64,000 bases of DNA, from the NCBI GenBank assembly GCA_003216775.1, contig QCII01000005.1:1-64000 (forward strand), given 5' to 3'. The position numbers and the translations under genes were made by a program. The notes under the pieces were generated by a model. It was given only the letters and a program-made list of their open reading frames with translations, was not told the DNA's origin and ran no database searches. This DNA comes from Prochlorococcus sp. AG-402-K21. Its GTDB lineage: Bacteria; Cyanobacteriota; Cyanobacteriia; PCC-6307; Cyanobiaceae. Positions 1 through 64,000 of the stretch are shown here, in pieces. Each line of letters starts with the position of its first letter. The stretch's first letter is position 1.

Positions 1-19
1 AAAATCATTACTTTCAAGT

Positions 20-1657
20 CTAAGTAATTACTGTAGGAGTTTCCATTTGAGTAAGTTTTGAAATATTTAATAAAGCATCTAAATCATTTATTAGAGGTTT
101 CAGAGCGACCTGAGGATTTAACGAAAGATTCTGTTGAGGATTGAAAAATTTCTCAAAATAAAGTCTTAATGTTGCACCCTTAGTTCCAGTTCCAGAAAGG
201 CGTACAATTACTCGGGAATTATCATCAAGGACCAACCTTAAACCTTGATTTTCACTTATGGAATTATCAACGGGATCTAAATATGAAAAGTTATCTGCAA
301 CTTTAACTAAATTGCCAGCAAAATTAGTTCCTCTTAAATTTTCGAGCATAGAAGTTAGATTACCAAATATTTGATTAGCAATATTTGAGGGGATTGCCTC
401 ATAATCATGTCTTGAATAATAATTCCTACCAAATTGTTTCCAATGATTCTGCATCAAATCACTTACCGAACATTTTTTCTCAGCTAAGACTTGTAACCAA
501 TATAAAACAGCCCATAATCCATCTTTTTCTCTTACATGATTACTACCTGTTCCAAAACTTTCTTCTCCACATAAAGTAATCAAATTAGAATCTAAAAGAT
601 TTCCAAAAAACTTCCAGCCAGTAGGTGTCTCGAAACAAGGTATATTTAATGCTCTAGCAACATTATCAACCGCTGAGCTAGTTGGCATTGATCGGGCCAC
701 ACCTGTAATACCATCTTTATACCCAGGGACACATTTGGTGTTAGCAGTGATAACTGCAAGGCTATCACTTGGATTTACAAAACATGCTCTTCCTAAAATC
801 ATATTCCTATCTCCATCTCCATCGCAAGCAGCACCAAAACTATAAGATTTTTTATTTAATAACAAATCAGCTAAGTGGGATGCGTAAGTAAGATTAGGAT
901 CAGGATGCAAACCTCCAAAATCTTTTAACGGGCTACCATTCATGACACAATCATGCGCAAGACCCATTTTTTCAATAAAAATATTTTTTGCATATGGACC
1001 TGTAACGGCATGCATTGCATCAAATATTAACGAGAAGTCTTTTTTTAAAAAATCACTAATTTGATCAAAATCAAAAATTTTCTCCATCAAATTAGAATAA
1101 TCTTTTAATCCATCAATAATTTCTAAAGTAGTTTCAGCGTAGGAATAAGTTCCATATTCACTAAAATCAGGTAATTGAATTCTACAAATTTTATAATTAG
1201 TTAGTAATTGCGAAGCCTTGAAAATTTTATTAGTAATTATCTCAGGAGCTGGGCCACCATTAGAGATATTCAATTTCACTCCAAAGTCACCATCAATCCC
1301 ACCAGGATTATGGCTTGCAGAAAGAATAATTCCACCGATAGCGTTTTCTTTTCTAATTAAATGTGATGTTGCAGGAGTAGATAATAAACCGTTTTTTGGA
1401 ACAATAACCTTTTTAACTTTATGAGCAACGCATATTTCCACGATTTTTTCTATTGCTTCAATATTGCCATATCTGCCATCACCACCAACTACTAATGTTG
1501 AACATTGTAAATCTTCCAATGATTGCAAGATTGCTTCAATAAAAATTTCTAGATAGTGTTCTTCCTGAAACTTTAAAGTACTTTTTCTTAAACCAGAGGT
1601 TCCTGGTTTCTGATCTAAAAAAGGAGAATTTATATTAATTACATTAACTTGAGTCAT
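20..1657 (-). CDS. pgm: Phosphoglucomutase (alpha-D-glucose phosphate-specific)
   Basis: Interconverts glucose-1-phosphate and glucose-6-phosphate in the cytoplasm, linking glycogen and sugar-nucleotide synthesis to central carbon metabolism. The 545-residue length fits the family. Visible motifs are the phosphoserine loop SASHNPGG (about residues 113-120), the metal loop DGDGDR, the sugar-binding GEESFG, and the C-terminal phosphate-binding RLSGTGTKG. It starts at an ATG (complement of 1655-1657). It lies at the window edge but is complete. The family assignment is secure; substrate preference for glucose over mannose phosphates is inferred from the full pgm-type architecture. Confidence 0.95.
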   Translation of the reverse strand: MTQVNVININSPFLDQKPGTSGLRKSTLKFQEEHYLEIFIEAILQSLEDLQCSTLVVGGDGRYGNIEAIEKIVEICVAHKVKKVIVPKNGLLSTPATSHLIRKENAIGGIILSASHNPGGIDGDFGVKLNISNGGPAPEIITNKIFKASQLLTNYKICRIQLPDFSEYGTYSYAETTLEIIDGLKDYSNLMEKIFDFDQISDFLKKDFSLIFDAMHAVTGPYAKNIFIEKMGLAHDCVMNGSPLKDFGGLHPDPNLTYASHLADLLLNKKSYSFGAACDGDGDRNMILGRACFVNPSDSLAVITANTKCVPGYKDGITGVARSMPTSSAVDNVARALNIPCFETPTGWKFFGNLLDSNLITLCGEESFGTGSNHVREKDGLWAVLYWLQVLAEKKCSVSDLMQNHWKQFGRNYYSRHDYEAIPSNIANQIFGNLTSMLENLRGTNFAGNLVKVADNFSYLDPVDNSISENQGLRLVLDDNSRVIVRLSGTGTKGATLRLYFEKFFNPQQNLSLNPQVALKPLINDLDALLNISKLTQMETPTVIT

Positions 1658-1689
1658 ATTTTTAAAGAACTTCCAAAAATCTAACTAAA

Positions 1690-1860
1690 TTAATGAGGCA
1701 TTTCGGAAGTTCTTAACATAGCGATAAACCATAATGAAGAAATTAATAATGCACTGAGAATTCCATAATTAATACCAAATTTAGAAATTGTAATTGGCAC
1801 TATCAGTGGAAATGTTAGGGCTCCAAACAAAGGAGTAAAAGCTACAATTTTTTTCAGCAT
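1690..1860 (-). CDS. Small two-helix membrane protein (56 aa), hypothetical
   Basis: Reading the minus strand from the ATG at 1860 gives 56 residues beginning MLKKIVAFTPLFGALTF and ending RTSEMPH. There are two hydrophobic stretches (about residues 5-23 and 31-48) with little else, so it is probably an integral membrane miniprotein. It sits in the gap between the DUF4912 gene and pgm on the same strand, 12 nt downstream of the former, so co-transcription is plausible. I do not recognise a family. Support comes from an intact frame filling the gap and its membrane-like composition. Confidence 0.6.
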   Translation of the reverse strand: MLKKIVAFTPLFGALTFPLIVPITISKFGINYGILSALLISSLWFIAMLRTSEMPH

Positions 1861-1872
1861 TAATTTAATTAA

Positions 1873-2973
1873 TTAAAACCATTCTGTCTCAGCTTTATCT
1901 TTTTCATTGGTGTCGTCAAGTGGTGTAGTTCTATCAAATTTAATTGATATACTTTTTTCTTGCTCACCAGATTCATCAACTGCTTTAATATCATATTTTT
2001 GAGTCCCATCTCTAAAAGGAACTTGAATTCTAAAGGTACCATCTGCAGCAAGGGGTACATCTTCTCCACCTATTGTCAGTTTTGCAGAAGGCTCTGTAGC
2101 TCCATAAACAATTAATTCAGCATCAGCTACTAGCCAAAAAGATCTTTTTTTAACAATCCCACTTCCAGAATCATTTAAACCTGATGACCATTTACCAGCT
2201 CCTGAATCTGTAAGATTATCATTAAGGTTTGTTGAATTTACATTTTCCATAAATTCTTCAGAACCAACTTTTTTTCTGAAAGAAATATTAGTTGCTGCTT
2301 GATATAACCTTTCATGCATACCATTTTGTTCTGAAACAACAGGATTAGAGATATCTGGGATTATCTCAGACGTGGAGTCCAAGTTAAAAGGTACAAATTT
2401 ATCAAGAATTTGCTCCGAAGGGTGAGACCCAGGAACATGGCTTATCGAAGAGAATGCCAATGACATCCAGTTAAAACCATACTTATAACCTAATTCGACT
2501 TTATAGTCTCTATCAGCAAGTGGGATTGGCAAGTACCACTCAGTACTGTAACTATCAACAGCTATCTCCCTTAGTGTTCCTTGATTCAAGTTAATTCCTT
2601 CAGAACCAGATGCATCAAATAATCGTAAACATAATTTGTTCGCACCCAAAGATTGAGCTTTTTCTCGATCAGCATCAGAAATTTGCCAAAAAACATAAGC
2701 CCAATCTGGATCTCGGGGTAGGAATACTACGTTTGTCTTGACTTCTTCACTAGTTTTGAAAGTATTGGACTCAAAAGTTTCTTCGAATTTAGGCTGGGGA
2801 GAGCTGATATATGTTTTTTTAACGGATTTTTCTTGATATTTAAGTATTAAATCAACTAGAACAGCCTTTGTTTTACGACTATATAGCGGTACTGATAATT
2901 TACTTGCTTCTTGACGTAATTGTCTGAGGGTAAGTGAGAGTAATTGATCTTTATTCATGATCCCATCAGCCAC
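1873..2973 (-). CDS. DUF4912 domain protein with N-terminal SAP/Rho-N-like segment
   Basis: The 366-residue protein opens with MADGIMNKDQLLSLTLRQLR..., a helical segment resembling SAP or Rho N-terminal modules (residues about 6-48). The DUF4912 domain follows, recognised by DPDWAYVFWQISDADR (about 87-102) and LCLRLFDASG. The last third (about 278-350) looks like a small beta domain with a conserved glycine-rich strand pattern (AELIVYGATEPSAKLTIGGEDVP). Such proteins are common in cyanobacteria and of unknown role. The start could also be the ATG at codon 6. The family call is from memory of the domain pattern. Confidence 0.75.
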   Translation of the reverse strand: MADGIMNKDQLLSLTLRQLRQEASKLSVPLYSRKTKAVLVDLILKYQEKSVKKTYISSPQPKFEETFESNTFKTSEEVKTNVVFLPRDPDWAYVFWQISDADREKAQSLGANKLCLRLFDASGSEGINLNQGTLREIAVDSYSTEWYLPIPLADRDYKVELGYKYGFNWMSLAFSSISHVPGSHPSEQILDKFVPFNLDSTSEIIPDISNPVVSEQNGMHERLYQAATNISFRKKVGSEEFMENVNSTNLNDNLTDSGAGKWSSGLNDSGSGIVKKRSFWLVADAELIVYGATEPSAKLTIGGEDVPLAADGTFRIQVPFRDGTQKYDIKAVDESGEQEKSISIKFDRTTPLDDTNEKDKAETEWF

Positions 2974-3226
2974 TTTAAAATCTCCGTTTTTGTTTGGGAT
3001 CAGTATGTTCTTTTTTTTTGGAAATTGTGTGTCTTTTTACTTAGTCGTCAGGATCCTCTGACTACTCAAAAATTTTCGAAATTGATATTTCTCATCAAAA
3101 CAGTTGGTATCAATGGAATTAGTTAATTTTCAACTTTTTTAAAATGTAAATTAATTTTCAAGTTTTTTTAAATTTTATTACCTGAAATTGTTAACAACTC
3201 AACAAAAATATACTTTTTCTTCGGGA

Positions 3227-3595
3227 TCAACTTGAAAGGTCTTTACCTTGCTCAACTAGGAGTACTAGATCATCTATCTCTAAATCCTCAATATTTTTGC
3301 CTATTTTTTTTGAAAAAGTACTTAATTTTGTTGAAGTAGATTCTAATTGCCTGTAAAAAAGATCACTAAATTTTTTATCATCAAAGTGTTTGGATTGATT
3401 ATCACACCATTCTCTCAGAAGATTTTTATCTTGATATTCAAAACTATTGTCTGCATAAATAATTTTTAAAATCTGGTGGCAATGAGCGAGTATTCTTACA
3501 TGATGTTTCTGCATTATTGGTAGATCAAGATTATCAATTTCTTGAATAGCTTCCATGTTTAGAGGGTTAGACAAGGAATCAAAATGATTAGACAT
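3227..3595 (-). CDS. Conserved-looking hypothetical protein (122 aa) divergent from the suf operon
   Basis: A soluble, mostly helical 122-residue protein (MSNHFDSLSNPLNMEAI...) with no signal peptide or membrane segment. It contains a central HHVRILAHCHQILKIIY stretch. It is divergently oriented from sufB with under 100 nt between starts, the position where the SufR repressor is found in several cyanobacteria. However, it is about half the usual SufR length and shows neither a winged helix-turn-helix nor the C-terminal cysteine cluster expected for an Fe-S sensor. I therefore leave the function open. A shared divergent promoter with suf is an inference. Confidence 0.65.
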   Translation of the reverse strand: MSNHFDSLSNPLNMEAIQEIDNLDLPIMQKHHVRILAHCHQILKIIYADNSFEYQDKNLLREWCDNQSKHFDDKKFSDLFYRQLESTSTKLSTFSKKIGKNIEDLEIDDLVLLVEQGKDLSS

Positions 3596-3691
3596 TAATT
3601 TTTAGTTTTAATAAAGGAAAAAAACTCAATATTGGGGGTATCTTTCGTTAGAGTATACAAAGCTAATTGTAATAAGTTATTTTTGGATAAC

Positions 3692-5134
3692 ATGGTCAAC
3701 GAAAATTTAGTTAAAGATGTAGTAAAAGAGCCTTACAAATATGGTTTCGTTACTGATATTGAAACTGAAAAAATATCCAAGGGATTAAATGAAGACATCA
3801 TAAGATTAATTTCACAAAAAAAAGAAGAGCCAAAATACCTCCTTGATTTTAGATTAAAAGCCTTTAAAAAATGGCAAAAAATGAATGAACCTGATTGGGC
3901 AGGATTAGGATACAAACAAATCGATTATCAAGATATAATTTATTACTCTGCGCCCAAGCAAAAAGAGAAAATTTCTAGTTTAGATGAAGTTGATCCCAAA
4001 CTTCTTGAGACTTTTGACAAATTAGGAATACCTCTTACTGAGCAAAAAAAACTCACAAATGTAGCAGTAGATGCTGTCTTTGATAGTGTTTCTATAGCTA
4101 CAACTTTTAGAGAAGAACTTGCTGAACATGGAGTTATATTTTGTTCAATCAGTGAAGCAGTAAAAAATCACTCTGATTTGATTGAAAAATATTTAGGTAC
4201 AGTAGTTCCAGCGAGTGATAACTATTTTGCAGCACTAAATTCTGCTGTTTTTAGTGATGGTTCTTTTGTTTATATCCCAAAAGGCGTTGCCTGTCCTATG
4301 GATCTATCTTCCTACTTCAGAATAAATAGTGGAGATTCAGGACAATTCGAGAGAACACTAATCATTGCTGAAGAATCAAGTTCTGTAAGTTATTTAGAAG
4401 GTTGTACAGCTCCAATGTTTGATACAAATACCCTGCATGCAGCAGTTGTAGAACTGATAGCATTAGACGATGCCTCAATAAAATATTCAACAGTACAAAA
4501 TTGGTATGCTGGTGATGAAGAAGGTATTGGCGGAATTTTTAATTTTGTCACCAAAAGAGGAAAATGTTTAGGTAAGAGAAGTAAAATTAGCTGGTCTCAA
4601 GTTGAAACAGGGTCTGCAATTACATGGAAATATCCTAGCTGTCTTCTATTAGGGGAAGAATCTGTAGGAGAATTTTATTCAGTGGCACTCACCAATAATC
4701 TTCAGCAAGCAGATACCGGCACAAAAATGATCCATATTGGTCCTAAGACAAAATCAACTATTGTTAGCAAAGGTATTAGTGCAGGCAATTCAATAAACAG
4801 CTATAGAGGCCTTGTCAAAATGGGAACAAAAGCCATAGGGTCAAGGAATTACAGTCAATGTGATTCAATGTTAATAGGGGATCAAGCTTCTGCAAATACA
4901 TTCCCTTATATCAAATCGCAACAACCTAATTCTGAAATTGAGCATGAAGCAAGCACATGTAGGATCTCAGAAGACCAACTTTTTTATCTCCAAAGCAGAG
5001 GTATAGAGTTTGAGGAGGCAGTATCTATGATGGTTAGTGGTTTTTGCAGAGATGTATTTAATCAATTACCTATGGAATTTGCTGCTGAAGCAGATAAGTT
5101 ACTAGCACTTAAACTAGAGGGATCAGTAGGTTAA
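3692..5134 (+). CDS. sufB: Fe-S cluster assembly scaffold SufB
   Basis: Subunit of the SufBCD scaffold on which Fe-S clusters are built from SufS-derived sulfur. I chose the ATG at 3692 ([11 protein letters not shown]..., 480 aa), which matches the usual cyanobacterial SufB length; an open frame extends back to a TTG at 3632 but adds 20 residues of unlikely sequence. Family hallmarks are the right-handed beta-helix region and the late motif [20 protein letters not shown] with an exposed Cys. It is the first gene of sufB-C-D-S, 21 nt before sufC. It is essential in phototrophs for photosystem I and ferredoxin cluster supply (family knowledge). Confidence 0.96.
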
Positions 5135-5155
5135 TGAATCAATTTCTAAACTGAA

Positions 5156-5941
5156 ATGCAAAGTCAAATGAAAGAATCAGATCCAATTTTAGAAGTTGAA
5201 AATCTCTCTGCATCTACTGATAATCTTCCAATTTTAAAGGGGGTTTCACTTTCTGTTTATCCTGGAGAAATCCATGCAATTATGGGAAGAAATGGATGTG
5301 GAAAAAGTACTCTTTCGAAAATAATTGCTGGACATCCCTCGTATAATATTACAAATGGAGACATAAAATTTTTAGGAGAAAATATAAACTCTCTAGAACC
5401 TGAAGAGAGAGCTCAATCAGGAATTTTTCTCGGTTTTCAATATCCAATCGAGATTCCAGGTGTTAGTAATCTTGAGTTTCTTAGAGTTTCAACTAATGCT
5501 AGAAGGAAATTCCTCAACAAAGAAGAATTAGATACTTTTGATTTTGAGGAATTAGTTAAAGAAAAGTTAGAACTTGTAAAAATGGATCATGCATTTCTAT
5601 CAAGAAGTGTAAATCAAGGATTTTCCGGAGGTGAGAAAAAAAGAAATGAAATTCTGCAAATGGCTTTACTTGAGCCCAAGATAGCAATATTAGATGAAAC
5701 CGATTCTGGTCTAGATATTGATGCTCTAAGAATAGTGGCATCAGGAATTAAAAAAATATCTAATGCACAAACTGGAATTATATTAATTACCCACTATCAA
5801 AGATTACTGGACGAAATTGAACCAAATTACGTCCATGTGATGTCAGACGGGCAAATTATAAAAACTGGTGGGAGTGATCTTGCTCTAGAGCTTGAGAAAA
5901 AAGGTTATGAATGGACTGATAAATTTATAAAAAAGACTTAA
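5156..5941 (+). CDS. sufC: Fe-S assembly ATPase SufC
   Basis: ABC-type soluble ATPase that drives conformational change of the SufBCD scaffold. The Walker A motif GRNGCGKST is at residues 44-52, the ABC signature is [10 protein letters not shown], and Walker B is [12 protein letters not shown], all typical of SufC. The length of 261 aa fits the family. The second in-frame ATG (codon 5) is an alternative start. It lies 21 nt after sufB and 2 nt before sufD, a clear operon arrangement. Confidence 0.96.
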
Positions 5942-5943
5942 AA

Positions 5944-7161
5944 ATGGAAATTATTGAAAGAATAAAAACCAATAAATCGATTGATAATCAAACAGAAATA
6001 CAAAAAATCTGTCTACATAAATTACAATTAAGCCCCCTCCCTAATCCTAAAAGCGAACTATGGAGACTTTCAAATCAATCAAAATTTTCAAACTTTTTAG
6101 ACTACTCGGTTAGCGAAAAAAATCCAAAATTTGATACACCTTATCCGAACACTTCTCAAAATACTGTAAGGCTAATAATTGGTGAGAATTGTCAAATTAA
6201 ACTAATAGAAGAAAATTATTCAATACAGCAACTAAGTGAGGATGAATTAGTAAAATATATTAAGAAACAGATATCTTGTTTTGATCAAAACGAAAATTGG
6301 GGTGATTTACTAAACCTGTCTTTAAGCTCTTCAAAGAATATCTTGGGATTAAAAATAAATGGATCAAAAATTCCTCCTATTGAAATCTTTAGTCATGCAT
6401 CAAGTAATTCTTTAAACGCAAAAACCCTCGTAATATTTTTAGAAAAGAATTGTGATATTGATTTATTACAAATAAATCTTGGTAAAGACAACTCTTCATT
6501 ATCTCAATCAACGTTCTTTTGTTTAGAAGCAAATAGTTCCGTAAACCATGGAGTTGTTTCTTACGGTGAAAATAAATCAAATCTATTAAATTCCCTCAAT
6601 GTAATTCAACAAAGAGATAGCGAATACAATTTAGGATCTTTACATTTCAAATTTAATTATGCAAGATTTGAAATTCGTATTAAACAATCTGAAGGAAACG
6701 CTAAAACCAATATCAAAGGTATGCAAATAACAAAAAAAGATGAACAAATTTCTACTTATACAAGAATAGACTTTAATGGCCCAAATGGATTTTTAGATCA
6801 AATCAACAAATCACTTGCTGACGATGAATCACATGCAATATTTGAAGGTTCAATAATAGTTCCGAAAATTGCCCAGAAAACTGACGCTTCCCAATTAAGC
6901 AGAAATTTACTTTTATCAAATCTCGCAAAAATAGATACTAAACCTCAATTAGAAATAATTGCTGATGATGTTAAATGCAAACATGGAGCTACAATTTCGC
7001 AACTAAATGAAGAAGAACTTTTTTATATGAGAACAAGAGGGATCACATTACCAGAAGCAAGTAAACTACAATTAAGTTCTTACTTTCAAGAAATAATTTC
7101 ATTTATTCCCGTTTCAAAAGATAAATGGGATTTGCTTGATAAACTTTTAAATGAGAATTAA
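5944..7161 (+). CDS. sufD: Fe-S assembly protein SufD
   Basis: Paralogue of SufB and the third partner of the SufBCD scaffold. The 405-residue sequence has a diverged N-terminal helical half and the conserved C-terminal beta-helix end DVKCKHGATISQLNEEELFYMRTRGI, which parallels the SufB end and contains the conserved Cys-Lys-His. The start is 2 nt after the sufC stop. Its TAA overlaps the sufS ATG (TAATG), so translational coupling to the desulfurase is likely. Confidence 0.95.
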   Translation: MEIIERIKTNKSIDNQTEIQKICLHKLQLSPLPNPKSELWRLSNQSKFSNFLDYSVSEKNPKFDTPYPNTSQNTVRLIIGENCQIKLIEENYSIQQLSEDELVKYIKKQISCFDQNENWGDLLNLSLSSSKNILGLKINGSKIPPIEIFSHASSNSLNAKTLVIFLEKNCDIDLLQINLGKDNSSLSQSTFFCLEANSSVNHGVVSYGENKSNLLNSLNVIQQRDSEYNLGSLHFKFNYARFEIRIKQSEGNAKTNIKGMQITKKDEQISTYTRIDFNGPNGFLDQINKSLADDESHAIFEGSIIVPKIAQKTDASQLSRNLLLSNLAKIDTKPQLEIIADDVKCKHGATISQLNEEELFYMRTRGITLPEASKLQLSSYFQEIISFIPVSKDKWDLLDKLLNEN

Positions 7162-8414
7162 TGGAAACGATTCAAAATTTTCCTGAAATAACGAAAAAAG
7201 ACTTTCCTCTTTTAAATAAGAACTCAAAAAGTAATGAGCAAATTATTTATTTAGACCATGCTGCAACAACTCAAAAACCAATACAAGTCTTAAAAAAAAT
7301 TGATGAGTATTATAGAAACTTTAATGCCAATGTACATAGAGGCGCACATCAATTAAGTGCTAAAGCAACAGAAGAATTTGAAAATGCAAGATATTTAATT
7401 AGCAAATATATAAAAGCGAATTCAACAAAAGAAATTATTTTCACAAGAAATGCTACTGAAGCAATCAATCTAGCAGCCAGATCATGGGGCGAATATTCAT
7501 TAAGAGAAAACGATGAAATTCTCTTATCCATAATGGAACATCATAGCAATATTGTCCCATGGCAAATGCTTGCAGCAAAAAATAAATGCAAATTAAAATT
7601 TATAGGTATAGATAAAAATGGGAAATTAGATATAGAGGATTTTAAATTAAAACTAACAACTAAAACTAAGCTTGTAAGCCTAGTTCATGTTAGCAATACT
7701 CTAGGTTGCTGTAATCCAATCAAAAAGTTAACTAAATTAGCTAAACAAAAAGGTTCTTTAGTTTTAATAGATGCATGTCAAAGTTTGGCTCATCAAAAAC
7801 TGGATGTGATTGATCTTGATATAGATTTTTTAGCGGGATCAGGTCATAAACTTTGCGGTCCGACTGGTATTGGTTTCCTCTGGTCAAGAGAAGAAATCCT
7901 AGAAAAAATTCCTCCTCTCTTTGGTGGAGGTGAAATGATTCAAGATGTTTTTGAAGAGACAAGTACTTGGGCAGAGTTACCACATAAATTTGAAGCTGGA
8001 ACTCCAGCCATTGCGGAAGCAATAGGTCTTGCAGAAGCAATTAATTATATAAACACTATTGGCTTGAATGAAATTCATGAATATGAAAAGAATATTACTA
8101 AATATTTATTTGAAAAATTAAATCAAATAGAAAATGTTGAAATTATAGGTCCATCTCCGGAAATAGATCCAGACAGAGCATCACTTGCCACATTTTATGT
8201 AAAAAATATACATTCAAACGATATTGCTGAAATTCTTGATTCAAAAGGAATTTGCATCAGAAGTGGACATCATTGCTGTCAACCTCTTCACAGATACATT
8301 GGAATTAAATCAACGGCTAGAATTAGTATGAATTTCACAACCAATAAGGAAGAAATTGATATATTTATAGAAAAATTAAAAGATACTATTGATTTTCTAA
8401 AAATCAATTCTTAA
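7161..8414 (+). CDS. sufS: Cysteine desulfurase SufS
   Basis: PLP enzyme that takes sulfur from L-cysteine as a persulfide and passes it to the Suf scaffold. The 417 residues show the PLP-binding pattern LDHAATTQKP near the N-terminus, EHHSNIVPW, the Schiff-base lysine in AGSGHKLCGPTG, and the catalytic cysteine loop RSGHHCCQP, which marks group II (SufS/CsdA) enzymes. It overlaps sufD by one base and, convergently, the 3' end of the S9 peptidase by 4 bases. No SufE gene is in the window. Confidence 0.95.
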   Translation: METIQNFPEITKKDFPLLNKNSKSNEQIIYLDHAATTQKPIQVLKKIDEYYRNFNANVHRGAHQLSAKATEEFENARYLISKYIKANSTKEIIFTRNATEAINLAARSWGEYSLRENDEILLSIMEHHSNIVPWQMLAAKNKCKLKFIGIDKNGKLDIEDFKLKLTTKTKLVSLVHVSNTLGCCNPIKKLTKLAKQKGSLVLIDACQSLAHQKLDVIDLDIDFLAGSGHKLCGPTGIGFLWSREEILEKIPPLFGGGEMIQDVFEETSTWAELPHKFEAGTPAIAEAIGLAEAINYINTIGLNEIHEYEKNITKYLFEKLNQIENVEIIGPSPEIDPDRASLATFYVKNIHSNDIAEILDSKGICIRSGHHCCQPLHRYIGIKSTARISMNFTTNKEEIDIFIEKLKDTIDFLKINS

Positions 8415-10336
8415 ATATTCAAAGCATTTTTTAAAAACTCTTTAGATTTCTGCATTACAACTTCTTTATTTTCAATATTTTTAAACCCATGCCCTTCATT
8501 GTCAAAAAATATAACTTCCGAATGTTTATTATTCTGAATCAACATTTCTTGAATTTTTAAAGTTTGTTTATAAGAAATAACTGCATCTTTTTTTCCATGA
8601 AACAATAAGATAGGCTTTTTTATTTTATGAATATGCTTTATCGGCGATCTATTTATATATTCATCATGATTTTTTGCATAATTTCCTACCAAAGAATTTA
8701 AATAATCTTTTTCAAACCTATGAGTTTTGTAATGCATATCCTTTAAATCAATAACAGGATATTTACAAATTGCAGCTGTAAAAATAGTCCCGCATAATAA
8801 ACAATTCAGGGCAGTCAACCCACCAGCACTATTACCAAAAATTACTACTTTCTCACTATCAACTAGATTTGATTTGATTAACTCTAGAGCTAGTGCTTTG
8901 CAATCATAAGAATCAACAATACCCCACTTATAATTCAACCTCTCTCTATATGATTTGCCAAATCCTGATGATCCTCCATAATTGACTTCAGCAACAAAAA
9001 ATCCCTTTGAAGTCCAAAATTGAACTTCAGAATTATATGATCCATCAAAAAATGAAGTTGGTCCGCTATGAGCTCTAACAAGGAGCGGTGGCTTTCTAAA
9101 ATTATCAACAAGCGGTTTATAAAGAAAAGAATGAGTAGATTGATCTTCAAAACCTTTAAACCAAAATGTTTCAGGTTTTGAATAATCTGTTATTTGTTCA
9201 ACATTTATTTCCTCAAAAAAATTTGATGAAACTTTTTCTTTACAATCAATTTCAAGTAAATTCCCAAAAAAATCAAATCCACTACCTTTTAAAACAACTT
9301 TGTCCGCAAAAACACTAAAATCACTAACTGCAGTAAAAGGAGTAAAAAATTCTTTAACAAATACAAGATCTTTATATTGTTCCACTACAAAATTATTTTC
9401 TTTCTTGGCTAAACAAAATAAATCTTTGCTCGTACCTGAAAAAAATGTTATTCCAGAGACCCATTGAGGTGTTCCATATTCAACAAAATTTCTCTCTACT
9501 CTTTTTTTTATAAGAATATTCTCAATTTCACTTACATCTAGAAACAATAAGTTCCACCATCCAGAACTATCTTCAGAACATACTAAAAGTTTTTCACTTA
9601 TCCAATGAGGTTGGAAAAAGGAAACATTTTTATTCGAATTAACTAGGTTATTTGAGAATTTTATTATTCTTTTTATCTCACCATCAGAGCCTATTTGAGC
9701 AAAAAACAGTTCATTTTTTTCCCAGGACATATATGGAGAATCCCACTCGATCCAAGAAAGTAAGCTAGCAGTGGTATTAGAAGATAAATCTCCTGCGAAA
9801 TTCTTAAATTTTTTTATTAGATGAATATCTTGTTTAGATTTTTTTAAGTTTAAAGAATATAAATAATCTCTATTATTTATTTCGCAAATACCATACAAAA
9901 AAAAATTTTCAGAGATTATAAATGAAGAATCGAAATTTACCTCCCTTGATTTAGATAGTTGTCTAGGTTCTTGAACTGAATCAAGATATTTATATTGACT
10001 TCTATTATTTAATTTTGTTTCTTTAAATATTTGAAGCCATACTGCCTTTGAAAACTGATCTATCCATATCAAATAAAAATTATTTTTAAAATTTATACAT
10101 TTGTAAGATTTACCACCATATCCATGAAAATTATTTTTAATTTTATATTTTTTATTAGTTAATTTTTGAGGAAATGCATCTTTCTTATTAAATGGTCTAG
10201 CAAAAATAGCATTTTGCTTTTGACCTTCACCAACATTATCAATCCAAAAAATAATATCCCTAATAATAGTTAACTCTTTAAAAGCTTTTTTTGTAGTGAC
10301 TTTTTGACTAACTTTTAACTTATGATCATTACTCAT
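8411..10336 (-). CDS. S9 family peptidase (prolyl oligopeptidase / acylaminoacyl-peptidase type)
   Basis: A 641-residue serine hydrolase with an N-terminal beta-propeller region (about residues 50-390) and a C-terminal alpha/beta-hydrolase domain. The nucleophile elbow is GNSAGG in VVIFGNSAGGLTAL. The catalytic Asp is in FHGKKDAVISY and the His in DNEGHGF. No signal peptide is visible, so it is probably cytosolic and acts on short peptides. The gene faces sufS and overlaps it by 4 nt at the stop codons. Exact substrate is not inferable. Confidence 0.88.
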   Translation of the reverse strand: MSNDHKLKVSQKVTTKKAFKELTIIRDIIFWIDNVGEGQKQNAIFARPFNKKDAFPQKLTNKKYKIKNNFHGYGGKSYKCINFKNNFYLIWIDQFSKAVWLQIFKETKLNNRSQYKYLDSVQEPRQLSKSREVNFDSSFIISENFFLYGICEINNRDYLYSLNLKKSKQDIHLIKKFKNFAGDLSSNTTASLLSWIEWDSPYMSWEKNELFFAQIGSDGEIKRIIKFSNNLVNSNKNVSFFQPHWISEKLLVCSEDSSGWWNLLFLDVSEIENILIKKRVERNFVEYGTPQWVSGITFFSGTSKDLFCLAKKENNFVVEQYKDLVFVKEFFTPFTAVSDFSVFADKVVLKGSGFDFFGNLLEIDCKEKVSSNFFEEINVEQITDYSKPETFWFKGFEDQSTHSFLYKPLVDNFRKPPLLVRAHSGPTSFFDGSYNSEVQFWTSKGFFVAEVNYGGSSGFGKSYRERLNYKWGIVDSYDCKALALELIKSNLVDSEKVVIFGNSAGGLTALNCLLCGTIFTAAICKYPVIDLKDMHYKTHRFEKDYLNSLVGNYAKNHDEYINRSPIKHIHKIKKPILLFHGKKDAVISYKQTLKIQEMLIQNNKHSEVIFFDNEGHGFKNIENKEVVMQKSKEFLKNALNI

Positions 10337-10415
10337 TTAAAAAACTATAAAGAAAGTAAATTAAAGTGCTAATATTTTTATAGCTAAACTCTTTATTTAA
10401 AACTTTTTTATTAAC

Positions 10416-11021
10416 GTGGCGAACCATTTTTCAGAACTTGCAAAAAAGTCAAAAAGAAATGGGGATATCGGAAATATTGCCAAGGAACAAACAGGTAAGC
10501 CATCATTAGAAATTTATAAACTTGGTGATGATGTACTAAGGCAAAATTCCAAAAGAATAAGTAAGGTTGATGAATCTATTAGAAAGCTATCTAGAGAAAT
10601 GCTCCAAAGCATGTATGCAGCCAAAGGGATTGGACTTGCTGCACCTCAAATAGGGATTAACAAAGAGCTTCTGGTGATTGATGTGAATTTTGAAGATTCA
10701 GCAGCAGAGCCTTTAATCTTAATCAATCCAGAAATTATAGATTATGGAACAACTCTTAATTCATACGAAGAAGGTTGCTTGAGTATACCAGGTGTCTATT
10801 TGAATGTGGTGAGACCATCTACTATAAAATTAAAATTTAGAGACGAAATGGGAAGGCCTCGTAAAATGAAAGCAGATGGACTTCTAGCAAGATGTATTCA
10901 ACACGAAATGGATCACTTAAATGGAATATTGTTTGTAGATAGAGTGACATCAAAAGATGATTTAAGCAAAGAACTTATGAAAGAAGGATTTCACGAAAAA
11001 GATGTCATTTCTATTAATTAA
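10416..11021 (+). CDS. def: Peptide deformylase
   Basis: Removes the N-formyl group from nascent proteins. All three metal and active-site motifs are present: GIGLAAPQIG, EGCLSIPG and QHEMDHLNG. The length of 201 aa fits cyanobacterial enzymes with a short N-terminal extension. It starts at GTG (10416) and is followed without a gap by the HIT protein ATG (TAAATG). Divergent from the S9 peptidase, with an 80-nt AT-rich spacer. Confidence 0.96.
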   Translation: MANHFSELAKKSKRNGDIGNIAKEQTGKPSLEIYKLGDDVLRQNSKRISKVDESIRKLSREMLQSMYAAKGIGLAAPQIGINKELLVIDVNFEDSAAEPLILINPEIIDYGTTLNSYEEGCLSIPGVYLNVVRPSTIKLKFRDEMGRPRKMKADGLLARCIQHEMDHLNGILFVDRVTSKDDLSKELMKEGFHEKDVISIN

Positions 11022-11363
11022 ATGACTGAAACTACAATTTTTCAGAAGATAATAGATGGTCTAATACCTTGTGAGAAACTCCATGAAGACGATTTGTGCA
11101 TTGCATTTAATGATATTTCAGCTCAAGCCCCAATTCATTATCTAGTAATCCCCAAAAAACCGATAGTAAGTTTATATGAATGTGTAGAAAAGGATGCAGC
11201 CTTATTAGGACATTTATTGTTTGTAGGAAGTAAGATAGCTAAATCTAAAAATTTAACTAATTGGAGAACAGTAATAAATACTGGTAAGGAATCTGGACAA
11301 ACAGTTTTTCATTTACATATTCATTTTTTATCTGGAAGAAAATTACAATGGCCCCCAGGTTAA
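11022..11363 (+). CDS. HIT family nucleotide-binding protein (HinT-like)
   Basis: A 113-residue histidine-triad protein. The catalytic triad appears as FHLHIHFLSGRKLQWPPG at the C-terminus, and the N-terminal TIFQKIIDGLIPCEKLHEDD is typical of the branch that hydrolyses purine nucleoside phosphoramidates. It starts immediately after the def stop codon, so the two are almost certainly co-transcribed and translationally linked. Confidence 0.93.
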   Translation: MTETTIFQKIIDGLIPCEKLHEDDLCIAFNDISAQAPIHYLVIPKKPIVSLYECVEKDAALLGHLLFVGSKIAKSKNLTNWRTVINTGKESGQTVFHLHIHFLSGRKLQWPPG

Positions 11364-11410
11364 CGCTCTCGAAAAAATTGTTTGTGAGCTATAAATAAAG
11401 AAAAATACAA

Positions 11411-11689
11411 ATGAATACACCTAATTCAGTTAACTCAGAGTCTAAAAACTTATTTAATTTAATTTCTAAAAATTGGGAAGATTTAGATAAATCCCAGAAA
11501 TCTACTCTTACTAAAATCTGGAAAGTCTTAACTTACAAATGGCAACTGCAAATTCTATTTAATCTGCCTTTTTTAATTTGGTGGGGACTTGACCAGTCAA
11601 TTACGAAAGTTCATAAATTTGACGTTTATATATTAAACTACCTTCATCTTCCAAACTGGCTACTTTCACTTATTGGTTTTGGTCAATAG
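11411..11689 (+). CDS. Small membrane-associated hypothetical protein (92 aa)
   Basis: A polar, helix-forming N-terminal half (SKNWEDLDKSQKSTLTKIWKVLTY) is followed by hydrophobic aromatic stretches (LQILFNLPFLIWWGLDQ and YLHLPNWLLSLIGFG), suggesting membrane association. It lies between def-HIT and the ABC transporter on the same strand, 43 nt before the latter, so it may share a transcript. I do not recognise a named family. Confidence 0.65.
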   Translation: MNTPNSVNSESKNLFNLISKNWEDLDKSQKSTLTKIWKVLTYKWQLQILFNLPFLIWWGLDQSITKVHKFDVYILNYLHLPNWLLSLIGFGQ

Positions 11690-11732
11690 TCTTCATAAAA
11701 GATATGATTATTTTATAAAACTTGGTTGAGTA

Positions 11733-13715
11733 ATGAATACAAAAGTTAAAAATAAATCCAAAATTATATTGCAATTACAAAAATTAAGAAGATTATCGCA
11801 GCCTTTTTTCTTACCAATTGATCAAAATAATGGAATACAATTCATTTGGCTTTTAATTTCTCTTTTATTCTGCGTAGGTGGAATAGTTCTTATATCACTT
11901 ACAGGTCTAATTAATTTACTTCAAAATTTTCAACCAGAATTATTAGACAAATATTTTGGAGGTGTTATTAGCACTCTTAATACAATTTGGTCTGGGAAAT
12001 GGGGTTTAATCTTCTCTGCATTATTCGTAATAGGTTCTTCAAGTTTTTTTAGTTTTAGGCATCAACTAAAAGCAAAAAGGTGGATTCACTGGATTTTGTT
12101 AGGAGTAATTGTATTGATGCTGCTAGCAATTAATGGTATTAACGCAGGGATTGGTTTTATTGCGCGAGATTTAACTAATGCACTAGTTCAAAAAGAACAA
12201 GATGGCTTCTACAGAATTTTAGCTATATACGCATCATGCTTTATTTTTGCTTTACCAATAAGAGCGCTACAAATTTTCTTTACTTTAAAATTGAGCATTA
12301 TTTGGAGAGAATGGTTGTCAAAAAGTCTGATCAGCCAGTATCTCACTAACAGAGCTTATTTTAAGCTTAATCCGAATGATGAGCAAGCAACTGATGTTGA
12401 CAACCCCGATCAGCGAATCTCTGAAGATACAAAATCTTTCACTGAGCAAAGTTTAACTTTCACAATTGGTATATTTGATGCAATTTTAACCTTTTCTCTT
12501 AATATTCTCATCCTTTATACTATCAGTCGAACATTAACCTTTTCCCTATTTACATTTGCTGCAATAGCTTCTTCACTTCTTATATACGCAGGAAAAAGAT
12601 TAGTTAAAATTAATTTTGATCAATTAAGATATGAGGCTGATTTTAGATATGGCTTAGTTCACATAAGAAATAACTCCGAAGCAATTGCGTTTTATTCAGG
12701 AGAATATCCAGAGAATGTAGAAAATCAAAGAAGATTAGGTGTTTTAGTGAAAAATTTCAATTTACTCATTATATGGAAAACAATAATTTTTACAATGAAA
12801 AGATCGACTAATTATGCTGGAGTATTTTTTCCCTATTTAATCATGGCCGTCCCATATTTCACTGGAACTATTGATTACGGTAAGTTTGTTCAAGCAAATT
12901 TTGCATTTAATATGGTTGAAGGATCTCTATTTTTTATAGTTAATCAAATAGATGAACTTGCAAAATTTACTGCGGGGATTAGCAGGTTAGAAGGGTTTCA
13001 ATCTGAGGTTGAATTAATAAGTAAAGAAAAACCATTACAAAATAATATCTCTATTACTAACAAACCAGAAATACTTATTAAAAATGCTGATTTGTTCACT
13101 CCTGGATCTAAGAATCCCATCATTAAAGATCTGAGCTTAAATATTAATAATACTGATACTCTTTTAATTACTGGCCCTTCAGGTTGTGGTAAGACATCAC
13201 TATTGAGAATGATTAGTGGTTTGTGGCAACCTGATAGAGGATTAATAAAAAAGCCAAAAACAGGTGATTTACTTTTTATCCCGCAAAAACCATATATGAT
13301 TTTAGGTTCGCTAAGAGAACAACTATGTTATCCAACTGATGTCAGCAAGTTTAGTGACGATCACCTATTCTCTGTGCTTAAGGAAGTTAATTTAAATTCT
13401 ATTCTTGCTAGATATCCGGATCTTGATATAAAGCAAGATTGGCAAAGAATACTTTCTCTTGGAGAACAACAAAGACTGGCTTTTGCGAGACTTTTGCTAA
13501 ATTCTCCACAATTTGCAGTGCTGGATGAAGCAACTAGTGCATTAGATATTGAAACAGAGAAATATCTTTATAGTTTATTGATAAAAAGAGAACTTTCTCT
13601 GATAAGTGTTGGCCATCGCCCAACACTGAAAGAATTTCATAATAACGTGTTAGCTTTAAACGGTAAAGGTAGCTGGCAATTGTTACCTACAAAAAACTAT
13701 AATTTTGATAACTAA
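11733..13715 (+). CDS. ABC transporter, fused permease and ATPase (SbmA/BacA-like, ABCD subfamily)
   Basis: A 660-residue half-transporter. About residues 30-430 hold the transmembrane domain of the SbmA_BacA type, including the characteristic WREWLSKSLISQYL and NPDQRISEDTKSFTEQSL motifs. The C-terminal ATPase has Walker A GPSGCGKTS, signature LSLGEQQR and Walker B FAVLDEATSALD. Relatives carry peptide antibiotics, cobalamin or very-long-chain fatty acyl groups; the cargo here is unknown. The hli gene begins 9 nt after the stop, suggesting one transcript. Confidence 0.88.
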   Translation: MNTKVKNKSKIILQLQKLRRLSQPFFLPIDQNNGIQFIWLLISLLFCVGGIVLISLTGLINLLQNFQPELLDKYFGGVISTLNTIWSGKWGLIFSALFVIGSSSFFSFRHQLKAKRWIHWILLGVIVLMLLAINGINAGIGFIARDLTNALVQKEQDGFYRILAIYASCFIFALPIRALQIFFTLKLSIIWREWLSKSLISQYLTNRAYFKLNPNDEQATDVDNPDQRISEDTKSFTEQSLTFTIGIFDAILTFSLNILILYTISRTLTFSLFTFAAIASSLLIYAGKRLVKINFDQLRYEADFRYGLVHIRNNSEAIAFYSGEYPENVENQRRLGVLVKNFNLLIIWKTIIFTMKRSTNYAGVFFPYLIMAVPYFTGTIDYGKFVQANFAFNMVEGSLFFIVNQIDELAKFTAGISRLEGFQSEVELISKEKPLQNNISITNKPEILIKNADLFTPGSKNPIIKDLSLNINNTDTLLITGPSGCGKTSLLRMISGLWQPDRGLIKKPKTGDLLFIPQKPYMILGSLREQLCYPTDVSKFSDDHLFSVLKEVNLNSILARYPDLDIKQDWQRILSLGEQQRLAFARLLLNSPQFAVLDEATSALDIETEKYLYSLLIKRELSLISVGHRPTLKEFHNNVLALNGKGSWQLLPTKNYNFDN

Positions 13716-13724
13716 AGTACTTTT

Positions 13725-13976
13725 ATGAAAACTGGCGAAGAGAGAGATGAACTAGAAAACATTTCTACTGGAAATGATTTAGAAGAAGATAGTAAGCGTG
13801 TTGCTCAAGAAAATATTAATCAAATTATTGATGATGATACAGATATATATAAGTTTGGATGGAGCAGTTATTCTGAAATAACTAATGGAAGATTTGCAAT
13901 GATTGGATTCCTTGCAATAATACTAATTGAATTATTGAGCCAACAATCGTTTTTAAAATGGGCAGGATTCTTATAA
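13725..13976 (+). CDS. hli: High-light-inducible protein (single-helix chlorophyll-binding, Hlip)
   Basis: An 83-residue one-helix LHC-family protein. After an acidic 45-residue N-terminus comes FGWSSYSEITNGRFAMIGFLAI, containing the chlorophyll-binding ExxNGRxAMIG signature and one membrane helix. Family members protect thylakoids under excess light and bind photosystem assembly intermediates. It is 9 nt downstream of the ABC transporter and its stop abuts the convergent ycf66 stop with no gap. No separate promoter is evident in that spacing. Which hli subgroup it belongs to cannot be decided here. Confidence 0.9.
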   Translation: MKTGEERDELENISTGNDLEEDSKRVAQENINQIIDDDTDIYKFGWSSYSEITNGRFAMIGFLAIILIELLSQQSFLKWAGFL

Positions 13977-14903
13977 CTAATCATCAAATCTTGAGCTGTT
14001 ATCTCTAGGTTTCTTTTTATTTGATCCAACGGTATATCTACTATTTTGGCTCCTTGAACTTGCTCTGTCTGAAGAGCTTACTCTACGAGAATCACGAGGT
14101 TTTTTTACTTGATTAGCATCTTTGAATGAAGCATCTTCTACTTGAGCTGTTGAAGTTTGCTGCCTAATAGTCGATCTTATAGGTTTCTTTCTTAATGGAG
14201 AAGAATCATCAGGAGGTGCAATATTATCTTGCCTAGTAACTTTCCTATTCATTCTGGGTCTTGATCCTGTTTTAACTTCATTGCGAGATAAGTTTCGTCT
14301 CTCACCAAAGTTATTTCTTTCTGATTGATTACTATTTCTATCTTCAGGAGTTTGTCTACTTCTTATGGGTTCGCTATTTTCAAACTGATTTGCTTCTCTT
14401 GTAGATGACCTGCTTCTACTTGCAGCAGCAGAAGGTATGGCTCTTGAAACATTCCTCCTACGAGATCTCCCATCCATATAGTCTTCTTCAAATTCATCTT
14501 CTTGAGGTTTAAATCTTCTTGATGGTCTTTCAGCTTCTTGAAATCTGTCGTAATCGTCATTAAAACGACCTCTAGAATTTCTAGGAACATCAGAAATAGG
14601 ATCATCATCAAAATAAGATGATCTTCTAGCTTGATCAGTAGCAACTCCCCTCAATCGAACACTTTCATATGCGAAAAAAACTGTTGTTCCTGCTAACAAA
14701 AACTGACCAAATTGAAGAATAGGATCTAATCTCCATCCTTGGAAAAATAATATTCCCCCGCACAAAAGTCCTATTGCTGCAAAGAAAACATCATAATCTC
14801 TTGCTAATGCAGGTTTAAAAGACCTTAAGAAATAAAGGCCTCCTCCACATACCGCGAGAACTATACCAACAATACTGGCCCAGTTTAGACTAGCATTGAC
14901 CAC
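13977..14903 (-). CDS. ycf66: Ycf66 family protein
   Basis: Three hydrophobic segments in the first ~90 residues (IVGIVLAVCGGGLYFLRSF, FFAAIGLLCGGILFFQG, FGQFLLAGTTVFFAYESVRLRG) match the Ycf66 membrane domain. The remaining ~215 residues are low-complexity, Arg/Ser/Asn/Asp-rich and probably disordered. Translation appears to begin at GTG (14903). The role of Ycf66 is unknown, but it is conserved in cyanobacteria and some plastids. It is followed on the same strand by nothing, and preceded upstream by psbX (80 nt). Confidence 0.9.
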   Translation of the reverse strand: MVNASLNWASIVGIVLAVCGGGLYFLRSFKPALARDYDVFFAAIGLLCGGILFFQGWRLDPILQFGQFLLAGTTVFFAYESVRLRGVATDQARRSSYFDDDPISDVPRNSRGRFNDDYDRFQEAERPSRRFKPQEDEFEEDYMDGRSRRRNVSRAIPSAAASRSRSSTREANQFENSEPIRSRQTPEDRNSNQSERNNFGERRNLSRNEVKTGSRPRMNRKVTRQDNIAPPDDSSPLRKKPIRSTIRQQTSTAQVEDASFKDANQVKKPRDSRRVSSSDRASSRSQNSRYTVGSNKKKPRDNSSRFDD

Positions 14904-14983
14904 ATTCTTTCTCCAAAAATTATTTTGTAAAGGGGTGCTTAAATCTCCCTATATATATAGTGTACTTAAAACTTCTATAAAAA

Positions 14984-15169
14984 CTAGCGTCTTCCAGTAG
15001 AAGTACGATCTAAGGAATCTTTCTGACTTACAAAAATCAAAAATGCAGAGGCTGGAATAACGATAATTAAAGCAGCAGCGATAAAACTACCTATCATTCC
15101 AACTGCAGAATTATTTGAAACTTCAGCAGAAAAATTTGCAGCTAGTAATAAATTTGAGATTTGAAACAC
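14984..15169 (-). CDS. psbX: Photosystem II protein PsbX
   Basis: A 61-residue single-span protein whose core (VGMIGSFIAAALIIVIPASAFLIFVSQKDSL) matches PsbX of marine picocyanobacteria, an intrinsic low-mass PSII subunit near the QB and cytochrome b559 side. The N-terminal LLLAANFSAE may be a leader. It lies upstream of ycf66 on the same strand, a neighbourhood I recall for Prochlorococcus. Confidence 0.88.
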   Translation of the reverse strand: MFQISNLLLAANFSAEVSNNSAVGMIGSFIAAALIIVIPASAFLIFVSQKDSLDRTSTGRR

Positions 15170-15249
15170 TTTTAAATATTAAATTCTCAATTTATAATAA
15201 GAATTAAATACGTTTCAGTGGGTTATTTATTAAGATGAATTAAATAATT

Positions 15250-15564
15250 GTGATTTCCTTGCTTGTAAACTCTCTCCAAATTTTAGATGTTAGTTTAGGA
15301 ATTTCTCTATCATATTTAACTTTAGTTTTTTTAATCAGATTAATTCTTACTTGGTATCCAAAAATTGATTTAAGTAAAGGTTTATGGTTATTAATTTCAA
15401 TACCTTCAAGCTCTATCCTTAATGTAACAAGAAAATTAATTCCCCCTATTGGAGGAGTTGATGTCGGACCCGTAATATGGATTGGGATTATAAGCTTTTT
15501 AAGAGAGATTTTAGTTGGTCAACAAGGTCTTTTAAAACTTGCATTAAATACACATATTTCATAG
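15250..15564 (+). CDS. YggT family membrane protein (Ycf19-like)
   Basis: A 104-residue protein with two membrane segments (about 17-36 and 73-92) and the YggT pattern LILTWYPKIDLSKGLW...PSSSILNVTRKLIPPIGGVDVGPVIW. The start is GTG (15250). Relatives in cyanobacteria and plastids affect nucleoid or thylakoid organisation and cytochrome b6f assembly; the role here is inferred from the family only. It is convergent with accC. Confidence 0.88.
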   Translation: MISLLVNSLQILDVSLGISLSYLTLVFLIRLILTWYPKIDLSKGLWLLISIPSSSILNVTRKLIPPIGGVDVGPVIWIGIISFLREILVGQQGLLKLALNTHIS

Positions 15565-15582
15565 AGACTACTTCATTAGTCC

Positions 15583-16932
15583 TCAGTAATTGGGCAATAA
15601 TTCTTCTTCTACATATTTGGTATGTATCCTACCTTCCTTAAATTTAGCTTTATTTAGTAAGGTCAGATGAAAGTTAATTGTTGTAGGAATACCGGTTACT
15701 GCGCATTCATTTAAAGCCCTGTTCATGCGTTTAATTGCAGTATTACGATCTTTTCCCCAAACTATTAGTTTGCCGATTAATGAGTCATAGAATGGAGGGA
15801 TTTCATAACCGGTATAAACATGACTATCCACCCTTACACCAGGGCCGCCAGGAGGAAGCCAACCAGTGATTTTTCCAGGTGATGGCCGGAAATTATGAGA
15901 AGGGTCTTCAGCATTGATTCTACATTCAATGGCATGACCGTTTAGATGGATATCATCCTGATTAAATTCCAAGTTTGCTCCGCTTGCGATTTTAATTTGC
16001 TCAGCTATTAAATCAACTCCTGTCACCATTTCAGTTACAGGATGTTCAACTTGAATCCTAGTATTCATTTCCATGAAATAAAAATTATTATCATCATCAA
16101 CCAAGAATTCAACTGTACCAGCCCCTTCATAACCGATACTTTTTGCAGCAGCAATAGCTGCATTTCCCATTTTTTTTCTTAGTTCAGAGTTAATTGCAGG
16201 GCTAGGAGACTCTTCCAATAATTTCTGATGTCTTCTTTGAACTGAACAATCTCGCTCTCCTAAATGAACTACATTACCCGACCTATCCGCCAAAATTTGA
16301 ATTTCTACATGTCTTGGCTTCTTTATGAATTTCTCCATATATAAACCATCATTACCAAAAGCTGCTTCTGCTTCACCCTGAGCTGCTTTAAACATTTTTT
16401 CAAGATTATCAGCCGTTTCAACCAACCTCATACCCCTTCCACCTCCACCAGCAGTTGCTTTTATAATTACAGGATAACCAATATCGTCTGCCAATCTATA
16501 AGCCTCATCAACATTAGATAACAAGCCTTTACTACCAGGTACTGTTGGAACCCCTACTGCTTCCATAGTTTCTTTAGCTGTAGATTTATCTCCCATAGAT
16601 CTAATAGCTTTAGGAGATGGGCCAATAAAAACTATGCCGTGATCGTTACACATCTCAGCAAATTTATCATTTTCGGCAAGAAAACCATAACCAGGATGAA
16701 TAGCATCAACTCCTCTCGATGTAGCAGCAGCAAGTATATTTGGAATATTTAAATAACTCTTATTACTTAATGAATCTCCTACGCACACTGCTTCATCAGC
16801 AAGCTGAACGTGCAATGCTTTTTTATCTACGGTACTAAACACTGCAACTGTTGCAATACCCAGTTCTCTACAACTTCTGACAATTCGTAAAGCTATTTCG
16901 CCACGATTAGCAATTAAAACTTTTTCAACCAT
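15583..16932 (-). CDS. accC: Acetyl-CoA carboxylase, biotin carboxylase subunit
   Basis: ATP-dependent carboxylation of biotin on AccB, the first half-reaction of fatty acid synthesis. The 449 residues show the biotin carboxylase N-domain ([20 protein letters not shown]), ATP-grasp lid [35 protein letters not shown] and the C-terminal domain. accB is also in this window, about 47 kb away, so the two are not an operon. Confidence 0.97.
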
Positions 16933-17193
16933 TATGAAAATTAAATTGAAGAAATGAAAATGACTTAAAATAAAAATTCTTTGCCAACGTATCTAACAAA
17001 ATTGTTTTAGTTATTAGAGGACATTTTTACAATACAGCCTAGAACGTTACATATGTATAAATATTTGTTTTATGCAATAGAAAAATAATTCATCATATTC
17101 AAAAAATTATCTTTTAGAACTAAATCCTTATTTCAGTCAATAATGTATTATATTTTTATGGTTTTAGTGCCCTCTGGTGCTTGAGAACCCTTT

Positions 17194-17275
17194 GCGGACG
17201 TGGCGGAATTGGTAGACGCGCACGTCTAAGGAGCGTGTGGCTTAGGCCTTGCGAGTTCAAGTCTCGCCGTCCGCA
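17194..17275 (+). tRNA. tRNA-Leu (anticodon AAG)
   Basis: An 82-nt class II tRNA. The acceptor stem pairs GCGGACG (17194-17200) with CGTCCGC (17268-17274), with discriminator A at 17275; CCA is not encoded. The D-arm has GCGGAATTGGTAGACGC, the T-arm GCGAG-TTCAAGT-CTCGC, and there is a long variable arm as expected for Leu. The anticodon stem CACGT/GCGTG (17221-17225 / 17233-17237) encloses loop CTAAGGA, giving anticodon AAG at 17228-17230. An unmodified or inosine A34 is uncommon for bacterial tRNA-Leu. Confidence 0.95.
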
Positions 17276-17300
17276 TTTAATTTATTTGGGATCAACTGCA

Positions 17301-18566
17301 ATGAAAAAAAAATCAGTTGCAGTAGTTATAGTTTCTAATGGTCCCGGTGAATTAGCTACATGGGTAAGTCCTGTGGTGGATGAGCTTAACAAAATAAACA
17401 AAACTTTATGTGACGCCGATAAACTCAATTTCACTCTGAGGTTAGTCCTTGTTCCTTGTCCAAATGCCACTGGTAAAGAATTTATAGTTGCAAATTCATG
17501 GAATAAATTCGAATTAATTACAAGATCCAAAAGTTTTTGGAATTTATTAATAAAGCCAAGTTCTTTTGCTAACTGGCCAAAAAAAGGTTTAGTTATTTTC
17601 CTTGGTGGAGATCAATTTTGGAGCATTTTACTAGCTAAAAGATTAGGTTATGGAAATATCACATATGCTGAGTGGACTTCTAGATGGCCTCAATGGACAA
17701 ATGAAATCGCAGCCATGAATTCAAAAGTAAGAGAATTAGTTCCTAAAAGATATAAATATAAATGTCAAATCATTGGCGATTTGATGGCAGATATCAAACT
17801 TAATAGTGAAATATCATTAAAAAACAAAGAAAAAAACTATGTTGCATTGTTGCCTGGTTCAAAAAAAGCAAAGCTCTCAGTTGGAATTCCTTTCTTTCTA
17901 GAAATAGCAGATCACATAGCTGAAAAAAATCAAAATATAAATTTTATAATTCCCATTGCTCCAACTACTGATGAAAGAGAATATATTTTTTTTCAAAGCG
18001 AGAGAAATCCAATTACGAAATATTACTCATCAAAAATCAAAACAATTAAGAAAATTAAAGACTCCTGTTTTGATTATGTAATTGAAACATCAAAAAATAC
18101 AAAAATTTATCTTATCAAGAAACACCCTTGCTATGAAATATTAAAAGAATGTGATCTTGCAATTACAACTGTGGGAGCAAATACTGCAGAGTTAGCGGCA
18201 ATTGCTCTTCCAATGTTAGTTGTTCTACCCACTCAACATTTAAATATGATGAATGCCTGGGATGGTATTTTTGGAGTAATTGGGAAAATTTCATTCATAA
18301 ATGGATTCCTAACTTCTATAGCTAAATTTTTTTATTTTAAAAAAAAGAAGTTTTTTGCTTGGCCAAATATTAAAGCTAAAAAAATGATTGTCCCTGAAAG
18401 AATAGGAAATATTTCGCCTAGGAAAATTGCAAGAGAAGTATTATTTCTTGTTAAAAATAGGGATCAATTAAAGAGTATTAAGAATAATTTGCTCAAAGAA
18501 AGAGGCAACAAAGGTGCCGCAAAAAAACTTGCCTCTATGATTGTTAATGCAATGAAAAAACTTTGA
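17301..18566 (+). CDS. LpxB-like glycosyltransferase (lipid-A-disaccharide synthase-related)
   Basis: I start the gene at the ATG at 17301 (MKKKSVAVVIVSNGPGELATW), because the open frame extending upstream runs through the tRNA-Leu. The 421-residue protein has a GT-B type layout: an N-terminal Rossmann half with SNGPGELATW, and a C-terminal half with LLPGSKKAKL and CDLAITTVGANTAELAAIALPMLVV. It resembles the cyanobacterial LpxB-related family rather than canonical LpxB. The acceptor lipid or sugar is unknown. It begins 25 nt after the tRNA. Confidence 0.8.
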   Translation: MKKKSVAVVIVSNGPGELATWVSPVVDELNKINKTLCDADKLNFTLRLVLVPCPNATGKEFIVANSWNKFELITRSKSFWNLLIKPSSFANWPKKGLVIFLGGDQFWSILLAKRLGYGNITYAEWTSRWPQWTNEIAAMNSKVRELVPKRYKYKCQIIGDLMADIKLNSEISLKNKEKNYVALLPGSKKAKLSVGIPFFLEIADHIAEKNQNINFIIPIAPTTDEREYIFFQSERNPITKYYSSKIKTIKKIKDSCFDYVIETSKNTKIYLIKKHPCYEILKECDLAITTVGANTAELAAIALPMLVVLPTQHLNMMNAWDGIFGVIGKISFINGFLTSIAKFFYFKKKKFFAWPNIKAKKMIVPERIGNISPRKIAREVLFLVKNRDQLKSIKNNLLKERGNKGAAKKLASMIVNAMKKL

Positions 18567-18569
18567 AAA

Positions 18570-19613
18570 TTACCAAGGATCATCAATTTCAAACTTTTCT
18601 GTTTTTTTATTATCTTTAACTAAATTTTGTTCATCTAATGGTTCAACATCAAAAGTTTCTGTAGCATTTTGAATTGGTCTTTTCGAAGCTAAATTAGTAC
18701 TTGATTGTTTCTTTTGTTCAATATCAAGATTCTTTTGTTCATCAATTTGATTGGCACTATTTTGATTATCGATCTGAGCAGAATAATCATTATCCATATA
18801 TAATTTTTTTCTGTTTTTTATTTCTTCTGAAGAACCCTTTACTTCAACATATTCAAGTTCATCTTCATAATCATCTTCATAATCATCTTGTTCAACAACT
18901 TCTTCATAATCTTCAACCAAATTGTTTTTTTGTTCTGATTCCGAACCAGACAGTAACTGATTCTCAACTGGTACAAGATTTGCTGAATATCCATTTGATT
19001 CCCTCTCATCCCATGAAGAACCACCGACTCCAAGTTTCTCAAGTAATCCACTACTTAATTGGTTCAATTTCTCTTCAGCTCCTTCATAAACAATAATCCT
19101 ATCCGTGCCACTACTTACAATTTCCTCAACAGGAATTTCCCAAGTACTTAAAACTCCCTCACCTAAAAGCGGAACACCAACCGCACCCATTACAAGAGAA
19201 ATCAAATCCCCAGTCTCTATATCAAAAGAAAAACCTAGAACTCTTCCTAAAAGTTGTCCAGATTCTGTAATCACCTGACAATTAATTACCTTTCCATATC
19301 TTTCTGGAGAAAATCCTTCACTCAAAGAATCTAAGGAGTCAACTAATATGACATCTCCTACTTGCTTTATACTTTCTAAGGGCATCCATTTTGGTAAGCC
19401 TGGCAAAAATCTTGTAAGTGGATTATCTCGCAGTCCTAAGGCGACAACCTCTCTTCTGTCAATATCAACAACAACTTCACCAACTACGCCTAAACGCCTT
19501 CCAGTATCAGTGGTTATAACTTGTGTTCCCATCAATTCTGACCTTAACCATAAACGTTCACTAGGGACAGAATTAGGGAGATTTTTATTTGCAGATGTGT
19601 TAGACAAACTCAT
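18570..19613 (-). CDS. PRC-barrel domain protein with acidic C-terminal tail
   Basis: The 347-residue protein has two PRC-barrel repeats. The first is about residues 23-95 (LRSELMGTQVITTDTGRRLG...VVDIDRREVVALGL) and the second about 103-175 (YGKVINCQVITESGQLLGRVLG). A roughly 170-residue acidic, Gln/Asn-rich tail follows, probably disordered. PRC barrels occur in the photosynthetic reaction centre H subunit and RimM; the role of this cyanobacterial type is unknown. It lies 45 nt downstream of smc on the same strand, so they may be co-transcribed. Confidence 0.82.
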   Translation of the reverse strand: MSLSNTSANKNLPNSVPSERLWLRSELMGTQVITTDTGRRLGVVGEVVVDIDRREVVALGLRDNPLTRFLPGLPKWMPLESIKQVGDVILVDSLDSLSEGFSPERYGKVINCQVITESGQLLGRVLGFSFDIETGDLISLVMGAVGVPLLGEGVLSTWEIPVEEIVSSGTDRIIVYEGAEEKLNQLSSGLLEKLGVGGSSWDERESNGYSANLVPVENQLLSGSESEQKNNLVEDYEEVVEQDDYEDDYEDELEYVEVKGSSEEIKNRKKLYMDNDYSAQIDNQNSANQIDEQKNLDIEQKKQSSTNLASKRPIQNATETFDVEPLDEQNLVKDNKKTEKFEIDDPW

Positions 19614-19658
19614 AAATACCTTTTTATTATTCTGACGTATAAATTTAAAAAAGTGTGT

Positions 19659-22600
19659 TTATGCAGCATTTGGTAACCCAATAATTTGAGTATTTGCACC
19701 TCTTGCTTGCGCCACACCAATTGTTCGTTCAGACGCACTAATCATAGGTCTTCTATGACTTACGACTATAAATTGAGCATTTGATGACTGAGTTGAGATT
19801 AGTTTTGACAACCTTTCAACATTTATACCATCTAAAAAACTATCAACCTCATCTAAGGCATAAAAAGGTGAAGGTTTATACTTTTGCAAAGCAAATAAAA
19901 AACTTAAAGCAGTTAGAGATTTTTCACCACCAGACATAGAGGCTAATCTTCTGACATTTTTCCCCTTAGGATGCGCAACTAAAGTTAAGCCTCCTTCCAA
20001 AGGAGAATTAGGATTTTCAAGTTGAAGAAAACCGTCTCCATCAGATAAATTTGCAAAAATTTCTCTAAAATGTTTATCAACTTCTACAAATGCTTGCATA
20101 AAAGCCTCCTGACGCATAGTCGATACAGTTTCTATTCTCAGTAATAATTCAGATCTTTCATTAGATAAAATTTCTAATTTTTCTCGCAAACCATTTAATC
20201 TCTCGATTAATTCTTCTAATTCATCAAGAGCTAACATATTCACTGGTTCTAAGCTTTGTAGGTTTTCATTTATAATCGAGATTTCTGATTGCAAAGATTC
20301 AAGACTCTTACCTTCATATTCTCCAAAATTAGGCGAGGGATTAGGTAAATCTTTTTTATAATTGTCTAATTTTATTTTCTCGCTCCTCATCTCTTCTTGA
20401 AGAGAAGACATATCTCTTTCAAGGTATTCAAGCTTTAATAAATAGTTATTATATTCTTGCCTTTTATTTGAAATTGAAGAGTTTAATTCATCTCTCTTCC
20501 TTCTCAATAAACCTAAATCCTTCTCAAGAGAATTTTTTTGATTGTCAAGAACCAAAAGTTCTTCTTTGAATTTGTCTCTTTTTTCTATCCATTCACTATG
20601 AGCACTTGCAAGTTCTTTAATAGATTTCTGCAAGTTTTCTTCTTGTAATAAAGTAATTTTTAAAGAATTATTGATACGTTCTTTATGTAAAGCAATTTGA
20701 TTCTTCTTATCTAATAAGATATCTCTCTCCTTTATAAGTGATTCAAGTTTTTTATCAAGATTATTAAAATCATTATTAAAAGTTATTAGTGATGATTTTT
20801 GATTTTTTTCATAATTCGCCTGAAGAACGATTTGCAATTGATCAAACTTATCATGAAGAGGTTTCAATTCACTTTTTAAAATACCTAACTCATCAACTAG
20901 TAAATGATTAGCATTTTCAAGTTTATTTAATCTAGATTTATAATCGTCAATTCTTTGAATAACAACCGCAAGAGAATTTTGATTTACTTCAATTTCTTTG
21001 TTATGTGAAGCACAATCCTCGATAATTTTACTTCGGTTAGAATTTAATTGAACTAGTCTAGTATTTTTTATGGTCGAATCATTATTTGACTCTTTTAAAG
21101 CTTCTTCAATAACAGATAATCTTTTGTTTATATGGCTAGAATCATCAATATCGTTATTAGATCCAAATCTATAAGCTAAATCTTTATTTAACTTGCTGCC
21201 ACCTGTAATAGCTCCACTTGCTTCTAATAATTCACCTCCTAAAGTAACCAATCTAACTTTTTGTTTAGATAACCTTGCTGAAGCCAAATCTGAAAAAACT
21301 AACGTATCTCCAAAAACATACTTAAAAACATCTGAGTAAACTTCATCAAAAGTAATTAAATTTATAGCTTTATCAATAAATCCAGTCTCTCTATTATTTT
21401 CTAGTCTTTGAATTACATAATTCTTTTTTTGGCTTTTAATTCTATTTAAAGGTAAAAAAGTTAATCTTCCCGCCTTCTTCTTTTTAAGAATTTCAATTGC
21501 TCTAGCAGCAATATTATCATTATCAACAACAATTTGTCCGAGTCTATTTCCTGCAGCAATTTCTAATGCATATCTATTTTTATCACTGACCTCGCCAAGT
21601 TGAGCGACATAACCATGTATACCCTCTAAACCTGCCTCTAAAAGAATTCTAAGAGCGTATGAACCTCTGGATTCACTTAAAGCTTCTTTCCTACTCTCAA
21701 ATCTAGATAAATCCTTTTCAAGCTTTAATTGCTCGTTGTTAAGCCTTAATTTAGTTTTATTTAATAAATCAATTTCATTTTTTAAAGAATTAATTTCCGA
21801 GGTATTACTTAACAAGTTATTATCATTAATTTCTAATGTCTCTTTTTTACTTTGATTTATTTCTAAAAGTTTCTGCTTTTCTAAAACTAAATCATTGACT
21901 TGAGAGGATATTTGATCTTTTTGAATATTATTTTCAATAGTTTCTTCTTCAACTTTCCTTTTTTTTAATTCTAAAGGATTGATTTTATTTTTTATACTTT
22001 CAATCTCAGTATTTAATTTGATGCTTTGCTTTGAGAATTCTCCAGATTCTCCCGCTGCATCAGATAGTTTTTTTCTAGATAATTTATGTTTTAAAGTGAG
22101 ATCATCAATTTCTAAGTTCAATTTATTTAAAAAATTATCATCAAAATTTTCTTGTCTAATCTTTTCTGACTCGATATTCCTTTTAGATATTGCAATTTCA
22201 TCTCTCTGCTTTTGTAATTTGATGCCCTCTTCTTTATTTAAACTAGATATCCTATCAAGTTCTCTCAAGCTAGAATTAATACTTCCAATATCAGAATTCA
22301 CTTTTATCAATTTATCCTCTCCTTTATCCTTAAGCTCATCAACCAGTATTTTCAAAGCACCCTCTAAGACTAATATTTCTTTATTAATAGATTCTTTTTG
22401 TTCATTAAATAATATTTTATTTTTTTTAATTTCAATTTCTTTTTTCTCTATAGATTCAACATGCTTAACTTGTTTATCAAAAATAAGAACTTTCTCTAAT
22501 TCCATTATTTGTAGAAGTTTTGCCTTTAACTCTTTATATCTCTTAGCTTTTTCACATTCTTTTTCAAGCTTATTTTTACTAGATTTCAATTCATTTTCTA

Positions 22601-23243
22601 AAATTTCACACCTTTCTTGTCTTTCGAAAACATCATTTAATTTTGCGTTAGTTTGTTCTATTCTTGTATCAAAAAGTGCGACTCCTGCTAATTCATCAAT
22701 AAGATTTCTCCTCTCTTTATTATTCATTGATACTATTCTTGTTACATCACCTTGCATAACTACATTACTGCCCTCGGGATCAACACTAATATCCCTTAAT
22801 ATTCTCTGTACTTGTTGCAAGGTACATTGTTTTCCATCGGAAGTATAAGTCGAAGCATAAGAACCACCAGGCATAAGCCTTAATTTCCTAGAAACTACCC
22901 ATTCTTTTTGATCCTTATTAAGAGCAATTTCTTCTTCTTCTAGCTCCAAAGGCGGGAGGTACTCCCTAGGAGACCAATCTTGAACATCAAATTTTACCGA
23001 TACAAATGTTTCGGATGATTTACCTTCTTTAACTTTGGAGTTATTTATTAAATCTGGTAATCTTTCTGCCCTCATTCCTCTACTATTAGCTAAGCCTAAA
23101 CAAAATAAAATTCCATCTAAAATATTGCTTTTTCCAGAGCCATTAGGGCCAGTAACCACAGTAAAACCTTCTTCAAGAGGAATTTTTACACTTCCACCGA
23201 AAGATTTAAAATTTTCAAACTCGACCTGATTGATATGTACCAA
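19659..23243 (-). CDS. smc: Chromosome segregation ATPase SMC
   Basis: Condensin-type SMC of 1194 residues. The N-terminal Walker A is GPNGSGKSN (about 32-40). Long coiled coils flank a hinge at about 520-680 that contains LEGIHGYVAQLGEVSDKNRYALEIAAG. The C-terminal signature is ASMSGGEKSLTALSFLFALQ, with Walker B YALDEVDSFLD. It forms a dimer with kleisin partners to organise chromosomes. A long opposite-strand open frame at 21979-22848 is a composition shadow of the coiled coil. Confidence 0.96.
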   Translation of the reverse strand: MVHINQVEFENFKSFGGSVKIPLEEGFTVVTGPNGSGKSNILDGILFCLGLANSRGMRAERLPDLINNSKVKEGKSSETFVSVKFDVQDWSPREYLPPLELEEEEIALNKDQKEWVVSRKLRLMPGGSYASTYTSDGKQCTLQQVQRILRDISVDPEGSNVVMQGDVTRIVSMNNKERRNLIDELAGVALFDTRIEQTNAKLNDVFERQERCEILENELKSSKNKLEKECEKAKRYKELKAKLLQIMELEKVLIFDKQVKHVESIEKKEIEIKKNKILFNEQKESINKEILVLEGALKILVDELKDKGEDKLIKVNSDIGSINSSLRELDRISSLNKEEGIKLQKQRDEIAISKRNIESEKIRQENFDDNFLNKLNLEIDDLTLKHKLSRKKLSDAAGESGEFSKQSIKLNTEIESIKNKINPLELKKRKVEEETIENNIQKDQISSQVNDLVLEKQKLLEINQSKKETLEINDNNLLSNTSEINSLKNEIDLLNKTKLRLNNEQLKLEKDLSRFESRKEALSESRGSYALRILLEAGLEGIHGYVAQLGEVSDKNRYALEIAAGNRLGQIVVDNDNIAARAIEILKKKKAGRLTFLPLNRIKSQKKNYVIQRLENNRETGFIDKAINLITFDEVYSDVFKYVFGDTLVFSDLASARLSKQKVRLVTLGGELLEASGAITGGSKLNKDLAYRFGSNNDIDDSSHINKRLSVIEEALKESNNDSTIKNTRLVQLNSNRSKIIEDCASHNKEIEVNQNSLAVVIQRIDDYKSRLNKLENANHLLVDELGILKSELKPLHDKFDQLQIVLQANYEKNQKSSLITFNNDFNNLDKKLESLIKERDILLDKKNQIALHKERINNSLKITLLQEENLQKSIKELASAHSEWIEKRDKFKEELLVLDNQKNSLEKDLGLLRRKRDELNSSISNKRQEYNNYLLKLEYLERDMSSLQEEMRSEKIKLDNYKKDLPNPSPNFGEYEGKSLESLQSEISIINENLQSLEPVNMLALDELEELIERLNGLREKLEILSNERSELLLRIETVSTMRQEAFMQAFVEVDKHFREIFANLSDGDGFLQLENPNSPLEGGLTLVAHPKGKNVRRLASMSGGEKSLTALSFLFALQKYKPSPFYALDEVDSFLDGINVERLSKLISTQSSNAQFIVVSHRRPMISASERTIGVAQARGANTQIIGLPNAA

Positions 23244-23325
23244 TCTTAAGGTTCAATAGCTAAATAAGAATAACTAATTTGCAAAAATTCTCAATAGAAA
23301 TATTAAGATTATTTATAAATGAATA

Positions 23326-23688
23326 TTAATTAATTTTGCGCAATCTACATGAATTACCAGAAATTTCAAATAACCCATTAAGGTGTTTACCATCCAAAAT
23401 AAATCTCAAACATTCAGATTCCAATCTATCGGAAACGTTTTTGAATATTCCATGATCGATTCTTTTAACAAAACCTCGATTTTCAGAAAGTTCGTGTTCT
23501 ATCCTTGATAGCCATACAAGTCTATGATTTGGCTGTTTAAAAATTTCTATAGAAGCTTGATTTAATAAAGGTAGTTTTATAAATTTCCAAGTTAAACAAT
23601 CTATTCCATTTTCAACAAGAAAATCATAATGAATATCTAAAGAGTTAGCAGAATAAACTTTATGTTCAAGCAAAACCCATTTATTCAT
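23326..23688 (-). CDS. Small protein resembling the LigD 3'-phosphoesterase (PE) domain
   Basis: A 120-residue protein with no membrane segment. Its order of motifs parallels the PE domain of bacterial DNA ligase D: H9, then HYDFLVENGIDCLTWKF (20-36; family HYDxRLE-G-L-SWA), IEHELSEN (family VExHPLxY), GFVKRIDHGIF (family GxVxVWDxGxW), and a terminal LRFILDGKHLNGLFEI (family L-G-L-G-W-L). LigD PE removes 3' ribonucleotides and phosphates at breaks. Here the gap between H9 and H20 is longer than in the family and the Arg after HYDF is absent, so activity is uncertain. It lies upstream of smc on the same strand, 82 nt apart. Confidence 0.5.
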   Translation of the reverse strand: MNKWVLLEHKVYSANSLDIHYDFLVENGIDCLTWKFIKLPLLNQASIEIFKQPNHRLVWLSRIEHELSENRGFVKRIDHGIFKNVSDRLESECLRFILDGKHLNGLFEISGNSCRLRKIN

Positions 23689-23766
23689 TATTTAGATAAT
23701 AAATAAACCTGATCTATTTCCAAAATAAATTTGAGATAAAATATATTTTAAAAGGGTGCCTGATAT

Positions 23767-23904
23767 TTAGTTACTAGCATCAGGGACAAATCTTAAAGCA
23801 ATAAATAGCAAACTTCCAGCTCCAGCGATAGCTGCCGCTACTAATCCGAAATCAGTAGGGATTGTGCGAGATGCAAAAATTAATGATGCAAATGTGATAT
23901 CCAT
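23767..23904 (-). CDS. Small single-helix membrane protein (45 aa)
   Basis: The minus-strand ATG at 23904 opens a 45-codon frame: a short N-terminus (MDITFASLIFASRTIP), then one hydrophobic helix TDFGLVAAAIAGAGSLLFIAL, ending RFVPDASN. Size and composition are typical of low-mass thylakoid subunits; a Psb30/Ycf12-like role is possible, but I cannot confirm it. It occupies the 404-base gap 23689-24092 together with AT-rich spacer in which I see nothing else. Confidence 0.55.
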   Translation of the reverse strand: MDITFASLIFASRTIPTDFGLVAAAIAGAGSLLFIALRFVPDASN

Positions 23905-24092
23905 GATGAAATTTAAACTAATTTAATAAATTCAGTAATAGCTTAACAAAGCCTTCTTGCATAACAGAGTAGAAAAATAAAATGTAAATAAACTTTTATA
24001 TGTTTTTATTCTATATAAATCGCACAAATCTTTAGATAAGGCTTCCAAATTAAGAAAATAGGGTCTAATCTTAAAATAATCAAGTTTAAATA

Positions 24093-24554
24093 ATGGAGAC
24101 CTACCATCCTCCCAACGACATAGAAGAAAAAGTAGATGACTCTGAACTTCATGAAAAAGAAGTTATCTCGGAGAAATGGTTACTTGAAAAAATTGATAGT
24201 TTAATACCTTTAATAAAAGAAAAATGGCCTACTATAGCTCATCAAACCCTTGAAGCCACAAAAGGGAGTATTGATGATTTAGTTGAAGTAATAGCGAGCC
24301 ATAGTGGAACCTCAGCAATTGGAATAAAACGCCAACTATTTGAAATTATTGATTCAATCCGAGAAAACAATTGGGAGATATCAGAAAAAATTGAACCCAT
24401 TGAAAGTCAATTAGAAGAGTTATTAGAGGAACTTAACAATACACTTAGACCAAAAATAGAAAGTCCAATTAGAAAAAAACCAATATTATCTATTGCTATT
24501 GCTGCGGGTATTGGTTTGATAATAGGAACTCTCCTAAACAATGGGAGAAAATAA
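24093..24554 (+). CDS. ElaB/YqjD-like (DUF883-type) membrane-anchored protein
   Basis: A 153-residue acidic helical protein with amphipathic segments (about 25-115) and a C-terminal anchor (KKPILSIAIAAGIGLIIGTLLNNGRK) of the kind seen in ElaB/YqjD/DUF883 proteins. In E. coli YqjD tethers inactive ribosomes to the membrane in stationary phase. The following gene is a YqjE-like holin-superfamily protein, which is the same pairing as E. coli yqjD-yqjE. The function here is inferred from that parallel only. Confidence 0.62.
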   Translation: METYHPPNDIEEKVDDSELHEKEVISEKWLLEKIDSLIPLIKEKWPTIAHQTLEATKGSIDDLVEVIASHSGTSAIGIKRQLFEIIDSIRENNWEISEKIEPIESQLEELLEELNNTLRPKIESPIRKKPILSIAIAAGIGLIIGTLLNNGRK

Positions 24555-24555
24555 T

Positions 24556-24942
24556 ATGGAAAAACCAAAAAATAAAAACTTTGCAAATACTGCTTCAAGA
24601 ATTTCAGCTATTGCAAGTTCAGTCATGGATTTGCATGTAAGAATAGCTCTTCAAGAAGTAGATAGAGAAAAAAGAAGGTTAATTAGTGGTGGAATATTTT
24701 TGGCAATTGGAGGCACATTACTATTATTAGTACTAATTTGCATCCATATTATTTTTTATCTTTTTATAACAAAATATAATGACTGGAATATTGAATATAA
24801 TTTATTGCTCATAATATTTATCGATTTATTTCTTGCAGGCTTAAGTTTGAAGCTTGGAGGAAAATTATCTAAAGGACCTTATCTTCCCCAAACATTAGAG
24901 GGTTTAGGCAAGACAACAAAGGCCGTTTTTGGCAAAAAATAA
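24556..24942 (+). CDS. Phage holin superfamily III / YqjE-like membrane protein
   Basis: I take the ATG at 24556 (MEKPKNKNFANTASR..., 128 aa), which has a GGGAG ribosome site 8-12 nt upstream and lies just after the preceding TAA; an ATG at 24541 would overlap that gene by 14 nt. An N-terminal amphipathic helix (ISAIASSVMDLHVRIALQEVDREKRRL) precedes two membrane helices (about 43-68 and 80-100). This is the layout of YqjE and holin-X family proteins. It is probably translationally coupled to the upstream YqjD-like gene. Confidence 0.65.
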   Translation: MEKPKNKNFANTASRISAIASSVMDLHVRIALQEVDREKRRLISGGIFLAIGGTLLLLVLICIHIIFYLFITKYNDWNIEYNLLLIIFIDLFLAGLSLKLGGKLSKGPYLPQTLEGLGKTTKAVFGKK

Positions 24943-24943
24943 A

Positions 24944-26068
24944 TTACCTTATTAAATATTTTATCCATCTGCAATCTATGCCCCCATTACTAACGGGAAT
25001 TTTCAATGAAGATTTCATTTTCAAATGTTTTGTTAGTTTTGGATTTCCACTTAGCAGCCAAAATTCCCAATCTGAAAAGTTTTTCTTTAGGAAAATTCCC
25101 ATTTGTTCATATAAACAAATCAATTCATTTTCATTGCCTAATTTCTTTCCATATGGAGGATTACATATAATGATCCCAGGTTTACATTTAAATTTGAGTG
25201 CTAAAAAATCATTATTTATAAGTTCAATATAATTTTCGAGTCCCGCCAATGATATGTTTACTTGTGCCTGCTCAAAAACCTTTTTATTAATTTCGTAGCC
25301 TATTATTTTTGGTAATTTTTCATAATTTATAATTTTATTTTTTGCCTTATTTTTTTCTTTAAGATAAATATCTTTCCTAAAGTCCAACCAATTCTCAAAA
25401 AGATATACTTGATCAATATTTATAGGAACTTCAAGAAATTGATTAACTGCCTCAATTAAAAAAGTTCCTGAGCCGCACATAAAATCAATTAAAGGGACTT
25501 TGCCATTCCATTGAGTCATATTTATCAATCCAGAAGCTAAATTTTCTTTTAATGGTGCATTTCCAACTGCGGGTCTATAGCCCCTTTTGTGTAAGCTTTC
25601 CACACTACTTTGAAGACTGATAATTGCTTTATTATTATTTAAATGAAGGTGAATTATAAAATCAGGATTATCTAAAGAAATATTTGATCTTTTATTCCAA
25701 ACTGCCTGTTGCAAATCAGTTATAGAATTTTTTACTTCAAGAGCAGTGAAATGTGTATGAGTTAAGGAAGATGTTCTCCCAGTTACTTGAACATTAAACG
25801 TTTTTTCATAGTGCAACCAATTTAACCAGTCCAATGAATGTCTAACCCCCTCATATAAAGATTGCTTATCGTAGCAATTAAAAGTGGCAATTTCTCTATA
25901 AAAACGAAAAGCTAATCTTGAATAGAAATGAACTCTATAAAAAGTTTCACAATCACATTCAAAATTAATAAATCTTTTATAAGTATTAATATTAAAGCCA
26001 CCTAAATTTGAAATTTCTTCAGCTAAATATTTCTCTAGTCCCTCTGGAGCTGATGCAACTACATTCAT
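24944..26068 (-). CDS. THUMP-domain RNA methyltransferase (RlmL/TrmN type)
   Basis: I place the start at the ATG at 26068 (MNVVASAPEGLEKYLAEEI, 374 aa), which matches the usual start of the family; a TTG at 26101 would add 11 residues. An N-terminal ferredoxin-like plus THUMP region (about 1-150) leads to a Rossmann methyltransferase with PLIDFMCGSGTFLIEA (SAM motif I) and the IICNPPYGKKLG catalytic NPPY motif. It probably makes N2-methylguanosine in 23S rRNA or tRNA. It is convergent with the YqjE-like gene, with one base between the stop codons. Confidence 0.85.
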   Translation of the reverse strand: MNVVASAPEGLEKYLAEEISNLGGFNINTYKRFINFECDCETFYRVHFYSRLAFRFYREIATFNCYDKQSLYEGVRHSLDWLNWLHYEKTFNVQVTGRTSSLTHTHFTALEVKNSITDLQQAVWNKRSNISLDNPDFIIHLHLNNNKAIISLQSSVESLHKRGYRPAVGNAPLKENLASGLINMTQWNGKVPLIDFMCGSGTFLIEAVNQFLEVPINIDQVYLFENWLDFRKDIYLKEKNKAKNKIINYEKLPKIIGYEINKKVFEQAQVNISLAGLENYIELINNDFLALKFKCKPGIIICNPPYGKKLGNENELICLYEQMGIFLKKNFSDWEFWLLSGNPKLTKHLKMKSSLKIPVSNGGIDCRWIKYLIR

Positions 26069-26130
26069 ATACGATAAAAACTTAATAAAAAAACTATTCA
26101 ATACTCATTTTGCCTGTCAGAATATAAATG

Positions 26131-26396
26131 TCCAATTGGACTAGGTGATCTCGACCGATGTTTCGGACAGCGGTTCGATTCCGCTCAACTCCACTTTTGG
26201 GGGTTGTAATGGTTTCGACGGGGCATAAGGAAGATGACTGAAGCCGGCTCGGTTAGAGCAAAAACACAAACGCTAACAAAATCGTTAGTTTCTCTCGTCA
26301 AACAGCACCAGTTGCTGCTTGATCCTAAGGGAGATGGGGTCATATCAGCCTTATCAACCAAATGATACGCGGAGTCTGGAAGGACTCCACTTTTTT
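26131..26396 (+). ncRNA. ssrA: Transfer-messenger RNA, circularly permuted (two-piece)
   Basis: The acceptor part comes first: T-arm AGCGG-TTCGATT-CCGCT (26169-26185), then CAACTCC-AC. After only TTTT comes the 5' part GGGGTTGTAATGGTTTCGAC (from about 26200). CAACTCC pairs with GGGGTTG (one G-T), showing that the tRNA-like domain is permuted. The tag frame at 26272-26322 reads ANKIVSFSRQTAPVAA-stop, the tag known from Prochlorococcus. The 5' limit is approximate; a TATAAA at 26123-26128 is a possible -10. It rescues stalled ribosomes with SmpB. The mature RNA should be two pieces after removal of the linker (family knowledge). Confidence 0.93.
26371..26396 (+). terminator. Intrinsic terminator or 3' hairpin of tmRNA
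   Basis: GGAGTC (26371-26376) pairs with GACTCC (26383-26388) across a 6-nt loop and is followed by AC and six Ts. The hairpin may be both a structural helix of the tmRNA coding piece and its terminator. Confidence 0.65.
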
Positions 26397-26550
26397 AAGT
26401 AACTCAGAATTTGTAGTAAATAATTTATTAGTGTGTAAATATTGCTGCAATTATTGGTATTAAAAAGAATTTTTTTAATTTAATAAGTATAAATACTGAG
26501 AAGATAAGTTTTAAATTAATTTATCTTATTAAAAACCTCAATTGTCCAAA

Positions 26551-26688
26551 ATGGAACCCAATCAAAAACTAAATGACTTAATAATAAATCTCAAACCTAA
26601 AGTTATTAGATTCACTGGTGAGAAATTTCCCACTGAACTATGGAATAGTAGTTGTCAAATAAAAAAAAATAAGGAGATCTCTACCTAA
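26551..26688 (+). CDS. Possible small protein (45 aa), hypothetical
   Basis: An ATG at 26551 opens a 45-codon frame (MEPNQKLNDLIINLKPKV... ending KKNKEIST) in the gap between tmRNA and the convergent aldo/keto reductase. The sequence is soluble and amphipathic with a plausible amino-acid composition (FTGEKFPTELWN) and no low-complexity bias. I see no strong ribosome site. The rest of the gap (26397-26550) is AT-rich and shows nothing recognisable. Confidence 0.4.
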   Translation: MEPNQKLNDLIINLKPKVIRFTGEKFPTELWNSSCQIKKNKEIST

Positions 26689-26696
26689 AAAGTTAA

Positions 26697-27659
26697 TTAA
26701 ATACTCGAAAAAGGATTTTTAGGCATTTTTTTTAAACAATTTTTTGAAACTTCCTGAAGTTCTTTAAATTCATTTTTATTTAAATTCCACTTGAATACAT
26801 TTGATACATCTATAACTTGAGATTTTTTTCGCATTCCAACGAGTGGAATAGTTCCTTGATAACAACACCAATTAATTGCTACTTGAGCCTGGGAAACTGA
26901 TCTTTGTTTGGCAATTCTTTTAAGACAGCTCCGCAATTCATATGTTGGTTTTTTATAGTTTTCAAATAAAGCATTTCGAATAAAACTTTTTTCTTTATTA
27001 TCTTCTTTATCTGGATTAATACAAAGTATTCCAAAGGACAAAGGACTATAAGCAAAGAAATCAATATTATTTTCTTCGCAAATTTTTTTTACCTGATATT
27101 GTTTTTTTAAATCAGGAGCAAGCAAAGAAAACTGTATTTGAACGCTGTTTAGTTTTTGATCTCTTTTTGCTAAGAAATTAATTAATTTACTTAACCTTTT
27201 AGGTCCTACATTTGATAAGCCGATTTGAAAATCAAAGCCTTGATCTTTTAAATCGCAAAGATTATTCAATAATCCTAATTCCTGCCAAGGATTGTATCTA
27301 GCAGTTGACCAATGCAATTGTACTATGTCTAATTTATTATTAAGTCTTTCTAAACTTTGCATAAAAGGTTTATTAAAACCTCTCTCACCAATTCTCCAGG
27401 GATAAGGTGCGAGTTTGGTTGCTACTTGAATTCTTTTTTTCTTTGCAGAGGGAGTATTTAGTAAAAATTTTCCTATCAATGATTCACTTCTACCTTGGAG
27501 ATTCCCAGTACCGTAAGAATCTGCAGTATCAATTAGATCTAAACCTCTTCGTAAAGCTTCATAATATGTCTCACTTAAATCATCGTCATTTGCAGATTTA
27601 TAATTCCAAAAAAACTTATTCCCCCAAGACCAAGTACCTAATCCAATCCTTTTCTTCAC
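26697..27659 (-). CDS. Aldo/keto reductase
   Basis: A 320-residue NADPH-dependent TIM-barrel oxidoreductase. Catalytic residues fit the family: DTADSYGTG (Asp and Tyr), VATKLAPYPW (Lys) and IVQLHWSTARY (His). The C-terminal cofactor region is WCCYQGTIPLVGMRKKSQV. Translation seems to start at GTG (27659). The physiological substrate is unknown. It is divergent from the ParA-like gene. Confidence 0.88.
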   Translation of the reverse strand: MKKRIGLGTWSWGNKFFWNYKSANDDDLSETYYEALRRGLDLIDTADSYGTGNLQGRSESLIGKFLLNTPSAKKKRIQVATKLAPYPWRIGERGFNKPFMQSLERLNNKLDIVQLHWSTARYNPWQELGLLNNLCDLKDQGFDFQIGLSNVGPKRLSKLINFLAKRDQKLNSVQIQFSLLAPDLKKQYQVKKICEENNIDFFAYSPLSFGILCINPDKEDNKEKSFIRNALFENYKKPTYELRSCLKRIAKQRSVSQAQVAINWCCYQGTIPLVGMRKKSQVIDVSNVFKWNLNKNEFKELQEVSKNCLKKMPKNPFSSI

Positions 27660-27810
27660 TAGCCTATTAAAATAAAGAACCTTAATAAGGTTATCTAAAA
27701 ATATTAACCTCTTGAAAATATTTCAAAAAATAAGTTTTAAAGCATTAAAAATGAATTTCTCTTGACATTAAGAAATTATTCTCCAAAGTAAGAGAAATAA
27801 AAATAAAAAA

Positions 27811-28482
27811 TTGTTCATTACCGTTTGCGGACAAAAAGGAGGTGTGGCCAAGACCTGCACAAGTATTCACCTTGCAAGTGTTTGGCATTCTAAAGGTAAA
27901 AAAGTTTGCATAGTGGATGCCGACAAGAATAGATCTGCATTAGCATATTCATCAAGAGGCAATCTACCATTTCCAGTTTTCCCAGTCAGTTCAGCTGCTA
28001 AAGCATCAAGATCATCAGAAATCGTAATAACTGATGGACAAGCTAGTAGTGATCAAGAAGAACTTAAACACTTAGCTTATGGTTCAGATTTAGTTATCTT
28101 ACCTACAACTGCAAAAGCACGATCAGTAGAATTAACTGTAGAACTCGCAAATTTATTAAGCAACTTAAAAGTTAATCATGCAGTAGTAATAGTAAAAGTT
28201 GATTTTAGACAGCAAAAAGCAGCGCAACAGGCCAAAGCAGCTCTAGAAAATTTTGGTTTATATGTTTTTGATACATTTATACCCTTACTTTCAGCCTTTG
28301 ATAAAGCAGAAGCCACTGGTAATGCTGTATTTGAAGCTGTAGACGATTTAGGTAGATCAGATCCTCGTCGAATGACGGGCTGGTCTGCTTATTGTTCAAT
28401 TGCCTCACAAATTCCATGCCTGATTTCGAAGCCCTCATCCGACACCAACAACTTAAACAACCAACAACAAATCAGCGCTTAA
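27811..28482 (+). CDS. ParA/MinD-family ATPase (deviant Walker A)
   Basis: A 223-residue P-loop protein starting at TTG (27811). The deviant Walker A is GQKGGVAKTCTS (residues about 7-18), followed by CIVDADKNRSAL, a Walker B-like ITDGQASSDQEE and DLVILPTTAKARSVELT. No ParB partner or parS site is near, so it may position another cargo rather than the chromosome. Its last ~22 codons overlap the start of the next gene in another frame. Confidence 0.85.
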   Translation: MFITVCGQKGGVAKTCTSIHLASVWHSKGKKVCIVDADKNRSALAYSSRGNLPFPVFPVSSAAKASRSSEIVITDGQASSDQEELKHLAYGSDLVILPTTAKARSVELTVELANLLSNLKVNHAVVIVKVDFRQQKAAQQAKAALENFGLYVFDTFIPLLSAFDKAEATGNAVFEAVDDLGRSDPRRMTGWSAYCSIASQIPCLISKPSSDTNNLNNQQQISA

Positions 28483-28658
28483 AAGTAGTTGATTCTTCTG
28501 ATTTTGAAGAAGAAAAAAACGAAGAATCCATAATTACAGAATCTGGATTATTAGTTAATTTTTTTGGAGGTTTTATAGGTTCTGTAATTGGAACTTTAAC
28601 AATACTATTTCTTTATATAAATGATTATCTACCAATAGATTTACTAAAACTTAAGTAG
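28416..28658 (+). CDS. Small membrane-anchored protein overlapping the ParA-like gene
   Basis: I choose the ATG at 28416 (MPDFEALIRHQQLKQ, 80 aa); an ATG 24 nt earlier is possible. A charged N-terminal half (DSSDFEEEKNEESI) precedes a glycine-rich membrane helix LLVNFFGGFIGSVIGTLTILFLY and a short tail. It overlaps the ParA gene by 67 nt in a different frame, implying translational coupling. A small membrane partner for a ParA-type ATPase is a reasonable guess but unproven. Its stop lies inside the left repeat of the argJ island. Confidence 0.6.
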   Translation: MPDFEALIRHQQLKQPTTNQRLKVVDSSDFEEEKNEESIITESGLLVNFFGGFIGSVIGTLTILFLYINDYLPIDLLKLK

Positions 28659-28680
28659 TATATTCGCTATTGATTTCAAC
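28653..28680. repeat. Left direct repeat of the argJ island (att-like)
   Basis: 28 bp matching 30513-30540 at 25 positions. Read on the minus strand, 28651-28680 encodes VEINSEYTT-stop, the same C-terminal residues as ArgJ but with different third positions (for example ACT for ACG, GAA for GAG, TAA for TGA). It looks like the original argJ end left behind by an insertion. Confidence 0.75.
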
Positions 28681-28870
28681 CAACCTTAAAAAGCATTGCT
28701 ATAACTAGGTTCTTACTCGCAAATTTGGTGGTATCTTAGTGGTACAAAACTTTTTTTACAAGTGAAATCCATTGATATTACTACATAGGTGTTATAAAAA
28801 CGGTACAGAAAGTTTCAATTAAAAATATTTTTGAGTTTAATATTTCTTATTTTAAGTGTTAACCAAATGA

Positions 28871-29323
28871 TTAACTTGCTATTTTTTTAACCTTTTTTTC
28901 TGCCTCTATTTCATAAAATTGATCATCTACTTTTATTAAAGAAACGCTTATTTTTTTAGATGCTTTTTTCTCATAGTATCCTGTTCTCTTATCTATTGAA
29001 AAACGACCAGTTGGAATATCTCCAATCCAATTTAAATAATTAATTACCTCAGAATCTTTTGAGATATATGAGTACTCTTGGTTGATATAACTCATCCAAT
29101 CAAATTGATCTATATTTGCAAGAATATCGAATACATATCCGTTGTAATCCCCTTGACACCATCCCGCTGATATTAAGCATCCAACTGGTGGGATTCTTGG
29201 AATATAAATATCGATTGGACAATTTACTATCCAGTTCTGAAATTTTTTTTTCTCAGATTCTTCAATTGAAGCATTAGATATCCAATCCACAAATTCTTCT
29301 TTCTGGGATTTAATAACCAACAT
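28871..29323 (-). CDS. Island-encoded hypothetical protein (150 aa)
   Basis: A soluble protein (MLVIKSQKEEFVDWIS...) with an aromatic, glycine-rich core (GCLISAGWCQGDYNGYVFDILANIDQFDWMSY) and a basic C-terminus. There is no signal peptide, membrane helix or motif that I recognise. It shares strand and island with the HNH protein upstream (37 nt between them), so both may be cargo of one element. The 212 bases to its left (28659-28870) contain the left repeat and no gene. Confidence 0.55.
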   Translation of the reverse strand: MLVIKSQKEEFVDWISNASIEESEKKKFQNWIVNCPIDIYIPRIPPVGCLISAGWCQGDYNGYVFDILANIDQFDWMSYINQEYSYISKDSEVINYLNWIGDIPTGRFSIDKRTGYYEKKASKKISVSLIKVDDQFYEIEAEKKVKKIAS

Positions 29324-29360
29324 TTAAAGTTTTAATAAATTAGAGATGAGCCACATAACA

Positions 29361-30401
29361 TTATTTTGCCTCTGCTCTTTTATTTTCTTTAAAAAATTCT
29401 TGAGATAAAGAGTCTTTTTTAAATTTCTCAATTAATTCATCTGAGGGCTTCTCAGGATCAATATGTTTCCACTTTAAATCATAGAGTAAATCACGACCTA
29501 AAGATCTTGATATTGAAAGTCGAGCAGCACTATTCATACATGAAAAAAATTTTTGTTTAATTAACCACTTTGCTATCGCAATATAATCCTTATCATATTT
29601 AAAGCCGTAATTATCACCCTTTCTTTTATTTTCTTGAAAACTAGCAATATTTTTGCCAAATGAGATTTGTCTTAGATTGCTGGAATTGTTATTTAGTTTA
29701 TCTCCATCTATATGATCAACAGAATAACCATCCTTTAATTCTCCTATAAAATGCTCATACACTAATCTATGCTCTGCTCTGACTTCTCGTTTCCCATTAT
29801 CATTTTTTAAAAAATAATATTTATAACCTGGTTTATTGATACCTGGCCTTAATACTTTAGAAGTATTTAAACTAAGTACTTTTCCGTTAGATGCAACTAA
29901 ATATTGCCCAGCATTTTTGATAGGGACAAAATCTTTTATATTTATATTTTGAATTTTATACTTTTGCTCCTTAGTAAGTTTGCGGCATTGATAACATATT
30001 TTATTACCTTTACTCAAGATTGTATATTCATGACCAAAGTCACAAAGTAATTTCATATTCCCTTTATTAGGATTTCTACGATTAGTTCTTGCCCACTCCT
30101 TTCCATTATTTTCGCGTGAGATTATTTCTAGATTGCTTACATCATTATTTATTTTATTCCCATCAATATGATTAATAACCTTGTCTGAAGGAATTGGACC
30201 AATGAAATGGAGTGCCACTAATTCATGCACATATCTTTTTTTTACAATCCCATTTCCCAAAGAGAGGGTCGCCATTTTATAACCAATTTGCATTAGAGTA
30301 AGTTTTAATAATTTTCCTCTTGGTCCCAATACATCTCCGTTAGAAAAAATCCAGTATTTACCGTTTGATCCAATAACCTCTTTTTTTTCAACATTTTTCA
30401 T
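29361..30401 (-). CDS. HNH homing-endonuclease-like protein with two tandem modules
   Basis: A 346-residue protein with two similar halves. Module 1 (about 10-105) has a NUMOD4-like start (YWIFSNGDVLGPRGKLLKL) and an HNH core HELVALHFIG...VINHIDGNKINNDVSNLEII. Module 2 (about 165-250) repeats this as YLVASNGKVLSLNTSKVLRP and HRLVYEHFIG...SVDHIDGDKLNNNSSNLRQI. Between them lies a zinc-ribbon-like CDFGHEYTILSKGNKICYQC, common in phage HNH proteins. Such proteins are typical of phages and mobile DNA. It is the main cargo of the argJ island. A nicking or cutting activity is inferred. Confidence 0.82.
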   Translation of the reverse strand: MKNVEKKEVIGSNGKYWIFSNGDVLGPRGKLLKLTLMQIGYKMATLSLGNGIVKKRYVHELVALHFIGPIPSDKVINHIDGNKINNDVSNLEIISRENNGKEWARTNRRNPNKGNMKLLCDFGHEYTILSKGNKICYQCRKLTKEQKYKIQNINIKDFVPIKNAGQYLVASNGKVLSLNTSKVLRPGINKPGYKYYFLKNDNGKREVRAEHRLVYEHFIGELKDGYSVDHIDGDKLNNNSSNLRQISFGKNIASFQENKRKGDNYGFKYDKDYIAIAKWLIKQKFFSCMNSAARLSISRSLGRDLLYDLKWKHIDPEKPSDELIEKFKKDSLSQEFFKENKRAEAK

Positions 30402-30510
30402 ATAACAAAATCTAAAAATATAAAATAAATTATGTGGAAATCTAGTGGTATATTTTCGGTATAAGAAAATAAAAATCTCTTAAATCCCTTGCAGGGAAAT
30501 GGATCTGGCA

Positions 30511-31749
30511 TCAAGTCGTATACTCGCTATTTATTTCAACATATTTTTTAGAAAGATCGCACCCCCAAGCTGTACCTTTAGATTCACCAGAATTTAGATT
30601 AATCATAATTTTTACAATATCATCAACTAAATATCTACCTTTCATTCTTGACTTAATATAGTCTGTGACTTTTTGTGGATCATATTTATTTAACTTGCCC
30701 TTTTCCAGAATCTGAGCATTACCTATAAACAAATCAACGTCATTAAAATTGAATTTAACTCCAGAATTGCCTGCAGCAGAAATGATGCGTCCCCAATTCG
30801 GATCACAACCATGTATCGCAGTTTTTACCAAGGCAGAATTACAAATAGATTTCGCGAGCATAATTGCATCATTAGTATTTTTTGCTCCTTGAACCAAAAC
30901 TTCTAATAAACAATTTGCTCCCTCTCCATCCCTTGCAATATTTTTTGCCAAGTTTTGACATACTATATCAATCCCTTTTTGGATAATTGGGAAAAACCTT
31001 TTTTCAATTTTCTCTCCTGCATTTATTCCAACAAAAGAATCATTTGTGCTTGTCTCCCCATCAACTGATATTGCATTAAAAGATTTTTTAACCGCAATAG
31101 CAATCATTTTGTCCCATTCTTCTTTTTGAATACCCGCATCACAGGTTAGAAAAGCAAGCATTGTAGCCATATTGGGGTAAATCATTCCTGAACCTTTTGC
31201 AAATCCAGCTATTTTTATTTTTCTACCTTGAATAATCGTCTCTATTAAAACTTTTTTCGAAGTCAAATCAGTAGTTAAAATTGCTTCTGCTGCGTTTTGA
31301 AAATTATTACCCTTTAAATCACTAACTAAATTCGGTAAATTTTTTACTAAATCATTTATTTGTATGGGAACACCAATTACTCCAGTTGAGCACATTAAAA
31401 CTTCTTCTTCTTTTATTCCTAAAAATTCCGCAATCTTTCCTGTAGCAATTTGAAAATGTTGAATTCCAAGATTTCCTGTACAAGCATTTGCTTGACCAGA
31501 ATTAATTAGTATTGCTCGTAAAAAACCTGAAGTTATTTTAATCCTTTCCTCGCAAATATCTACACAAGAAGCGCGAACTCTTGATTGGGTAAACATTCCA
31601 CTAAAAATACTGCCTTCTGGAGCGAGTATTAGTGCTAAATCTTTTTTATTAGAAGCTTTTAATCCAGCAGATATACCAGCAAAAAGAAACCCCTGAGGTG
31701 TAGCCTTACTGTCATCAACAAACGACCAATTGGAATCTAACTGACTCAA
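30511..31749 (-). CDS. argJ: Glutamate N-acetyltransferase / amino-acid N-acetyltransferase ArgJ
   Basis: Bifunctional enzyme of the cyclic arginine pathway that moves acetyl from N-acetylornithine to glutamate. The 412 residues include the self-cleavage region GSGMIYPNMATMLAFLTCDAGI, where the Thr after AM is the nucleophile, as well as STGVIGVPI and HGCDPNWGRI. The apparent start is TTG (31749, MSQLDSNWSF). Its last nine codons and stop lie within the att-like repeat, so the present 3' end may be supplied by the inserted element. Confidence 0.95.
   Translation of the reverse strand: MSQLDSNWSFVDDSKATPQGFLFAGISAGLKASNKKDLALILAPEGSIFSGMFTQSRVRASCVDICEERIKITSGFLRAILINSGQANACTGNLGIQHFQIATGKIAEFLGIKEEEVLMCSTGVIGVPIQINDLVKNLPNLVSDLKGNNFQNAAEAILTTDLTSKKVLIETIIQGRKIKIAGFAKGSGMIYPNMATMLAFLTCDAGIQKEEWDKMIAIAVKKSFNAISVDGETSTNDSFVGINAGEKIEKRFFPIIQKGIDIVCQNLAKNIARDGEGANCLLEVLVQGAKNTNDAIMLAKSICNSALVKTAIHGCDPNWGRIISAAGNSGVKFNFNDVDLFIGNAQILEKGKLNKYDPQKVTDYIKSRMKGRYLVDDIVKIMINLNSGESKGTAWGCDLSKKYVEINSEYTT
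30513..30540. repeat. Right direct repeat of the argJ island (att-like)
   Basis: Matches 28653-28680 at 25 of 28 positions and forms the current 3' end of argJ. Just to its left lies a small inverted repeat CCCTTGCAGGG (about 30486-30496), possibly part of the recombination site. Confidence 0.75.
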
Positions 31750-31824
31750 ACTTTTTTGTATTTTAATTCATACTAACTACTCTTTAATACTAAAGAAACA
31801 GGTAATTAGATTATTATTAATTAT

Positions 31825-32442
31825 ATGGATATTCTTCAAAAATCAAAAAACAACCAAAGAAGAATTGGTTTAACAGGAGGTATTGCAAGTGGGAAGACAA
31901 CCATAACTAATTACATTAGAAAACATAAAAACATTCCAATATTAGATGCAGATAATTTATCAAGAGAATTAATCAAACCAAACACATATGGATATAAGAA
32001 AATTTTAGATTATTTTGGAAATAAAATTATTGATAACAAGAATAATCCAGAAAGGGCAATAAACAGAAAACTTTTAAGAAAGATTATTTTTAAACATTCA
32101 GAAAGTAAAGAATGGATGGAAAAACTACTTCACCCATTAATTAAAGAAAAAATGATAGAAGAATGCAGTCAATACAAAAATAATCAAACTATAGTATTGG
32201 TTATTCCATTATTATTTGAAGCAAAATTTGAAGATATTTGCACTGAAATATGGTTAGTTAAATGTCCTAAAGAACTACAAAAAAAAAGACTTATCACAAG
32301 AGATAAAATTAGCGAAAAAGAAGCCTATGAATCCATAAATCTTCAATTAAGTTTTGAAGAAAAAAGAAAATTTTCAGACATTATTTTAGATAATTCAGAT
32401 GATCAAAATAAATGGATCAAGACAATAAGAGAGCTTCTTTAA
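31825..32442 (+). CDS. coaE: Dephospho-CoA kinase
   Basis: Last step of coenzyme A synthesis. The 205 residues start with RRIGLTGGIASGKTTITNYI (P-loop GGIASGKT), followed by ILDADNLSRELIKP and the late VIPLLFEAKFED and RLITRDKISEKEA lid segment, all typical of CoaE. It is divergent from argJ and convergent with gatB, with 4 nt between the stops. Confidence 0.93.
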   Translation: MDILQKSKNNQRRIGLTGGIASGKTTITNYIRKHKNIPILDADNLSRELIKPNTYGYKKILDYFGNKIIDNKNNPERAINRKLLRKIIFKHSESKEWMEKLLHPLIKEKMIEECSQYKNNQTIVLVIPLLFEAKFEDICTEIWLVKCPKELQKKRLITRDKISEKEAYESINLQLSFEEKRKFSDIILDNSDDQNKWIKTIRELL

Positions 32443-32446
32443 ACCT

Positions 32447-33925
32447 TTAGCTATTCAATTTTTCTGCAAGAAGTTTATTTGCAAGTTTAGGGTCAGCTTT
32501 ACCTTTTGTTTTTTTCATAAGTTGACCAACAAAAAAACCAAGTAATTTAGTTTTGCCATTTCTAAATGCTTGAACCTCATCTGGATGTTCAGTTATAAGT
32601 TCATCAATTATTGGTAAAATACTTGAAGAATCAGATATCATAGCCAACCCTTTTTCTTCAACTAATTTTTTCGGAGAAATATTTTTTTGAATTAGTTCAG
32701 GTAAAATTTCTTTTGCAATTTTTCCACTGATAGTTTTACTTGAAATCATGCTAATCATTTCAGCAAGATTTTCCGGACTAAGTTTTAAGTCACTAAAATT
32801 AAGTTTATTTGCTTTTAAATAACCGACAATATCACTTGTAACCCAATTTGAAGCTAGTTTGGCCTCAGCACCATTAGCTACTGTTTCTTCAAAAAAGTTT
32901 GCCATATTAATTTCATCAGAAATTACCCTTGCATCATATGCAGATAACCCAAATTCACTTACGTATTTATTTCTTTTCTTTGAAGGTAGTTCTGGAAGTT
33001 CTTTTAACCATAATTCTTTTTGGGCTTTTGCTATTTCAATTGGTCCTAAGTCAGGATCAGGAAAATATCTATAGTCACTGCTGCCTTCTTTCATTCTCAT
33101 ACTTTTTGTTAATTGCTTAGCTTCATCCCATAACCTTGTTTCTTGGAAAATTTTTCCTCCATTTTCATAAACTTCTATTTGTCTGGCTATTTCATAATCA
33201 CAAGCCTTTTGAATTGCAGAAAATGAATTCATATTTTTTATTTCCACTTTTGTACCAAAAGGAGCATTAGGTCCTTTTCTAACTGAAATATTGACATCAC
33301 ATCGCAATGAACCCTCTTGCATATTTCCATCTGATACGCCTAGATATCTGACTGTTCTTCTAATCTCTGAAGCATATTCAGATGCCTCTTTACCTGATCT
33401 AATATCTGGTTTACTTACAATCTCACAAAGTGCTATTCCGGCACGATTGTAATCAACTAAAGAATACTTAGAACCAGCTAATCTGTCACTACCTGAATGG
33501 ACTAGTTTGCCGGCGTCTTCTTCCATATGTAGCCTTTCTATACCAATTTTTTTGATATAAGGTTCTTTATCCTTTTCAATTATTTCAACCTCTAACCAGC
33601 CATTTTCAGCTAGTGGCTCATCAAATTGTGAAATTTGATAATTTTTAGGTAGATCAGGATAAAAATATTGTTTTCTATCAAATTTACAATGTTCTGCAAC
33701 ATTTAAATTTAATGCTAGAGAAGTTTTTACAGCATACTCAAGAACAGTCTCATTCAAAACTGGAAGAGTTCCTGGTAACCCACAAACTACAGGATCTATA
33801 TGCGTATTAGGTGCATCACCAAAAGCTGTTGAAGCAGATGTGAATATTTTACTTTTCGTATTAAGCTGTACATGAGTTTCCAAACCAATCACAGCTTCCC
33901 AAGATTCCAAATTGTTCATTATCAA
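32447..33925 (-). CDS. gatB: Aspartyl/glutamyl-tRNA amidotransferase subunit B
   Basis: Subunit of GatCAB, which converts Glu-tRNA(Gln) to Gln-tRNA(Gln). The 492 residues show the family N-terminus WEAVIGLETHVQLNTKSKIF, FDRKQYFYPDLPKNYQISQ, HMEEDAGKLVH and DYNRAGIALCEIVS, and a C-terminal helical tRNA-binding domain ending VGQLMKKTKGKADPKLANKLL. Translation may start at codon 1 or at the M at codon 3. gatA and gatC are not in the window. Confidence 0.96.
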   Translation of the reverse strand: MIMNNLESWEAVIGLETHVQLNTKSKIFTSASTAFGDAPNTHIDPVVCGLPGTLPVLNETVLEYAVKTSLALNLNVAEHCKFDRKQYFYPDLPKNYQISQFDEPLAENGWLEVEIIEKDKEPYIKKIGIERLHMEEDAGKLVHSGSDRLAGSKYSLVDYNRAGIALCEIVSKPDIRSGKEASEYASEIRRTVRYLGVSDGNMQEGSLRCDVNISVRKGPNAPFGTKVEIKNMNSFSAIQKACDYEIARQIEVYENGGKIFQETRLWDEAKQLTKSMRMKEGSSDYRYFPDPDLGPIEIAKAQKELWLKELPELPSKKRNKYVSEFGLSAYDARVISDEINMANFFEETVANGAEAKLASNWVTSDIVGYLKANKLNFSDLKLSPENLAEMISMISSKTISGKIAKEILPELIQKNISPKKLVEEKGLAMISDSSSILPIIDELITEHPDEVQAFRNGKTKLLGFFVGQLMKKTKGKADPKLANKLLAEKLNS

Positions 33926-33998
33926 AAGTCTCTTTATTAATATTATTGGATATAAAGGAAAAGAGGATCAAAACACAAATAAAAATATTAATTCTTAA

Positions 33999-35108
33999 AT
34001 GACACAAGAAACAAAAAATTCAATATTAATTATTGGCGGTGGACTTGTAGGTTTATCTCTTGCTTATGAATTTTCTAGAAATGACTTCAAAGTTTTAGTT
34101 TTAAGCAAAAACAGAAATGAATCAGCCGGATTTGTTGCTGCAGGGATGTTAGCTACTCATGCCGAAGGGCTCGAAGATGAATTACTAAAATTTGGCCAAG
34201 AGAGTCAAAATATAATTCCAAAGTGGATAAAAAGTATTGAACAAGATAGTGATATTAAATGCGGTTTAAAAAAATGTGGCATAGTAGTTCCTTTTAAAAA
34301 TAAAGAAGATCTTGAAGATTTTCCCACTTATAAATATGGAAAATATTTAAATCACAAAGATCTTCAAAAAGAAATTAATGGAGTGAATTCTATTTGGAAA
34401 CATGGTTTACTTTTTGAACAAGATGGTCAAATAGATAACCGAAGAAGACTAATGCGTGCTCTTGAGAGAGCATGCTCCTTGCATGGAGTTGAATTTCGAG
34501 AAGGATCAGAAGTAGAGGACTTGATATTAGAAAAAAACAAAATTACTGGTGCAACAGTTTTATGTGCCACTGGGGAACTAAAAAAAATTACCTGCGAAAA
34601 AGCAATTATATGCAGTGGCGCTTGGAGTAAAAAAATTTTTAATAAGATTCCAGTCTATCCGGTAAAGGGACAAATGCTATCAATACAAGGTCCAACAAAT
34701 TTTTTGAAAAGAGTTATTTTTGGTCCAAAAACTTATCTAGTTCCTCGTAATGATGGACTTATTATCGTTGGAGCGACAGTTGAAAAAGATTCAAAATTTA
34801 ATCAGGGTAATACTCCTAATGGAATAAAACAACTGCAAGAAGGAATTTACTCCTTATTACCAGCAGCTATTAATTGGCCACAAATGGAACATTGGTGGGG
34901 ATTTAGACCTTGCACACCAGACCTTAAACCAATAATTGGAAAATCAAAAATTGAAAACCTTTTTATAGCTACCGGACATTACAGAAATGGAGTTTTATTT
35001 TCTGCAATAACAAGTGATCTTCTTTTGAAACTAGTTCAAAATAAAAGTCTCAAAGAAATTGAAAAAAGCTTTTTAGAAAAATTTAGTTTAGATAGATTTG
35101 AGATTTAA
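33999..35108 (+). CDS. thiO: Glycine oxidase ThiO (FAD-dependent)
   Basis: A 369-residue DAO-family flavoenzyme. The dinucleotide-binding motif is SILIIGGGLVGLSLAYEF, with SAGFVAAGMLATHAEG near the isoalloxazine site and a C-terminal WGFRPCTPDLKPIIG...GHYRNGVLFSAIT, typical of ThiO. It makes the iminoglycine needed for the thiazole half of thiamine. It is convergent with ndk, with 3 nt between them. Confidence 0.88.
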   Translation: MTQETKNSILIIGGGLVGLSLAYEFSRNDFKVLVLSKNRNESAGFVAAGMLATHAEGLEDELLKFGQESQNIIPKWIKSIEQDSDIKCGLKKCGIVVPFKNKEDLEDFPTYKYGKYLNHKDLQKEINGVNSIWKHGLLFEQDGQIDNRRRLMRALERACSLHGVEFREGSEVEDLILEKNKITGATVLCATGELKKITCEKAIICSGAWSKKIFNKIPVYPVKGQMLSIQGPTNFLKRVIFGPKTYLVPRNDGLIIVGATVEKDSKFNQGNTPNGIKQLQEGIYSLLPAAINWPQMEHWWGFRPCTPDLKPIIGKSKIENLFIATGHYRNGVLFSAITSDLLLKLVQNKSLKEIEKSFLEKFSLDRFEI

Positions 35109-35111
35109 ATT

Positions 35112-35570
35112 TTAATTTTCAGATCGCCATTTCGAATCAGAAGTTTTCCACTCACATAATTCCTCTTCGTTAAACCATAAATCAATTTCAAATTTTGCAG
35201 TATCTTCTCCATCAGAACCATGAATAATATTCCTCCCAATATCAATAGCTAAATCACCTCTAATTGTTCCAGGCTCTGCTTCAAGAGGTTTTGTAGCACC
35301 AATTAGTTTTCTAGCACTCAATATGACTCCTTCGCCTTCCCACACCATTGCTACAACAGGACCACTTGAAATAAAGTCTACTAAATCCCTAAAAAAGGGT
35401 CTTTCTCTATGTACACCATAATGATTTTGAGCAAGATCTTTTGAGGGGATTAATTGCTTTAATCCAACCAATTGAAATCCTTTTTTTTCAAATCTGCCAA
35501 TAATCTCAGCAACATATCCTCTTTGAACTCCATCTGGTTTAATTGCAATAAAGGTTCTCTCTTTGGTCAT
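35112..35570 (-). CDS. ndk: Nucleoside diphosphate kinase
   Basis: Equilibrates nucleoside di- and triphosphates. The 152 residues include [41 protein letters not shown] with the phosphorylated His, and a short C-terminal extension ending [12 protein letters not shown]. Length and motifs are standard. Confidence 0.96.
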
Positions 35571-35692
35571 TTAGTTAATAATCACTCTATGTATATTCAA
35601 CTTTTGGGTGGTAACTTGGCAAGTAATCATTAAAATAAAAGATATTGTGTTGAGTTATTTTCAAAAACATTTATTAATCACTAAGACATAAA

Positions 35693-37639
35693 TTGACAAA
35701 TTTTGAGCCGAAAAAATTAAAGAATATTTGGACTATTAAAGATAGTATCTCGACTTACAACATAGACAAATGGGGGGATAAATATTTTTCTATAAATTCC
35801 AAAGGAAATATATCAGTAACTAAAGATATAAAATCTGAAAATAAGATTGATCTTTTCAAGCTTGTCAAAGAACTTAAAAGTAGAGAAATAAATCCTCCAT
35901 TAATTATAAGATTTAACGATATATTGAAAGATCGAATAAATACACTACATGATGCTTTCTTAATTGCAATAAAAACCTACAAATATGAGAATATTTATCA
36001 AGGCGTTTTTCCTGTCAAATGTAATCAACAAAAAAATGTATTGGAAAAGATAATAGAGTTTGGTAGCCAATGGAATTTTGGTTTAGAAGTAGGAAGTAAA
36101 TCAGAACTATTAATTGGTCTTGCACTTCTTGAAAACCAAAATTCATTATTGATATGCAACGGATATAAAGATAAAAAATATATTGAGATTGCTACTTTAG
36201 CTAGAAAACTCGGCAAAAATCCAATAATAGTTATTGAACAAAGAGATGAGGTAAAAAGAATTATTCAAACAGTTCAAGAACTTAACGCGACTCCATTGAT
36301 AGGAATTAGAGCAAAATTATCAAGTAAAAGTAGTGGTAGGTGGAGCAAATCTATTGGAGATAATTCCAAATTTGGATTATCAATCCCAGAAATTATGTCG
36401 ACAATAAAAGAACTTAAAGAAGCAAATCTCATAAACGAAATGAAATTGCTCCATTTTCACATAGGAAGTCAAATAAGTGATATTGCTGTGATCAAAGACG
36501 CATTACAAGAAGCGAGTCAAATATATGTTGAACTGTGCAAACTAGGAGCCCCAATGCAATATATCGACGTTGGGGGAGGATTAGGGATAGATTTTGATGG
36601 AACCAAAACCTCCTCCAGCACCTCTACTAATTATTCTCTTCAAAATTACGCTAACGATGTAATTGCAACCATTAAAGATTCATGTGAATTAAATAATATC
36701 AAGCATCCAACCATAATTTCAGAAAGTGGAAGGGCAATAATTAGTCATTGTTCAGTTTTAATTTTTAATGTCTTAGGAACAAGCCATGTCAGTTCCAAAC
36801 TACAAATTTTTGATAAAAAAAATCAACAACTAATCATTTCAAATTTACTTGAAACTTTCTATGAATTAAAAAAACTTAAAAATAAAAAAATAAATTTATC
36901 TCAAATAATTGAACTATGGAATGATGCAAAAAAGTTTAAAGAAGATTGCTTAGTTGCCTTTAGATTAGGATTTTTAAGTTTAGAAGAACGTGCTTATGCC
37001 GAAGAACTGACCTGGGCTTGCGCAAAAGAAATTTCTAATACCCTAGACAATGATGAAATCAATCACCCTGATTTATCTGAAATTACAGAAACTCTTGCAT
37101 CAACTTATTATGCAAATTTATCTATCTTTAAATCAATTCCCGATAGCTGGGCAATCAATCAGATTTTTCCAATAGTACCAATACATAGGCACTTAGAAGA
37201 GCCATACTGCAAAGGCAACTTTGCAGATTTAACTTGTGATTCAGATGGGAAACTAAATAATTTTATTGATGATGGAAAAATTAAATCATTACTAAATTTA
37301 CATAAGCCTGAGCAAGATCAAGATTATCTAATTGGCATTTTTATGACTGGAGCCTATCAAGAAGCATTAGGAAACTTGCATAATTTATTTGGCAATACAA
37401 ACGTTGTTCATATAGATATAAATAAAGATAATTCATATAAGGTCAAAAATATTATTAAAGAGGACAGTAAATCTGAAATTTTACAATTATTGGATTACAG
37501 TTCAGCTTCTTTGGTTGAATCTATAAGAATTAATACTGAATCAGCAATTGATCAAAAAAAATTAACTATTGAAGAAGCAAGGAAATTAATTGATCAAATC
37601 GAAATAAGTCTCAGAAAAAGTAGTTATTTATCAGAATAA
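35693..37639 (+). CDS. speA: Biosynthetic arginine decarboxylase
   Basis: PLP enzyme converting arginine to agmatine, the first step of polyamine synthesis. The 648 residues fit SpeA. The Schiff-base lysine is in [15 protein letters not shown], and [26 protein letters not shown] and [18 protein letters not shown] are hallmark motifs. The start is TTG (35693). Its 3' end overlaps the convergent alaS stop by 16 nt. Confidence 0.95.
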
Positions 37640-40284
37640 CTTTCTAATGTTTTTTGCAAATGATTTTTAGCATAATCTAAGGCTCTACTTAACTTATCAA
37701 TATCTTTAGCACCTGCTTGAGCAAAGTTAGGCTTCCCTCCTCCACCTCCCGAACAAATTCTTGCAATCTCATTAATTAATTTACCTGCATGCAATCCTAT
37801 TTTTACCGCATCATCACCTAAAGAAACTACAAATAACAACTTTCTATTTTCTGGAATTGGTATTCCCCCAAGAATCACTATTGCTTTATTTCCTAAATGA
37901 GAAGTTAAATTAAGTGCTGCAGATTGCAAAGAATTTCCATCTAAACCATCAATCTGATTTACTAAAATTGAAAAAGAATTTACTATTTCTGCGGACGATT
38001 TTATAGAAGAGTATTTAAAATATGCAATTTCATCTTTCATTTTTTGTATCTCTTTATTCTTATTAATAAGCTCTGCTTGCAAATTATTAACCCTTTCAAA
38101 AAGTTGATTAGGATTTGCTTTTAACAAATCACTTAGTTGATTTACTAAAGCATTTCTATCACTAAAATAGTCGAATGCTGATTGGCCTGATAATGCTTCA
38201 ATTCTTCTTACTCCGGCTGAAATTCCTTCCTCACTGATTATTTTGAATGAACCTAATTCGGATGTGGTTTTAACATGTGTGCCGCCACAAAGTTCCATTG
38301 AAACTCCTGGCACATTAACAACGCGCACTTCATCATCATATTTTTCTCCAAACATAGCAACCGCTCCCTTTTCTAAAGCCTCAATCTTAGACATATTTTT
38401 TATTTCTAGGATATGGTTTTCCATAATCCAAGAGTTAATTAGACTCTCAATCTTAGAAATTTGATCTTTGGAAATAGGATTCGAAGAATTAAAGTCAAAT
38501 CTTAATTTATTAAAGGCTACTAATGAACCTTTTTGTCCAACATTTTCATCAACAATTGATTTGAGAGCAGATTGCAATAAATGGGTAGCTGTATGATTTG
38601 CAGCAGCCTTAGCTCTATTAGAGGAGTTAACTTTAGTCTTAACTTTTTGTCCAATAGTTAATATTCCTTTTTTGATCGTTCCATAATGTAAAAAAACATT
38701 TTTCTTTCGAATAACACTATCAACCAAGACCTCTAGATCTTTTGAAAATATCGTTCCAATATCACCAACTTGACCACCAGATTCTCCATAAAAAGTTGTC
38801 TGATCAAGAACAATTAAAACTTTCTGACCTTCACTTGCTTGCTTAACTAATGTTGAATCCAAGAATATACCCTTTATTTCAGCTTCCGAAAGAAGTGAAT
38901 CATAACCATTAAAAACAGTTTTGTTAAAAAGATCTATTTCTCGCTCTAATGATCCCTCTAATGTCAAATCAATATTACTTGAAGCAGCTTTAGCTCTCTC
39001 TTTCTGTGCATTCATTTCTGCCTCAAAACCCTTTAAATCTACATTGATACTATTTTCTTCTGCAATTTCTACAGTAAGTTCTAGAGGAAATCCATAAGTA
39101 TCATAAAGTTCAAAAGCTTTAAAACCAGAAATTAATTTCTGGCCTGAAGAAATTAACTCATCTAGCAGTTTCTCTCCCCTATCAAGAGTTTCCCTAAACC
39201 TTACTTCTTCAATTTTTATCTCATTCAAAATTAAATCATTATTATTTTTTAAATCAGGATAATTCTTTTGCATTAAATTGATCCCCACCGAAGCAATGTG
39301 TGGTAAAAATTCATTTGTTATGCCTAATAATCTTCCATGTCTGACCATTCTTCTAATAAGCCTTCTTAATATGTACCCTCTACCGAGATTACTTGCTGCT
39401 ACTCCATCAGAAATTAAATGAATAACAGCTCTAGTATGATCTCCAATAATTTTTAAAGAAATTTTATTTTTTTCATGTGAAGAAAAATAATCAATATTTG
39501 CAATCTCACAAGTTTTTTGAATGATAGGAAAAATTAAATCTGTCTCATAATTATTTTCCTTTTTTTGCAATATTTGAGCCATCCTTTCAAGGCCCATTCC
39601 TGTATCAATATTTTTAAATTTTAAATCTGTCAATTTTCCATTAGGATCGCGATTATATTGCATAAAAACAAGATTATAAAATTCAATAAATCGATCTCCA
39701 TCTTCTAAATCAATATTCTGCAGACCTTTTTCAGGATAAAAATCATAATAAAGTTCTGAACAAGGTCCACATGGACCTGTTTTTCCAGAAGACCAAAAAT
39801 TATCTTTCTCACCTAGTTTCACGATCCTATCTGGATGAATACCAATTTCATCTCTCCAAATTTTTGCAGACTCTCCGTCTTCGTGAAAGACACTCACAAT
39901 TATATTTTCAGCAGAAAGTTGATAAATATTAGTAACTAATTCCCAAGCCCACTGAATAGCCTGTTGTTTAAAATAATCTCCAAAAGAGAAATTACCAAGC
40001 ATTTCAAAAAAAGTGTGATGTCTAGCTGTAACTCCAACGTTTTCTATATCATTTGTTCTGATACACTTTTGGCTAGATGTAGCCCTTTTTGATGGTCTTT
40101 TTTTTAAACCTAAAAAAACTGGTTTAAAAGGTAGCATTCCAGCAATTGTGAGCATAACCGTAGGATCATCTGGAATTAAAGATGCACTTGGAATGATTTT
40201 ATGAAATTTGTCACTGTAAAATTTTAAAAAAGCATTTCTTATCTCATCTCCAGTAACTATTTTTTTAATTAGTTGAGATGTCAT
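37624..40284 (-). CDS. alaS: Alanyl-tRNA synthetase
   Basis: An 886-residue class II synthetase. Visible are the catalytic core ([30 protein letters not shown]), the editing site [13 protein letters not shown], the second editing motif [15 protein letters not shown], and a C-terminal Gly-rich C-Ala end [19 protein letters not shown]. Complete. It overlaps speA by 16 nt at the 3' ends. The start ATG at 40284 is 120 nt from the divergent flv3. Confidence 0.97.
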
Positions 40285-40403
40285 TAATCCGGAATAAAAA
40301 GAACAAAAATTAAAGAAAAGCGTAATTTCGGTTATTTCGCAACAATAATCACGCGGATTTATGTTCTACATAACTAAAGTTATTCTATAACGCGATTTGT
40401 CCT

Positions 40404-42179
40404 ATGCTAGCTTCTGCCCAGACAAGTAATTCTAAATTGGCACAAATAAATAACAAGTTGACAGTTCAATCTCAAAACTTCGCTGATGATTCATATGCCA
40501 TAAGATCTTTGGATTGGGATCGTAGTAGATTTGATATTGAATTTGGTTTAAGAAATGGAACTACATACAATAGTTTTATTATTAAAGGCGAAAAACTAGC
40601 AATTATTGATACTAGTCACGCAAAGTTTGAAGAATTATGGTTTAAAGAATTACTTGAAAAGGTAAATCCACAAGAAGTGGATTATCTAATTACAAGCCAT
40701 ACAGAACCTGATCATTCTGGTTTAATAGGTAATCTTTTAGAAAGAAACCAAAATATCACCGTAGTAGGATCAAAATTAGCCATTAAATTTATTGAAGACC
40801 AAATACATATTCCCTTTAAGCGTCTAGAGGTTAAGAGTGGAGAGTTTTTAAATCTTGGAACTAATCCTAATAGCGGATTAGAGCATAATATTGAATTTAT
40901 AAGTGCACCAAATTTACATTGGCCAGATACAATTTTTTCATATGACCATAGCACTCATGTTCTTTACACATGCGATGCATTTGGACTCCATTATTGTTCT
41001 GATGAATTTTATGACACTGATCAAAAAGAAATATATGATGATTTTCGTTTTTATTACGATTGCCTGATGGGTCCAAACGCTAGAAGCGTTCTGCAAGCAA
41101 TTAAAAGAATAGATAAGCTACCTGAATTAAAAACAATAGCGGTAGGTCATGGGCCTTTGCTGCATCATCAAGTCAATTTTTGGAAAACAAAATATCAAGA
41201 ATGGAGTAGCAATAAAAGCAAAGGTAATGATTTTGCATCCGTCTGCTATATAAGCGACTATGGTTATTGTGATCGACTAAGTCAAGCGATATCTCATGGA
41301 ATAAGTAAAGCAGATGCACAGGTTCAATTAATTGATTTAAGATCTTCTGACCCCCAAGAATTAACAAGTTTAATTTCGGAATCAAAAGCAGTAGTCATCC
41401 CAACATGGCCAGTAGATTCAGATAATGAATTAAAAGAATCTCTTGGTACTTTATTTGCAGCACTAAAATCAAAACAATTTACAGCTGTTTATGATGCATT
41501 TGGTGGAAATGATGAACCAATAGATTCTCTAGCAAATAAATTAAGAGAACTTGGTCAGAAAGAAGCTTTCTCTCCTTTAAGAGTTAAAAACATTCCAGAT
41601 CCCATTGTTTATCAACAATTCGAAGAAGCTGGAACTGACTTGGGTCAATTGATCAATAAAAAGAAAAATATTGCCTCTATGAAGAGCCTTGATTCAAATT
41701 TAGATAAAGCTTTAGGTAGGTTAAGTGGAGGATTATATGTAGTTACAGCAAGCCAAGGAGAAGGTTTGACATTTAGACAAAGTGCGATGGTAGCAAGTTG
41801 GGTTAGTCAAGCAAGTTTTTCTCCACCAGGTATTACAGTTGCAGTAGCAAAAGATAGAGCTATTGAATCATATATGCAAGTTGGCAAAGGTTTTGTTGTG
41901 AATATCTTGAGAGAAGATAACTATCAAAAAATGTTCAGACATTTTTTAAAAAGATTTGCTCCTGGAGCCGATAGATTTGCCGATGTAGATATAATTGGCA
42001 ACATCGCAGAAGGGGGACCAGTCCTCTCAGATTCACTTGCCTTTTTAGATTGTAAAGTTAGTTCCAGACTAGAGACTCCAGACCATTGGATAATTTATGG
42101 AACTGTTGAAAATGGCAATGTCTCTGACTTATCATGCAAAACAGCAGTTCATCATAGAAAAGTTGCTAATCACTATTAG
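40404..42179 (+). CDS. flv3: Flavodiiron protein, Flv3-type (canonical metal ligands)
   Basis: A 591-residue three-domain protein: beta-lactamase-like diiron domain (about 30-270), flavodoxin domain (about 275-420) and C-terminal flavin reductase domain (about 440-591). The diiron ligands are intact: TSHTEPDHSG, NLHWPD, CDAFGLHYC and VGHGPLLHH. In cyanobacteria Flv1/Flv3 heterodimers reduce O2 to water using photosynthetic electrons under fluctuating light. A TATTCTATAAC element about 20 nt upstream is a likely -10. The partner flv1 follows after a 1.35 kb insert. Confidence 0.92.
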   Translation: MLASAQTSNSKLAQINNKLTVQSQNFADDSYAIRSLDWDRSRFDIEFGLRNGTTYNSFIIKGEKLAIIDTSHAKFEELWFKELLEKVNPQEVDYLITSHTEPDHSGLIGNLLERNQNITVVGSKLAIKFIEDQIHIPFKRLEVKSGEFLNLGTNPNSGLEHNIEFISAPNLHWPDTIFSYDHSTHVLYTCDAFGLHYCSDEFYDTDQKEIYDDFRFYYDCLMGPNARSVLQAIKRIDKLPELKTIAVGHGPLLHHQVNFWKTKYQEWSSNKSKGNDFASVCYISDYGYCDRLSQAISHGISKADAQVQLIDLRSSDPQELTSLISESKAVVIPTWPVDSDNELKESLGTLFAALKSKQFTAVYDAFGGNDEPIDSLANKLRELGQKEAFSPLRVKNIPDPIVYQQFEEAGTDLGQLINKKKNIASMKSLDSNLDKALGRLSGGLYVVTASQGEGLTFRQSAMVASWVSQASFSPPGITVAVAKDRAIESYMQVGKGFVVNILREDNYQKMFRHFLKRFAPGADRFADVDIIGNIAEGGPVLSDSLAFLDCKVSSRLETPDHWIIYGTVENGNVSDLSCKTAVHHRKVANHY

Positions 42180-42307
42180 ACTTGATTTGGCATCTAAAGA
42201 GTTAAAACCCATTGTTATCAGTAAGTTCAAATAAAAAAATTATACTTTTAAATTCAGTTGAAAAAAAATATAGATTGAAGTTATAACTAGTTTTTTTTGA
42301 TTCATAA

Positions 42308-42334
42308 TTGAAAATCGGTTGAAAATTGACCCCC
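42308..42334. repeat. Left copy of a repeat flanking the flv3-flv1 insert
   Basis: TTGAAAATCGGTTGAAAA followed by TTGACCCCC. It shares TTGAAAATC-N-GTTGAAA and TGACCCC with 43453-43483, just upstream of flv1. It lies between two convergent genes, where a promoter element is not expected. Confidence 0.5.
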
Positions 42335-42354
42335 AATATTAAATAAAAAGATAA

Positions 42355-42798
42355 TTATCTACATTCGGCATTTCCAATTCCTGCACCTAAAACTACACCT
42401 AAAGGAATACTCCAAGCATATGCATCACTTTTTGATAGAGATGCTGCAATTCCACCACCAATTAACCCACCTAAAGTTGTACTTCCAGTACATTTCAGAG
42501 CAGGTTTATATTTCACATATGAAGTTTGGGATTCATTCTTGTGATGATAATGGTTGAATGCGTTGCGATCACTATTACATGGGATAGAAACTTTCTCACG
42601 ATAAGATTTGACATAACCAGGGGACATTGAATTGCCTGGTATATATTCTTCTTTGTACTCATAACGGAAGCACTTGTTTTCGTATGCATATCCTTTTTGT
42701 GATTCATACGCTTCTTGATTAATTTGATCTCGAATGCTCTCATTAGCATTGACTGGAAAAGAACCACCCAAAATAAGAGTTGCTATAAAAATTTTCAT
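42355..42798 (-). CDS. Secreted hypothetical protein with glycine-zipper C-terminus (147 aa)
   Basis: Residues 1-18 (MKIFIATLILGGSFPVNA) form a signal peptide with a likely cut after VNA. The mature part is rich in Tyr, Asn and Ser, with Cys in KCFRYEY, IPCNSDRN, KCTGST and NAECR. The C-terminal TLGGLIGGGIAASLSKSDAYAWSIPLGVVLGAGIGNAECR resembles a glycine-zipper 2TM segment of outer-membrane lipoproteins. It is the only clear gene in the insert between flv3 and flv1, on the opposite strand to both. Confidence 0.65.
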   Translation of the reverse strand: MKIFIATLILGGSFPVNANESIRDQINQEAYESQKGYAYENKCFRYEYKEEYIPGNSMSPGYVKSYREKVSIPCNSDRNAFNHYHHKNESQTSYVKYKPALKCTGSTTLGGLIGGGIAASLSKSDAYAWSIPLGVVLGAGIGNAECR

Positions 42799-42889
42799 TT
42801 TAAAATTAAGATATTTTCAACAACTCACCCACACAATTAAAGAATAAATTATTTGTTTAAAATTTAAAGTTGAAATATTATTCTTTGGC

Positions 42890-42909
42890 AACTGTCACAT
42901 GTGACAGTT
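42890..42909. promoter_or_regulatory. Perfect 20-bp palindrome, possible operator
   Basis: AACTGTCACATGTGACAGTT is its own reverse complement over all 20 bases. It lies about 90 nt upstream of the 147-aa secreted gene's start. Its TGTCAC half-site recalls the TTGTCAC direct repeats upstream of the island promoters at 54-55.7 kb. Confidence 0.5.
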
Positions 42910-42970
42910 AAGCAACATTCCACTCTCCCTTTCCACGCTGAAGATCCATAAAGTGAATTCAAGAAAAAAT

Positions 42971-42994
42971 AAGAGGGCATTTGTTTGCCCTCTT
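42971..42994 (-). terminator. Hairpin with T-run on the minus strand, likely intrinsic terminator
   Basis: AAGAGGGCA pairs perfectly with TGCCCTCTT (9 bp, 6-nt loop). On the minus strand it is followed by a TTATTTTTT stretch, the form of an intrinsic terminator; on the plus strand CGCG follows instead. No minus-strand gene is visible just upstream (43000-43500), so it may end a small RNA. The 735-base stretch 42799-43533 otherwise holds a palindrome, a 48-codon frame and the right repeat. Confidence 0.5.
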
Positions 42995-43180
42995 CGCGTC
43001 GTATACTCCTCGCTGTCCACAAAGTTGAAGATGTGCTTTTGACTTCTGAATTATTTCTACTCCTATTGAATTAGAAATGATATTCTTGACAACCACAAAG
43101 CACTAATACTCGGGTAGAAATACCCTATGAATTTCAAGTAAAAAGGAGGATAATATAGGTGTAGAGATATAGGAAGTCCT

Positions 43181-43327
43181 ATGAAAATCATTACTCCTTT
43201 CACTATTCTCAATCAAAACTTCCATGAAATGGATTTGATTATAGACGCAATGAAAAATAGAAGATTAGCGACAGAAAGATTGCATGATGATTACAGAAAA
43301 ATTTATAAAAATCATAAATTTGCTTAA
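43181..43327 (+). CDS. Possible small protein (48 aa), hypothetical
   Basis: An ATG at 43181 opens a 48-codon frame (MKIITPFTILNQNFHEMDL...) ending RKIYKNHKFA. It is basic and helical in its second half (AMKNRRLATERLHDDYRKIYKNH). AGGAAG at 43171-43176 is a suitable ribosome site; a stronger AAGGAGG about 30 nt upstream is too far for this ATG. It lies in the insert between flv3 and flv1. No known family is recognised. Confidence 0.5.
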   Translation: MKIITPFTILNQNFHEMDLIIDAMKNRRLATERLHDDYRKIYKNHKFA

Positions 43328-43452
43328 ATAAACAAAAAGAAATCCCGTTCACGTTAGAAACCCTACATTTAATAACTCATTAATGGTGCTGTTATAGGTA
43401 TAATCGACTGAAACGTAACGGTTTCACAAGAATTAAATGTTCTGGTCGATAG

Positions 43453-43483
43453 TTGAAAATCCGTTGAAACCCCATATGACCCC
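43453..43483. repeat. Right copy of the flanking repeat, upstream of flv1
   Basis: TTGAAAATCCGTTGAAACCCC then ATATGACCCC; contains an internal GTTGAAA direct repeat at 11-bp spacing. It is about 50 nt before the flv1 ATG, where such an 11-bp-period element could also bind a response regulator. An interrupted palindrome TGAAAC-GTAACG-GTTTCA lies just upstream (about 43409-43426). Confidence 0.5.
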
Positions 43484-43533
43484 TTGGTGTCACTAATAAG
43501 TCACAATCCACTATTAATAAATAAGTCTTTAAG

Positions 43534-45336
43534 ATGCCAGAGATTACTATAAGCTTTCTTTCAGAAAATCAAAACTTATCAAAATTTGAAATTGCTGAAA
43601 ATTTTACTTGCATCAGATTTCTTGATAATAATAAAGAAAGATTTGAGCTTGAGTTTAATCTCGAAAAAGGAACCTCATTTAACACTTTTTTAATAAGAAA
43701 TAATGAAGAACTTTTTATTATTCATCCACCTGAAAAGCAATATTTAAATTCATTTAATAAGATAATATCTAACTTTTTTAATCAATTTAAATTAAAAAAA
43801 GTTAACGTCATATCTGGACATATCAATCCACAAATCATAGAAACCATAAAAAACGTTAGTAAGCAGTTTGAAGACTTAACTATAACTTGCTCAAATCCTG
43901 GCTTTAAACTTATTAGTGAACTTTGGAATCAAAGAAATCCTAACTTAAAAGAATTCGTCGAAATCCAATTACCCAAAATAAACATAGTCAAAAAGGAACT
44001 TAATTTAGAATTAGGTAATTTTTCACTAGAGTTAATTCCTATTCCAACTGCACGTTGGCCTGGAGGCCTAATAATTTATGAACGTAATCAAGAAATACTT
44101 CTAAGTGAAAAAATTTTCTCTGCACACATTGCATCTGAATATTGGTCTGAAACAAATCGAATTAGTACAGAAATTGATAGGAAACACTTTTATGATTGTT
44201 TGATGGCACCAATGTCTAATCAAGTAGTATCAATAACTGAAAAAATTGCAGATTATGACATTAAAACTATTGCACCGTTGCACGGTCCAGCTATCGAATA
44301 TAGCTTAAAAAGCTTTTTAAATGACTACATTCGATGGGGTGAAAATCTCTCAACAAATAATCCTAAAATCGCTCTTATTTATGCAAGTGCTTATGGAAAT
44401 ACAGCCTCCATAGGGGATGCTTTGGCCAAAGGGATAAATAGAACTTCTGTTGAAGTAGAAAGTATTAATTGTGAATTCACATCAAATGATGTACTTATAA
44501 AATCCATCCAAAATGCTGATGGATATTTAATAGGATCTCCCACTCTTGGGGGGCACGCCCCAACGCCTATAGTAAGTGCTCTAGGCACTTTGTTATCAGA
44601 AGGCAATAGAGATAAACCAGTTGGGATTTTTGGTAGTTTTGGCTGGAGCGGCGAGGCGATAGATTTACTTGAATCAAAATTAAAAGACGGCGGTTTTCAG
44701 TTTAGTTTTGAGCCTATAAGAATTAAATTCAGTCCAAATAAACCAAAAATTAAAGAGCTAGAAGAAATAGGAACTCACTTTGGGAGAAAAATTATAAAGA
44801 AAGCTAAGAAAAAACCTAGAAAATCAGATACTGGAATGATTACAAGTAAAACAAATCCAAAGTTACAAGCTCTTGGAAGAGTAATTGGCTCACTTTGCAT
44901 TCTAACTGCTTCTAAAGGAAAAGATGAGAATAATATCAGGGGAGCTATGCTTGCATCCTGGGTTAGTCAAGCGAGTTTTTCTCCACCGGGATTAAGTATT
45001 GCAGTAGCAAAAGATAGGTCAGTAGAGTCTCTACTTCAAGTTGGAGATTCATTTGCATTAAATATTTTAAGTGAAAAAGATTTTAAAGAACCTTTGAAAA
45101 GGTTCACGAAACCTTTTTCACCAGGTGAAGATAGATTCGAAGGTTTAAATATTGAATTTACTCCTAATGAACAGATAATAATTCCCAACTCTTTAGCATG
45201 GTTAGATGCGTCTGTAAAAGAACGGATGGAATGTGGAGATCATTGGGTAATATACGCTGAAGTACTACACGGTAATATATTAAAATCCGATTGTCTAACA
45301 GCAGTTCATCACCGTAAAACTGGTGCTAACTATTAA
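43534..45336 (+). CDS. flv1: Flavodiiron protein, Flv1-type (substituted metal ligands)
   Basis: A 600-residue protein with the same three domains as its neighbour Flv3. The diiron ligands are replaced: HINPQIIE instead of HxExDH, ARWPGG instead of LHWPD, and no CDAFG-type Asp. These substitutions mark Flv1/Flv2-type subunits that work with a canonical partner. The flavodoxin region (IALIYASAYGNTASIG) and the flavin reductase domain (MLASWVSQASFSPPGLSIAVAKDRS) are intact. The two proteins are expected to form the Flv1/Flv3 oxygen-reducing complex. Confidence 0.9.
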   Translation: MPEITISFLSENQNLSKFEIAENFTCIRFLDNNKERFELEFNLEKGTSFNTFLIRNNEELFIIHPPEKQYLNSFNKIISNFFNQFKLKKVNVISGHINPQIIETIKNVSKQFEDLTITCSNPGFKLISELWNQRNPNLKEFVEIQLPKINIVKKELNLELGNFSLELIPIPTARWPGGLIIYERNQEILLSEKIFSAHIASEYWSETNRISTEIDRKHFYDCLMAPMSNQVVSITEKIADYDIKTIAPLHGPAIEYSLKSFLNDYIRWGENLSTNNPKIALIYASAYGNTASIGDALAKGINRTSVEVESINCEFTSNDVLIKSIQNADGYLIGSPTLGGHAPTPIVSALGTLLSEGNRDKPVGIFGSFGWSGEAIDLLESKLKDGGFQFSFEPIRIKFSPNKPKIKELEEIGTHFGRKIIKKAKKKPRKSDTGMITSKTNPKLQALGRVIGSLCILTASKGKDENNIRGAMLASWVSQASFSPPGLSIAVAKDRSVESLLQVGDSFALNILSEKDFKEPLKRFTKPFSPGEDRFEGLNIEFTPNEQIIIPNSLAWLDASVKERMECGDHWVIYAEVLHGNILKSDCLTAVHHRKTGANY

Positions 45337-45353
45337 ATTTATTTATCTTATTT

Positions 45354-45878
45354 ATGACTGAATCAAAGGATCTAATAATTATTTCAGCTAGTTGTGGGAA
45401 AAATCTAGAACTTTCTGAAAAATTCCTTGAAACAAGTAATGAACTTAAAATAAGGTCTGAAATTTTAGATCTTACCACTCTTGATATTCCATTGTTTAAT
45501 CCAAGAATTCACAGCAAAGAAAATATTCCAAATGAAATAGAAGAGTTAAAACAAAAGCTTTTCACGATTGAAAGGTGGGTGATTTGTGCGCCTGAATATA
45601 ATGGATCTATACCTCCCATTCTCTCGAACTTCATAGCATGGCTTTCTATTTCGGGAGATGACTTTAGGAATTTATTTAATGGTCAACCTATTGCAATTGC
45701 AACATTTTCTGGTGGCATAGGGTTAGAACTGCTAACTTCACTACGTATTCAATTGGTGCATTTAGGAAGTCAAGTATTAGGGAGACAACTTTTATCCTCA
45801 TATAGTAAACCTATAGATACAAAAACTATTGAAGATATTATTCAAAAACTTTTACAAATGAAAAAATTAAAAACATAA
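45354..45878 (+). CDS. NADPH-dependent FMN reductase family protein
   Basis: A 174-residue flavodoxin-fold protein with the FMN_red core: IIISASCGKNLELSEKFLE near the phosphate loop and the diagnostic CAPEYNGSIPPILSNFIAWLS. It starts 17 nt after flv1 and is probably co-transcribed with it, suggesting that it could supply reduced flavin or electrons in the same stress setting. That link is an inference from position. Confidence 0.88.
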   Translation: MTESKDLIIISASCGKNLELSEKFLETSNELKIRSEILDLTTLDIPLFNPRIHSKENIPNEIEELKQKLFTIERWVICAPEYNGSIPPILSNFIAWLSISGDDFRNLFNGQPIAIATFSGGIGLELLTSLRIQLVHLGSQVLGRQLLSSYSKPIDTKTIEDIIQKLLQMKKLKT

Positions 45879-45897
45879 ACTTTTAAACAAAAAATTC

Positions 45898-47682
45898 TTA
45901 TAAATTTTTTTCATTCCAAACTTTTAAAATTTCTCTAGCCATGGGCAGTGCATGTACAGAGCCTCCTCCAGGAGTATTTTGTGCAAAAGCAACTACAAGC
46001 AACTCACTCTTTTCAGAAGGAGTAAAACAAACGAACCAAGCGTGATCTAAGCCCCCTTCACCATCTTCAGCAGTTCCAGTCTTACCTGATACTGGAGGTA
46101 AATTTGAAACTCCATAATTAATTGCTACACCTGTTCCAGACTCAACCACTTTCCTGAGCCCACTTTTTATCAACTGAATATTTTTGGGGTCAATATCAAT
46201 TTTAATAAGTTTTTTATCTGCAATATTTTTTTTAACTAAATAAGGAGTAACTAGATAACCTCCATTAGCAATCGCAGCATATGCTCTGGCTATTTGTATG
46301 GGAGTTACTTGAACAACAAATTGTCCGATAGACATACTTGCGATATCTTCTGGAACCCAAGGAGTTCGCCCAGGTTGGTCCCAACCTCTTCCTGTTTTAG
46401 CCCATTCACTACTAGCTACAAAGCCTATATTTTCTTGTTCGGAAATTTCAATCCCAGATAAAGAATTAAAGCCAAGCTTCTTGGAAACATCATGAATTTC
46501 ATCAACCCCTACACCATATCCGACTTGGTAAAAAAATGTATTACTTGAAACTTTCAAAGCATCTTCATACCCTATTACTCCAAAACCTAAATCATTATGT
46601 TCTCTAAAACATTGACTACCGTAAATAATACATGGTTTTGTATTTAGCATAGTTTCAATAGGAAATTTCCCACTTTCTAAGCCTGCTAAAGCTGTTACTA
46701 TTTTCCAAACACTTCCTGGATCATAAGCATTTAATGCTCTATTAAAAAGAGGCTTCTCAGGAGAATTAAATATCTTTTGGTATTCTTTTTCAGGCTTAAA
46801 ATCTTTTGAAAAAAAATTTAAATCAAAAGTAGGTTTACTTGCCATTGCCCTTATTGCACCATCTCTAGGGTCCATCACTATTATCGCTCCAGCTTTTTTG
46901 TCTTTTAGTACTGCCTCAGCAGCTAGTTGTAAATTTATATCAATTGTCAATACAATATCATCACCTTCTTTTGGGGGCTTTATACCCAACGATTTTTGAA
47001 ATTGGCCTAAAGAATTTACTTCGATCATTTCTCCTCCCCATTCACCTCTTATAGTCTCTTCATACACATATTCAATTCCAGTTCTCCCTATTAAGTCATT
47101 TAATTTATAACCCTTTCTAGATAAAAAATTATATTCTGAGTCAGTAATTGGCTGAGTATAACCAATTACATGAGCAGCAACAGACTTATAAGGATAATAT
47201 CTTTTTAATTTAGTCGCAATTTCAAAACTAGATAAATTATCTTCATTTTCTCTAAATTTTATTAATTGATCTACATTTAAATCTTCAATAATAGTTACTG
47301 AAAGTAGCTGATTTTTTAAACCATCAAAGTACTTTTTTTGAATTGTATTACTATCAATATTTAACAAATTAGAAATAATTAGTTTATGATTTTCCCAATT
47401 ACTAACTTTTAGAGATTGAGGTTTTATTACTAAAGAATATTGAACTCTACTATCTGCGAGAACATAACCATTTTTATCAAATATTCTTCCTCGTATTGGT
47501 TGAGCAGCAATAAGCCTAATCCTATTCTCATCAGACATTGTCTTAAAAGATTCATAATTTAATAATTGTAAAAAAATTAACCTAAATAAAATTAATAAAA
47601 ATGAAATGGAAGAAAATATAAGCAAAACTAAAGGTTGCCTCTTTAATGAAATAAGTTTTTTGTTAGGAATACTTTTTATCAA
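45898..47682 (-). CDS. mrdA: Penicillin-binding protein 2 (elongasome transpeptidase)
   Basis: A class B PBP of 594 residues. It has one N-terminal membrane anchor (about 18-38), a dimerisation region with IRLIAAQPIRGRIFDKNGYVLADS, and a transpeptidase domain with the SxxK serine in DPGSVWKIVTAL, the SSN motif in KVSSNTFFYQVG and KTG in PVSGKTGTAEDGEGG. The N-terminal pattern fits PBP2 (MrdA) better than FtsI. It faces the FMN reductase with 19 nt between the stops. Confidence 0.9.
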   Translation of the reverse strand: MIKSIPNKKLISLKRQPLVLLIFSSISFLLILFRLIFLQLLNYESFKTMSDENRIRLIAAQPIRGRIFDKNGYVLADSRVQYSLVIKPQSLKVSNWENHKLIISNLLNIDSNTIQKKYFDGLKNQLLSVTIIEDLNVDQLIKFRENEDNLSSFEIATKLKRYYPYKSVAAHVIGYTQPITDSEYNFLSRKGYKLNDLIGRTGIEYVYEETIRGEWGGEMIEVNSLGQFQKSLGIKPPKEGDDIVLTIDINLQLAAEAVLKDKKAGAIIVMDPRDGAIRAMASKPTFDLNFFSKDFKPEKEYQKIFNSPEKPLFNRALNAYDPGSVWKIVTALAGLESGKFPIETMLNTKPCIIYGSQCFREHNDLGFGVIGYEDALKVSSNTFFYQVGYGVGVDEIHDVSKKLGFNSLSGIEISEQENIGFVASSEWAKTGRGWDQPGRTPWVPEDIASMSIGQFVVQVTPIQIARAYAAIANGGYLVTPYLVKKNIADKKLIKIDIDPKNIQLIKSGLRKVVESGTGVAINYGVSNLPPVSGKTGTAEDGEGGLDHAWFVCFTPSEKSELLVVAFAQNTPGGGSVHALPMAREILKVWNEKNL

Positions 47683-47686
47683 AAAT

Positions 47687-47836
47687 TTAAAATTTATCTA
47701 GATAATTTTTTCTCAATAAAGTAATCGTTGTACTTATCTCTTTAAGTCTAGCTATTAAATTTTTATAACCACTATCTTCATTTATTATTAAAAAATCGTC
47801 ATTTTCAATATTATCTGTGGTAGATTTTTCATCCAT
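47687..47836 (-). CDS. Small acidic/basic hypothetical protein (49 aa) upstream of PBP2
   Basis: The minus-strand ATG at 47836 gives MDEKSTTDNIENDDFLII... ending RKNYLDKF-stop, 4 nt before the PBP2 start on the same strand. An acidic N-terminus is followed by a helical heptad-like LIARLKEISTTITLLRKNYL. The near-contact spacing to mrdA supports a real, translationally linked gene. No family is recognised. Confidence 0.55.
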   Translation of the reverse strand: MDEKSTTDNIENDDFLIINEDSGYKNLIARLKEISTTITLLRKNYLDKF

Positions 47837-47939
47837 AAATTTATATATTTAAATTTATTTTCTGTTTAATATAATTCTAAAAAAAATTTTTATTTTTTCA
47901 AAAAATATTAAGTTTAATAATTAAGCAATAGAAAAAGAA

Positions 47940-48548
47940 TTAATTTGATTGATCTATATTTTGTTCAAAATAAGGATTACAACTATTTTTAGATATTCCT
48001 AAAGTCCAACCAATGAATGATGAAATAAATATCGTGACGATTAATGGCAAAATAGCTTGCTGTGTATTTTCAAGACTAAACCATTCTCTCCAGCCACTAA
48101 AAAACCTTTCTCTTTGAAATTTTCTTTTTTCATCTTCTAATAATCTTGCTTTTTTAGCGAAAGACTTTATAACCCACTTTTCAAAAGGAATCTTTTTTAT
48201 AATTGCCATTTTTCTCTCAATTTCTAACAACTGACCTGAACTAAGATAAGGGTGAAATGTACTTATCAATTCAAGAGTTTTTAAAAACATCTCAACTGTT
48301 GCATCTTTTATGAGCCTTTGCTCATGACTTAAATCTGCCCACTCTACTTCAGGATAAAAACGATTCCTATTAGGATGAATTTGATCCTCTGACATTTGCC
48401 CGAGTTCTCGAAGCCATCTATTGGTATTTTCATCAAACCTACGCCAATACAAAAAAGGATTAATAAATATAGTTTTCCCAGATACTTTTACTACATCTTG
48501 CTGGAGATGATTAGTTAACTTTCTTTCAGAGTTTTTCGATTTTATCAA
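47940..48548 (-). CDS. Hypothetical protein with C-terminal membrane anchor (202 aa)
   Basis: A charged helical body contains FINPFLYWRRFDENTNRWLRELGQMSEDQIHPNRNRFYPEVEWADLSHEQRL, followed by one membrane helix near the end (QQAILPLIVTIFISSFIGWTLGI) and a short Cys-containing tail. It appears to start at TTG (48548). It looks like a conserved cyanobacterial protein of unknown function rather than island cargo. No signal peptide. Confidence 0.6.
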   Translation of the reverse strand: MIKSKNSERKLTNHLQQDVVKVSGKTIFINPFLYWRRFDENTNRWLRELGQMSEDQIHPNRNRFYPEVEWADLSHEQRLIKDATVEMFLKTLELISTFHPYLSSGQLLEIERKMAIIKKIPFEKWVIKSFAKKARLLEDEKRKFQRERFFSGWREWFSLENTQQAILPLIVTIFISSFIGWTLGISKNSCNPYFEQNIDQSN

Positions 48549-48628
48549 AATATTAAATTAATAATCTAATTAAAGATTATCTTTTATTAACTATTTTTCC
48601 AGAAATATCAATAAATTTTCTTTTATTA

Positions 48629-49342
48629 TTAAGTTATTGATAACTGCCAACGTTTTTTTAAATAATTACAGTATTCACAATTTAATGAGGGTTTGGGGAA
48701 AATATCAGAACGTAATAATTTAACTGTATCAATTATTTTATCTTCTACCCATGATGTAGAACAATCTAATTTAATTAGATGTACATCAAAATTTAATTGA
48801 TTATTAAATAAATCTTCATTTTTCTTTCCATTGAAATATAAAAGATAAGCTTCATTAGCAACTGGAAAACCATTTTTTTTGAATAACCACTGATACATTT
48901 CTAATTGCCTTTTATAAGCTTTTGCATATTCAAATTCATTAAAAGTCTTTGACCAATCGAATACATTTCTTGATGTTGCTTTTACATCAACAATTAAAAG
49001 ATCCCCATTTTTTTTCTGCCAAATATCATCAACAGCTCCTCCAAAATCATATTTATGTTCAATTGACTTATATCTAATACCTTGAAAATTACTTCTCCAA
49101 CATTGTAAATCTTTATGTTTGAAAGGAACAGCCTCGATACCATGTTCAAAAAATAAAGGATGTGGTTCTTGAATTCGTCTGTAATGATCAAATTCTTTTT
49201 TACATAAATTATCCACCGCTATATTTAGCGTGAATGGTAATGAGGGTGGTTTGATTTGATACTTTTTATCAAGTACACAACATCTTGGACAACTTATATA
49301 TTTCTCAACAGTAGATCTACTTAATTTAATAATCTCGTTCAT
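48629..49342 (-). CDS. PD-(D/E)XK nuclease, RecB/Cas4-like, with paired cysteines
   Basis: A 237-residue protein with the RecB-family nuclease order: GGAVDDIW (Asp 105/106), LLIVDVKAT (D119-x-K121) and RQLEMYQWLF (QxxxY motif, Q146-Y150). Cysteines sit at both ends (C18, C21, C22 and C222, C225), as in Fe-S cluster nucleases such as Cas4 and AddB. It stands alone, with no cas genes or CRISPR array nearby. It is likely a DNA exonuclease or repair enzyme; the Fe-S cluster is inferred. Confidence 0.72.
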   Translation of the reverse strand: MNEIIKLSRSTVEKYISCPRCCVLDKKYQIKPPSLPFTLNIAVDNLCKKEFDHYRRIQEPHPLFFEHGIEAVPFKHKDLQCWRSNFQGIRYKSIEHKYDFGGAVDDIWQKKNGDLLIVDVKATSRNVFDWSKTFNEFEYAKAYKRQLEMYQWLFKKNGFPVANEAYLLYFNGKKNEDLFNNQLNFDVHLIKLDCSTSWVEDKIIDTVKLLRSDIFPKPSLNCEYCNYLKKRWQLSIT

Positions 49343-49420
49343 TTCGCCTTAAATCAGATTTTAGAAAGTTTCTTGCAATAATTAATTTTTTAAAATTTAA
49401 GAACAAAATTTTAAATAGAA

Positions 49421-50473
49421 TTAAACTTTTTCTAATACTTTTTTTGAAAAATTACGACCTAAGTTTACCCATATTAATTCAGTTAATGGAGTTAACAAAA
49501 CTGATCCGAAATAAGTAATAAGCATTGTTATCAAAATTGCAACCTCAGATGAAAACCAAACAGGTTTTGTAAAAAAAGAAAAAATATTATTTAATAAATC
49601 AATTATATAAAAATGCAAGAAATAAGCAGTATAAGTAATTTTCCCAAAATTTAAAAATAAATCTAAAGGGAAAAGTCTAAAATTTTCCAAACCTGAAAAC
49701 TTTATTTTTTCAAGTAGCTTGATTAAAGAAAACATTATTATTGCAATAAATGGTAAGAAATAAAGTGCTCCTCTATCTGCAACAAATAAATTTTCTTTAA
49801 AAAATAATAATTTGAATGTTATCCCAAAAATAAAATAAACTAGACAAAAAATTGAAATATTTTTATATCTTTTACCAATTATTTCAATTCCAACAGCAAA
49901 ACAAATAAATTGAGTGAAAAAATTTAGGTAATCATAATCATTCCAGTTTGTTGCTCTAAAATTGCCTGTAGGGAGCAATCTAAAATTTATACAAATTGAT
50001 AAAACAGCAAATAAGATTGCAATTAGAGTTATAAATTTACTATTCTTTCTAAAACGAAAATAAATGGGGAAGATAAGATAAAAATATAATTCATTCCATA
50101 TACTCCAACCTCCAGGAATTGAGTTCTGTGTATCGGGAAGTAGTCCAGCAAAAGGTGAAAAAAAACTTAAAATGCTTCCATTACCCTTGTAAAATTCTAA
50201 TAATCCAACAAATACGAATAAAGGAAGAATACGAAATAGTCTTTTAGAATAAAAAATTTGGTTAGGATTCTTATATTTTTTTATAATTTTTTGAAAAGAT
50301 AAGAATACTGATGCACCAGAAACGAGAAAAAACAACTGTACACCAAATCTTCCTAGCGAATAAAAATTAATTCCTGGATTTTCATAACCCATACCATAAG
50401 CATGACAAGCAATAACTCCTGAAATTGCTAAAAATCGGGCAAAATCAAAATGCTTTAATCGATTAGCTTTCAT
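49421..50473 (-). CDS. Acyltransferase family 3 membrane protein
   Basis: A 350-residue protein with about ten membrane helices. The N-terminal motif RLKHFDFARFLAISGVIACHAYGMG holds the family histidine, followed by FFLVSGASVFLSF and SKRLFRILPLFVFVG, typical of OafA/AcyltransF_3 enzymes that acylate surface sugars or exopolysaccharide. It sits at the left edge of the hypervariable island, consistent with cell-surface variation. The acyl donor and acceptor are unknown. Confidence 0.85.
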   Translation of the reverse strand: MKANRLKHFDFARFLAISGVIACHAYGMGYENPGINFYSLGRFGVQLFFLVSGASVFLSFQKIIKKYKNPNQIFYSKRLFRILPLFVFVGLLEFYKGNGSILSFFSPFAGLLPDTQNSIPGGWSIWNELYFYLIFPIYFRFRKNSKFITLIAILFAVLSICINFRLLPTGNFRATNWNDYDYLNFFTQFICFAVGIEIIGKRYKNISIFCLVYFIFGITFKLLFFKENLFVADRGALYFLPFIAIIMFSLIKLLEKIKFSGLENFRLFPLDLFLNFGKITYTAYFLHFYIIDLLNNIFSFFTKPVWFSSEVAILITMLITYFGSVLLTPLTELIWVNLGRNFSKKVLEKV

Positions 50474-50588
50474 AAGGAATAGTAATTTCGTAGAGAAAAA
50501 TTTGAAACTTCATAAAAAAGAAAATATGCAAAAAACATGAATATCAATCACTTATTATTTCGTTTATGTGTGATATTTCCAATTATAT

Positions 50589-50966
50589 TTATTGAGCAAC
50601 ATAACATTTACCAGAGGTAGGAATTTCTGTATTGTATTCTAGATTAATTGACGAGTAGGACTCTATAAAATTTAACTTTTTCTTATCAATGATCGTTATA
50701 AATAAATCTGGATAATTATATGTTCTGGTTAATATAATAAATCCACTAGTCTCCTTAAGGATTGAATGATCACCTTGACCATATTTATTAGTTTTTACAA
50801 AAACATTACCTGCTCTCTTGTAAGTTTTCGTCTCAACTTCACCAGGCCTGCCATGACTAGAAAGTTCAGCAGAACAAATATATTTTTCAGCAATTGCACT
50901 TTTTATAAACAAAATAGAAAAAACTTTAAATAATAAAAATCCAATAAAAGCAGTTCTTTTTTTCAT
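50589..50966 (-). CDS. Small secreted protein with shared MKKRTAFIG leader, two-Cys type (125 aa)
   Basis: Begins MKKRTAFIG like four other genes in this island, then a hydrophobic leader ending KSAIA, likely signal peptidase site before EKYIC. The mature ~99 residues are beta-rich, with one Cys near the start (KYICSAEL) and one at the end (SGKCYVAQ). The same two-Cys layout appears in the genes at 51192, 52763 and 54243. Promoter block present upstream. Function unknown; periplasmic or surface location expected. Confidence 0.65.
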   Translation of the reverse strand: MKKRTAFIGFLLFKVFSILFIKSAIAEKYICSAELSSHGRPGEVETKTYKRAGNVFVKTNKYGQGDHSILKETSGFIILTRTYNYPDLFITIIDKKKLNFIESYSSINLEYNTEIPTSGKCYVAQ

Positions 50967-51050
50967 ATCACAATTTACTTTTAATCAATATAACAACTTT
51001 AGAGAGAACAGACTTTATACGATTTCTCTTGAGCGACGTTCGATTAGGTC
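50967..51050 (-). promoter_or_regulatory. Island promoter block, copy 1
   Basis: On the minus strand: a degraded -35 TCGAAC (51038-51043), an 18-bp spacer containing CGCTCAAGAGAAATCG, -10 TATAAA (51014-51019), then the shared UTR of the TTTACTTTTAAT type before the ATG. The spacer palindrome is partly decayed (GCTCAAGAGA). No TGACAAA repeats here. Confidence 0.6.
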
Positions 51051-51191
51051 AACTAAAACCTAAGCAAAACAAATGAAATAAATCCTCTTTAATTTTTATT
51101 GTAATTATTGTTAACTAATTTTAGATAATAAATTATTTACTTTAAATTAATTTTTACTTTGTACTTTTCTTTAATCACTATTTTATAAAAA

Positions 51192-51587
51192 TTATTTTCT
51201 TTGGCACTTAAAAAATTCATTATAGAATTTACCATCGGGATAATGTCCAGTATTTAAAAGATTATTTTCTTCTAAAAAAATTGTTTGAGTACTTGTATTG
51301 CTTGCATAATTTGTATATGAAATTATTCTTTTATTTTTCCACATAACTACATTATTGAAACGATTAGGTTTAAATTGCTCCCTATTACTTAATGGACCTG
51401 AAGAAATAAAAAAAACAGTTTTTTTAATAGGATTAACATTAAGCAGCATTGTGAAATTCTTATCCCCTATACAATCAAGTAAAAATTCACTTTTTTTTGA
51501 ATTCTCATTACTACTGCAACTAATCATAAACTGGGAACTTAAAACCAAAAAAATGAATGAACCTAGTAACTTAAACCTTATTTTCAT
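51192..51587 (-). CDS. Putative lipoprotein, two-Cys type (131 aa)
   Basis: The N-terminus MKIRFKLLGSFIFLVLSSQFMISC has a basic start, hydrophobic core and lipobox-like MISC, so lipid attachment at Cys24 is plausible. After a Ser/Asn/Lys linker, a beta-rich domain runs from LLDCIGDKNF to the terminal FFKCQRK, again with one early and one late Cys. Unlike its neighbours it lacks the MKKRTA leader, but its promoter is of the same family. Unknown function. Confidence 0.62.
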   Translation of the reverse strand: MKIRFKLLGSFIFLVLSSQFMISCSSNENSKKSEFLLDCIGDKNFTMLLNVNPIKKTVFFISSGPLSNREQFKPNRFNNVVMWKNKRIISYTNYASNTSTQTIFLEENNLLNTGHYPDGKFYNEFFKCQRK

Positions 51588-51599
51588 CTGGCATTAAAC

Positions 51600-51662
51600 T
51601 TTTTTTAATATACCAAATCTAGAAAAATAAACTTTATATGATTTCTCATAAGAGATTTATTC
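51600..51662 (-). promoter_or_regulatory. Island promoter block, copy 2 (upstream of the lipoprotein)
   Basis: Minus strand: palindrome-like TCTCTTATGAGA (51644-51655), AAATCA, -10 TATAAA (51633-51638), then TTTGGTATATTAA as in the other copies. The -35 (GAATAA, 51657-51662) is weak and it abuts the stop of the TPR gene. Confidence 0.55.
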
Positions 51663-51666
51663 ATCT

Positions 51667-52245
51667 TTAACATTGATCTCTTACCCACTTAGCAGCAACA
51701 TTATTGGGCGATAGATATGCTGACTGTCTCCAATCTGAACAAGCGCCTTTTAAATCTCCAATTTTTTCCTTAGTAATTCCGCGATTATAGTATGCATCAC
51801 TATCTCTAGGATTAATTTCTATTGCTTTTGAATAGTCAGAAATCGCTCCATAATAATCTCCAATTTCATCCTTGTTCCAACCGCGATTATAGTATGCATC
51901 ACTATATTTAGAATTAATTTCTATTGCTTTTGAATAGTCAGAAATCGCTCCATAATAATCTTTTAATTGTTCTTTATTCCATCCACGATTAAAGTATGCC
52001 TGAGTAAATTTAGGATTAATTTCTATTGCTTTTGAATAGTCAGAAATCGCTCCATAATGATCACCTTTTTCTCCCTTATCATAAGCACTATTAAAATAAT
52101 AAGAATTATCCCGTGCATGTATCTTTTCAGAACCTAAGAGCATCAATCCTGTAGTTGATAAAACAACACCGGTTTTAATAATTAAAGGTTGCCATAGAGG
52201 AATTAAAGATAATATTGCACCAATAAAAGCAGTTCGTTTTTTCAT
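51667..52245 (-). CDS. Secreted TPR protein with shared leader (192 aa)
   Basis: Leader MKKRTAFIGAILSLIPLWQP with two hydrophobic stretches and a likely signal-peptide end at KIHA. It is followed by four TPR units (about 47-182) built on DYYGAISDYSKAIEINP. The C-terminus GDLKGACSDWRQSAYLS...WVRDQC is shared with the TPR proteins at 53433 and 54823. The repeats are also nearly identical at DNA level (102-bp period), pointing to recent expansion. It probably acts as a periplasmic protein-interaction scaffold. Confidence 0.78.
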   Translation of the reverse strand: MKKRTAFIGAILSLIPLWQPLIIKTGVVLSTTGLMLLGSEKIHARDNSYYFNSAYDKGEKGDHYGAISDYSKAIEINPKFTQAYFNRGWNKEQLKDYYGAISDYSKAIEINSKYSDAYYNRGWNKDEIGDYYGAISDYSKAIEINPRDSDAYYNRGITKEKIGDLKGACSDWRQSAYLSPNNVAAKWVRDQC

Positions 52246-52325
52246 TTAAAAATCATCTTTCAATAAATATATCAACTGGAGAGAAAACAGACTTCATACT
52301 ATTTCTCTAAAGAGACAGCAAAAAG
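52246..52325 (-). promoter_or_regulatory. Island promoter block, copy 3
   Basis: Minus strand: -35 TTGCTG (52316-52321), spacer with TCTCTTTAGAGA, -10 TATGAA (52293-52298), then GTCTGTTTTCTCTCCAGTTG and the second UTR type (ATTGAAAGATGATTTTT) before the ATG. Confidence 0.6.
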
Positions 52326-52382
52326 GTACTGCGTAAAACAAAATTAAAACCATCATTTTTTTATCAAATTCTTTAATTTTTC

Positions 52383-52745
52383 TTAATCACTAGCGTCTTT
52401 TAGTTTATGAATCATACGATGACGATTTGAAAATAAAACAACAAAATCTTTTTTAGTTAGCTTTCTAGTCTCAACCTTTTTTAATTCCGACATTGGAGCT
52501 AAATGATTTGCTTCAATATATTCTTTACCGATATCTCCATAAATTTGTTGGCAATCAAAATTACAACTTTGACAAAGAAATCCAAGTTTTTTTAATTTGT
52601 GTACTACTTGGTCTTTCAATTAAATAATGAACTTTTTCTTATATGTATCTTCAATAGTGATATTCTCATTATATTCTTAACCAATTAAAAAATTATCACT
52701 ATCTCTACCGCCTCGAAAAAATAACCTTTTATAAGCATCAAGCAT
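52383..52745 (-). pseudogene. Decayed HNH endonuclease relic
   Basis: The open part (52383-52619, TTG start) encodes LGFLCQSCNFDCQQIYGDIGKEYIEANHLAPMSELKK...DFVVLFSNRHRMIHKL, the C-terminal HNH domain of a family in which one expects an AHH or VHH motif and a CxNCH. Here ANH and FSNRH replace them, so the active His and both late zinc cysteines are gone. Upstream in the same frame two stop codons interrupt protein-like sequence (MLDAYKRLFFRGGRDSDNF and EYNENITIEDTYKKKF). I read it as a truncated, inactivated gene. Confidence 0.6.
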
Positions 52746-52762
52746 AGTGTGAAGATTATCTA

Positions 52763-53227
52763 CTACCTCTTGAAACACTTTCCATAATAAAGTGAAAAAG
52801 AATACCCACGTTCATCATTCATATGGTTTGCTGTTGTTACTTTACCCGTGCTTAAATCTAAAGTTAATGAACCTGCAGAAAGACCACCTTGTTCACTACG
52901 CATGTCATCCTCAAAAGCAACTATTTTGTTCTTGTCATATGTTGATATTAAATAAGTCCAATTGAGTGGATAATTCTTACCTTTGTAAAAGAAATTAGAT
53001 CGACGAACTAATACATTATTTTTATAATCAATTTCTAAAGTCCAAGTCTGATTGTTTAAGTCTTGCCAATAATCATTCCCCCAGCCCTTTATATGAGTTT
53101 TCATATCACATGTTAATTTGATATTTTGAGCATTTACTTTCTCAGAAAATACTAAAGAATTAAGATTAATTAATACACTTACTGGAATATAAAATTTATA
53201 AAAATATTTTCTTAATTGGTTGAACAC
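52763..53227 (-). CDS. Secreted hypothetical protein, two-Cys type (154 aa)
   Basis: Residues 1-34 form a signal peptide (hydrophobic IPVSVLINLNSLVF, cut after KVNA). The mature domain starts QNIKLTCDMKTH and ends SLYYGKCFKR, with one Cys near each end, beta-rich and Trp/Tyr-rich (GWGNDYWQDLNNQTWTLEID). The layout matches the small two-Cys proteins at 50589, 51192 and 54243. It has neither the MKKRTA leader nor the promoter block. Function unknown. Confidence 0.62.
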   Translation of the reverse strand: MFNQLRKYFYKFYIPVSVLINLNSLVFSEKVNAQNIKLTCDMKTHIKGWGNDYWQDLNNQTWTLEIDYKNNVLVRRSNFFYKGKNYPLNWTYLISTYDKNKIVAFEDDMRSEQGGLSAGSLTLDLSTGKVTTANHMNDERGYSFSLYYGKCFKR

Positions 53228-53432
53228 AATTTTTAAAAAATAAATAACTCTTAAAAAGAAATTTAATAGTAATTAATTTCTTCATGAAGAGGGGAAAAAT
53301 ATTTTGCAACAAACCCTCAACTAACTTAAACCCATAATTGTTTATACTTTTGAACGATATTTATTGATCTTCCATTCTTTATATTTCACGGTTGTGATTT
53401 ATGAACTAATTGTAGAGAATTAGTATTCATCT

Positions 53433-54008
53433 CTAACATTGATCTCTTACCCATTTTGCAGCAGGAGTATTGGGAGATAGAGAGTCTGTCTTTATCCAAT
53501 CTGAACACGCACCTTTTAAATCACCAATCTCTTTCTTGACAATGCCACGATTGCCATATGCCTGATATAAATTTGGATTAATTTCTATCGCTTTTGTATA
53601 GTCAGATATCGCTCCGTAATAATCTTTTAAATCACTTTTAGCAATGCCACGATTGTAATAAGCATCATCACTAGGATTAATTTCTATCGCTTTTGTATAG
53701 TCAGATATCGCTCCATAAATATCATTTAGTCTTTTTTTTGCATTGCCACGATTGTAATAAGAATCATCGTCACTAGGATTAAGTTCTATCGCTTTTGTAT
53801 AGTCAGATATCGCTCCATAATCATCACCGTTTTTTGACTTTTCCAAACCACGTTTAAAATAAAAATAAGCACTCTTTGCATTCGCTTTTTCGGGCATAGA
53901 AATCATCAAACCTGCAGTTGATAAAACCACACCCGTTTTAATAATTAAAGGTTGACCTAGTGAAATTAAAGATAATATTGCACCAATAAAAGCAGTTCTT
54001 TTTTTCAT
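53433..54008 (-). CDS. Secreted TPR protein with shared leader (191 aa)
   Basis: Leader MKKRTAFIGAILSLISLGQP, very similar to the gene at 51667, with signal-peptide end KANA. It has four TPR-like units (about 47-180) based on DYYGAISDYTKAIEINP, then GDLKGACSDWIKTDSLSPNTPAAKWVRDQC. The downstream tail (53371-53432) recurs after the TPR gene at 54823. Clearly a duplicate of its island neighbours. Confidence 0.78.
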   Translation of the reverse strand: MKKRTAFIGAILSLISLGQPLIIKTGVVLSTAGLMISMPEKANAKSAYFYFKRGLEKSKNGDDYGAISDYTKAIELNPSDDDSYYNRGNAKKRLNDIYGAISDYTKAIEINPSDDAYYNRGIAKSDLKDYYGAISDYTKAIEINPNLYQAYGNRGIVKKEIGDLKGACSDWIKTDSLSPNTPAAKWVRDQC

Positions 54009-54113
54009 ATCAAAATTTACTTTTAATTAATATACCAACTGTAGAGAAAACAGACTTTCTACGATTTCTCTTAAGAGACTGTCAATTAGGTCTATGACAA
54101 ACCCGTGACAAAC
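54009..54113 (-). promoter_or_regulatory. Island promoter block, copy 4, with upstream direct repeats
   Basis: Minus strand: direct repeat TTTGTCA-CGGG-TTTGTCA (54095-54113 on the plus strand reads TGACAAACCCGTGACAAAC), a 9-bp gap, -35 TTGACA (54080-54085), an 18-bp spacer carrying TCTCTTAAGAGA (54067-54078), -10 TAGAAA (54056-54061), then GTCTGTTTTCTCTACAGTTGG and the UTR. Confidence 0.68.
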
Positions 54114-54242
54114 TTAAGAATTCCATTCTTTATATTTTTCTTTGTAATTAGATGAACTAATTGTAGAGAATACGTATTGGTTAAAAAGAATAAATCCAAA
54201 CTTGATTTACAAACAATTTAATAACCAACTTTTAAACTAATT

Positions 54243-54647
54243 TCAATCACTTACTTTACAAGGACCAGATATTATTTCGCTGTCATTTCCTGGACTTAGA
54301 GCAACCATTGAAAAGATTTTTTTATCTTTATCATAAGAAACTGCGTAATAATTTTCCATATCTGGCATATAAGAATAATACAAATGTATTTTCCTATTAT
54401 TTTCATCAATAATTTGATAAATACCTGTATCCGGACTATTGAATATTTTGCCTTGTCTATATGTAATAAATTTTTCAGTTTTCCCTGCAAATTGGTATTT
54501 ACACGACCAAGTCTCTGCTTTTGCATTTTGAGGAAATGGAATAGTTAGTATTAAAGTTGTAAAAAAAGTACCTGTAACTTTCAAAATCGTTCTACAAAAA
54601 GGTAAAACCTTTTGTGAATGAAAAACTAAAGCAGTTCGTTTTTTCAT
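54243..54647 (-). CDS. Small secreted protein with MKKRTA start, two-Cys type (134 aa)
   Basis: Shares only MKKRTA with the other leaders, then diverges (LVFHSQKVLPF) into its own hydrophobic signal ending QNAKA. The mature part starts ETWSCKYQFAGK and ends SGPCKVSD, beta-rich, with one Cys at each end. Promoter and UTR are near-identical to the TPR neighbours, so the homology break falls just after the start codon. Function unknown. Confidence 0.65.
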   Translation of the reverse strand: MKKRTALVFHSQKVLPFCRTILKVTGTFFTTLILTIPFPQNAKAETWSCKYQFAGKTEKFITYRQGKIFNSPDTGIYQIIDENNRKIHLYYSYMPDMENYYAVSYDKDKKIFSMVALSPGNDSEIISGPCKVSD

Positions 54648-54752
54648 CTAAAAATCATCTTTCAATAAATATACCAACTGTAGAGACAATAGACTATCTA
54701 CGATTTCTCTTAAGAGACGGTCAATTAGGTTCGTGACAAACCCGTGACAAAC
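54648..54752 (-). promoter_or_regulatory. Island promoter block, copy 5, with upstream direct repeats
   Basis: Minus strand: direct repeat at 54734-54752, a 9-bp gap, -35 TTGACC (54719-54724), an 18-bp spacer with TCTCTTAAGAGA, -10 TAGATA (54695-54700), and the second UTR type. Upstream lies a ~50-bp segment also found upstream of copy 4 (54121-54172 and 54761-54812). Confidence 0.68.
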
Positions 54753-54822
54753 CGAAGACTTCCATTCTTTATATTTTTCTTTGTAATTAGATGAACTAAT
54801 TGTAGAGAATTAGTATTCATCT

Positions 54823-55503
54823 CTAACATTGATTTCTTACCCATTCTGCAGTGCTTTCATTCCCTAAAGAAGATGCTTTTCTCCAATCATCACATGCACC
54901 TTTCATATCTCCTAAATTTTCCTTTGCAACGCCTCTATTTAAGTAAGCACTTGAATAATTTGGATCGATTTCGATTGCTTTCGTTGCATAAAATATTGCT
55001 CCATAATTATCATTAATTTCTTTATTCCTTTTTATGTATGAGATATTATTGTATGCATCTAATTTTTGTGGATTAATTTCTATCGACTTTTTATAATCAG
55101 ATATCGCTCCATAATAATCTTTTAATTTTCTTTTAGAAATTCCACGATTGTAATAAGCACTCTCATTAGGATTAATTTCTATTGCTTTAGTGTAATCAGA
55201 TATCGATCCGTAATAATCTTTTAATTTTGCTTTGTTCCATCCACGATTATAGAATGCATAATCATCATAAGGATTAATTTCTATCGCTTTCGAGAAATCA
55301 GAAATCGCTCCATAATAATCTCCTTTTTTTGATTTTTCATAACCTCTATCAAAAAAAAACTTAGAAGTTTCTGCATTTACTTTTTCAGTAACAGATATAA
55401 TCAAACCTGCCGTTGATAAAACTAAACCTGTTTTAATTAATAATGGTTGCCCTAATGGGATGAAAGATAATATTACACCAATAAAAGCAGTTCGTTTTTT
55501 CAT
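54823..55503 (-). CDS. Secreted TPR protein with shared leader (226 aa)
   Basis: Leader MKKRTAFIGVILSFIPLGQP with signal-peptide end KVNA, then five TPR units (about 47-215), the fourth with an irregular insertion (NNISYIKRNKEINDN). The C-terminus GDMKGACDDWRKASSLGNESTAEWVRNQC matches its paralogues. It is the longest of the three TPR genes and the last before guaA. Exported scaffold or binding role inferred from TPRs plus signal peptide. Confidence 0.78.
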   Translation of the reverse strand: MKKRTAFIGVILSFIPLGQPLLIKTGLVLSTAGLIISVTEKVNAETSKFFFDRGYEKSKKGDYYGAISDFSKAIEINPYDDYAFYNRGWNKAKLKDYYGSISDYTKAIEINPNESAYYNRGISKRKLKDYYGAISDYKKSIEINPQKLDAYNNISYIKRNKEINDNYGAIFYATKAIEIDPNYSSAYLNRGVAKENLGDMKGACDDWRKASSLGNESTAEWVRNQC

Positions 55504-55607
55504 ATCAGAATTTACTTTTAATTAATATACCAACTGTAGAGAAAATAGACTTTATACGATTTATCTTAAGAGATAGTCAATTAGGTCAATGACAAACCCG
55601 TGACAAA
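55504..55607 (-). promoter_or_regulatory. Island promoter block, copy 6, with upstream direct repeats
   Basis: Minus strand: direct repeat at 55590-55607, a 9-bp gap, -35 TTGACT (55575-55580), an 18-bp spacer with ATCTCTTAAGATAAATCG, -10 TATAAA (55551-55556). This copy has the best -35/-10 pair. Confidence 0.7.
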
Positions 55608-55650
55608 AAGAGGGGTTGAAATCCCAGTAGTTTCGTTACTATATCATGCG

Positions 55651-55669
55651 TGACAAACCCGTGACAAAC
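55651..55669. repeat. Additional TGACAAA direct-repeat pair
   Basis: TGACAAACCCGTGACAAAC, identical to the elements at 54095 and 54734, but 71 bp beyond the copy-6 -35 and with no promoter of its own visible. It lies between the guaA 3' end and the last island gene. Confidence 0.6.
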
Positions 55670-55708
55670 CGCAAGAATGAGGATATGACTACATTTTGAC
55701 CCTATAAC

Positions 55709-57295
55709 TTATTCCCACTCAATAGTTCCGGGAGGTTTACTTGTAATATCATAAACAACTCTATTAACTAAAACTACCTCGTTAACGATTCTATTAGAAA
55801 TTCTCTCTAAGGTTTGAAAAGGTATTTTTGACCAGTCTGCTGTCATACCATCTTCACTAGACACGCAACGCAAAACTATTGGCCATGCATAAGTCCTTTT
55901 ATCTCCCATAACTCCTACTGTTTTAACTGGTAACAATACTGCAAAAGCTTGCCAAATATCATCATAAAGGCCTGCTTTTTTAATTTCATCTCTCACTATC
56001 CAGTCTGCATCTCTTAAACAATCGAGTTTTTCACTCGTAACTTCCCCCAAGATTCTAATCGCTAATCCTGGTCCTGGAAAAGGATGCCTTTTTATAATTT
56101 CATTAGGCAAACCTAATGCAGCTCCCAAATTACGGACTTCATCTTTAAAAAGTTTTCTTAAAGGCTCAACTAATTTAAATTGTAAATCTTTTGGTAATCC
56201 ACCCACATTATGATGACTCTTTATTTTTACAGCTATTCTTTCTCCTGTCTTAGGATCAATATTAGTACCAGCACTTTCAATAACATCGGGATAAAGCGTT
56301 CCTTGAGCTAAGTACTGAAAAGGTCCTAATCTATTACTTTCTTCTTCGAATACTCTAATAAATTCTTCACCAATGATTTTCCTTTTTTGTTCTGGATCTG
56401 TAATTCCTTTTAATTTGGCAATAAACCGTTCCCTCGCATTAATATATTCCACCTTTATATGAAATTTCTTATCAAAAAAATTCATTAAAAATTCCGGTTC
56501 ACCTTTTCTCATGAAACCTTGATCTATAAACATGCATGTAAGCTGATTGCCAATTGCTTTATTAAGAAGAAAAGCAAGAGTGGAGGAATCAACCCCTCCT
56601 GACAAGGCAAGCAAAACTTTCTTATTAACAACTTGCTCTCTTATGCGGGGAATAGTTTCCTCTAAATAGGTTTCAGTTGTCCAATCAGCCTCACAACTAG
56701 AAATTTTATAAACAAAATTTTTAATCACCGTCATCCCGAACTCTGAATGAATAACTTCAGGATGAAATTGTACGCCAAATAATTTCTTTATATCATTTGA
56801 TATAGCTGCGTGGAGTGTGTTTTCTGTATGAGCAATTTTATTAAATCCATCAGGTAAATAATTAATTGAATCGCCGTGACTCATCCACATTATAGATTTA
56901 TCTTCTACATCAGAAAGTAGGTCAGATTTGTGATCAATTTTTATTGGTGCTCTACCATATTCAGCTTTTTTAGTTGCTGAAATAACAGATCCTCCAAGTT
57001 CTTTGACCATTAATTGCATTCCATAGCATATGCCAAGAATAGGAATTCCTAAATTAAAAATTTTTTCATCACATTTAGGAGCATTTTGTTCATATACAGA
57101 ATTTGGACCTCCACTCAAAATGATCCCTTTAGGATTAATGTCTTTAATATCTTCAATTGAAATACAATTGCTTACTACAAGAGAAAAAACATTAGTTTCT
57201 CGAATTCTTCTTGCAATCAATTCAGAATATTGAGATCCGAAATCTAAAATTAATATTGAAGGATCTCGTTCTTTGTTTAAAGATGTTTGACTCAT
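55709..57295 (-). CDS. guaA: GMP synthase (glutamine-hydrolysing)
   Basis: Converts XMP to GMP. The 528 residues hold a class I glutamine amidotransferase ([17 protein letters not shown], catalytic Cys in [11 protein letters not shown], His-x-Glu in VQFHPEV), an ATP pyrophosphatase domain with [14 protein letters not shown], and the C-terminal dimerisation domain ending [10 protein letters not shown]. Core gene marking the right border of the island. Confidence 0.97.
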
Positions 57296-57343
57296 GTATA
57301 AAAGTTAGCTCAATTTATTTACAAAAGCATAATGAATCACAAA

Positions 57344-58462
57344 TTAATCTTGTTTAAAATAAGAAATATACTTATAACCGTAAATTCCAGCCCACCTTAT
57401 TTTCCTTTTTCTATCAAAAATAATTGATGCGATTTCCATATCAGTTTTTAGATACCTATTTACATAATCAAAAGAACGCTTTTCAATGGTGTTTGATAAA
57501 TTCTTAAATAATTTATCAGCTAAAGATTGATTAAATCTTTCAAGAAATAATAGTGCATCCTCAACATTATTTAACTGAGATAATTGAACTATTATTTCAG
57601 ATGGTACCTTTTCTTGAACGGCCAAATAAACAAGAATCTCTATTCTTGCATCAGCTAAATGATTATGTGTATGAAAAATACCACCTGCTAATTTAATTAA
57701 TTTTCCATGATAACCAAAAAGAATTACAGTTTTAACTTTTTTTATTGCAGCATCAACTAATAATGGTCCTATCCAATTTCCAATTTTGATAATTGGCAAA
57801 TTGACATTATAAGTTTTTGCCAAATTTAACCCATTTTCACCAATAACAAAAACAACTTTCCCTTTAAAATCATTCTGAATTAACTTTGCCAGCTTAGTTT
57901 TAGCCTGTTCTAATTGATCAGGTGAAGCACTTGAATAAGTCTCAGCAGAAGTACCAATAATAGATAATCCATCAACGATACCAAATGACTTATTACTTGT
58001 TCTTTCAGCTAAAAACACCCCATTTGGGAAAATAATTTCTAAATTCAAATTAAAGCCCTCAGGAATTTTATCTAATAAATTTTCATATAAAACTTCTTTT
58101 GCAAAATCAGAAATACATATCTCTGAAGTATCCTCTTTGATACCCACACCAGATCCTGCAATAATATTTATTGGAGTTGTTTGAAAAGAATTATTAAAAG
58201 AAATTTTTTCTAAAGAGGCTATTGTCCATATTTCTAAGTTTTGTGTAATGTCAAGATCTAATCCAGACTTTGCAAAAGAAATTCCTAATGCATGTGAGTC
58301 ATCTTTAAGTAAACCAACAGAATGAATCTCGATTCTTATTTCTCTTTTTTCATTGGGAATTTTTATTAGTTCATAATTCTCAAATGGTAACCCTACTAGT
58401 TTTTTTAATGCTGACCTAGCAGCTCCAGCAACCCACAAAGGTAAAGAAAATCCTTTTTTCAA
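57344..58462 (-). CDS. cbiD: Cobalt-precorrin-5B C1-methyltransferase CbiD
   Basis: A step of anaerobic (pseudo)cobalamin ring synthesis. The 372 residues include LPLWVAGAARSALKKL (diverged from the usual TTG-T-AAA family start), INIIAGSGVGI, LSIIGTSAETYSS, and a late FGYHGKLIKLAGGIFHTHNHLADAR. The start seems to be TTG (58462). It follows guaA upstream on the same strand with a 48-nt spacer. Prochlorococcus makes pseudocobalamin, so presence is expected. Confidence 0.88.
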   Translation of the reverse strand: MKKGFSLPLWVAGAARSALKKLVGLPFENYELIKIPNEKREIRIEIHSVGLLKDDSHALGISFAKSGLDLDITQNLEIWTIASLEKISFNNSFQTTPINIIAGSGVGIKEDTSEICISDFAKEVLYENLLDKIPEGFNLNLEIIFPNGVFLAERTSNKSFGIVDGLSIIGTSAETYSSASPDQLEQAKTKLAKLIQNDFKGKVVFVIGENGLNLAKTYNVNLPIIKIGNWIGPLLVDAAIKKVKTVILFGYHGKLIKLAGGIFHTHNHLADARIEILVYLAVQEKVPSEIIVQLSQLNNVEDALLFLERFNQSLADKLFKNLSNTIEKRSFDYVNRYLKTDMEIASIIFDRKRKIRWAGIYGYKYISYFKQD

Positions 58463-58522
58463 ATCAAGTAATTGAAAAATATATAATGAGAACTAATCTA
58501 AGAATGACCTATTTAACAAAAA

Positions 58523-59686
58523 GTGGCCATACAACAAAAATTATCATTGATGATTCCTGGACCCACACCAGTTCCAGAAAAAGTTTTACAAGCATTAAGT
58601 AAGCATCCAATAGGCCATCGAAGTAAAGAATTCCAAGATCTAGTAGAAAGTACTACTAAAAATTTACAGTGGCTTCATCAAACGCAAAATGATGTTCTAA
58701 CAATTACTGGTAGTGGGACTGCTGCAATGGAGGCTGGAATAATAAATACCTTAAGTAAGGGAGATAAAGTAATTTGTGGAGAAAATGGAAAATTTGGCGA
58801 AAGATGGGTAAAAGTTGCTAAAGAATTTGGTCTAGAAGTAATAAAAATTGATTCCGAATGGGGAACTCCACTTGATCCAGAGGAATTCAAAAAGGTATTA
58901 GAGGAAGATAAACAAAAAGAAATAAAGGCAGTTATTTTGACTCATTCTGAAACCTCAACAGGTGTAATCAATGATCTAAAAACTATAAGTTCATATATTC
59001 GCGAACACAGCACAGCTTTATCAATTGTTGACTGCGTTACAAGTCTTGGAGCTTGCAATGTACCAGTAGATGAATGGGAATTAGATATCGTTGCTTCAGG
59101 TTCACAAAAGGGATATATGATACCTCCAGGGCTTAGTTTTGTAGCAATGAGCCAAAAAGCTTGGGAAGCTGCAGAAAAATCTAATTTACCAAAATTTTAT
59201 TTAAATTTAAAATCCTATAGAAAAAGTCTTTTAAGTAACAGTAATCCATATACCCCAGCAGTTAATTTGGTTTTTGCTTTAGATGAAGCTTTAAAAATGA
59301 TGAGAGAAGAAGGCTTAGATAATATTTTCTTAAGACACAATAAACATAAAATAGCAATGAGTAATGCTGTAAAGGCTTTAAATCTAAAGTTATTTGCTGA
59401 TGAAAAATCTTTAAGTCCTTCAATTACTGCAATAAAGACTTTAGGAATTGATGCTGAAGAATTTAGAAAAAAAATAAAGAAAAAGTTTAATATATTACTA
59501 GCTGGTGGTCAAGATCATCTGAAGGGAAAAATATTTAGAGTCGGACACTTAGGTTACGTAAATGATAGAGATATCATTACGGTAGTTTCTGCTATAAGTA
59601 GTTCACTTCTTGACCTCGGTAAAATTACAAGCCAACAAGCTGGTGAAGCATTAGTTGTGGTATCTAAATATCTTGAGGGAAATTAA
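58523..59686 (+). CDS. Class V aminotransferase (serine/alanine-glyoxylate type)
   Basis: A 387-residue PLP enzyme starting at GTG (58523). Motifs include LMIPGPTPVPEKVLQALSKHPIGHRSKEF and the Schiff-base lysine in DIVASGSQKGYMIPPGLSF. Relatives are alanine-glyoxylate or serine-glyoxylate aminotransferases, often misnamed soluble hydrogenase small subunit in cyanobacteria. A role in photorespiratory glyoxylate or serine metabolism is likely. It is convergent with the next small gene, one base apart. Confidence 0.9.
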   Translation: MAIQQKLSLMIPGPTPVPEKVLQALSKHPIGHRSKEFQDLVESTTKNLQWLHQTQNDVLTITGSGTAAMEAGIINTLSKGDKVICGENGKFGERWVKVAKEFGLEVIKIDSEWGTPLDPEEFKKVLEEDKQKEIKAVILTHSETSTGVINDLKTISSYIREHSTALSIVDCVTSLGACNVPVDEWELDIVASGSQKGYMIPPGLSFVAMSQKAWEAAEKSNLPKFYLNLKSYRKSLLSNSNPYTPAVNLVFALDEALKMMREEGLDNIFLRHNKHKIAMSNAVKALNLKLFADEKSLSPSITAIKTLGIDAEEFRKKIKKKFNILLAGGQDHLKGKIFRVGHLGYVNDRDIITVVSAISSSLLDLGKITSQQAGEALVVVSKYLEGN

Positions 59687-59687
59687 G

Positions 59688-59885
59688 TCAAGTTCCTGGC
59701 TCTTCAACATTTCCGCCTAATTCAACAATCTTTTTTCTAAGAACAATTGATTTTTGTTCATCACCATTCGTTTGGGCTATTGCAAGGGCAAATTCTAATT
59801 TTTCCAGCTGGTGGCCACCCTCAAAAAAAGATAATTTTTTCCTTATGCGGTTTTTATTATCTTTATATGAAATTTGTGAAGACAT
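59688..59885 (-). CDS. Small conserved-looking hypothetical protein (65 aa)
   Basis: A soluble helical protein (MSSQISYKDNKNRIRKKLSFFEGGHQLEKLEFALAIAQTNGDEQKSIVLRKKI...) with basic N-terminus and no membrane segment, starting at an ATG (59885). Its stop sits 1 nt from that of the aminotransferase. I do not recognise a named family. Confidence 0.65.
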   Translation of the reverse strand: MSSQISYKDNKNRIRKKLSFFEGGHQLEKLEFALAIAQTNGDEQKSIVLRKKIVELGGNVEEPGT

Positions 59886-60018
59886 AAAAATTCATGCTTT
59901 AGTTAATATTATGCCAACAAAAGGGGACATTACGAGAGGAAACCAAAAATATTATTTGACTATAAACTTAAACAAAAAAAGATTTTTCTAATATTATGTG
60001 CAAACATTCTAGAAATTT

Positions 60019-60531
60019 ATGCCTAACATAAATTTAATTTATTATCTAATTGCAGGTTTTATTTTTGGAGCGTTAGCTCTAAAAACAGGAATTCCTGCTG
60101 CTCCTCTCGCAGGTGCTTTAATAGGTTCAAGCATACTTAGCATCAGTGGCAAAGTCGACATAGCAGAGTGGCCAATCGGAACAAGAACAATGCTAGAAAT
60201 TGGAATTGGAACAGTCATTGGTACATCATTAACAAAAGGCTCATTAGCTGATATTCAAAACTTATGGAGGCCAGCCATATTAATAACTTTTACTTTAGTT
60301 ATTACTGGATTAGCAATTGGATTATGGACAAGCAGATTACTTAATATAGACATAATAACAACAATTCTAGGAGCTGCTCCGGGTGGAATTAGCGGAATGA
60401 GTCTTGTAGGGTCTGAGTACGGAGTGGGAGCTGCTGTGGCAACTCTACACGCAGTAAGATTGATTACTGTTCTTTTAATTCTTCCTTTAGTTGTGAAATG
60501 CTTAAATATATTTGGAGTAATTAAATCTTAA
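60019..60531 (+). CDS. AbrB-family membrane protein (PF05145-type, single repeat)
   Basis: A 170-residue protein with four to five hydrophobic helices. The glycine-rich pattern FIFGALALKTGIPAAPLAGALIGSSIL and the late ILGAAPGGISGMSLVGSEYGVGAAVATLHAVRLITVLLILP match the AbrB/ammonia-monooxygenase-regulator membrane family, usually two such repeats in ~350 residues. Here only one repeat is present, which is common in cyanobacteria. Not related to AbrB DNA-binding regulators. Transport role unproven. Confidence 0.82.
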   Translation: MPNINLIYYLIAGFIFGALALKTGIPAAPLAGALIGSSILSISGKVDIAEWPIGTRTMLEIGIGTVIGTSLTKGSLADIQNLWRPAILITFTLVITGLAIGLWTSRLLNIDIITTILGAAPGGISGMSLVGSEYGVGAAVATLHAVRLITVLLILPLVVKCLNIFGVIKS

Positions 60532-60587
60532 ATTTCTATAGACATATTCTCAATAAAAGATATTTTTAAATAGAAGATAAAAGCCTA

Positions 60588-61040
60588 ATGCAAAGATTCA
60601 AGAAGAAAAAACTAATATTATTAGTGATAGGAATTTGCACTCCTCTAACCCTTACTACTCCAAAAGTAAATGCAAGTTCTTTTGGAGCAGAAATTTTTTG
60701 TAGTATGAGAGAAGGCGGGAATGACCATGAAAGCAGTTGGGAAGCAGCATATACATACATTAAAAAACAAAAAGGGGGGATTTTCAAAGTCTCACCTAAA
60801 CAAGCAGCATCTCAAATTACTGAAACGGTTATAAGAGAAAGTGAAAAATTTAGTTATTGCGTTCAATACTTGGATAATCTTCATCCAAATAGGCAACTAG
60901 AGAGAGATTTACAAAAAGAAGAAGAAAGAAAGCAAAAAGAAGCAAAAGAAAGAGAAAGAAAAAGAAAAAAATTAGAAAAAGAATTAGAAGAAACTAATGA
61001 AGATTTCACCGAAGAAACGCTTGAAAGATATAGCTATTAA
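60588..61040 (+). CDS. Secreted protein with charged coiled-coil tail (150 aa)
   Basis: The N-terminal signal peptide MQRFKKKKLILLVIGICTPLTLTTPKVNA is followed by a globular part with two Cys (EIFCSMREGG and FSYCVQYL). A 40-residue Lys/Glu-rich helix (QKEEERKQKEAKERERKRKKLEKELEE in sequence, residues about 104-135) forms a single alpha-helix or coiled coil. Probably periplasmic or lumenal. No known function. Confidence 0.68.
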   Translation: MQRFKKKKLILLVIGICTPLTLTTPKVNASSFGAEIFCSMREGGNDHESSWEAAYTYIKKQKGGIFKVSPKQAASQITETVIRESEKFSYCVQYLDNLHPNRQLERDLQKEEERKQKEAKERERKRKKLEKELEETNEDFTEETLERYSY

Positions 61041-61203
61041 TTTGATCTTTGAATTTTGCAATTTTTCAATTAAGTAATAAATTTTATTTTGTATCTTTGA
61101 ACACTAAATTATAATTTAATTTAGAAATTTAGACTTAAAAATAATATTTAAATATTGACTTTTTATATATTCAAGCCATTATTTACTTAATTAAATAATC
61201 TGA

Positions 61204-61605
61204 ATGCATATCAATGATGCGGTTTTTTTAGAGGATTTATGTCCTAAGTTCAGATTTAGACAATGGCGAAAGTCAATTCATAGATTTACAGGAAAGAGTT
61301 GTATATATTGCGGCAAACCATCCGAATCAATAGACCATGTTTTACCCCGAAGCCAAGGTGGCTTAAGTACAACAGAAAATTGCGTGCCTGCATGTCTTTC
61401 TTGTAATGGTGATAAATCGGATGAAAATGCTTTGTATTGGTATAGAAGACAAAAATTTTATGACCCCAGAAGAGCGATGGCTATAAGAGCTTGGTTAGAA
61501 GGAGATTTAAGATTAGCTATAAGATTATTGCAATGGGCTAATCCTAATTTCAATGTTAGTAGTAAGAAGCATGAAACAGATGAACCAAATTATGAAGCTG
61601 CTTGA
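61204..61605 (+). CDS. HNH endonuclease family protein (133 aa)
   Basis: Complete HNH core with structural zinc cysteines: CIYCGKPSESIDHVLPRSQGGLSTTENCVPACLSCNGDKSD, giving CxxC, DHVxPRSxGG and CxxCN. The C-terminal half (YWYRRQKFYDPRRAMAIRAWLEGDLRLAIRLLQW) is basic and helical. Proteins of this form are chromosomal in many cyanobacteria. It is preceded by a 163-nt AT-rich spacer. Confidence 0.85.
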   Translation: MHINDAVFLEDLCPKFRFRQWRKSIHRFTGKSCIYCGKPSESIDHVLPRSQGGLSTTENCVPACLSCNGDKSDENALYWYRRQKFYDPRRAMAIRAWLEGDLRLAIRLLQWANPNFNVSSKKHETDEPNYEAA

Positions 61606-61836
61606 CTACCAAACATCACATAATTGTTTAGGATTATTTTTCTCACATATATTTTCCAATTCTCTTGGGGATTCTGGGATTATTAAAAATGTAGACAATG
61701 CAATGAAGAGCGCAAATAATTTTTGATAGAATCTAATATCAACTAAAACTATTTTTTTTTCTCTAATAAGGGTATAACTTTTGCTCGTGGAGAGAAATTT
61801 TGAATTTAAATCAGGATTAACAGTTGCCTTCATCAT
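61606..61836 (-). CDS. Hypothetical small protein with one hydrophobic segment (76 aa)
   Basis: MMKATVNPDLNSKFLST... has a central hydrophobic stretch FYQKLFALFIALSTFLII and a polar C-terminus with two Cys (NICEKNNPKQLCDVW). Its stop directly abuts the HNH stop codon and its start faces the epimerase-like gene 33 nt away. Not recognised; moderate support from intact frame and gap filling. Confidence 0.5.
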   Translation of the reverse strand: MMKATVNPDLNSKFLSTSKSYTLIREKKIVLVDIRFYQKLFALFIALSTFLIIPESPRELENICEKNNPKQLCDVW

Positions 61837-61869
61837 TTTAATAATACATATGTACTACTTTAATATCAT

Positions 61870-62748
61870 ATGAAGAATAAAGCAAGCTTACTAGGAAATA
61901 AACAAAAATTTTTAATCTTAGGATGTGGTTTCAGCGGTAGTTTTTTTGCAAAAACTATAAGAAATTTCGGTTGTACTGCTTTGACAAGTTCGAGATCTGA
62001 AAAAAAGGATCCAAATAGTTTTGTTTTTAACAGTGAAAATAATATGGTGCCTAATGAAAAAATTTTTGATGGAGTTACACATATTCTTAGTTGTATACCT
62101 CCAGACAAAACTGGTTACGATCCAGTTCTAAAAACTCTTCAAAATAAACTAAAAAGTTTATCCCTTGAATGGATTGGATACTTATCAACAACAGGAGTAT
62201 ATGGAAATACGGAAGGTGATTGGGTTTCTGAAATAGATCAACCTAATCCCTCTCAAAAAAGAAGCCAACATAGATTAAATTGCGAGAAACAATGGATTGA
62301 ATCTGGTTTGCCCGTACAAATTTTTAGGTTACCAGGTATTTATGGACCTGGAAGATCCACTTTTGAAGCAATCAGAAATCAAAAAATTCGGATTATAACT
62401 AAAAAAGATCAAGTATTTTCAAGAATCCATGTAGCTGATATTACACATGCCATTATTTATATATTACAAAATAAAGATTGTTTAAAATTTCACCAAATTA
62501 TAAATATTGCTGATGATGAACCCTGCTCTCAATTAGAAGTAATTCAATATTGCTACGATTTACTTAATCTAAAAATGCCTGAGCCAATATTATTTGAAAA
62601 TGCAAAAAAAGAATTGTCACCTATCGCTCAGTCTTTTTGGATGGAAAACAGAAGAGTTTCTAATAAATTATTATGCGAAAAACTTGGATATAAACTAACT
62701 TATAAAAGCTATAAAGTAGGTTTAAAAAACTGTTTTTTAAATAGTTGA
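61870..62748 (+). CDS. NAD-dependent epimerase/dehydratase-like protein (atypical SDR, YeeZ-like)
   Basis: A 292-residue Rossmann protein. The N-terminal KFLILGCGFSGSFFAKTIRNFG is a dinucleotide-binding loop. GYLSTTGVYGNTEGDWVSE carries the SDR Ser and Tyr positions, and FRLPGIYGPGRSTFEAI is typical of sugar-nucleotide epimerases. No complete YxxxK is evident, so it may be a binding rather than catalytic member. pdxA begins 8 nt after its stop. Confidence 0.78.
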   Translation: MKNKASLLGNKQKFLILGCGFSGSFFAKTIRNFGCTALTSSRSEKKDPNSFVFNSENNMVPNEKIFDGVTHILSCIPPDKTGYDPVLKTLQNKLKSLSLEWIGYLSTTGVYGNTEGDWVSEIDQPNPSQKRSQHRLNCEKQWIESGLPVQIFRLPGIYGPGRSTFEAIRNQKIRIITKKDQVFSRIHVADITHAIIYILQNKDCLKFHQIINIADDEPCSQLEVIQYCYDLLNLKMPEPILFENAKKELSPIAQSFWMENRRVSNKLLCEKLGYKLTYKSYKVGLKNCFLNS

Positions 62749-62756
62749 TAAATTTT

Positions 62757-63791
62757 ATGAATATTAAAAATACTGATAATAAATTAAAAATTATATTGAG
62801 CGTGGGAGATGAGTCTGGAATTGGACCTGAAATAATTTTAAAAGCTCTTTATTCAAATCAGGTGCCAAAAGATATTGAAATCATATTAGTTGGTTCAAAA
62901 AAACATCTTCAAAACACATACACACAGCTTAAAACTCTAGGATTAGACAACATTGCAAATCCTAATAATTTACAAATTCATGATCTTGGAAGTTCCTCTT
63001 CTAAAAATGAATCTAAATCAAGTTATGGCGATTCAAGTTTTAATTACTTGATAAAAGCAATTGAAATTGTAAAAAAATATCCTAATTCCGCACTTGTGAC
63101 TGGACCAATTTGCAAAAAATCATGGTCTTTAGCAGGTCATTATTTCTCAGGACAAACTGAAGTATTAGCAAAATCATGTGGAGTAAAAAATATTGGAATG
63201 TTATTTACTGCCAAATCACCAATAACAGGGTGGAGATTCAATACCTTACTAGCTACAACTCACATACCACTTTGTGAAGTGCCAAAAAAGCTAAATACAA
63301 AGTTAATCCACGCTAAATTAGATCTTTTCAAAGAGTTTTGTAATACATATACTAATAAACCTATATTCAAAGTTGCTGGATTAAATCCTCATGCTGGCGA
63401 GGAAGGTATATTGGGGAATGAAGAAATAGATTGGCTCAAGGATGCATTAATTTCTTGGAATAAAAAAAATAAAGATATTAAATTATTTGGCCCTTTATCA
63501 CCAGATAGTTGCTGGAATTCTTCCTCCAAAGCTTGGAGAGACAAAGATGGCGAAAAACATGATGGCATTCTTGCTATGTATCATGATCAAGGTTTAATCC
63601 CAATGAAAGTTATAGCTCTTAATTTCTCAGTCAATACAACTATTGGTTTACCTTTTATAAGAACATCTCCAGATCATGGAACGGGTTTTGATATTGCTGG
63701 AAAAGGAAAAGCTCAATGTCAAAGCATGATTGAAGCAATAAAAACTGCCATAGAAATGACTAAATATTCAAGACTGTTTAATACGCATTAA
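62757..63791 (+). CDS. pdxA: 4-hydroxythreonine-4-phosphate dehydrogenase
   Basis: Step of DXP-dependent pyridoxal phosphate synthesis. I take the ATG at 62757 (344 aa); an in-frame TTG at 62745 overlaps the upstream stop and is less likely. Family motifs are ILSVGDESGIGPEIILKAL, TGPICKKSW, FSGQTEVLA, GLNPHAGEEG, YHDQGLIPMKV and RTSPDHGTGFDIAGKG. The 3' end overlaps accB convergently by 24 nt. Confidence 0.95.
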   Translation: MNIKNTDNKLKIILSVGDESGIGPEIILKALYSNQVPKDIEIILVGSKKHLQNTYTQLKTLGLDNIANPNNLQIHDLGSSSSKNESKSSYGDSSFNYLIKAIEIVKKYPNSALVTGPICKKSWSLAGHYFSGQTEVLAKSCGVKNIGMLFTAKSPITGWRFNTLLATTHIPLCEVPKKLNTKLIHAKLDLFKEFCNTYTNKPIFKVAGLNPHAGEEGILGNEEIDWLKDALISWNKKNKDIKLFGPLSPDSCWNSSSKAWRDKDGEKHDGILAMYHDQGLIPMKVIALNFSVNTTIGLPFIRTSPDHGTGFDIAGKGKAQCQSMIEAIKTAIEMTKYSRLFNTH

Positions 63792-64000
63792 AACTTGACC
63801 AAATTCAACTGGCGTCCCATTTTCAACAAGAATCTCTACTATTTCAGCGTTATATTCAGATTCAATTTCATTCATTAATTTCATGGCTTCCAAAATACAA
63901 ATGGTTTGACCTACCTTAATGTTGCTTCCTACTTCAACAAATGGTTCCTCACCAGGCGCTGAAGCCCTATAAAACGTCCCAACCATAGGAGAAGTTATAT
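63768..64000 (-). CDS. accB: Acetyl-CoA carboxylase biotin carboxyl carrier protein, 3' part
   Basis: The frame runs off the right edge of the window; the coding sequence continues upstream of the internal Met (ITSPMVGTFYRASAPGEEPF), so the N-terminus is missing. The biotinyl domain is complete: ILEAMKLMNEIESEY holds the biotinylated lysine in AMKLM, followed by NGTPVEFGQVLMRI. It is the partner of AccC encoded at 15583-16932. Confidence 0.93.
   Translation of the reverse strand, partial: ITSPMVGTFYRASAPGEEPFVEVGSNIKVGQTICILEAMKLMNEIESEYNAEIVEILVENGTPVEFGQVLMRIKQS

Follow-up and report, generated by a model that had tools for sequence, protein, structure and literature searches.

Upstream regions with a common palindrome at guaA of Prochlorococcus as probable left ends of guaA-directed integrative elements

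Genes and upstream regions beside guaA

In this study, we revisited six look-alike upstream regions in a 64,000-nucleotide stretch of DNA from Prochlorococcus sp. AG-402-K21, referred to here as the window. All features described lie on its minus strand; the genes were taken from ORFs and the TPR repeats from domain matches. The array begins at the GMP synthase gene guaA (55709–57295), which served as the tblastn anchor for the loci of relatives and the 3' end of which would be the integration target. Its tail, ATTGAGTGGGA (55713–55723), holds the core GAGTGGGA on the attL side and is the only guaA tail retained in the window. It is followed by an outer direct-repeat pair, TTTGTCACGGGTTTGTCA (55651–55668), made up of putative integrase arm-type sites, and by the inner direct-repeat pair of the first attL (55590–55607). 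Copy 6 of the upstream region (55500–55605), delimited by alignment and HMM, comprises inner repeats, TTGACT, the palindrome (55562–55573), a second dyad and a leader, and precedes a cargo gene for a protein with an MKKRTAF leader and TPR repeats (54823–55503).

Copies 5 and 4 and a seventh copy are fused att sites, in which a left half matching attR and a right half matching attL of relatives are joined at the repeats. In copy 5 (54651–54810, palindrome 54706–54717) the attR-like half (54810–54731) and the attL-like half (54755–54651) meet at the repeats at 54734–54751; it agrees 80/80 with the attR of both L127 and L139 and 95/105 with the attL of L139. For copy 4 (54000–54173, palindrome 54067–54078) the agreement is 76/79 with the attR of L127 and 106/113 with the attL of L139, and for the seventh copy (53232–53368, GTTG class, palindrome TCTTCATGAAGA at 53279–53290) it is 62/67 with the attR of L130 and 82/96 with the attL of L135. 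The cargo genes behind these three sites encode a small protein with an MKKRTA leader and no Pfam match above the cut-off (54243–54647), an MKKRTAF protein with TPR repeats (53433–54008) and a protein whose cluster consists of 6 ORFs in 6 loci (52763–53227), respectively. Copy 3 (52242–52339) has a remnant of TTACG-type repeats, the palindrome (52304–52315) and the leader, ahead of another gene for an MKKRTAF protein with TPR repeats (51667–52245). Copy 2 (51585–51655) consists of the palindrome (51644–51655) and the leader, with no direct repeats seen, and its gene (51192–51587) encodes 131 aa with, by eye, a possible lipoprotein signal. Copy 1 (50963–51066), with decayed direct repeats, a two-mismatch palindrome (51025–51036) and the leader, precedes a gene for a small MKKRTAF-leader protein (50589–50966).

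A preliminary description had presented the six regions as one promoter family, with a TTGACN −35 element and a palindrome in the spacer. The six ORFs, starting at 50966, 51587, 52245, 54008, 54647 and 55503, are all present as described, and so is the palindrome: copies 4 and 5 have it without a mismatch, and copies 2, 3 and 6 with one. The regions do align with each other, but a seventh copy exists, and only copies 4–6 (three of the six) have TTGAC, so that a TTGAC −35 and a −10 flanking the palindrome are not common to the family. That description had overlooked the upstream direct repeats, the additional copy at about 53300 and the connection with guaA.

When the copy-4 region was used as a query against its own genome, copies 5, 6, 1 and 3 were matched with E values from 3e-50 to 9e-12, and outside this locus the best E value was about 0.1. 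This BLAST search missed copy 2, which was recovered at E 5e-8 by an HMM that had copy 2 in its training set. At gathering scores, Rfam gave no family at the copies in six loci; one Cyano-1 RNA lies away from the copies at L149:12911–12979.

Matched ends and integrases in relatives

In relatives the order is the guaA tail with its core, outer and inner direct-repeat pairs of 11-bp period, the palindrome and second dyad, and the first gene, and the core GAGTGGGA at the end of guaA is duplicated at the far end. The direct-repeat sequences fall into classes. Of 54 units delimited by consecutive guaA tails, 43 had the same repeat class at both ends, counted after seven scars of 139–140 bp had been dropped as trivial, with class words picked after sight of the sequences, tails that may include false ones and units that are not independent, because related genomes share some elements (e.g. 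L138/L157 and L161/L181). Permutation gave a mean of 8.0, and 43 was reached in none of 50,000 rounds; in the other 11 units the ends were unlike or ambiguous. Across a single guaA tail, the class agreed in only 4 of 41 cases. In the 112 copies, the two inner-repeat halves are identical at 79% of positions within one copy and at 49% when different copies are compared. The repeat sequences number at least eight and agree with the opposite end of their own unit; at attR the repeat pair is followed by the guaA tail and not by the palindrome leader.

The matched units measure 713–8327 bp, and 12 of the 43 are shorter than 1 kb. With tblastn at E values up to 1e-4, forty matched none of three integrases; the three that did match are the elements that supplied the queries. 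Apart from these three, end-matched units in relatives keep attL and attR but show no integrase match, and the inner att sites of the window are fused, so that the units affected have no separate ends there. No guaA was seen close to one MKKRTAF unit that has both the repeats and the palindrome (L055/L210).

The tyrosine integrase (PF00589, 39.3 bits against a cut-off of 27.1) was matched in 8 of 266 genomes of the genus. The five strong matches (G114, G185, G177, G147 and G182) all stand after guaA; in four of the genus' guaA islands the integrase gene follows directly and in a fifth about 1 kb further on. Outside the genus but within the family, the integrase gene also stands after guaA in five of the top six matches, and the attL regions of these ten, five from the genus and five from other genera, have the same layout with other repeat sequences. 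The three weak matches in the genus and 12 weaker ones from the family search are at no visible guaA, and no integrase of this family was found in the window's own genome. In viral contigs no stretch matched the integrase patterns and none matched one module pattern; a match to another module pattern was taken as chance, because guaA and mrdA were not found in the fetched stretch and no repeats were seen by eye around it.

The position of the first gene is common to both kinds of unit. The integrase starts 216–223 nt past the tail in all three matched units that have one, and MKKRT-type starts near a left end lie 216–228 nt past the tail in nine of ten cases; elsewhere, too, MKKRTAF-type genes stand at the integrase distance from the core.

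The leader and competing explanations

The leader survey covered 112 copies, drawn from 53 of the 61 loci, the window among them. The palindrome TCTC-N4-GAGA is exact in 62 of 91 attL regions, compared with 0 of 90 upstream controls and 1 of 455 shuffles, and the second dyad, noted for the window in the preliminary description, is conserved along with it. In 40 of the 41 copies with an MKKRT-type start, the ATG lies 57–59 nt beyond the palindrome, and 35 of the 41 have TG-N-TATATT, a better −10 candidate, which in copy 4 (candidate extended −10 TATATT, 54029–54034) ends about 20 nt before the ATG. A gene of this kind, preceded by the leader, is also carried by the cultured MIT 9302 (locus L063). 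The conserved palindrome and dyad and the fixed distance to the ATG would be consistent with a true regulon, in which a single repressor or activator would control the six genes by binding to the palindrome between −35 and −10, but we consider this unlikely on several grounds. TTGAC occurs in only 23 of the 112 copies and is class-specific: 17/26 of the GTCA type, 2/31 of TTACG, 0/35 of four other types, 3/19 unclassified and 1/1 ambiguous. The leader region also precedes integrase genes, and genes on the opposite strand or no clear gene. In the window's own genome, copies are confined to one locus; both exact palindromes lie there, but with up to one mismatch it occurs at 17 places compared with 14 for the reversed control, without clear enrichment, and we rejected it as a genome-wide regulator site. 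With up to two mismatches, the 12-mer has 12 matches in the window against 6.9 expected, a number reached by 1 of 100 shuffles, and by itself is weak evidence.

What remains of the proposed joint control is that a shared leader with conserved palindrome and dyad precedes these genes; since it probably carries a promoter, joint control is possible. The likeness itself would be explained by descent from an attachment-site and integrase-leader region rather than by a chromosomal regulon of a palindromic promoter. The leader is likely to be a putative integrase promoter/operator retained by the cargo, and its palindrome and dyad are a candidate operator or excision-factor site, roles that position and conservation suggest.

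Tandem duplication of a gene together with its promoter, through homologous recombination and without a mobile element, would fit the alike leaders and the long DNA repeats that the three TPR paralogues have in common. This explanation was already disfavoured and is highly improbable, as guaA tails are duplicated, repeat classes are matched at unit ends, an integrase occupies the same slot and alike left ends precede different cargo; local duplication may nevertheless have added some of the window copies. An integron-like array with active cassette shuffling, which the series of one-gene units, each with its own recombination site, would resemble, is scarcely credible, as the site is the tail of a protein gene with putative arm-type repeats, few stacks contain an integrase, and against TIGR02249, the model for integron integrases, the G185 integrase scored only 19 bits (cut-off 265) and the other two integrases tested gave no listed match. 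OmpR-type response regulators have Pho-box-like sites of 11-bp period, and in the GTCA class such repeats adjoin TTGAC, but a composite promoter, with the palindrome as a second regulator's site, is very hard to reconcile with at least eight repeat sequences that agree with the other end of their own unit and with attR pairs that lead into a guaA tail instead of the palindrome leader.

Probable serial accretion at guaA and its relation to known systems

The explanation we regard as very likely is that the DNA adjoining guaA consists of integrative elements accreted serially at the guaA 3' end. The architecture, the duplicated tails, the agreement of the ends, the fused junctions and the common gene slot are read directly from the sequence; on these grounds the six upstream regions appear to derive from attL ends of guaA-directed integrative elements, and a plain promoter family is the wrong label. 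Elements would enter the guaA 3' end successively and build a stack downstream of it. Each would have at its left end the 11-bp-period repeat pairs, to which the integrase may bind, then the palindrome/dyad leader and the first gene, and at its right end a repeat pair of the same class, together with a copy of the guaA tail. In complete elements the integrase gene is first or nearly so; most of the others would either have lost this gene or have lacked it from the start. In MKKRTAF units a cargo gene stands in the integrase slot; it would be expressed from the putative promoter in the leader, and the unit might still be movable given a cognate integrase in trans; such units, many with one gene, would be cis-mobilizable elements. 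In the window, recombination between the attR repeats of one element and the attL repeats of the next would have deleted the guaA tails between them and left the fused att sites first described as promoters 4 and 5.

Lambda-type attP and attL sites consist of a core plus tandem arm-type sites. The guaA ends resemble them, with a putative arm-site role, and differ in their own repeats, leader palindrome and gene order. Tycheposons of Prochlorococcus have a tyrosine recombinase, carry cargo and form islands, features that the guaA elements share in the same genus. Tycheposons, however, are reported to use seven tRNA genes as targets (PMC10872708), whereas the target here is guaA; no tRNA was found in the window at 44000–60000 or in the 20 loci L178–L197, and the two of 33 named loci with a tRNA (L055 and L083) have no guaA.

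CIMEs are reported to retain attL and attR without an integrase, and newcomers to enter the att site bearing the target-gene end (PMC5704250). The guaA units are alike in both retention and tandem accretion, and mobilization in trans would be a further likeness; they may differ from other CIMEs in that single-gene units of <1 kb are frequent and in that MKKRTAF cargo sits in the integrase slot. GIsul2 and its relatives are reported to be guaA-directed islands with a tyrosine integrase (PMC9376610, PMC5704250), and the GIsul2 core at guaA is the same GAGTGGGA (PMC9376610). Both systems have the guaA 3' end as target, this core, a tyrosine integrase and a tail duplicated at the far end. In contrast to GIsul2, the end-matched units here mostly lack an integrase match, include 12 of <1 kb, often stand in series with repeat classes varying along the stack and belong to marine picocyanobacteria. 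Among the matches listed, titles and abstract openings held no report of guaA islands in Prochlorococcus; one listed paper, PMC5974335, contains both words, guaA once. The kind is already known, as accretion of cis-mobilizable elements at guaA, and is here unusually miniature.

Rather tentatively, we suggest that one-gene integrative elements at Prochlorococcus guaA, possibly among the smallest of this type, might form a gene-capture system. In it, cargo would replace the integrase and be expressed from the integrase leader, and rare complete elements would mobilize it in trans through an integrase that recognizes its repeat class. Each class would then be a separate exchange group, and arriving genes would bring a ready promoter. 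Serial accretion at guaA would give a puzzling promoter family an explanation and would account mechanistically for the variability of a chromosomal site in an abundant, small-genome marine phototroph. The repeat classes would provide a direct, testable code for the pairing of integrases with units, and if one-gene units do move in trans, genes could be gained in pieces of <1 kb, and the element's end would provide for their expression.

Relatives of the six upstream regions

Six minus-strand genes in the window (starts at 50966, 51587, 52245, 54008, 54647 and 55503) had been proposed in the preliminary description to carry promoters of one kind, with a -35 TTGACN, a palindrome in the spacer and a -10 TATAAA, possibly under one shared regulator. 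The six genes and their similar upstream regions (copies 1–6) are present as described, and the palindrome is perfect in copies 4 and 5, with one or two mismatches in each of the others; the claimed -35 is present in copies 4–6 and absent from copies 1–3. Elsewhere in the 1.64-Mb genome no upstream region of comparable strength was found, and the palindrome 12-mer alone showed no clear enrichment across that genome.

Most palindromes are preceded by a direct-repeat pair with an 11-bp period, the sequence of which varies among copies (TTTGTCACG, TTTTACGTG, TTTCCCGTG, TTTCACATG, TTTCACGTG, GTTACACGTG, TTTGTTGCG, ATCACACA and others), and, across 112 copies compared in their best register, 79% of positions are identical between repeat halves of one copy, versus 49% for halves of different copies. 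The 18-mer TTTGTCACGGGTTTGTCA was found with at most one mismatch in 36 of 266 genomes, and the reversed control pattern was absent among the matches listed. At E up to 0.01, a 98-base stretch of copy 4 used as query hit 95 of the genus's 266 genomes; many of the weakest hits are short and may be due to chance. Relatives of one cargo protein were found in 77 named loci, 31 of them in Prochlorococcus (including the 18 best) and the rest in Synechococcus and in distant bacteria; TPR repeats are common.

Forty regions were fetched, and together with the window these yielded 99 copies by an iterated profile. In loci with a guaA end, 80 of 80 copies lie downstream of guaA on the same strand; where guaA and mrdA are both present, 53 of 53 lie between these two genes. 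Another five, from loci where mrdA alone is present, share the strand of that gene, and 14 copies could not be placed. The nearest copy begins 94–116 nt past guaA in 30 of 35 loci and 961–2589 nt past it in the other five, and two repeat pairs about 60 bp apart are common directly after guaA. In one genome (G026; L178 and L179), guaA and mrdA are about 0.3 Mb apart with one module copy beside each, and the island looks as if it had been split by rearrangement. One unit encoding the N-terminal leader MKKRTAF, with TTACG-type repeats and the palindrome (L055, 5001 onward; L210, 7150–7290), lies in a fetched stretch where guaA was not found, with a tRNA-Cys gene about 1.8 kb past the gene start.

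Integration at the 3' end of guaA

A second guaA tail, that is, the 3' end of guaA with the core, is present in several genomes, for example 139–140 bp past the first in L182, L183 and L185–L189, where one repeat pair lies between the two tails; in other genomes a tail is located a short way upstream of an internal copy, in L131 at 118 and 127 nt. Such duplicated tails are the signature of integration into the 3' end of guaA. Their core, GAGTGGGA, agrees with the one given for GIsul2 in a passage of PMC9376610.

Taking the stretch between consecutive tails as a unit, we compared the repeat class that follows the first tail with that before the second, leaving out tails without a class on the required side. 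The class was equal at both ends in 50 of all 61 units; seven of these 50 are short scars with overlapping search windows, so that the fair count is 43/54. For this count, label permutation gave a mean of 8.0, and none of 50000 trials reached 43. Without ambiguous labels, agreement was 43/51 within units versus 4/38 across a tail (4/41 across a single tail, the junction of two different elements, with all labels), the class words having been picked after the sequences were seen and the counts being non-independent through shared ancestry of the genomes. Matched units measure 713–8327 bp (median 1733), 12 of the 43 being shorter than 1 kb.

In G114, the first left end is followed immediately by an ORF for a tyrosine integrase (PF00589, 39.3 bits), which has matches in eight of the 266 genomes. 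guaA is just upstream in all five strong cases (G114, G185, G177, G147 and G182), with about 1 kb, coding by eye, separating left end and integrase in G177; no guaA was found within the fetched stretch of the three weak matches (24–25% identity). A family-wide search covering 251 genomes yielded 18 hits, spread over 16 of them, and guaA precedes five of the six best and was not found at the remaining one of these six or at the 12 weaker ones; an internal stop interrupts the integrase loci L215, L216 and L217. In the ten left ends that are linked to guaA and have an integrase, an outer repeat pair and an inner pair (degenerate by eye in L198, L200, L202 and L215) are followed by a palindrome resembling TCTC-N4-GAGA, which is degenerate in L198, L201 and L213. 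A serine-recombinase-like ORF lies close to the right end of the G185 (8.3 kb) and G147 (6.5 kb) elements. The integrase N terminus looks like an arm-binding domain, although it matched no domain model. The sole PF00589 hit in the window's own genome at E up to 0.001 is a different type of tyrosine recombinase (392 aa; L177:1417–2595, minus strand, C3).

In the window, the left end adjoining guaA has both repeat pairs. Copy 5 combines an attR-like half (54810–54731, minus strand), which agrees at 80/80 positions with the right ends of L127 and L139 units, with an attL-like half (54755–54651, minus strand) matching the left end of L139 at 95/105. Copy 4, also on the minus strand, is a chimera as well (76/79 to a right end, 106/113 to a left end), and in both copies the halves overlap at the repeat pair. 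The same construction is seen in a GTTG-class seventh copy (53368–53232, minus strand; 62/67 and 82/96). A search allowing one mismatch at most found no internal guaA tail in this island. The three chimeras would thus be products of recombination between repeats, which joined adjacent elements and deleted the tails between them. Copies 1–3 are more decayed than the other window copies, and element boundaries are not discernible there. A 78-aa ORF at 52383–52619 (minus strand) resembles by eye part of an HNH nuclease, with no Pfam match over the cut-off.

Cargo genes and their leader

Three of the 43 matched units, the very elements that supplied the queries, matched an integrase, which starts 216–223 nt past the tail. 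Ten units have an MKKRT-type start near the left end, at 216–228 nt in nine of them and at 271 nt in the tenth; in one of the nine (L161) the longest ORF is oppositely oriented. Two further hits to the pattern lie 5.3 kb inside large units. The cargo gene thus takes the place of the integrase, with the same leader ahead of it. In many other units the genes are of different kinds or lie on the opposite strand, and a decayed-looking integrase start is kept, by eye, in some left ends (L161, L180 and L181).

With eight scars excluded, 91 left ends have a classed repeat; 62 of them contain TCTC-N4-GAGA exactly and 72 with at most one mismatch. The corresponding numbers are 0 and 3 for 90 control stretches, and 1 and 30 for 455 shuffles. 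In the GTTG class the half-sites co-vary to TCTTCATGAAGA or near it, as judged by eye; a third half usually matches them, though not in L138. Of 41 MKKRT-start copies, 38 have TATATT (35 as TG-N-TATATT), 23 have TATRAA right after the palindrome and 13 have TTGAC ahead of it, and the ATG follows the palindrome by 57–59 nt in 40; the other 71 copies have TATATT in 25 and TG-N-TATATT in 17 cases. Based on position and conservation, the leader may be the promoter region of the integrase, including a site for an operator or excision factor, that the cargo has retained. Longer leaders in L212, L216 and L200 repeat GTAGAGA-like words several times, partly with an 11-bp period (by eye), perhaps as a candidate excision-factor or regulator array.

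Some guaA-island units may carry phage defence, as a 977-aa restriction-helicase protein (L149:3831–6764, minus strand) and a C-5 cytosine methylase (L163:8248–9156, plus strand) are encoded there. An MKKRTAF TPR protein (L206:12394–13716), in a unit with matched CACA-type ends, has HEIGHALGLEH in its C-terminal part, by eye a metalloprotease zinc motif. A small secreted-looking protein of repeated NNPYDRDTYRQ units (L206:11537–11845, minus strand) is encoded between tails, in a stretch ending in a GTTG-type repeat.

guaA islands, accretion and cis-mobilizable elements are already known, as passages in PMC9376610 and PMC5704250 state; among the papers listed by literature searches, none on guaA islands in Prochlorococcus was found. 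What is unusual here is that elements can be as small as one gene, that cargo apparently uses the slot and leader of the integrase, and that repeat classes change.
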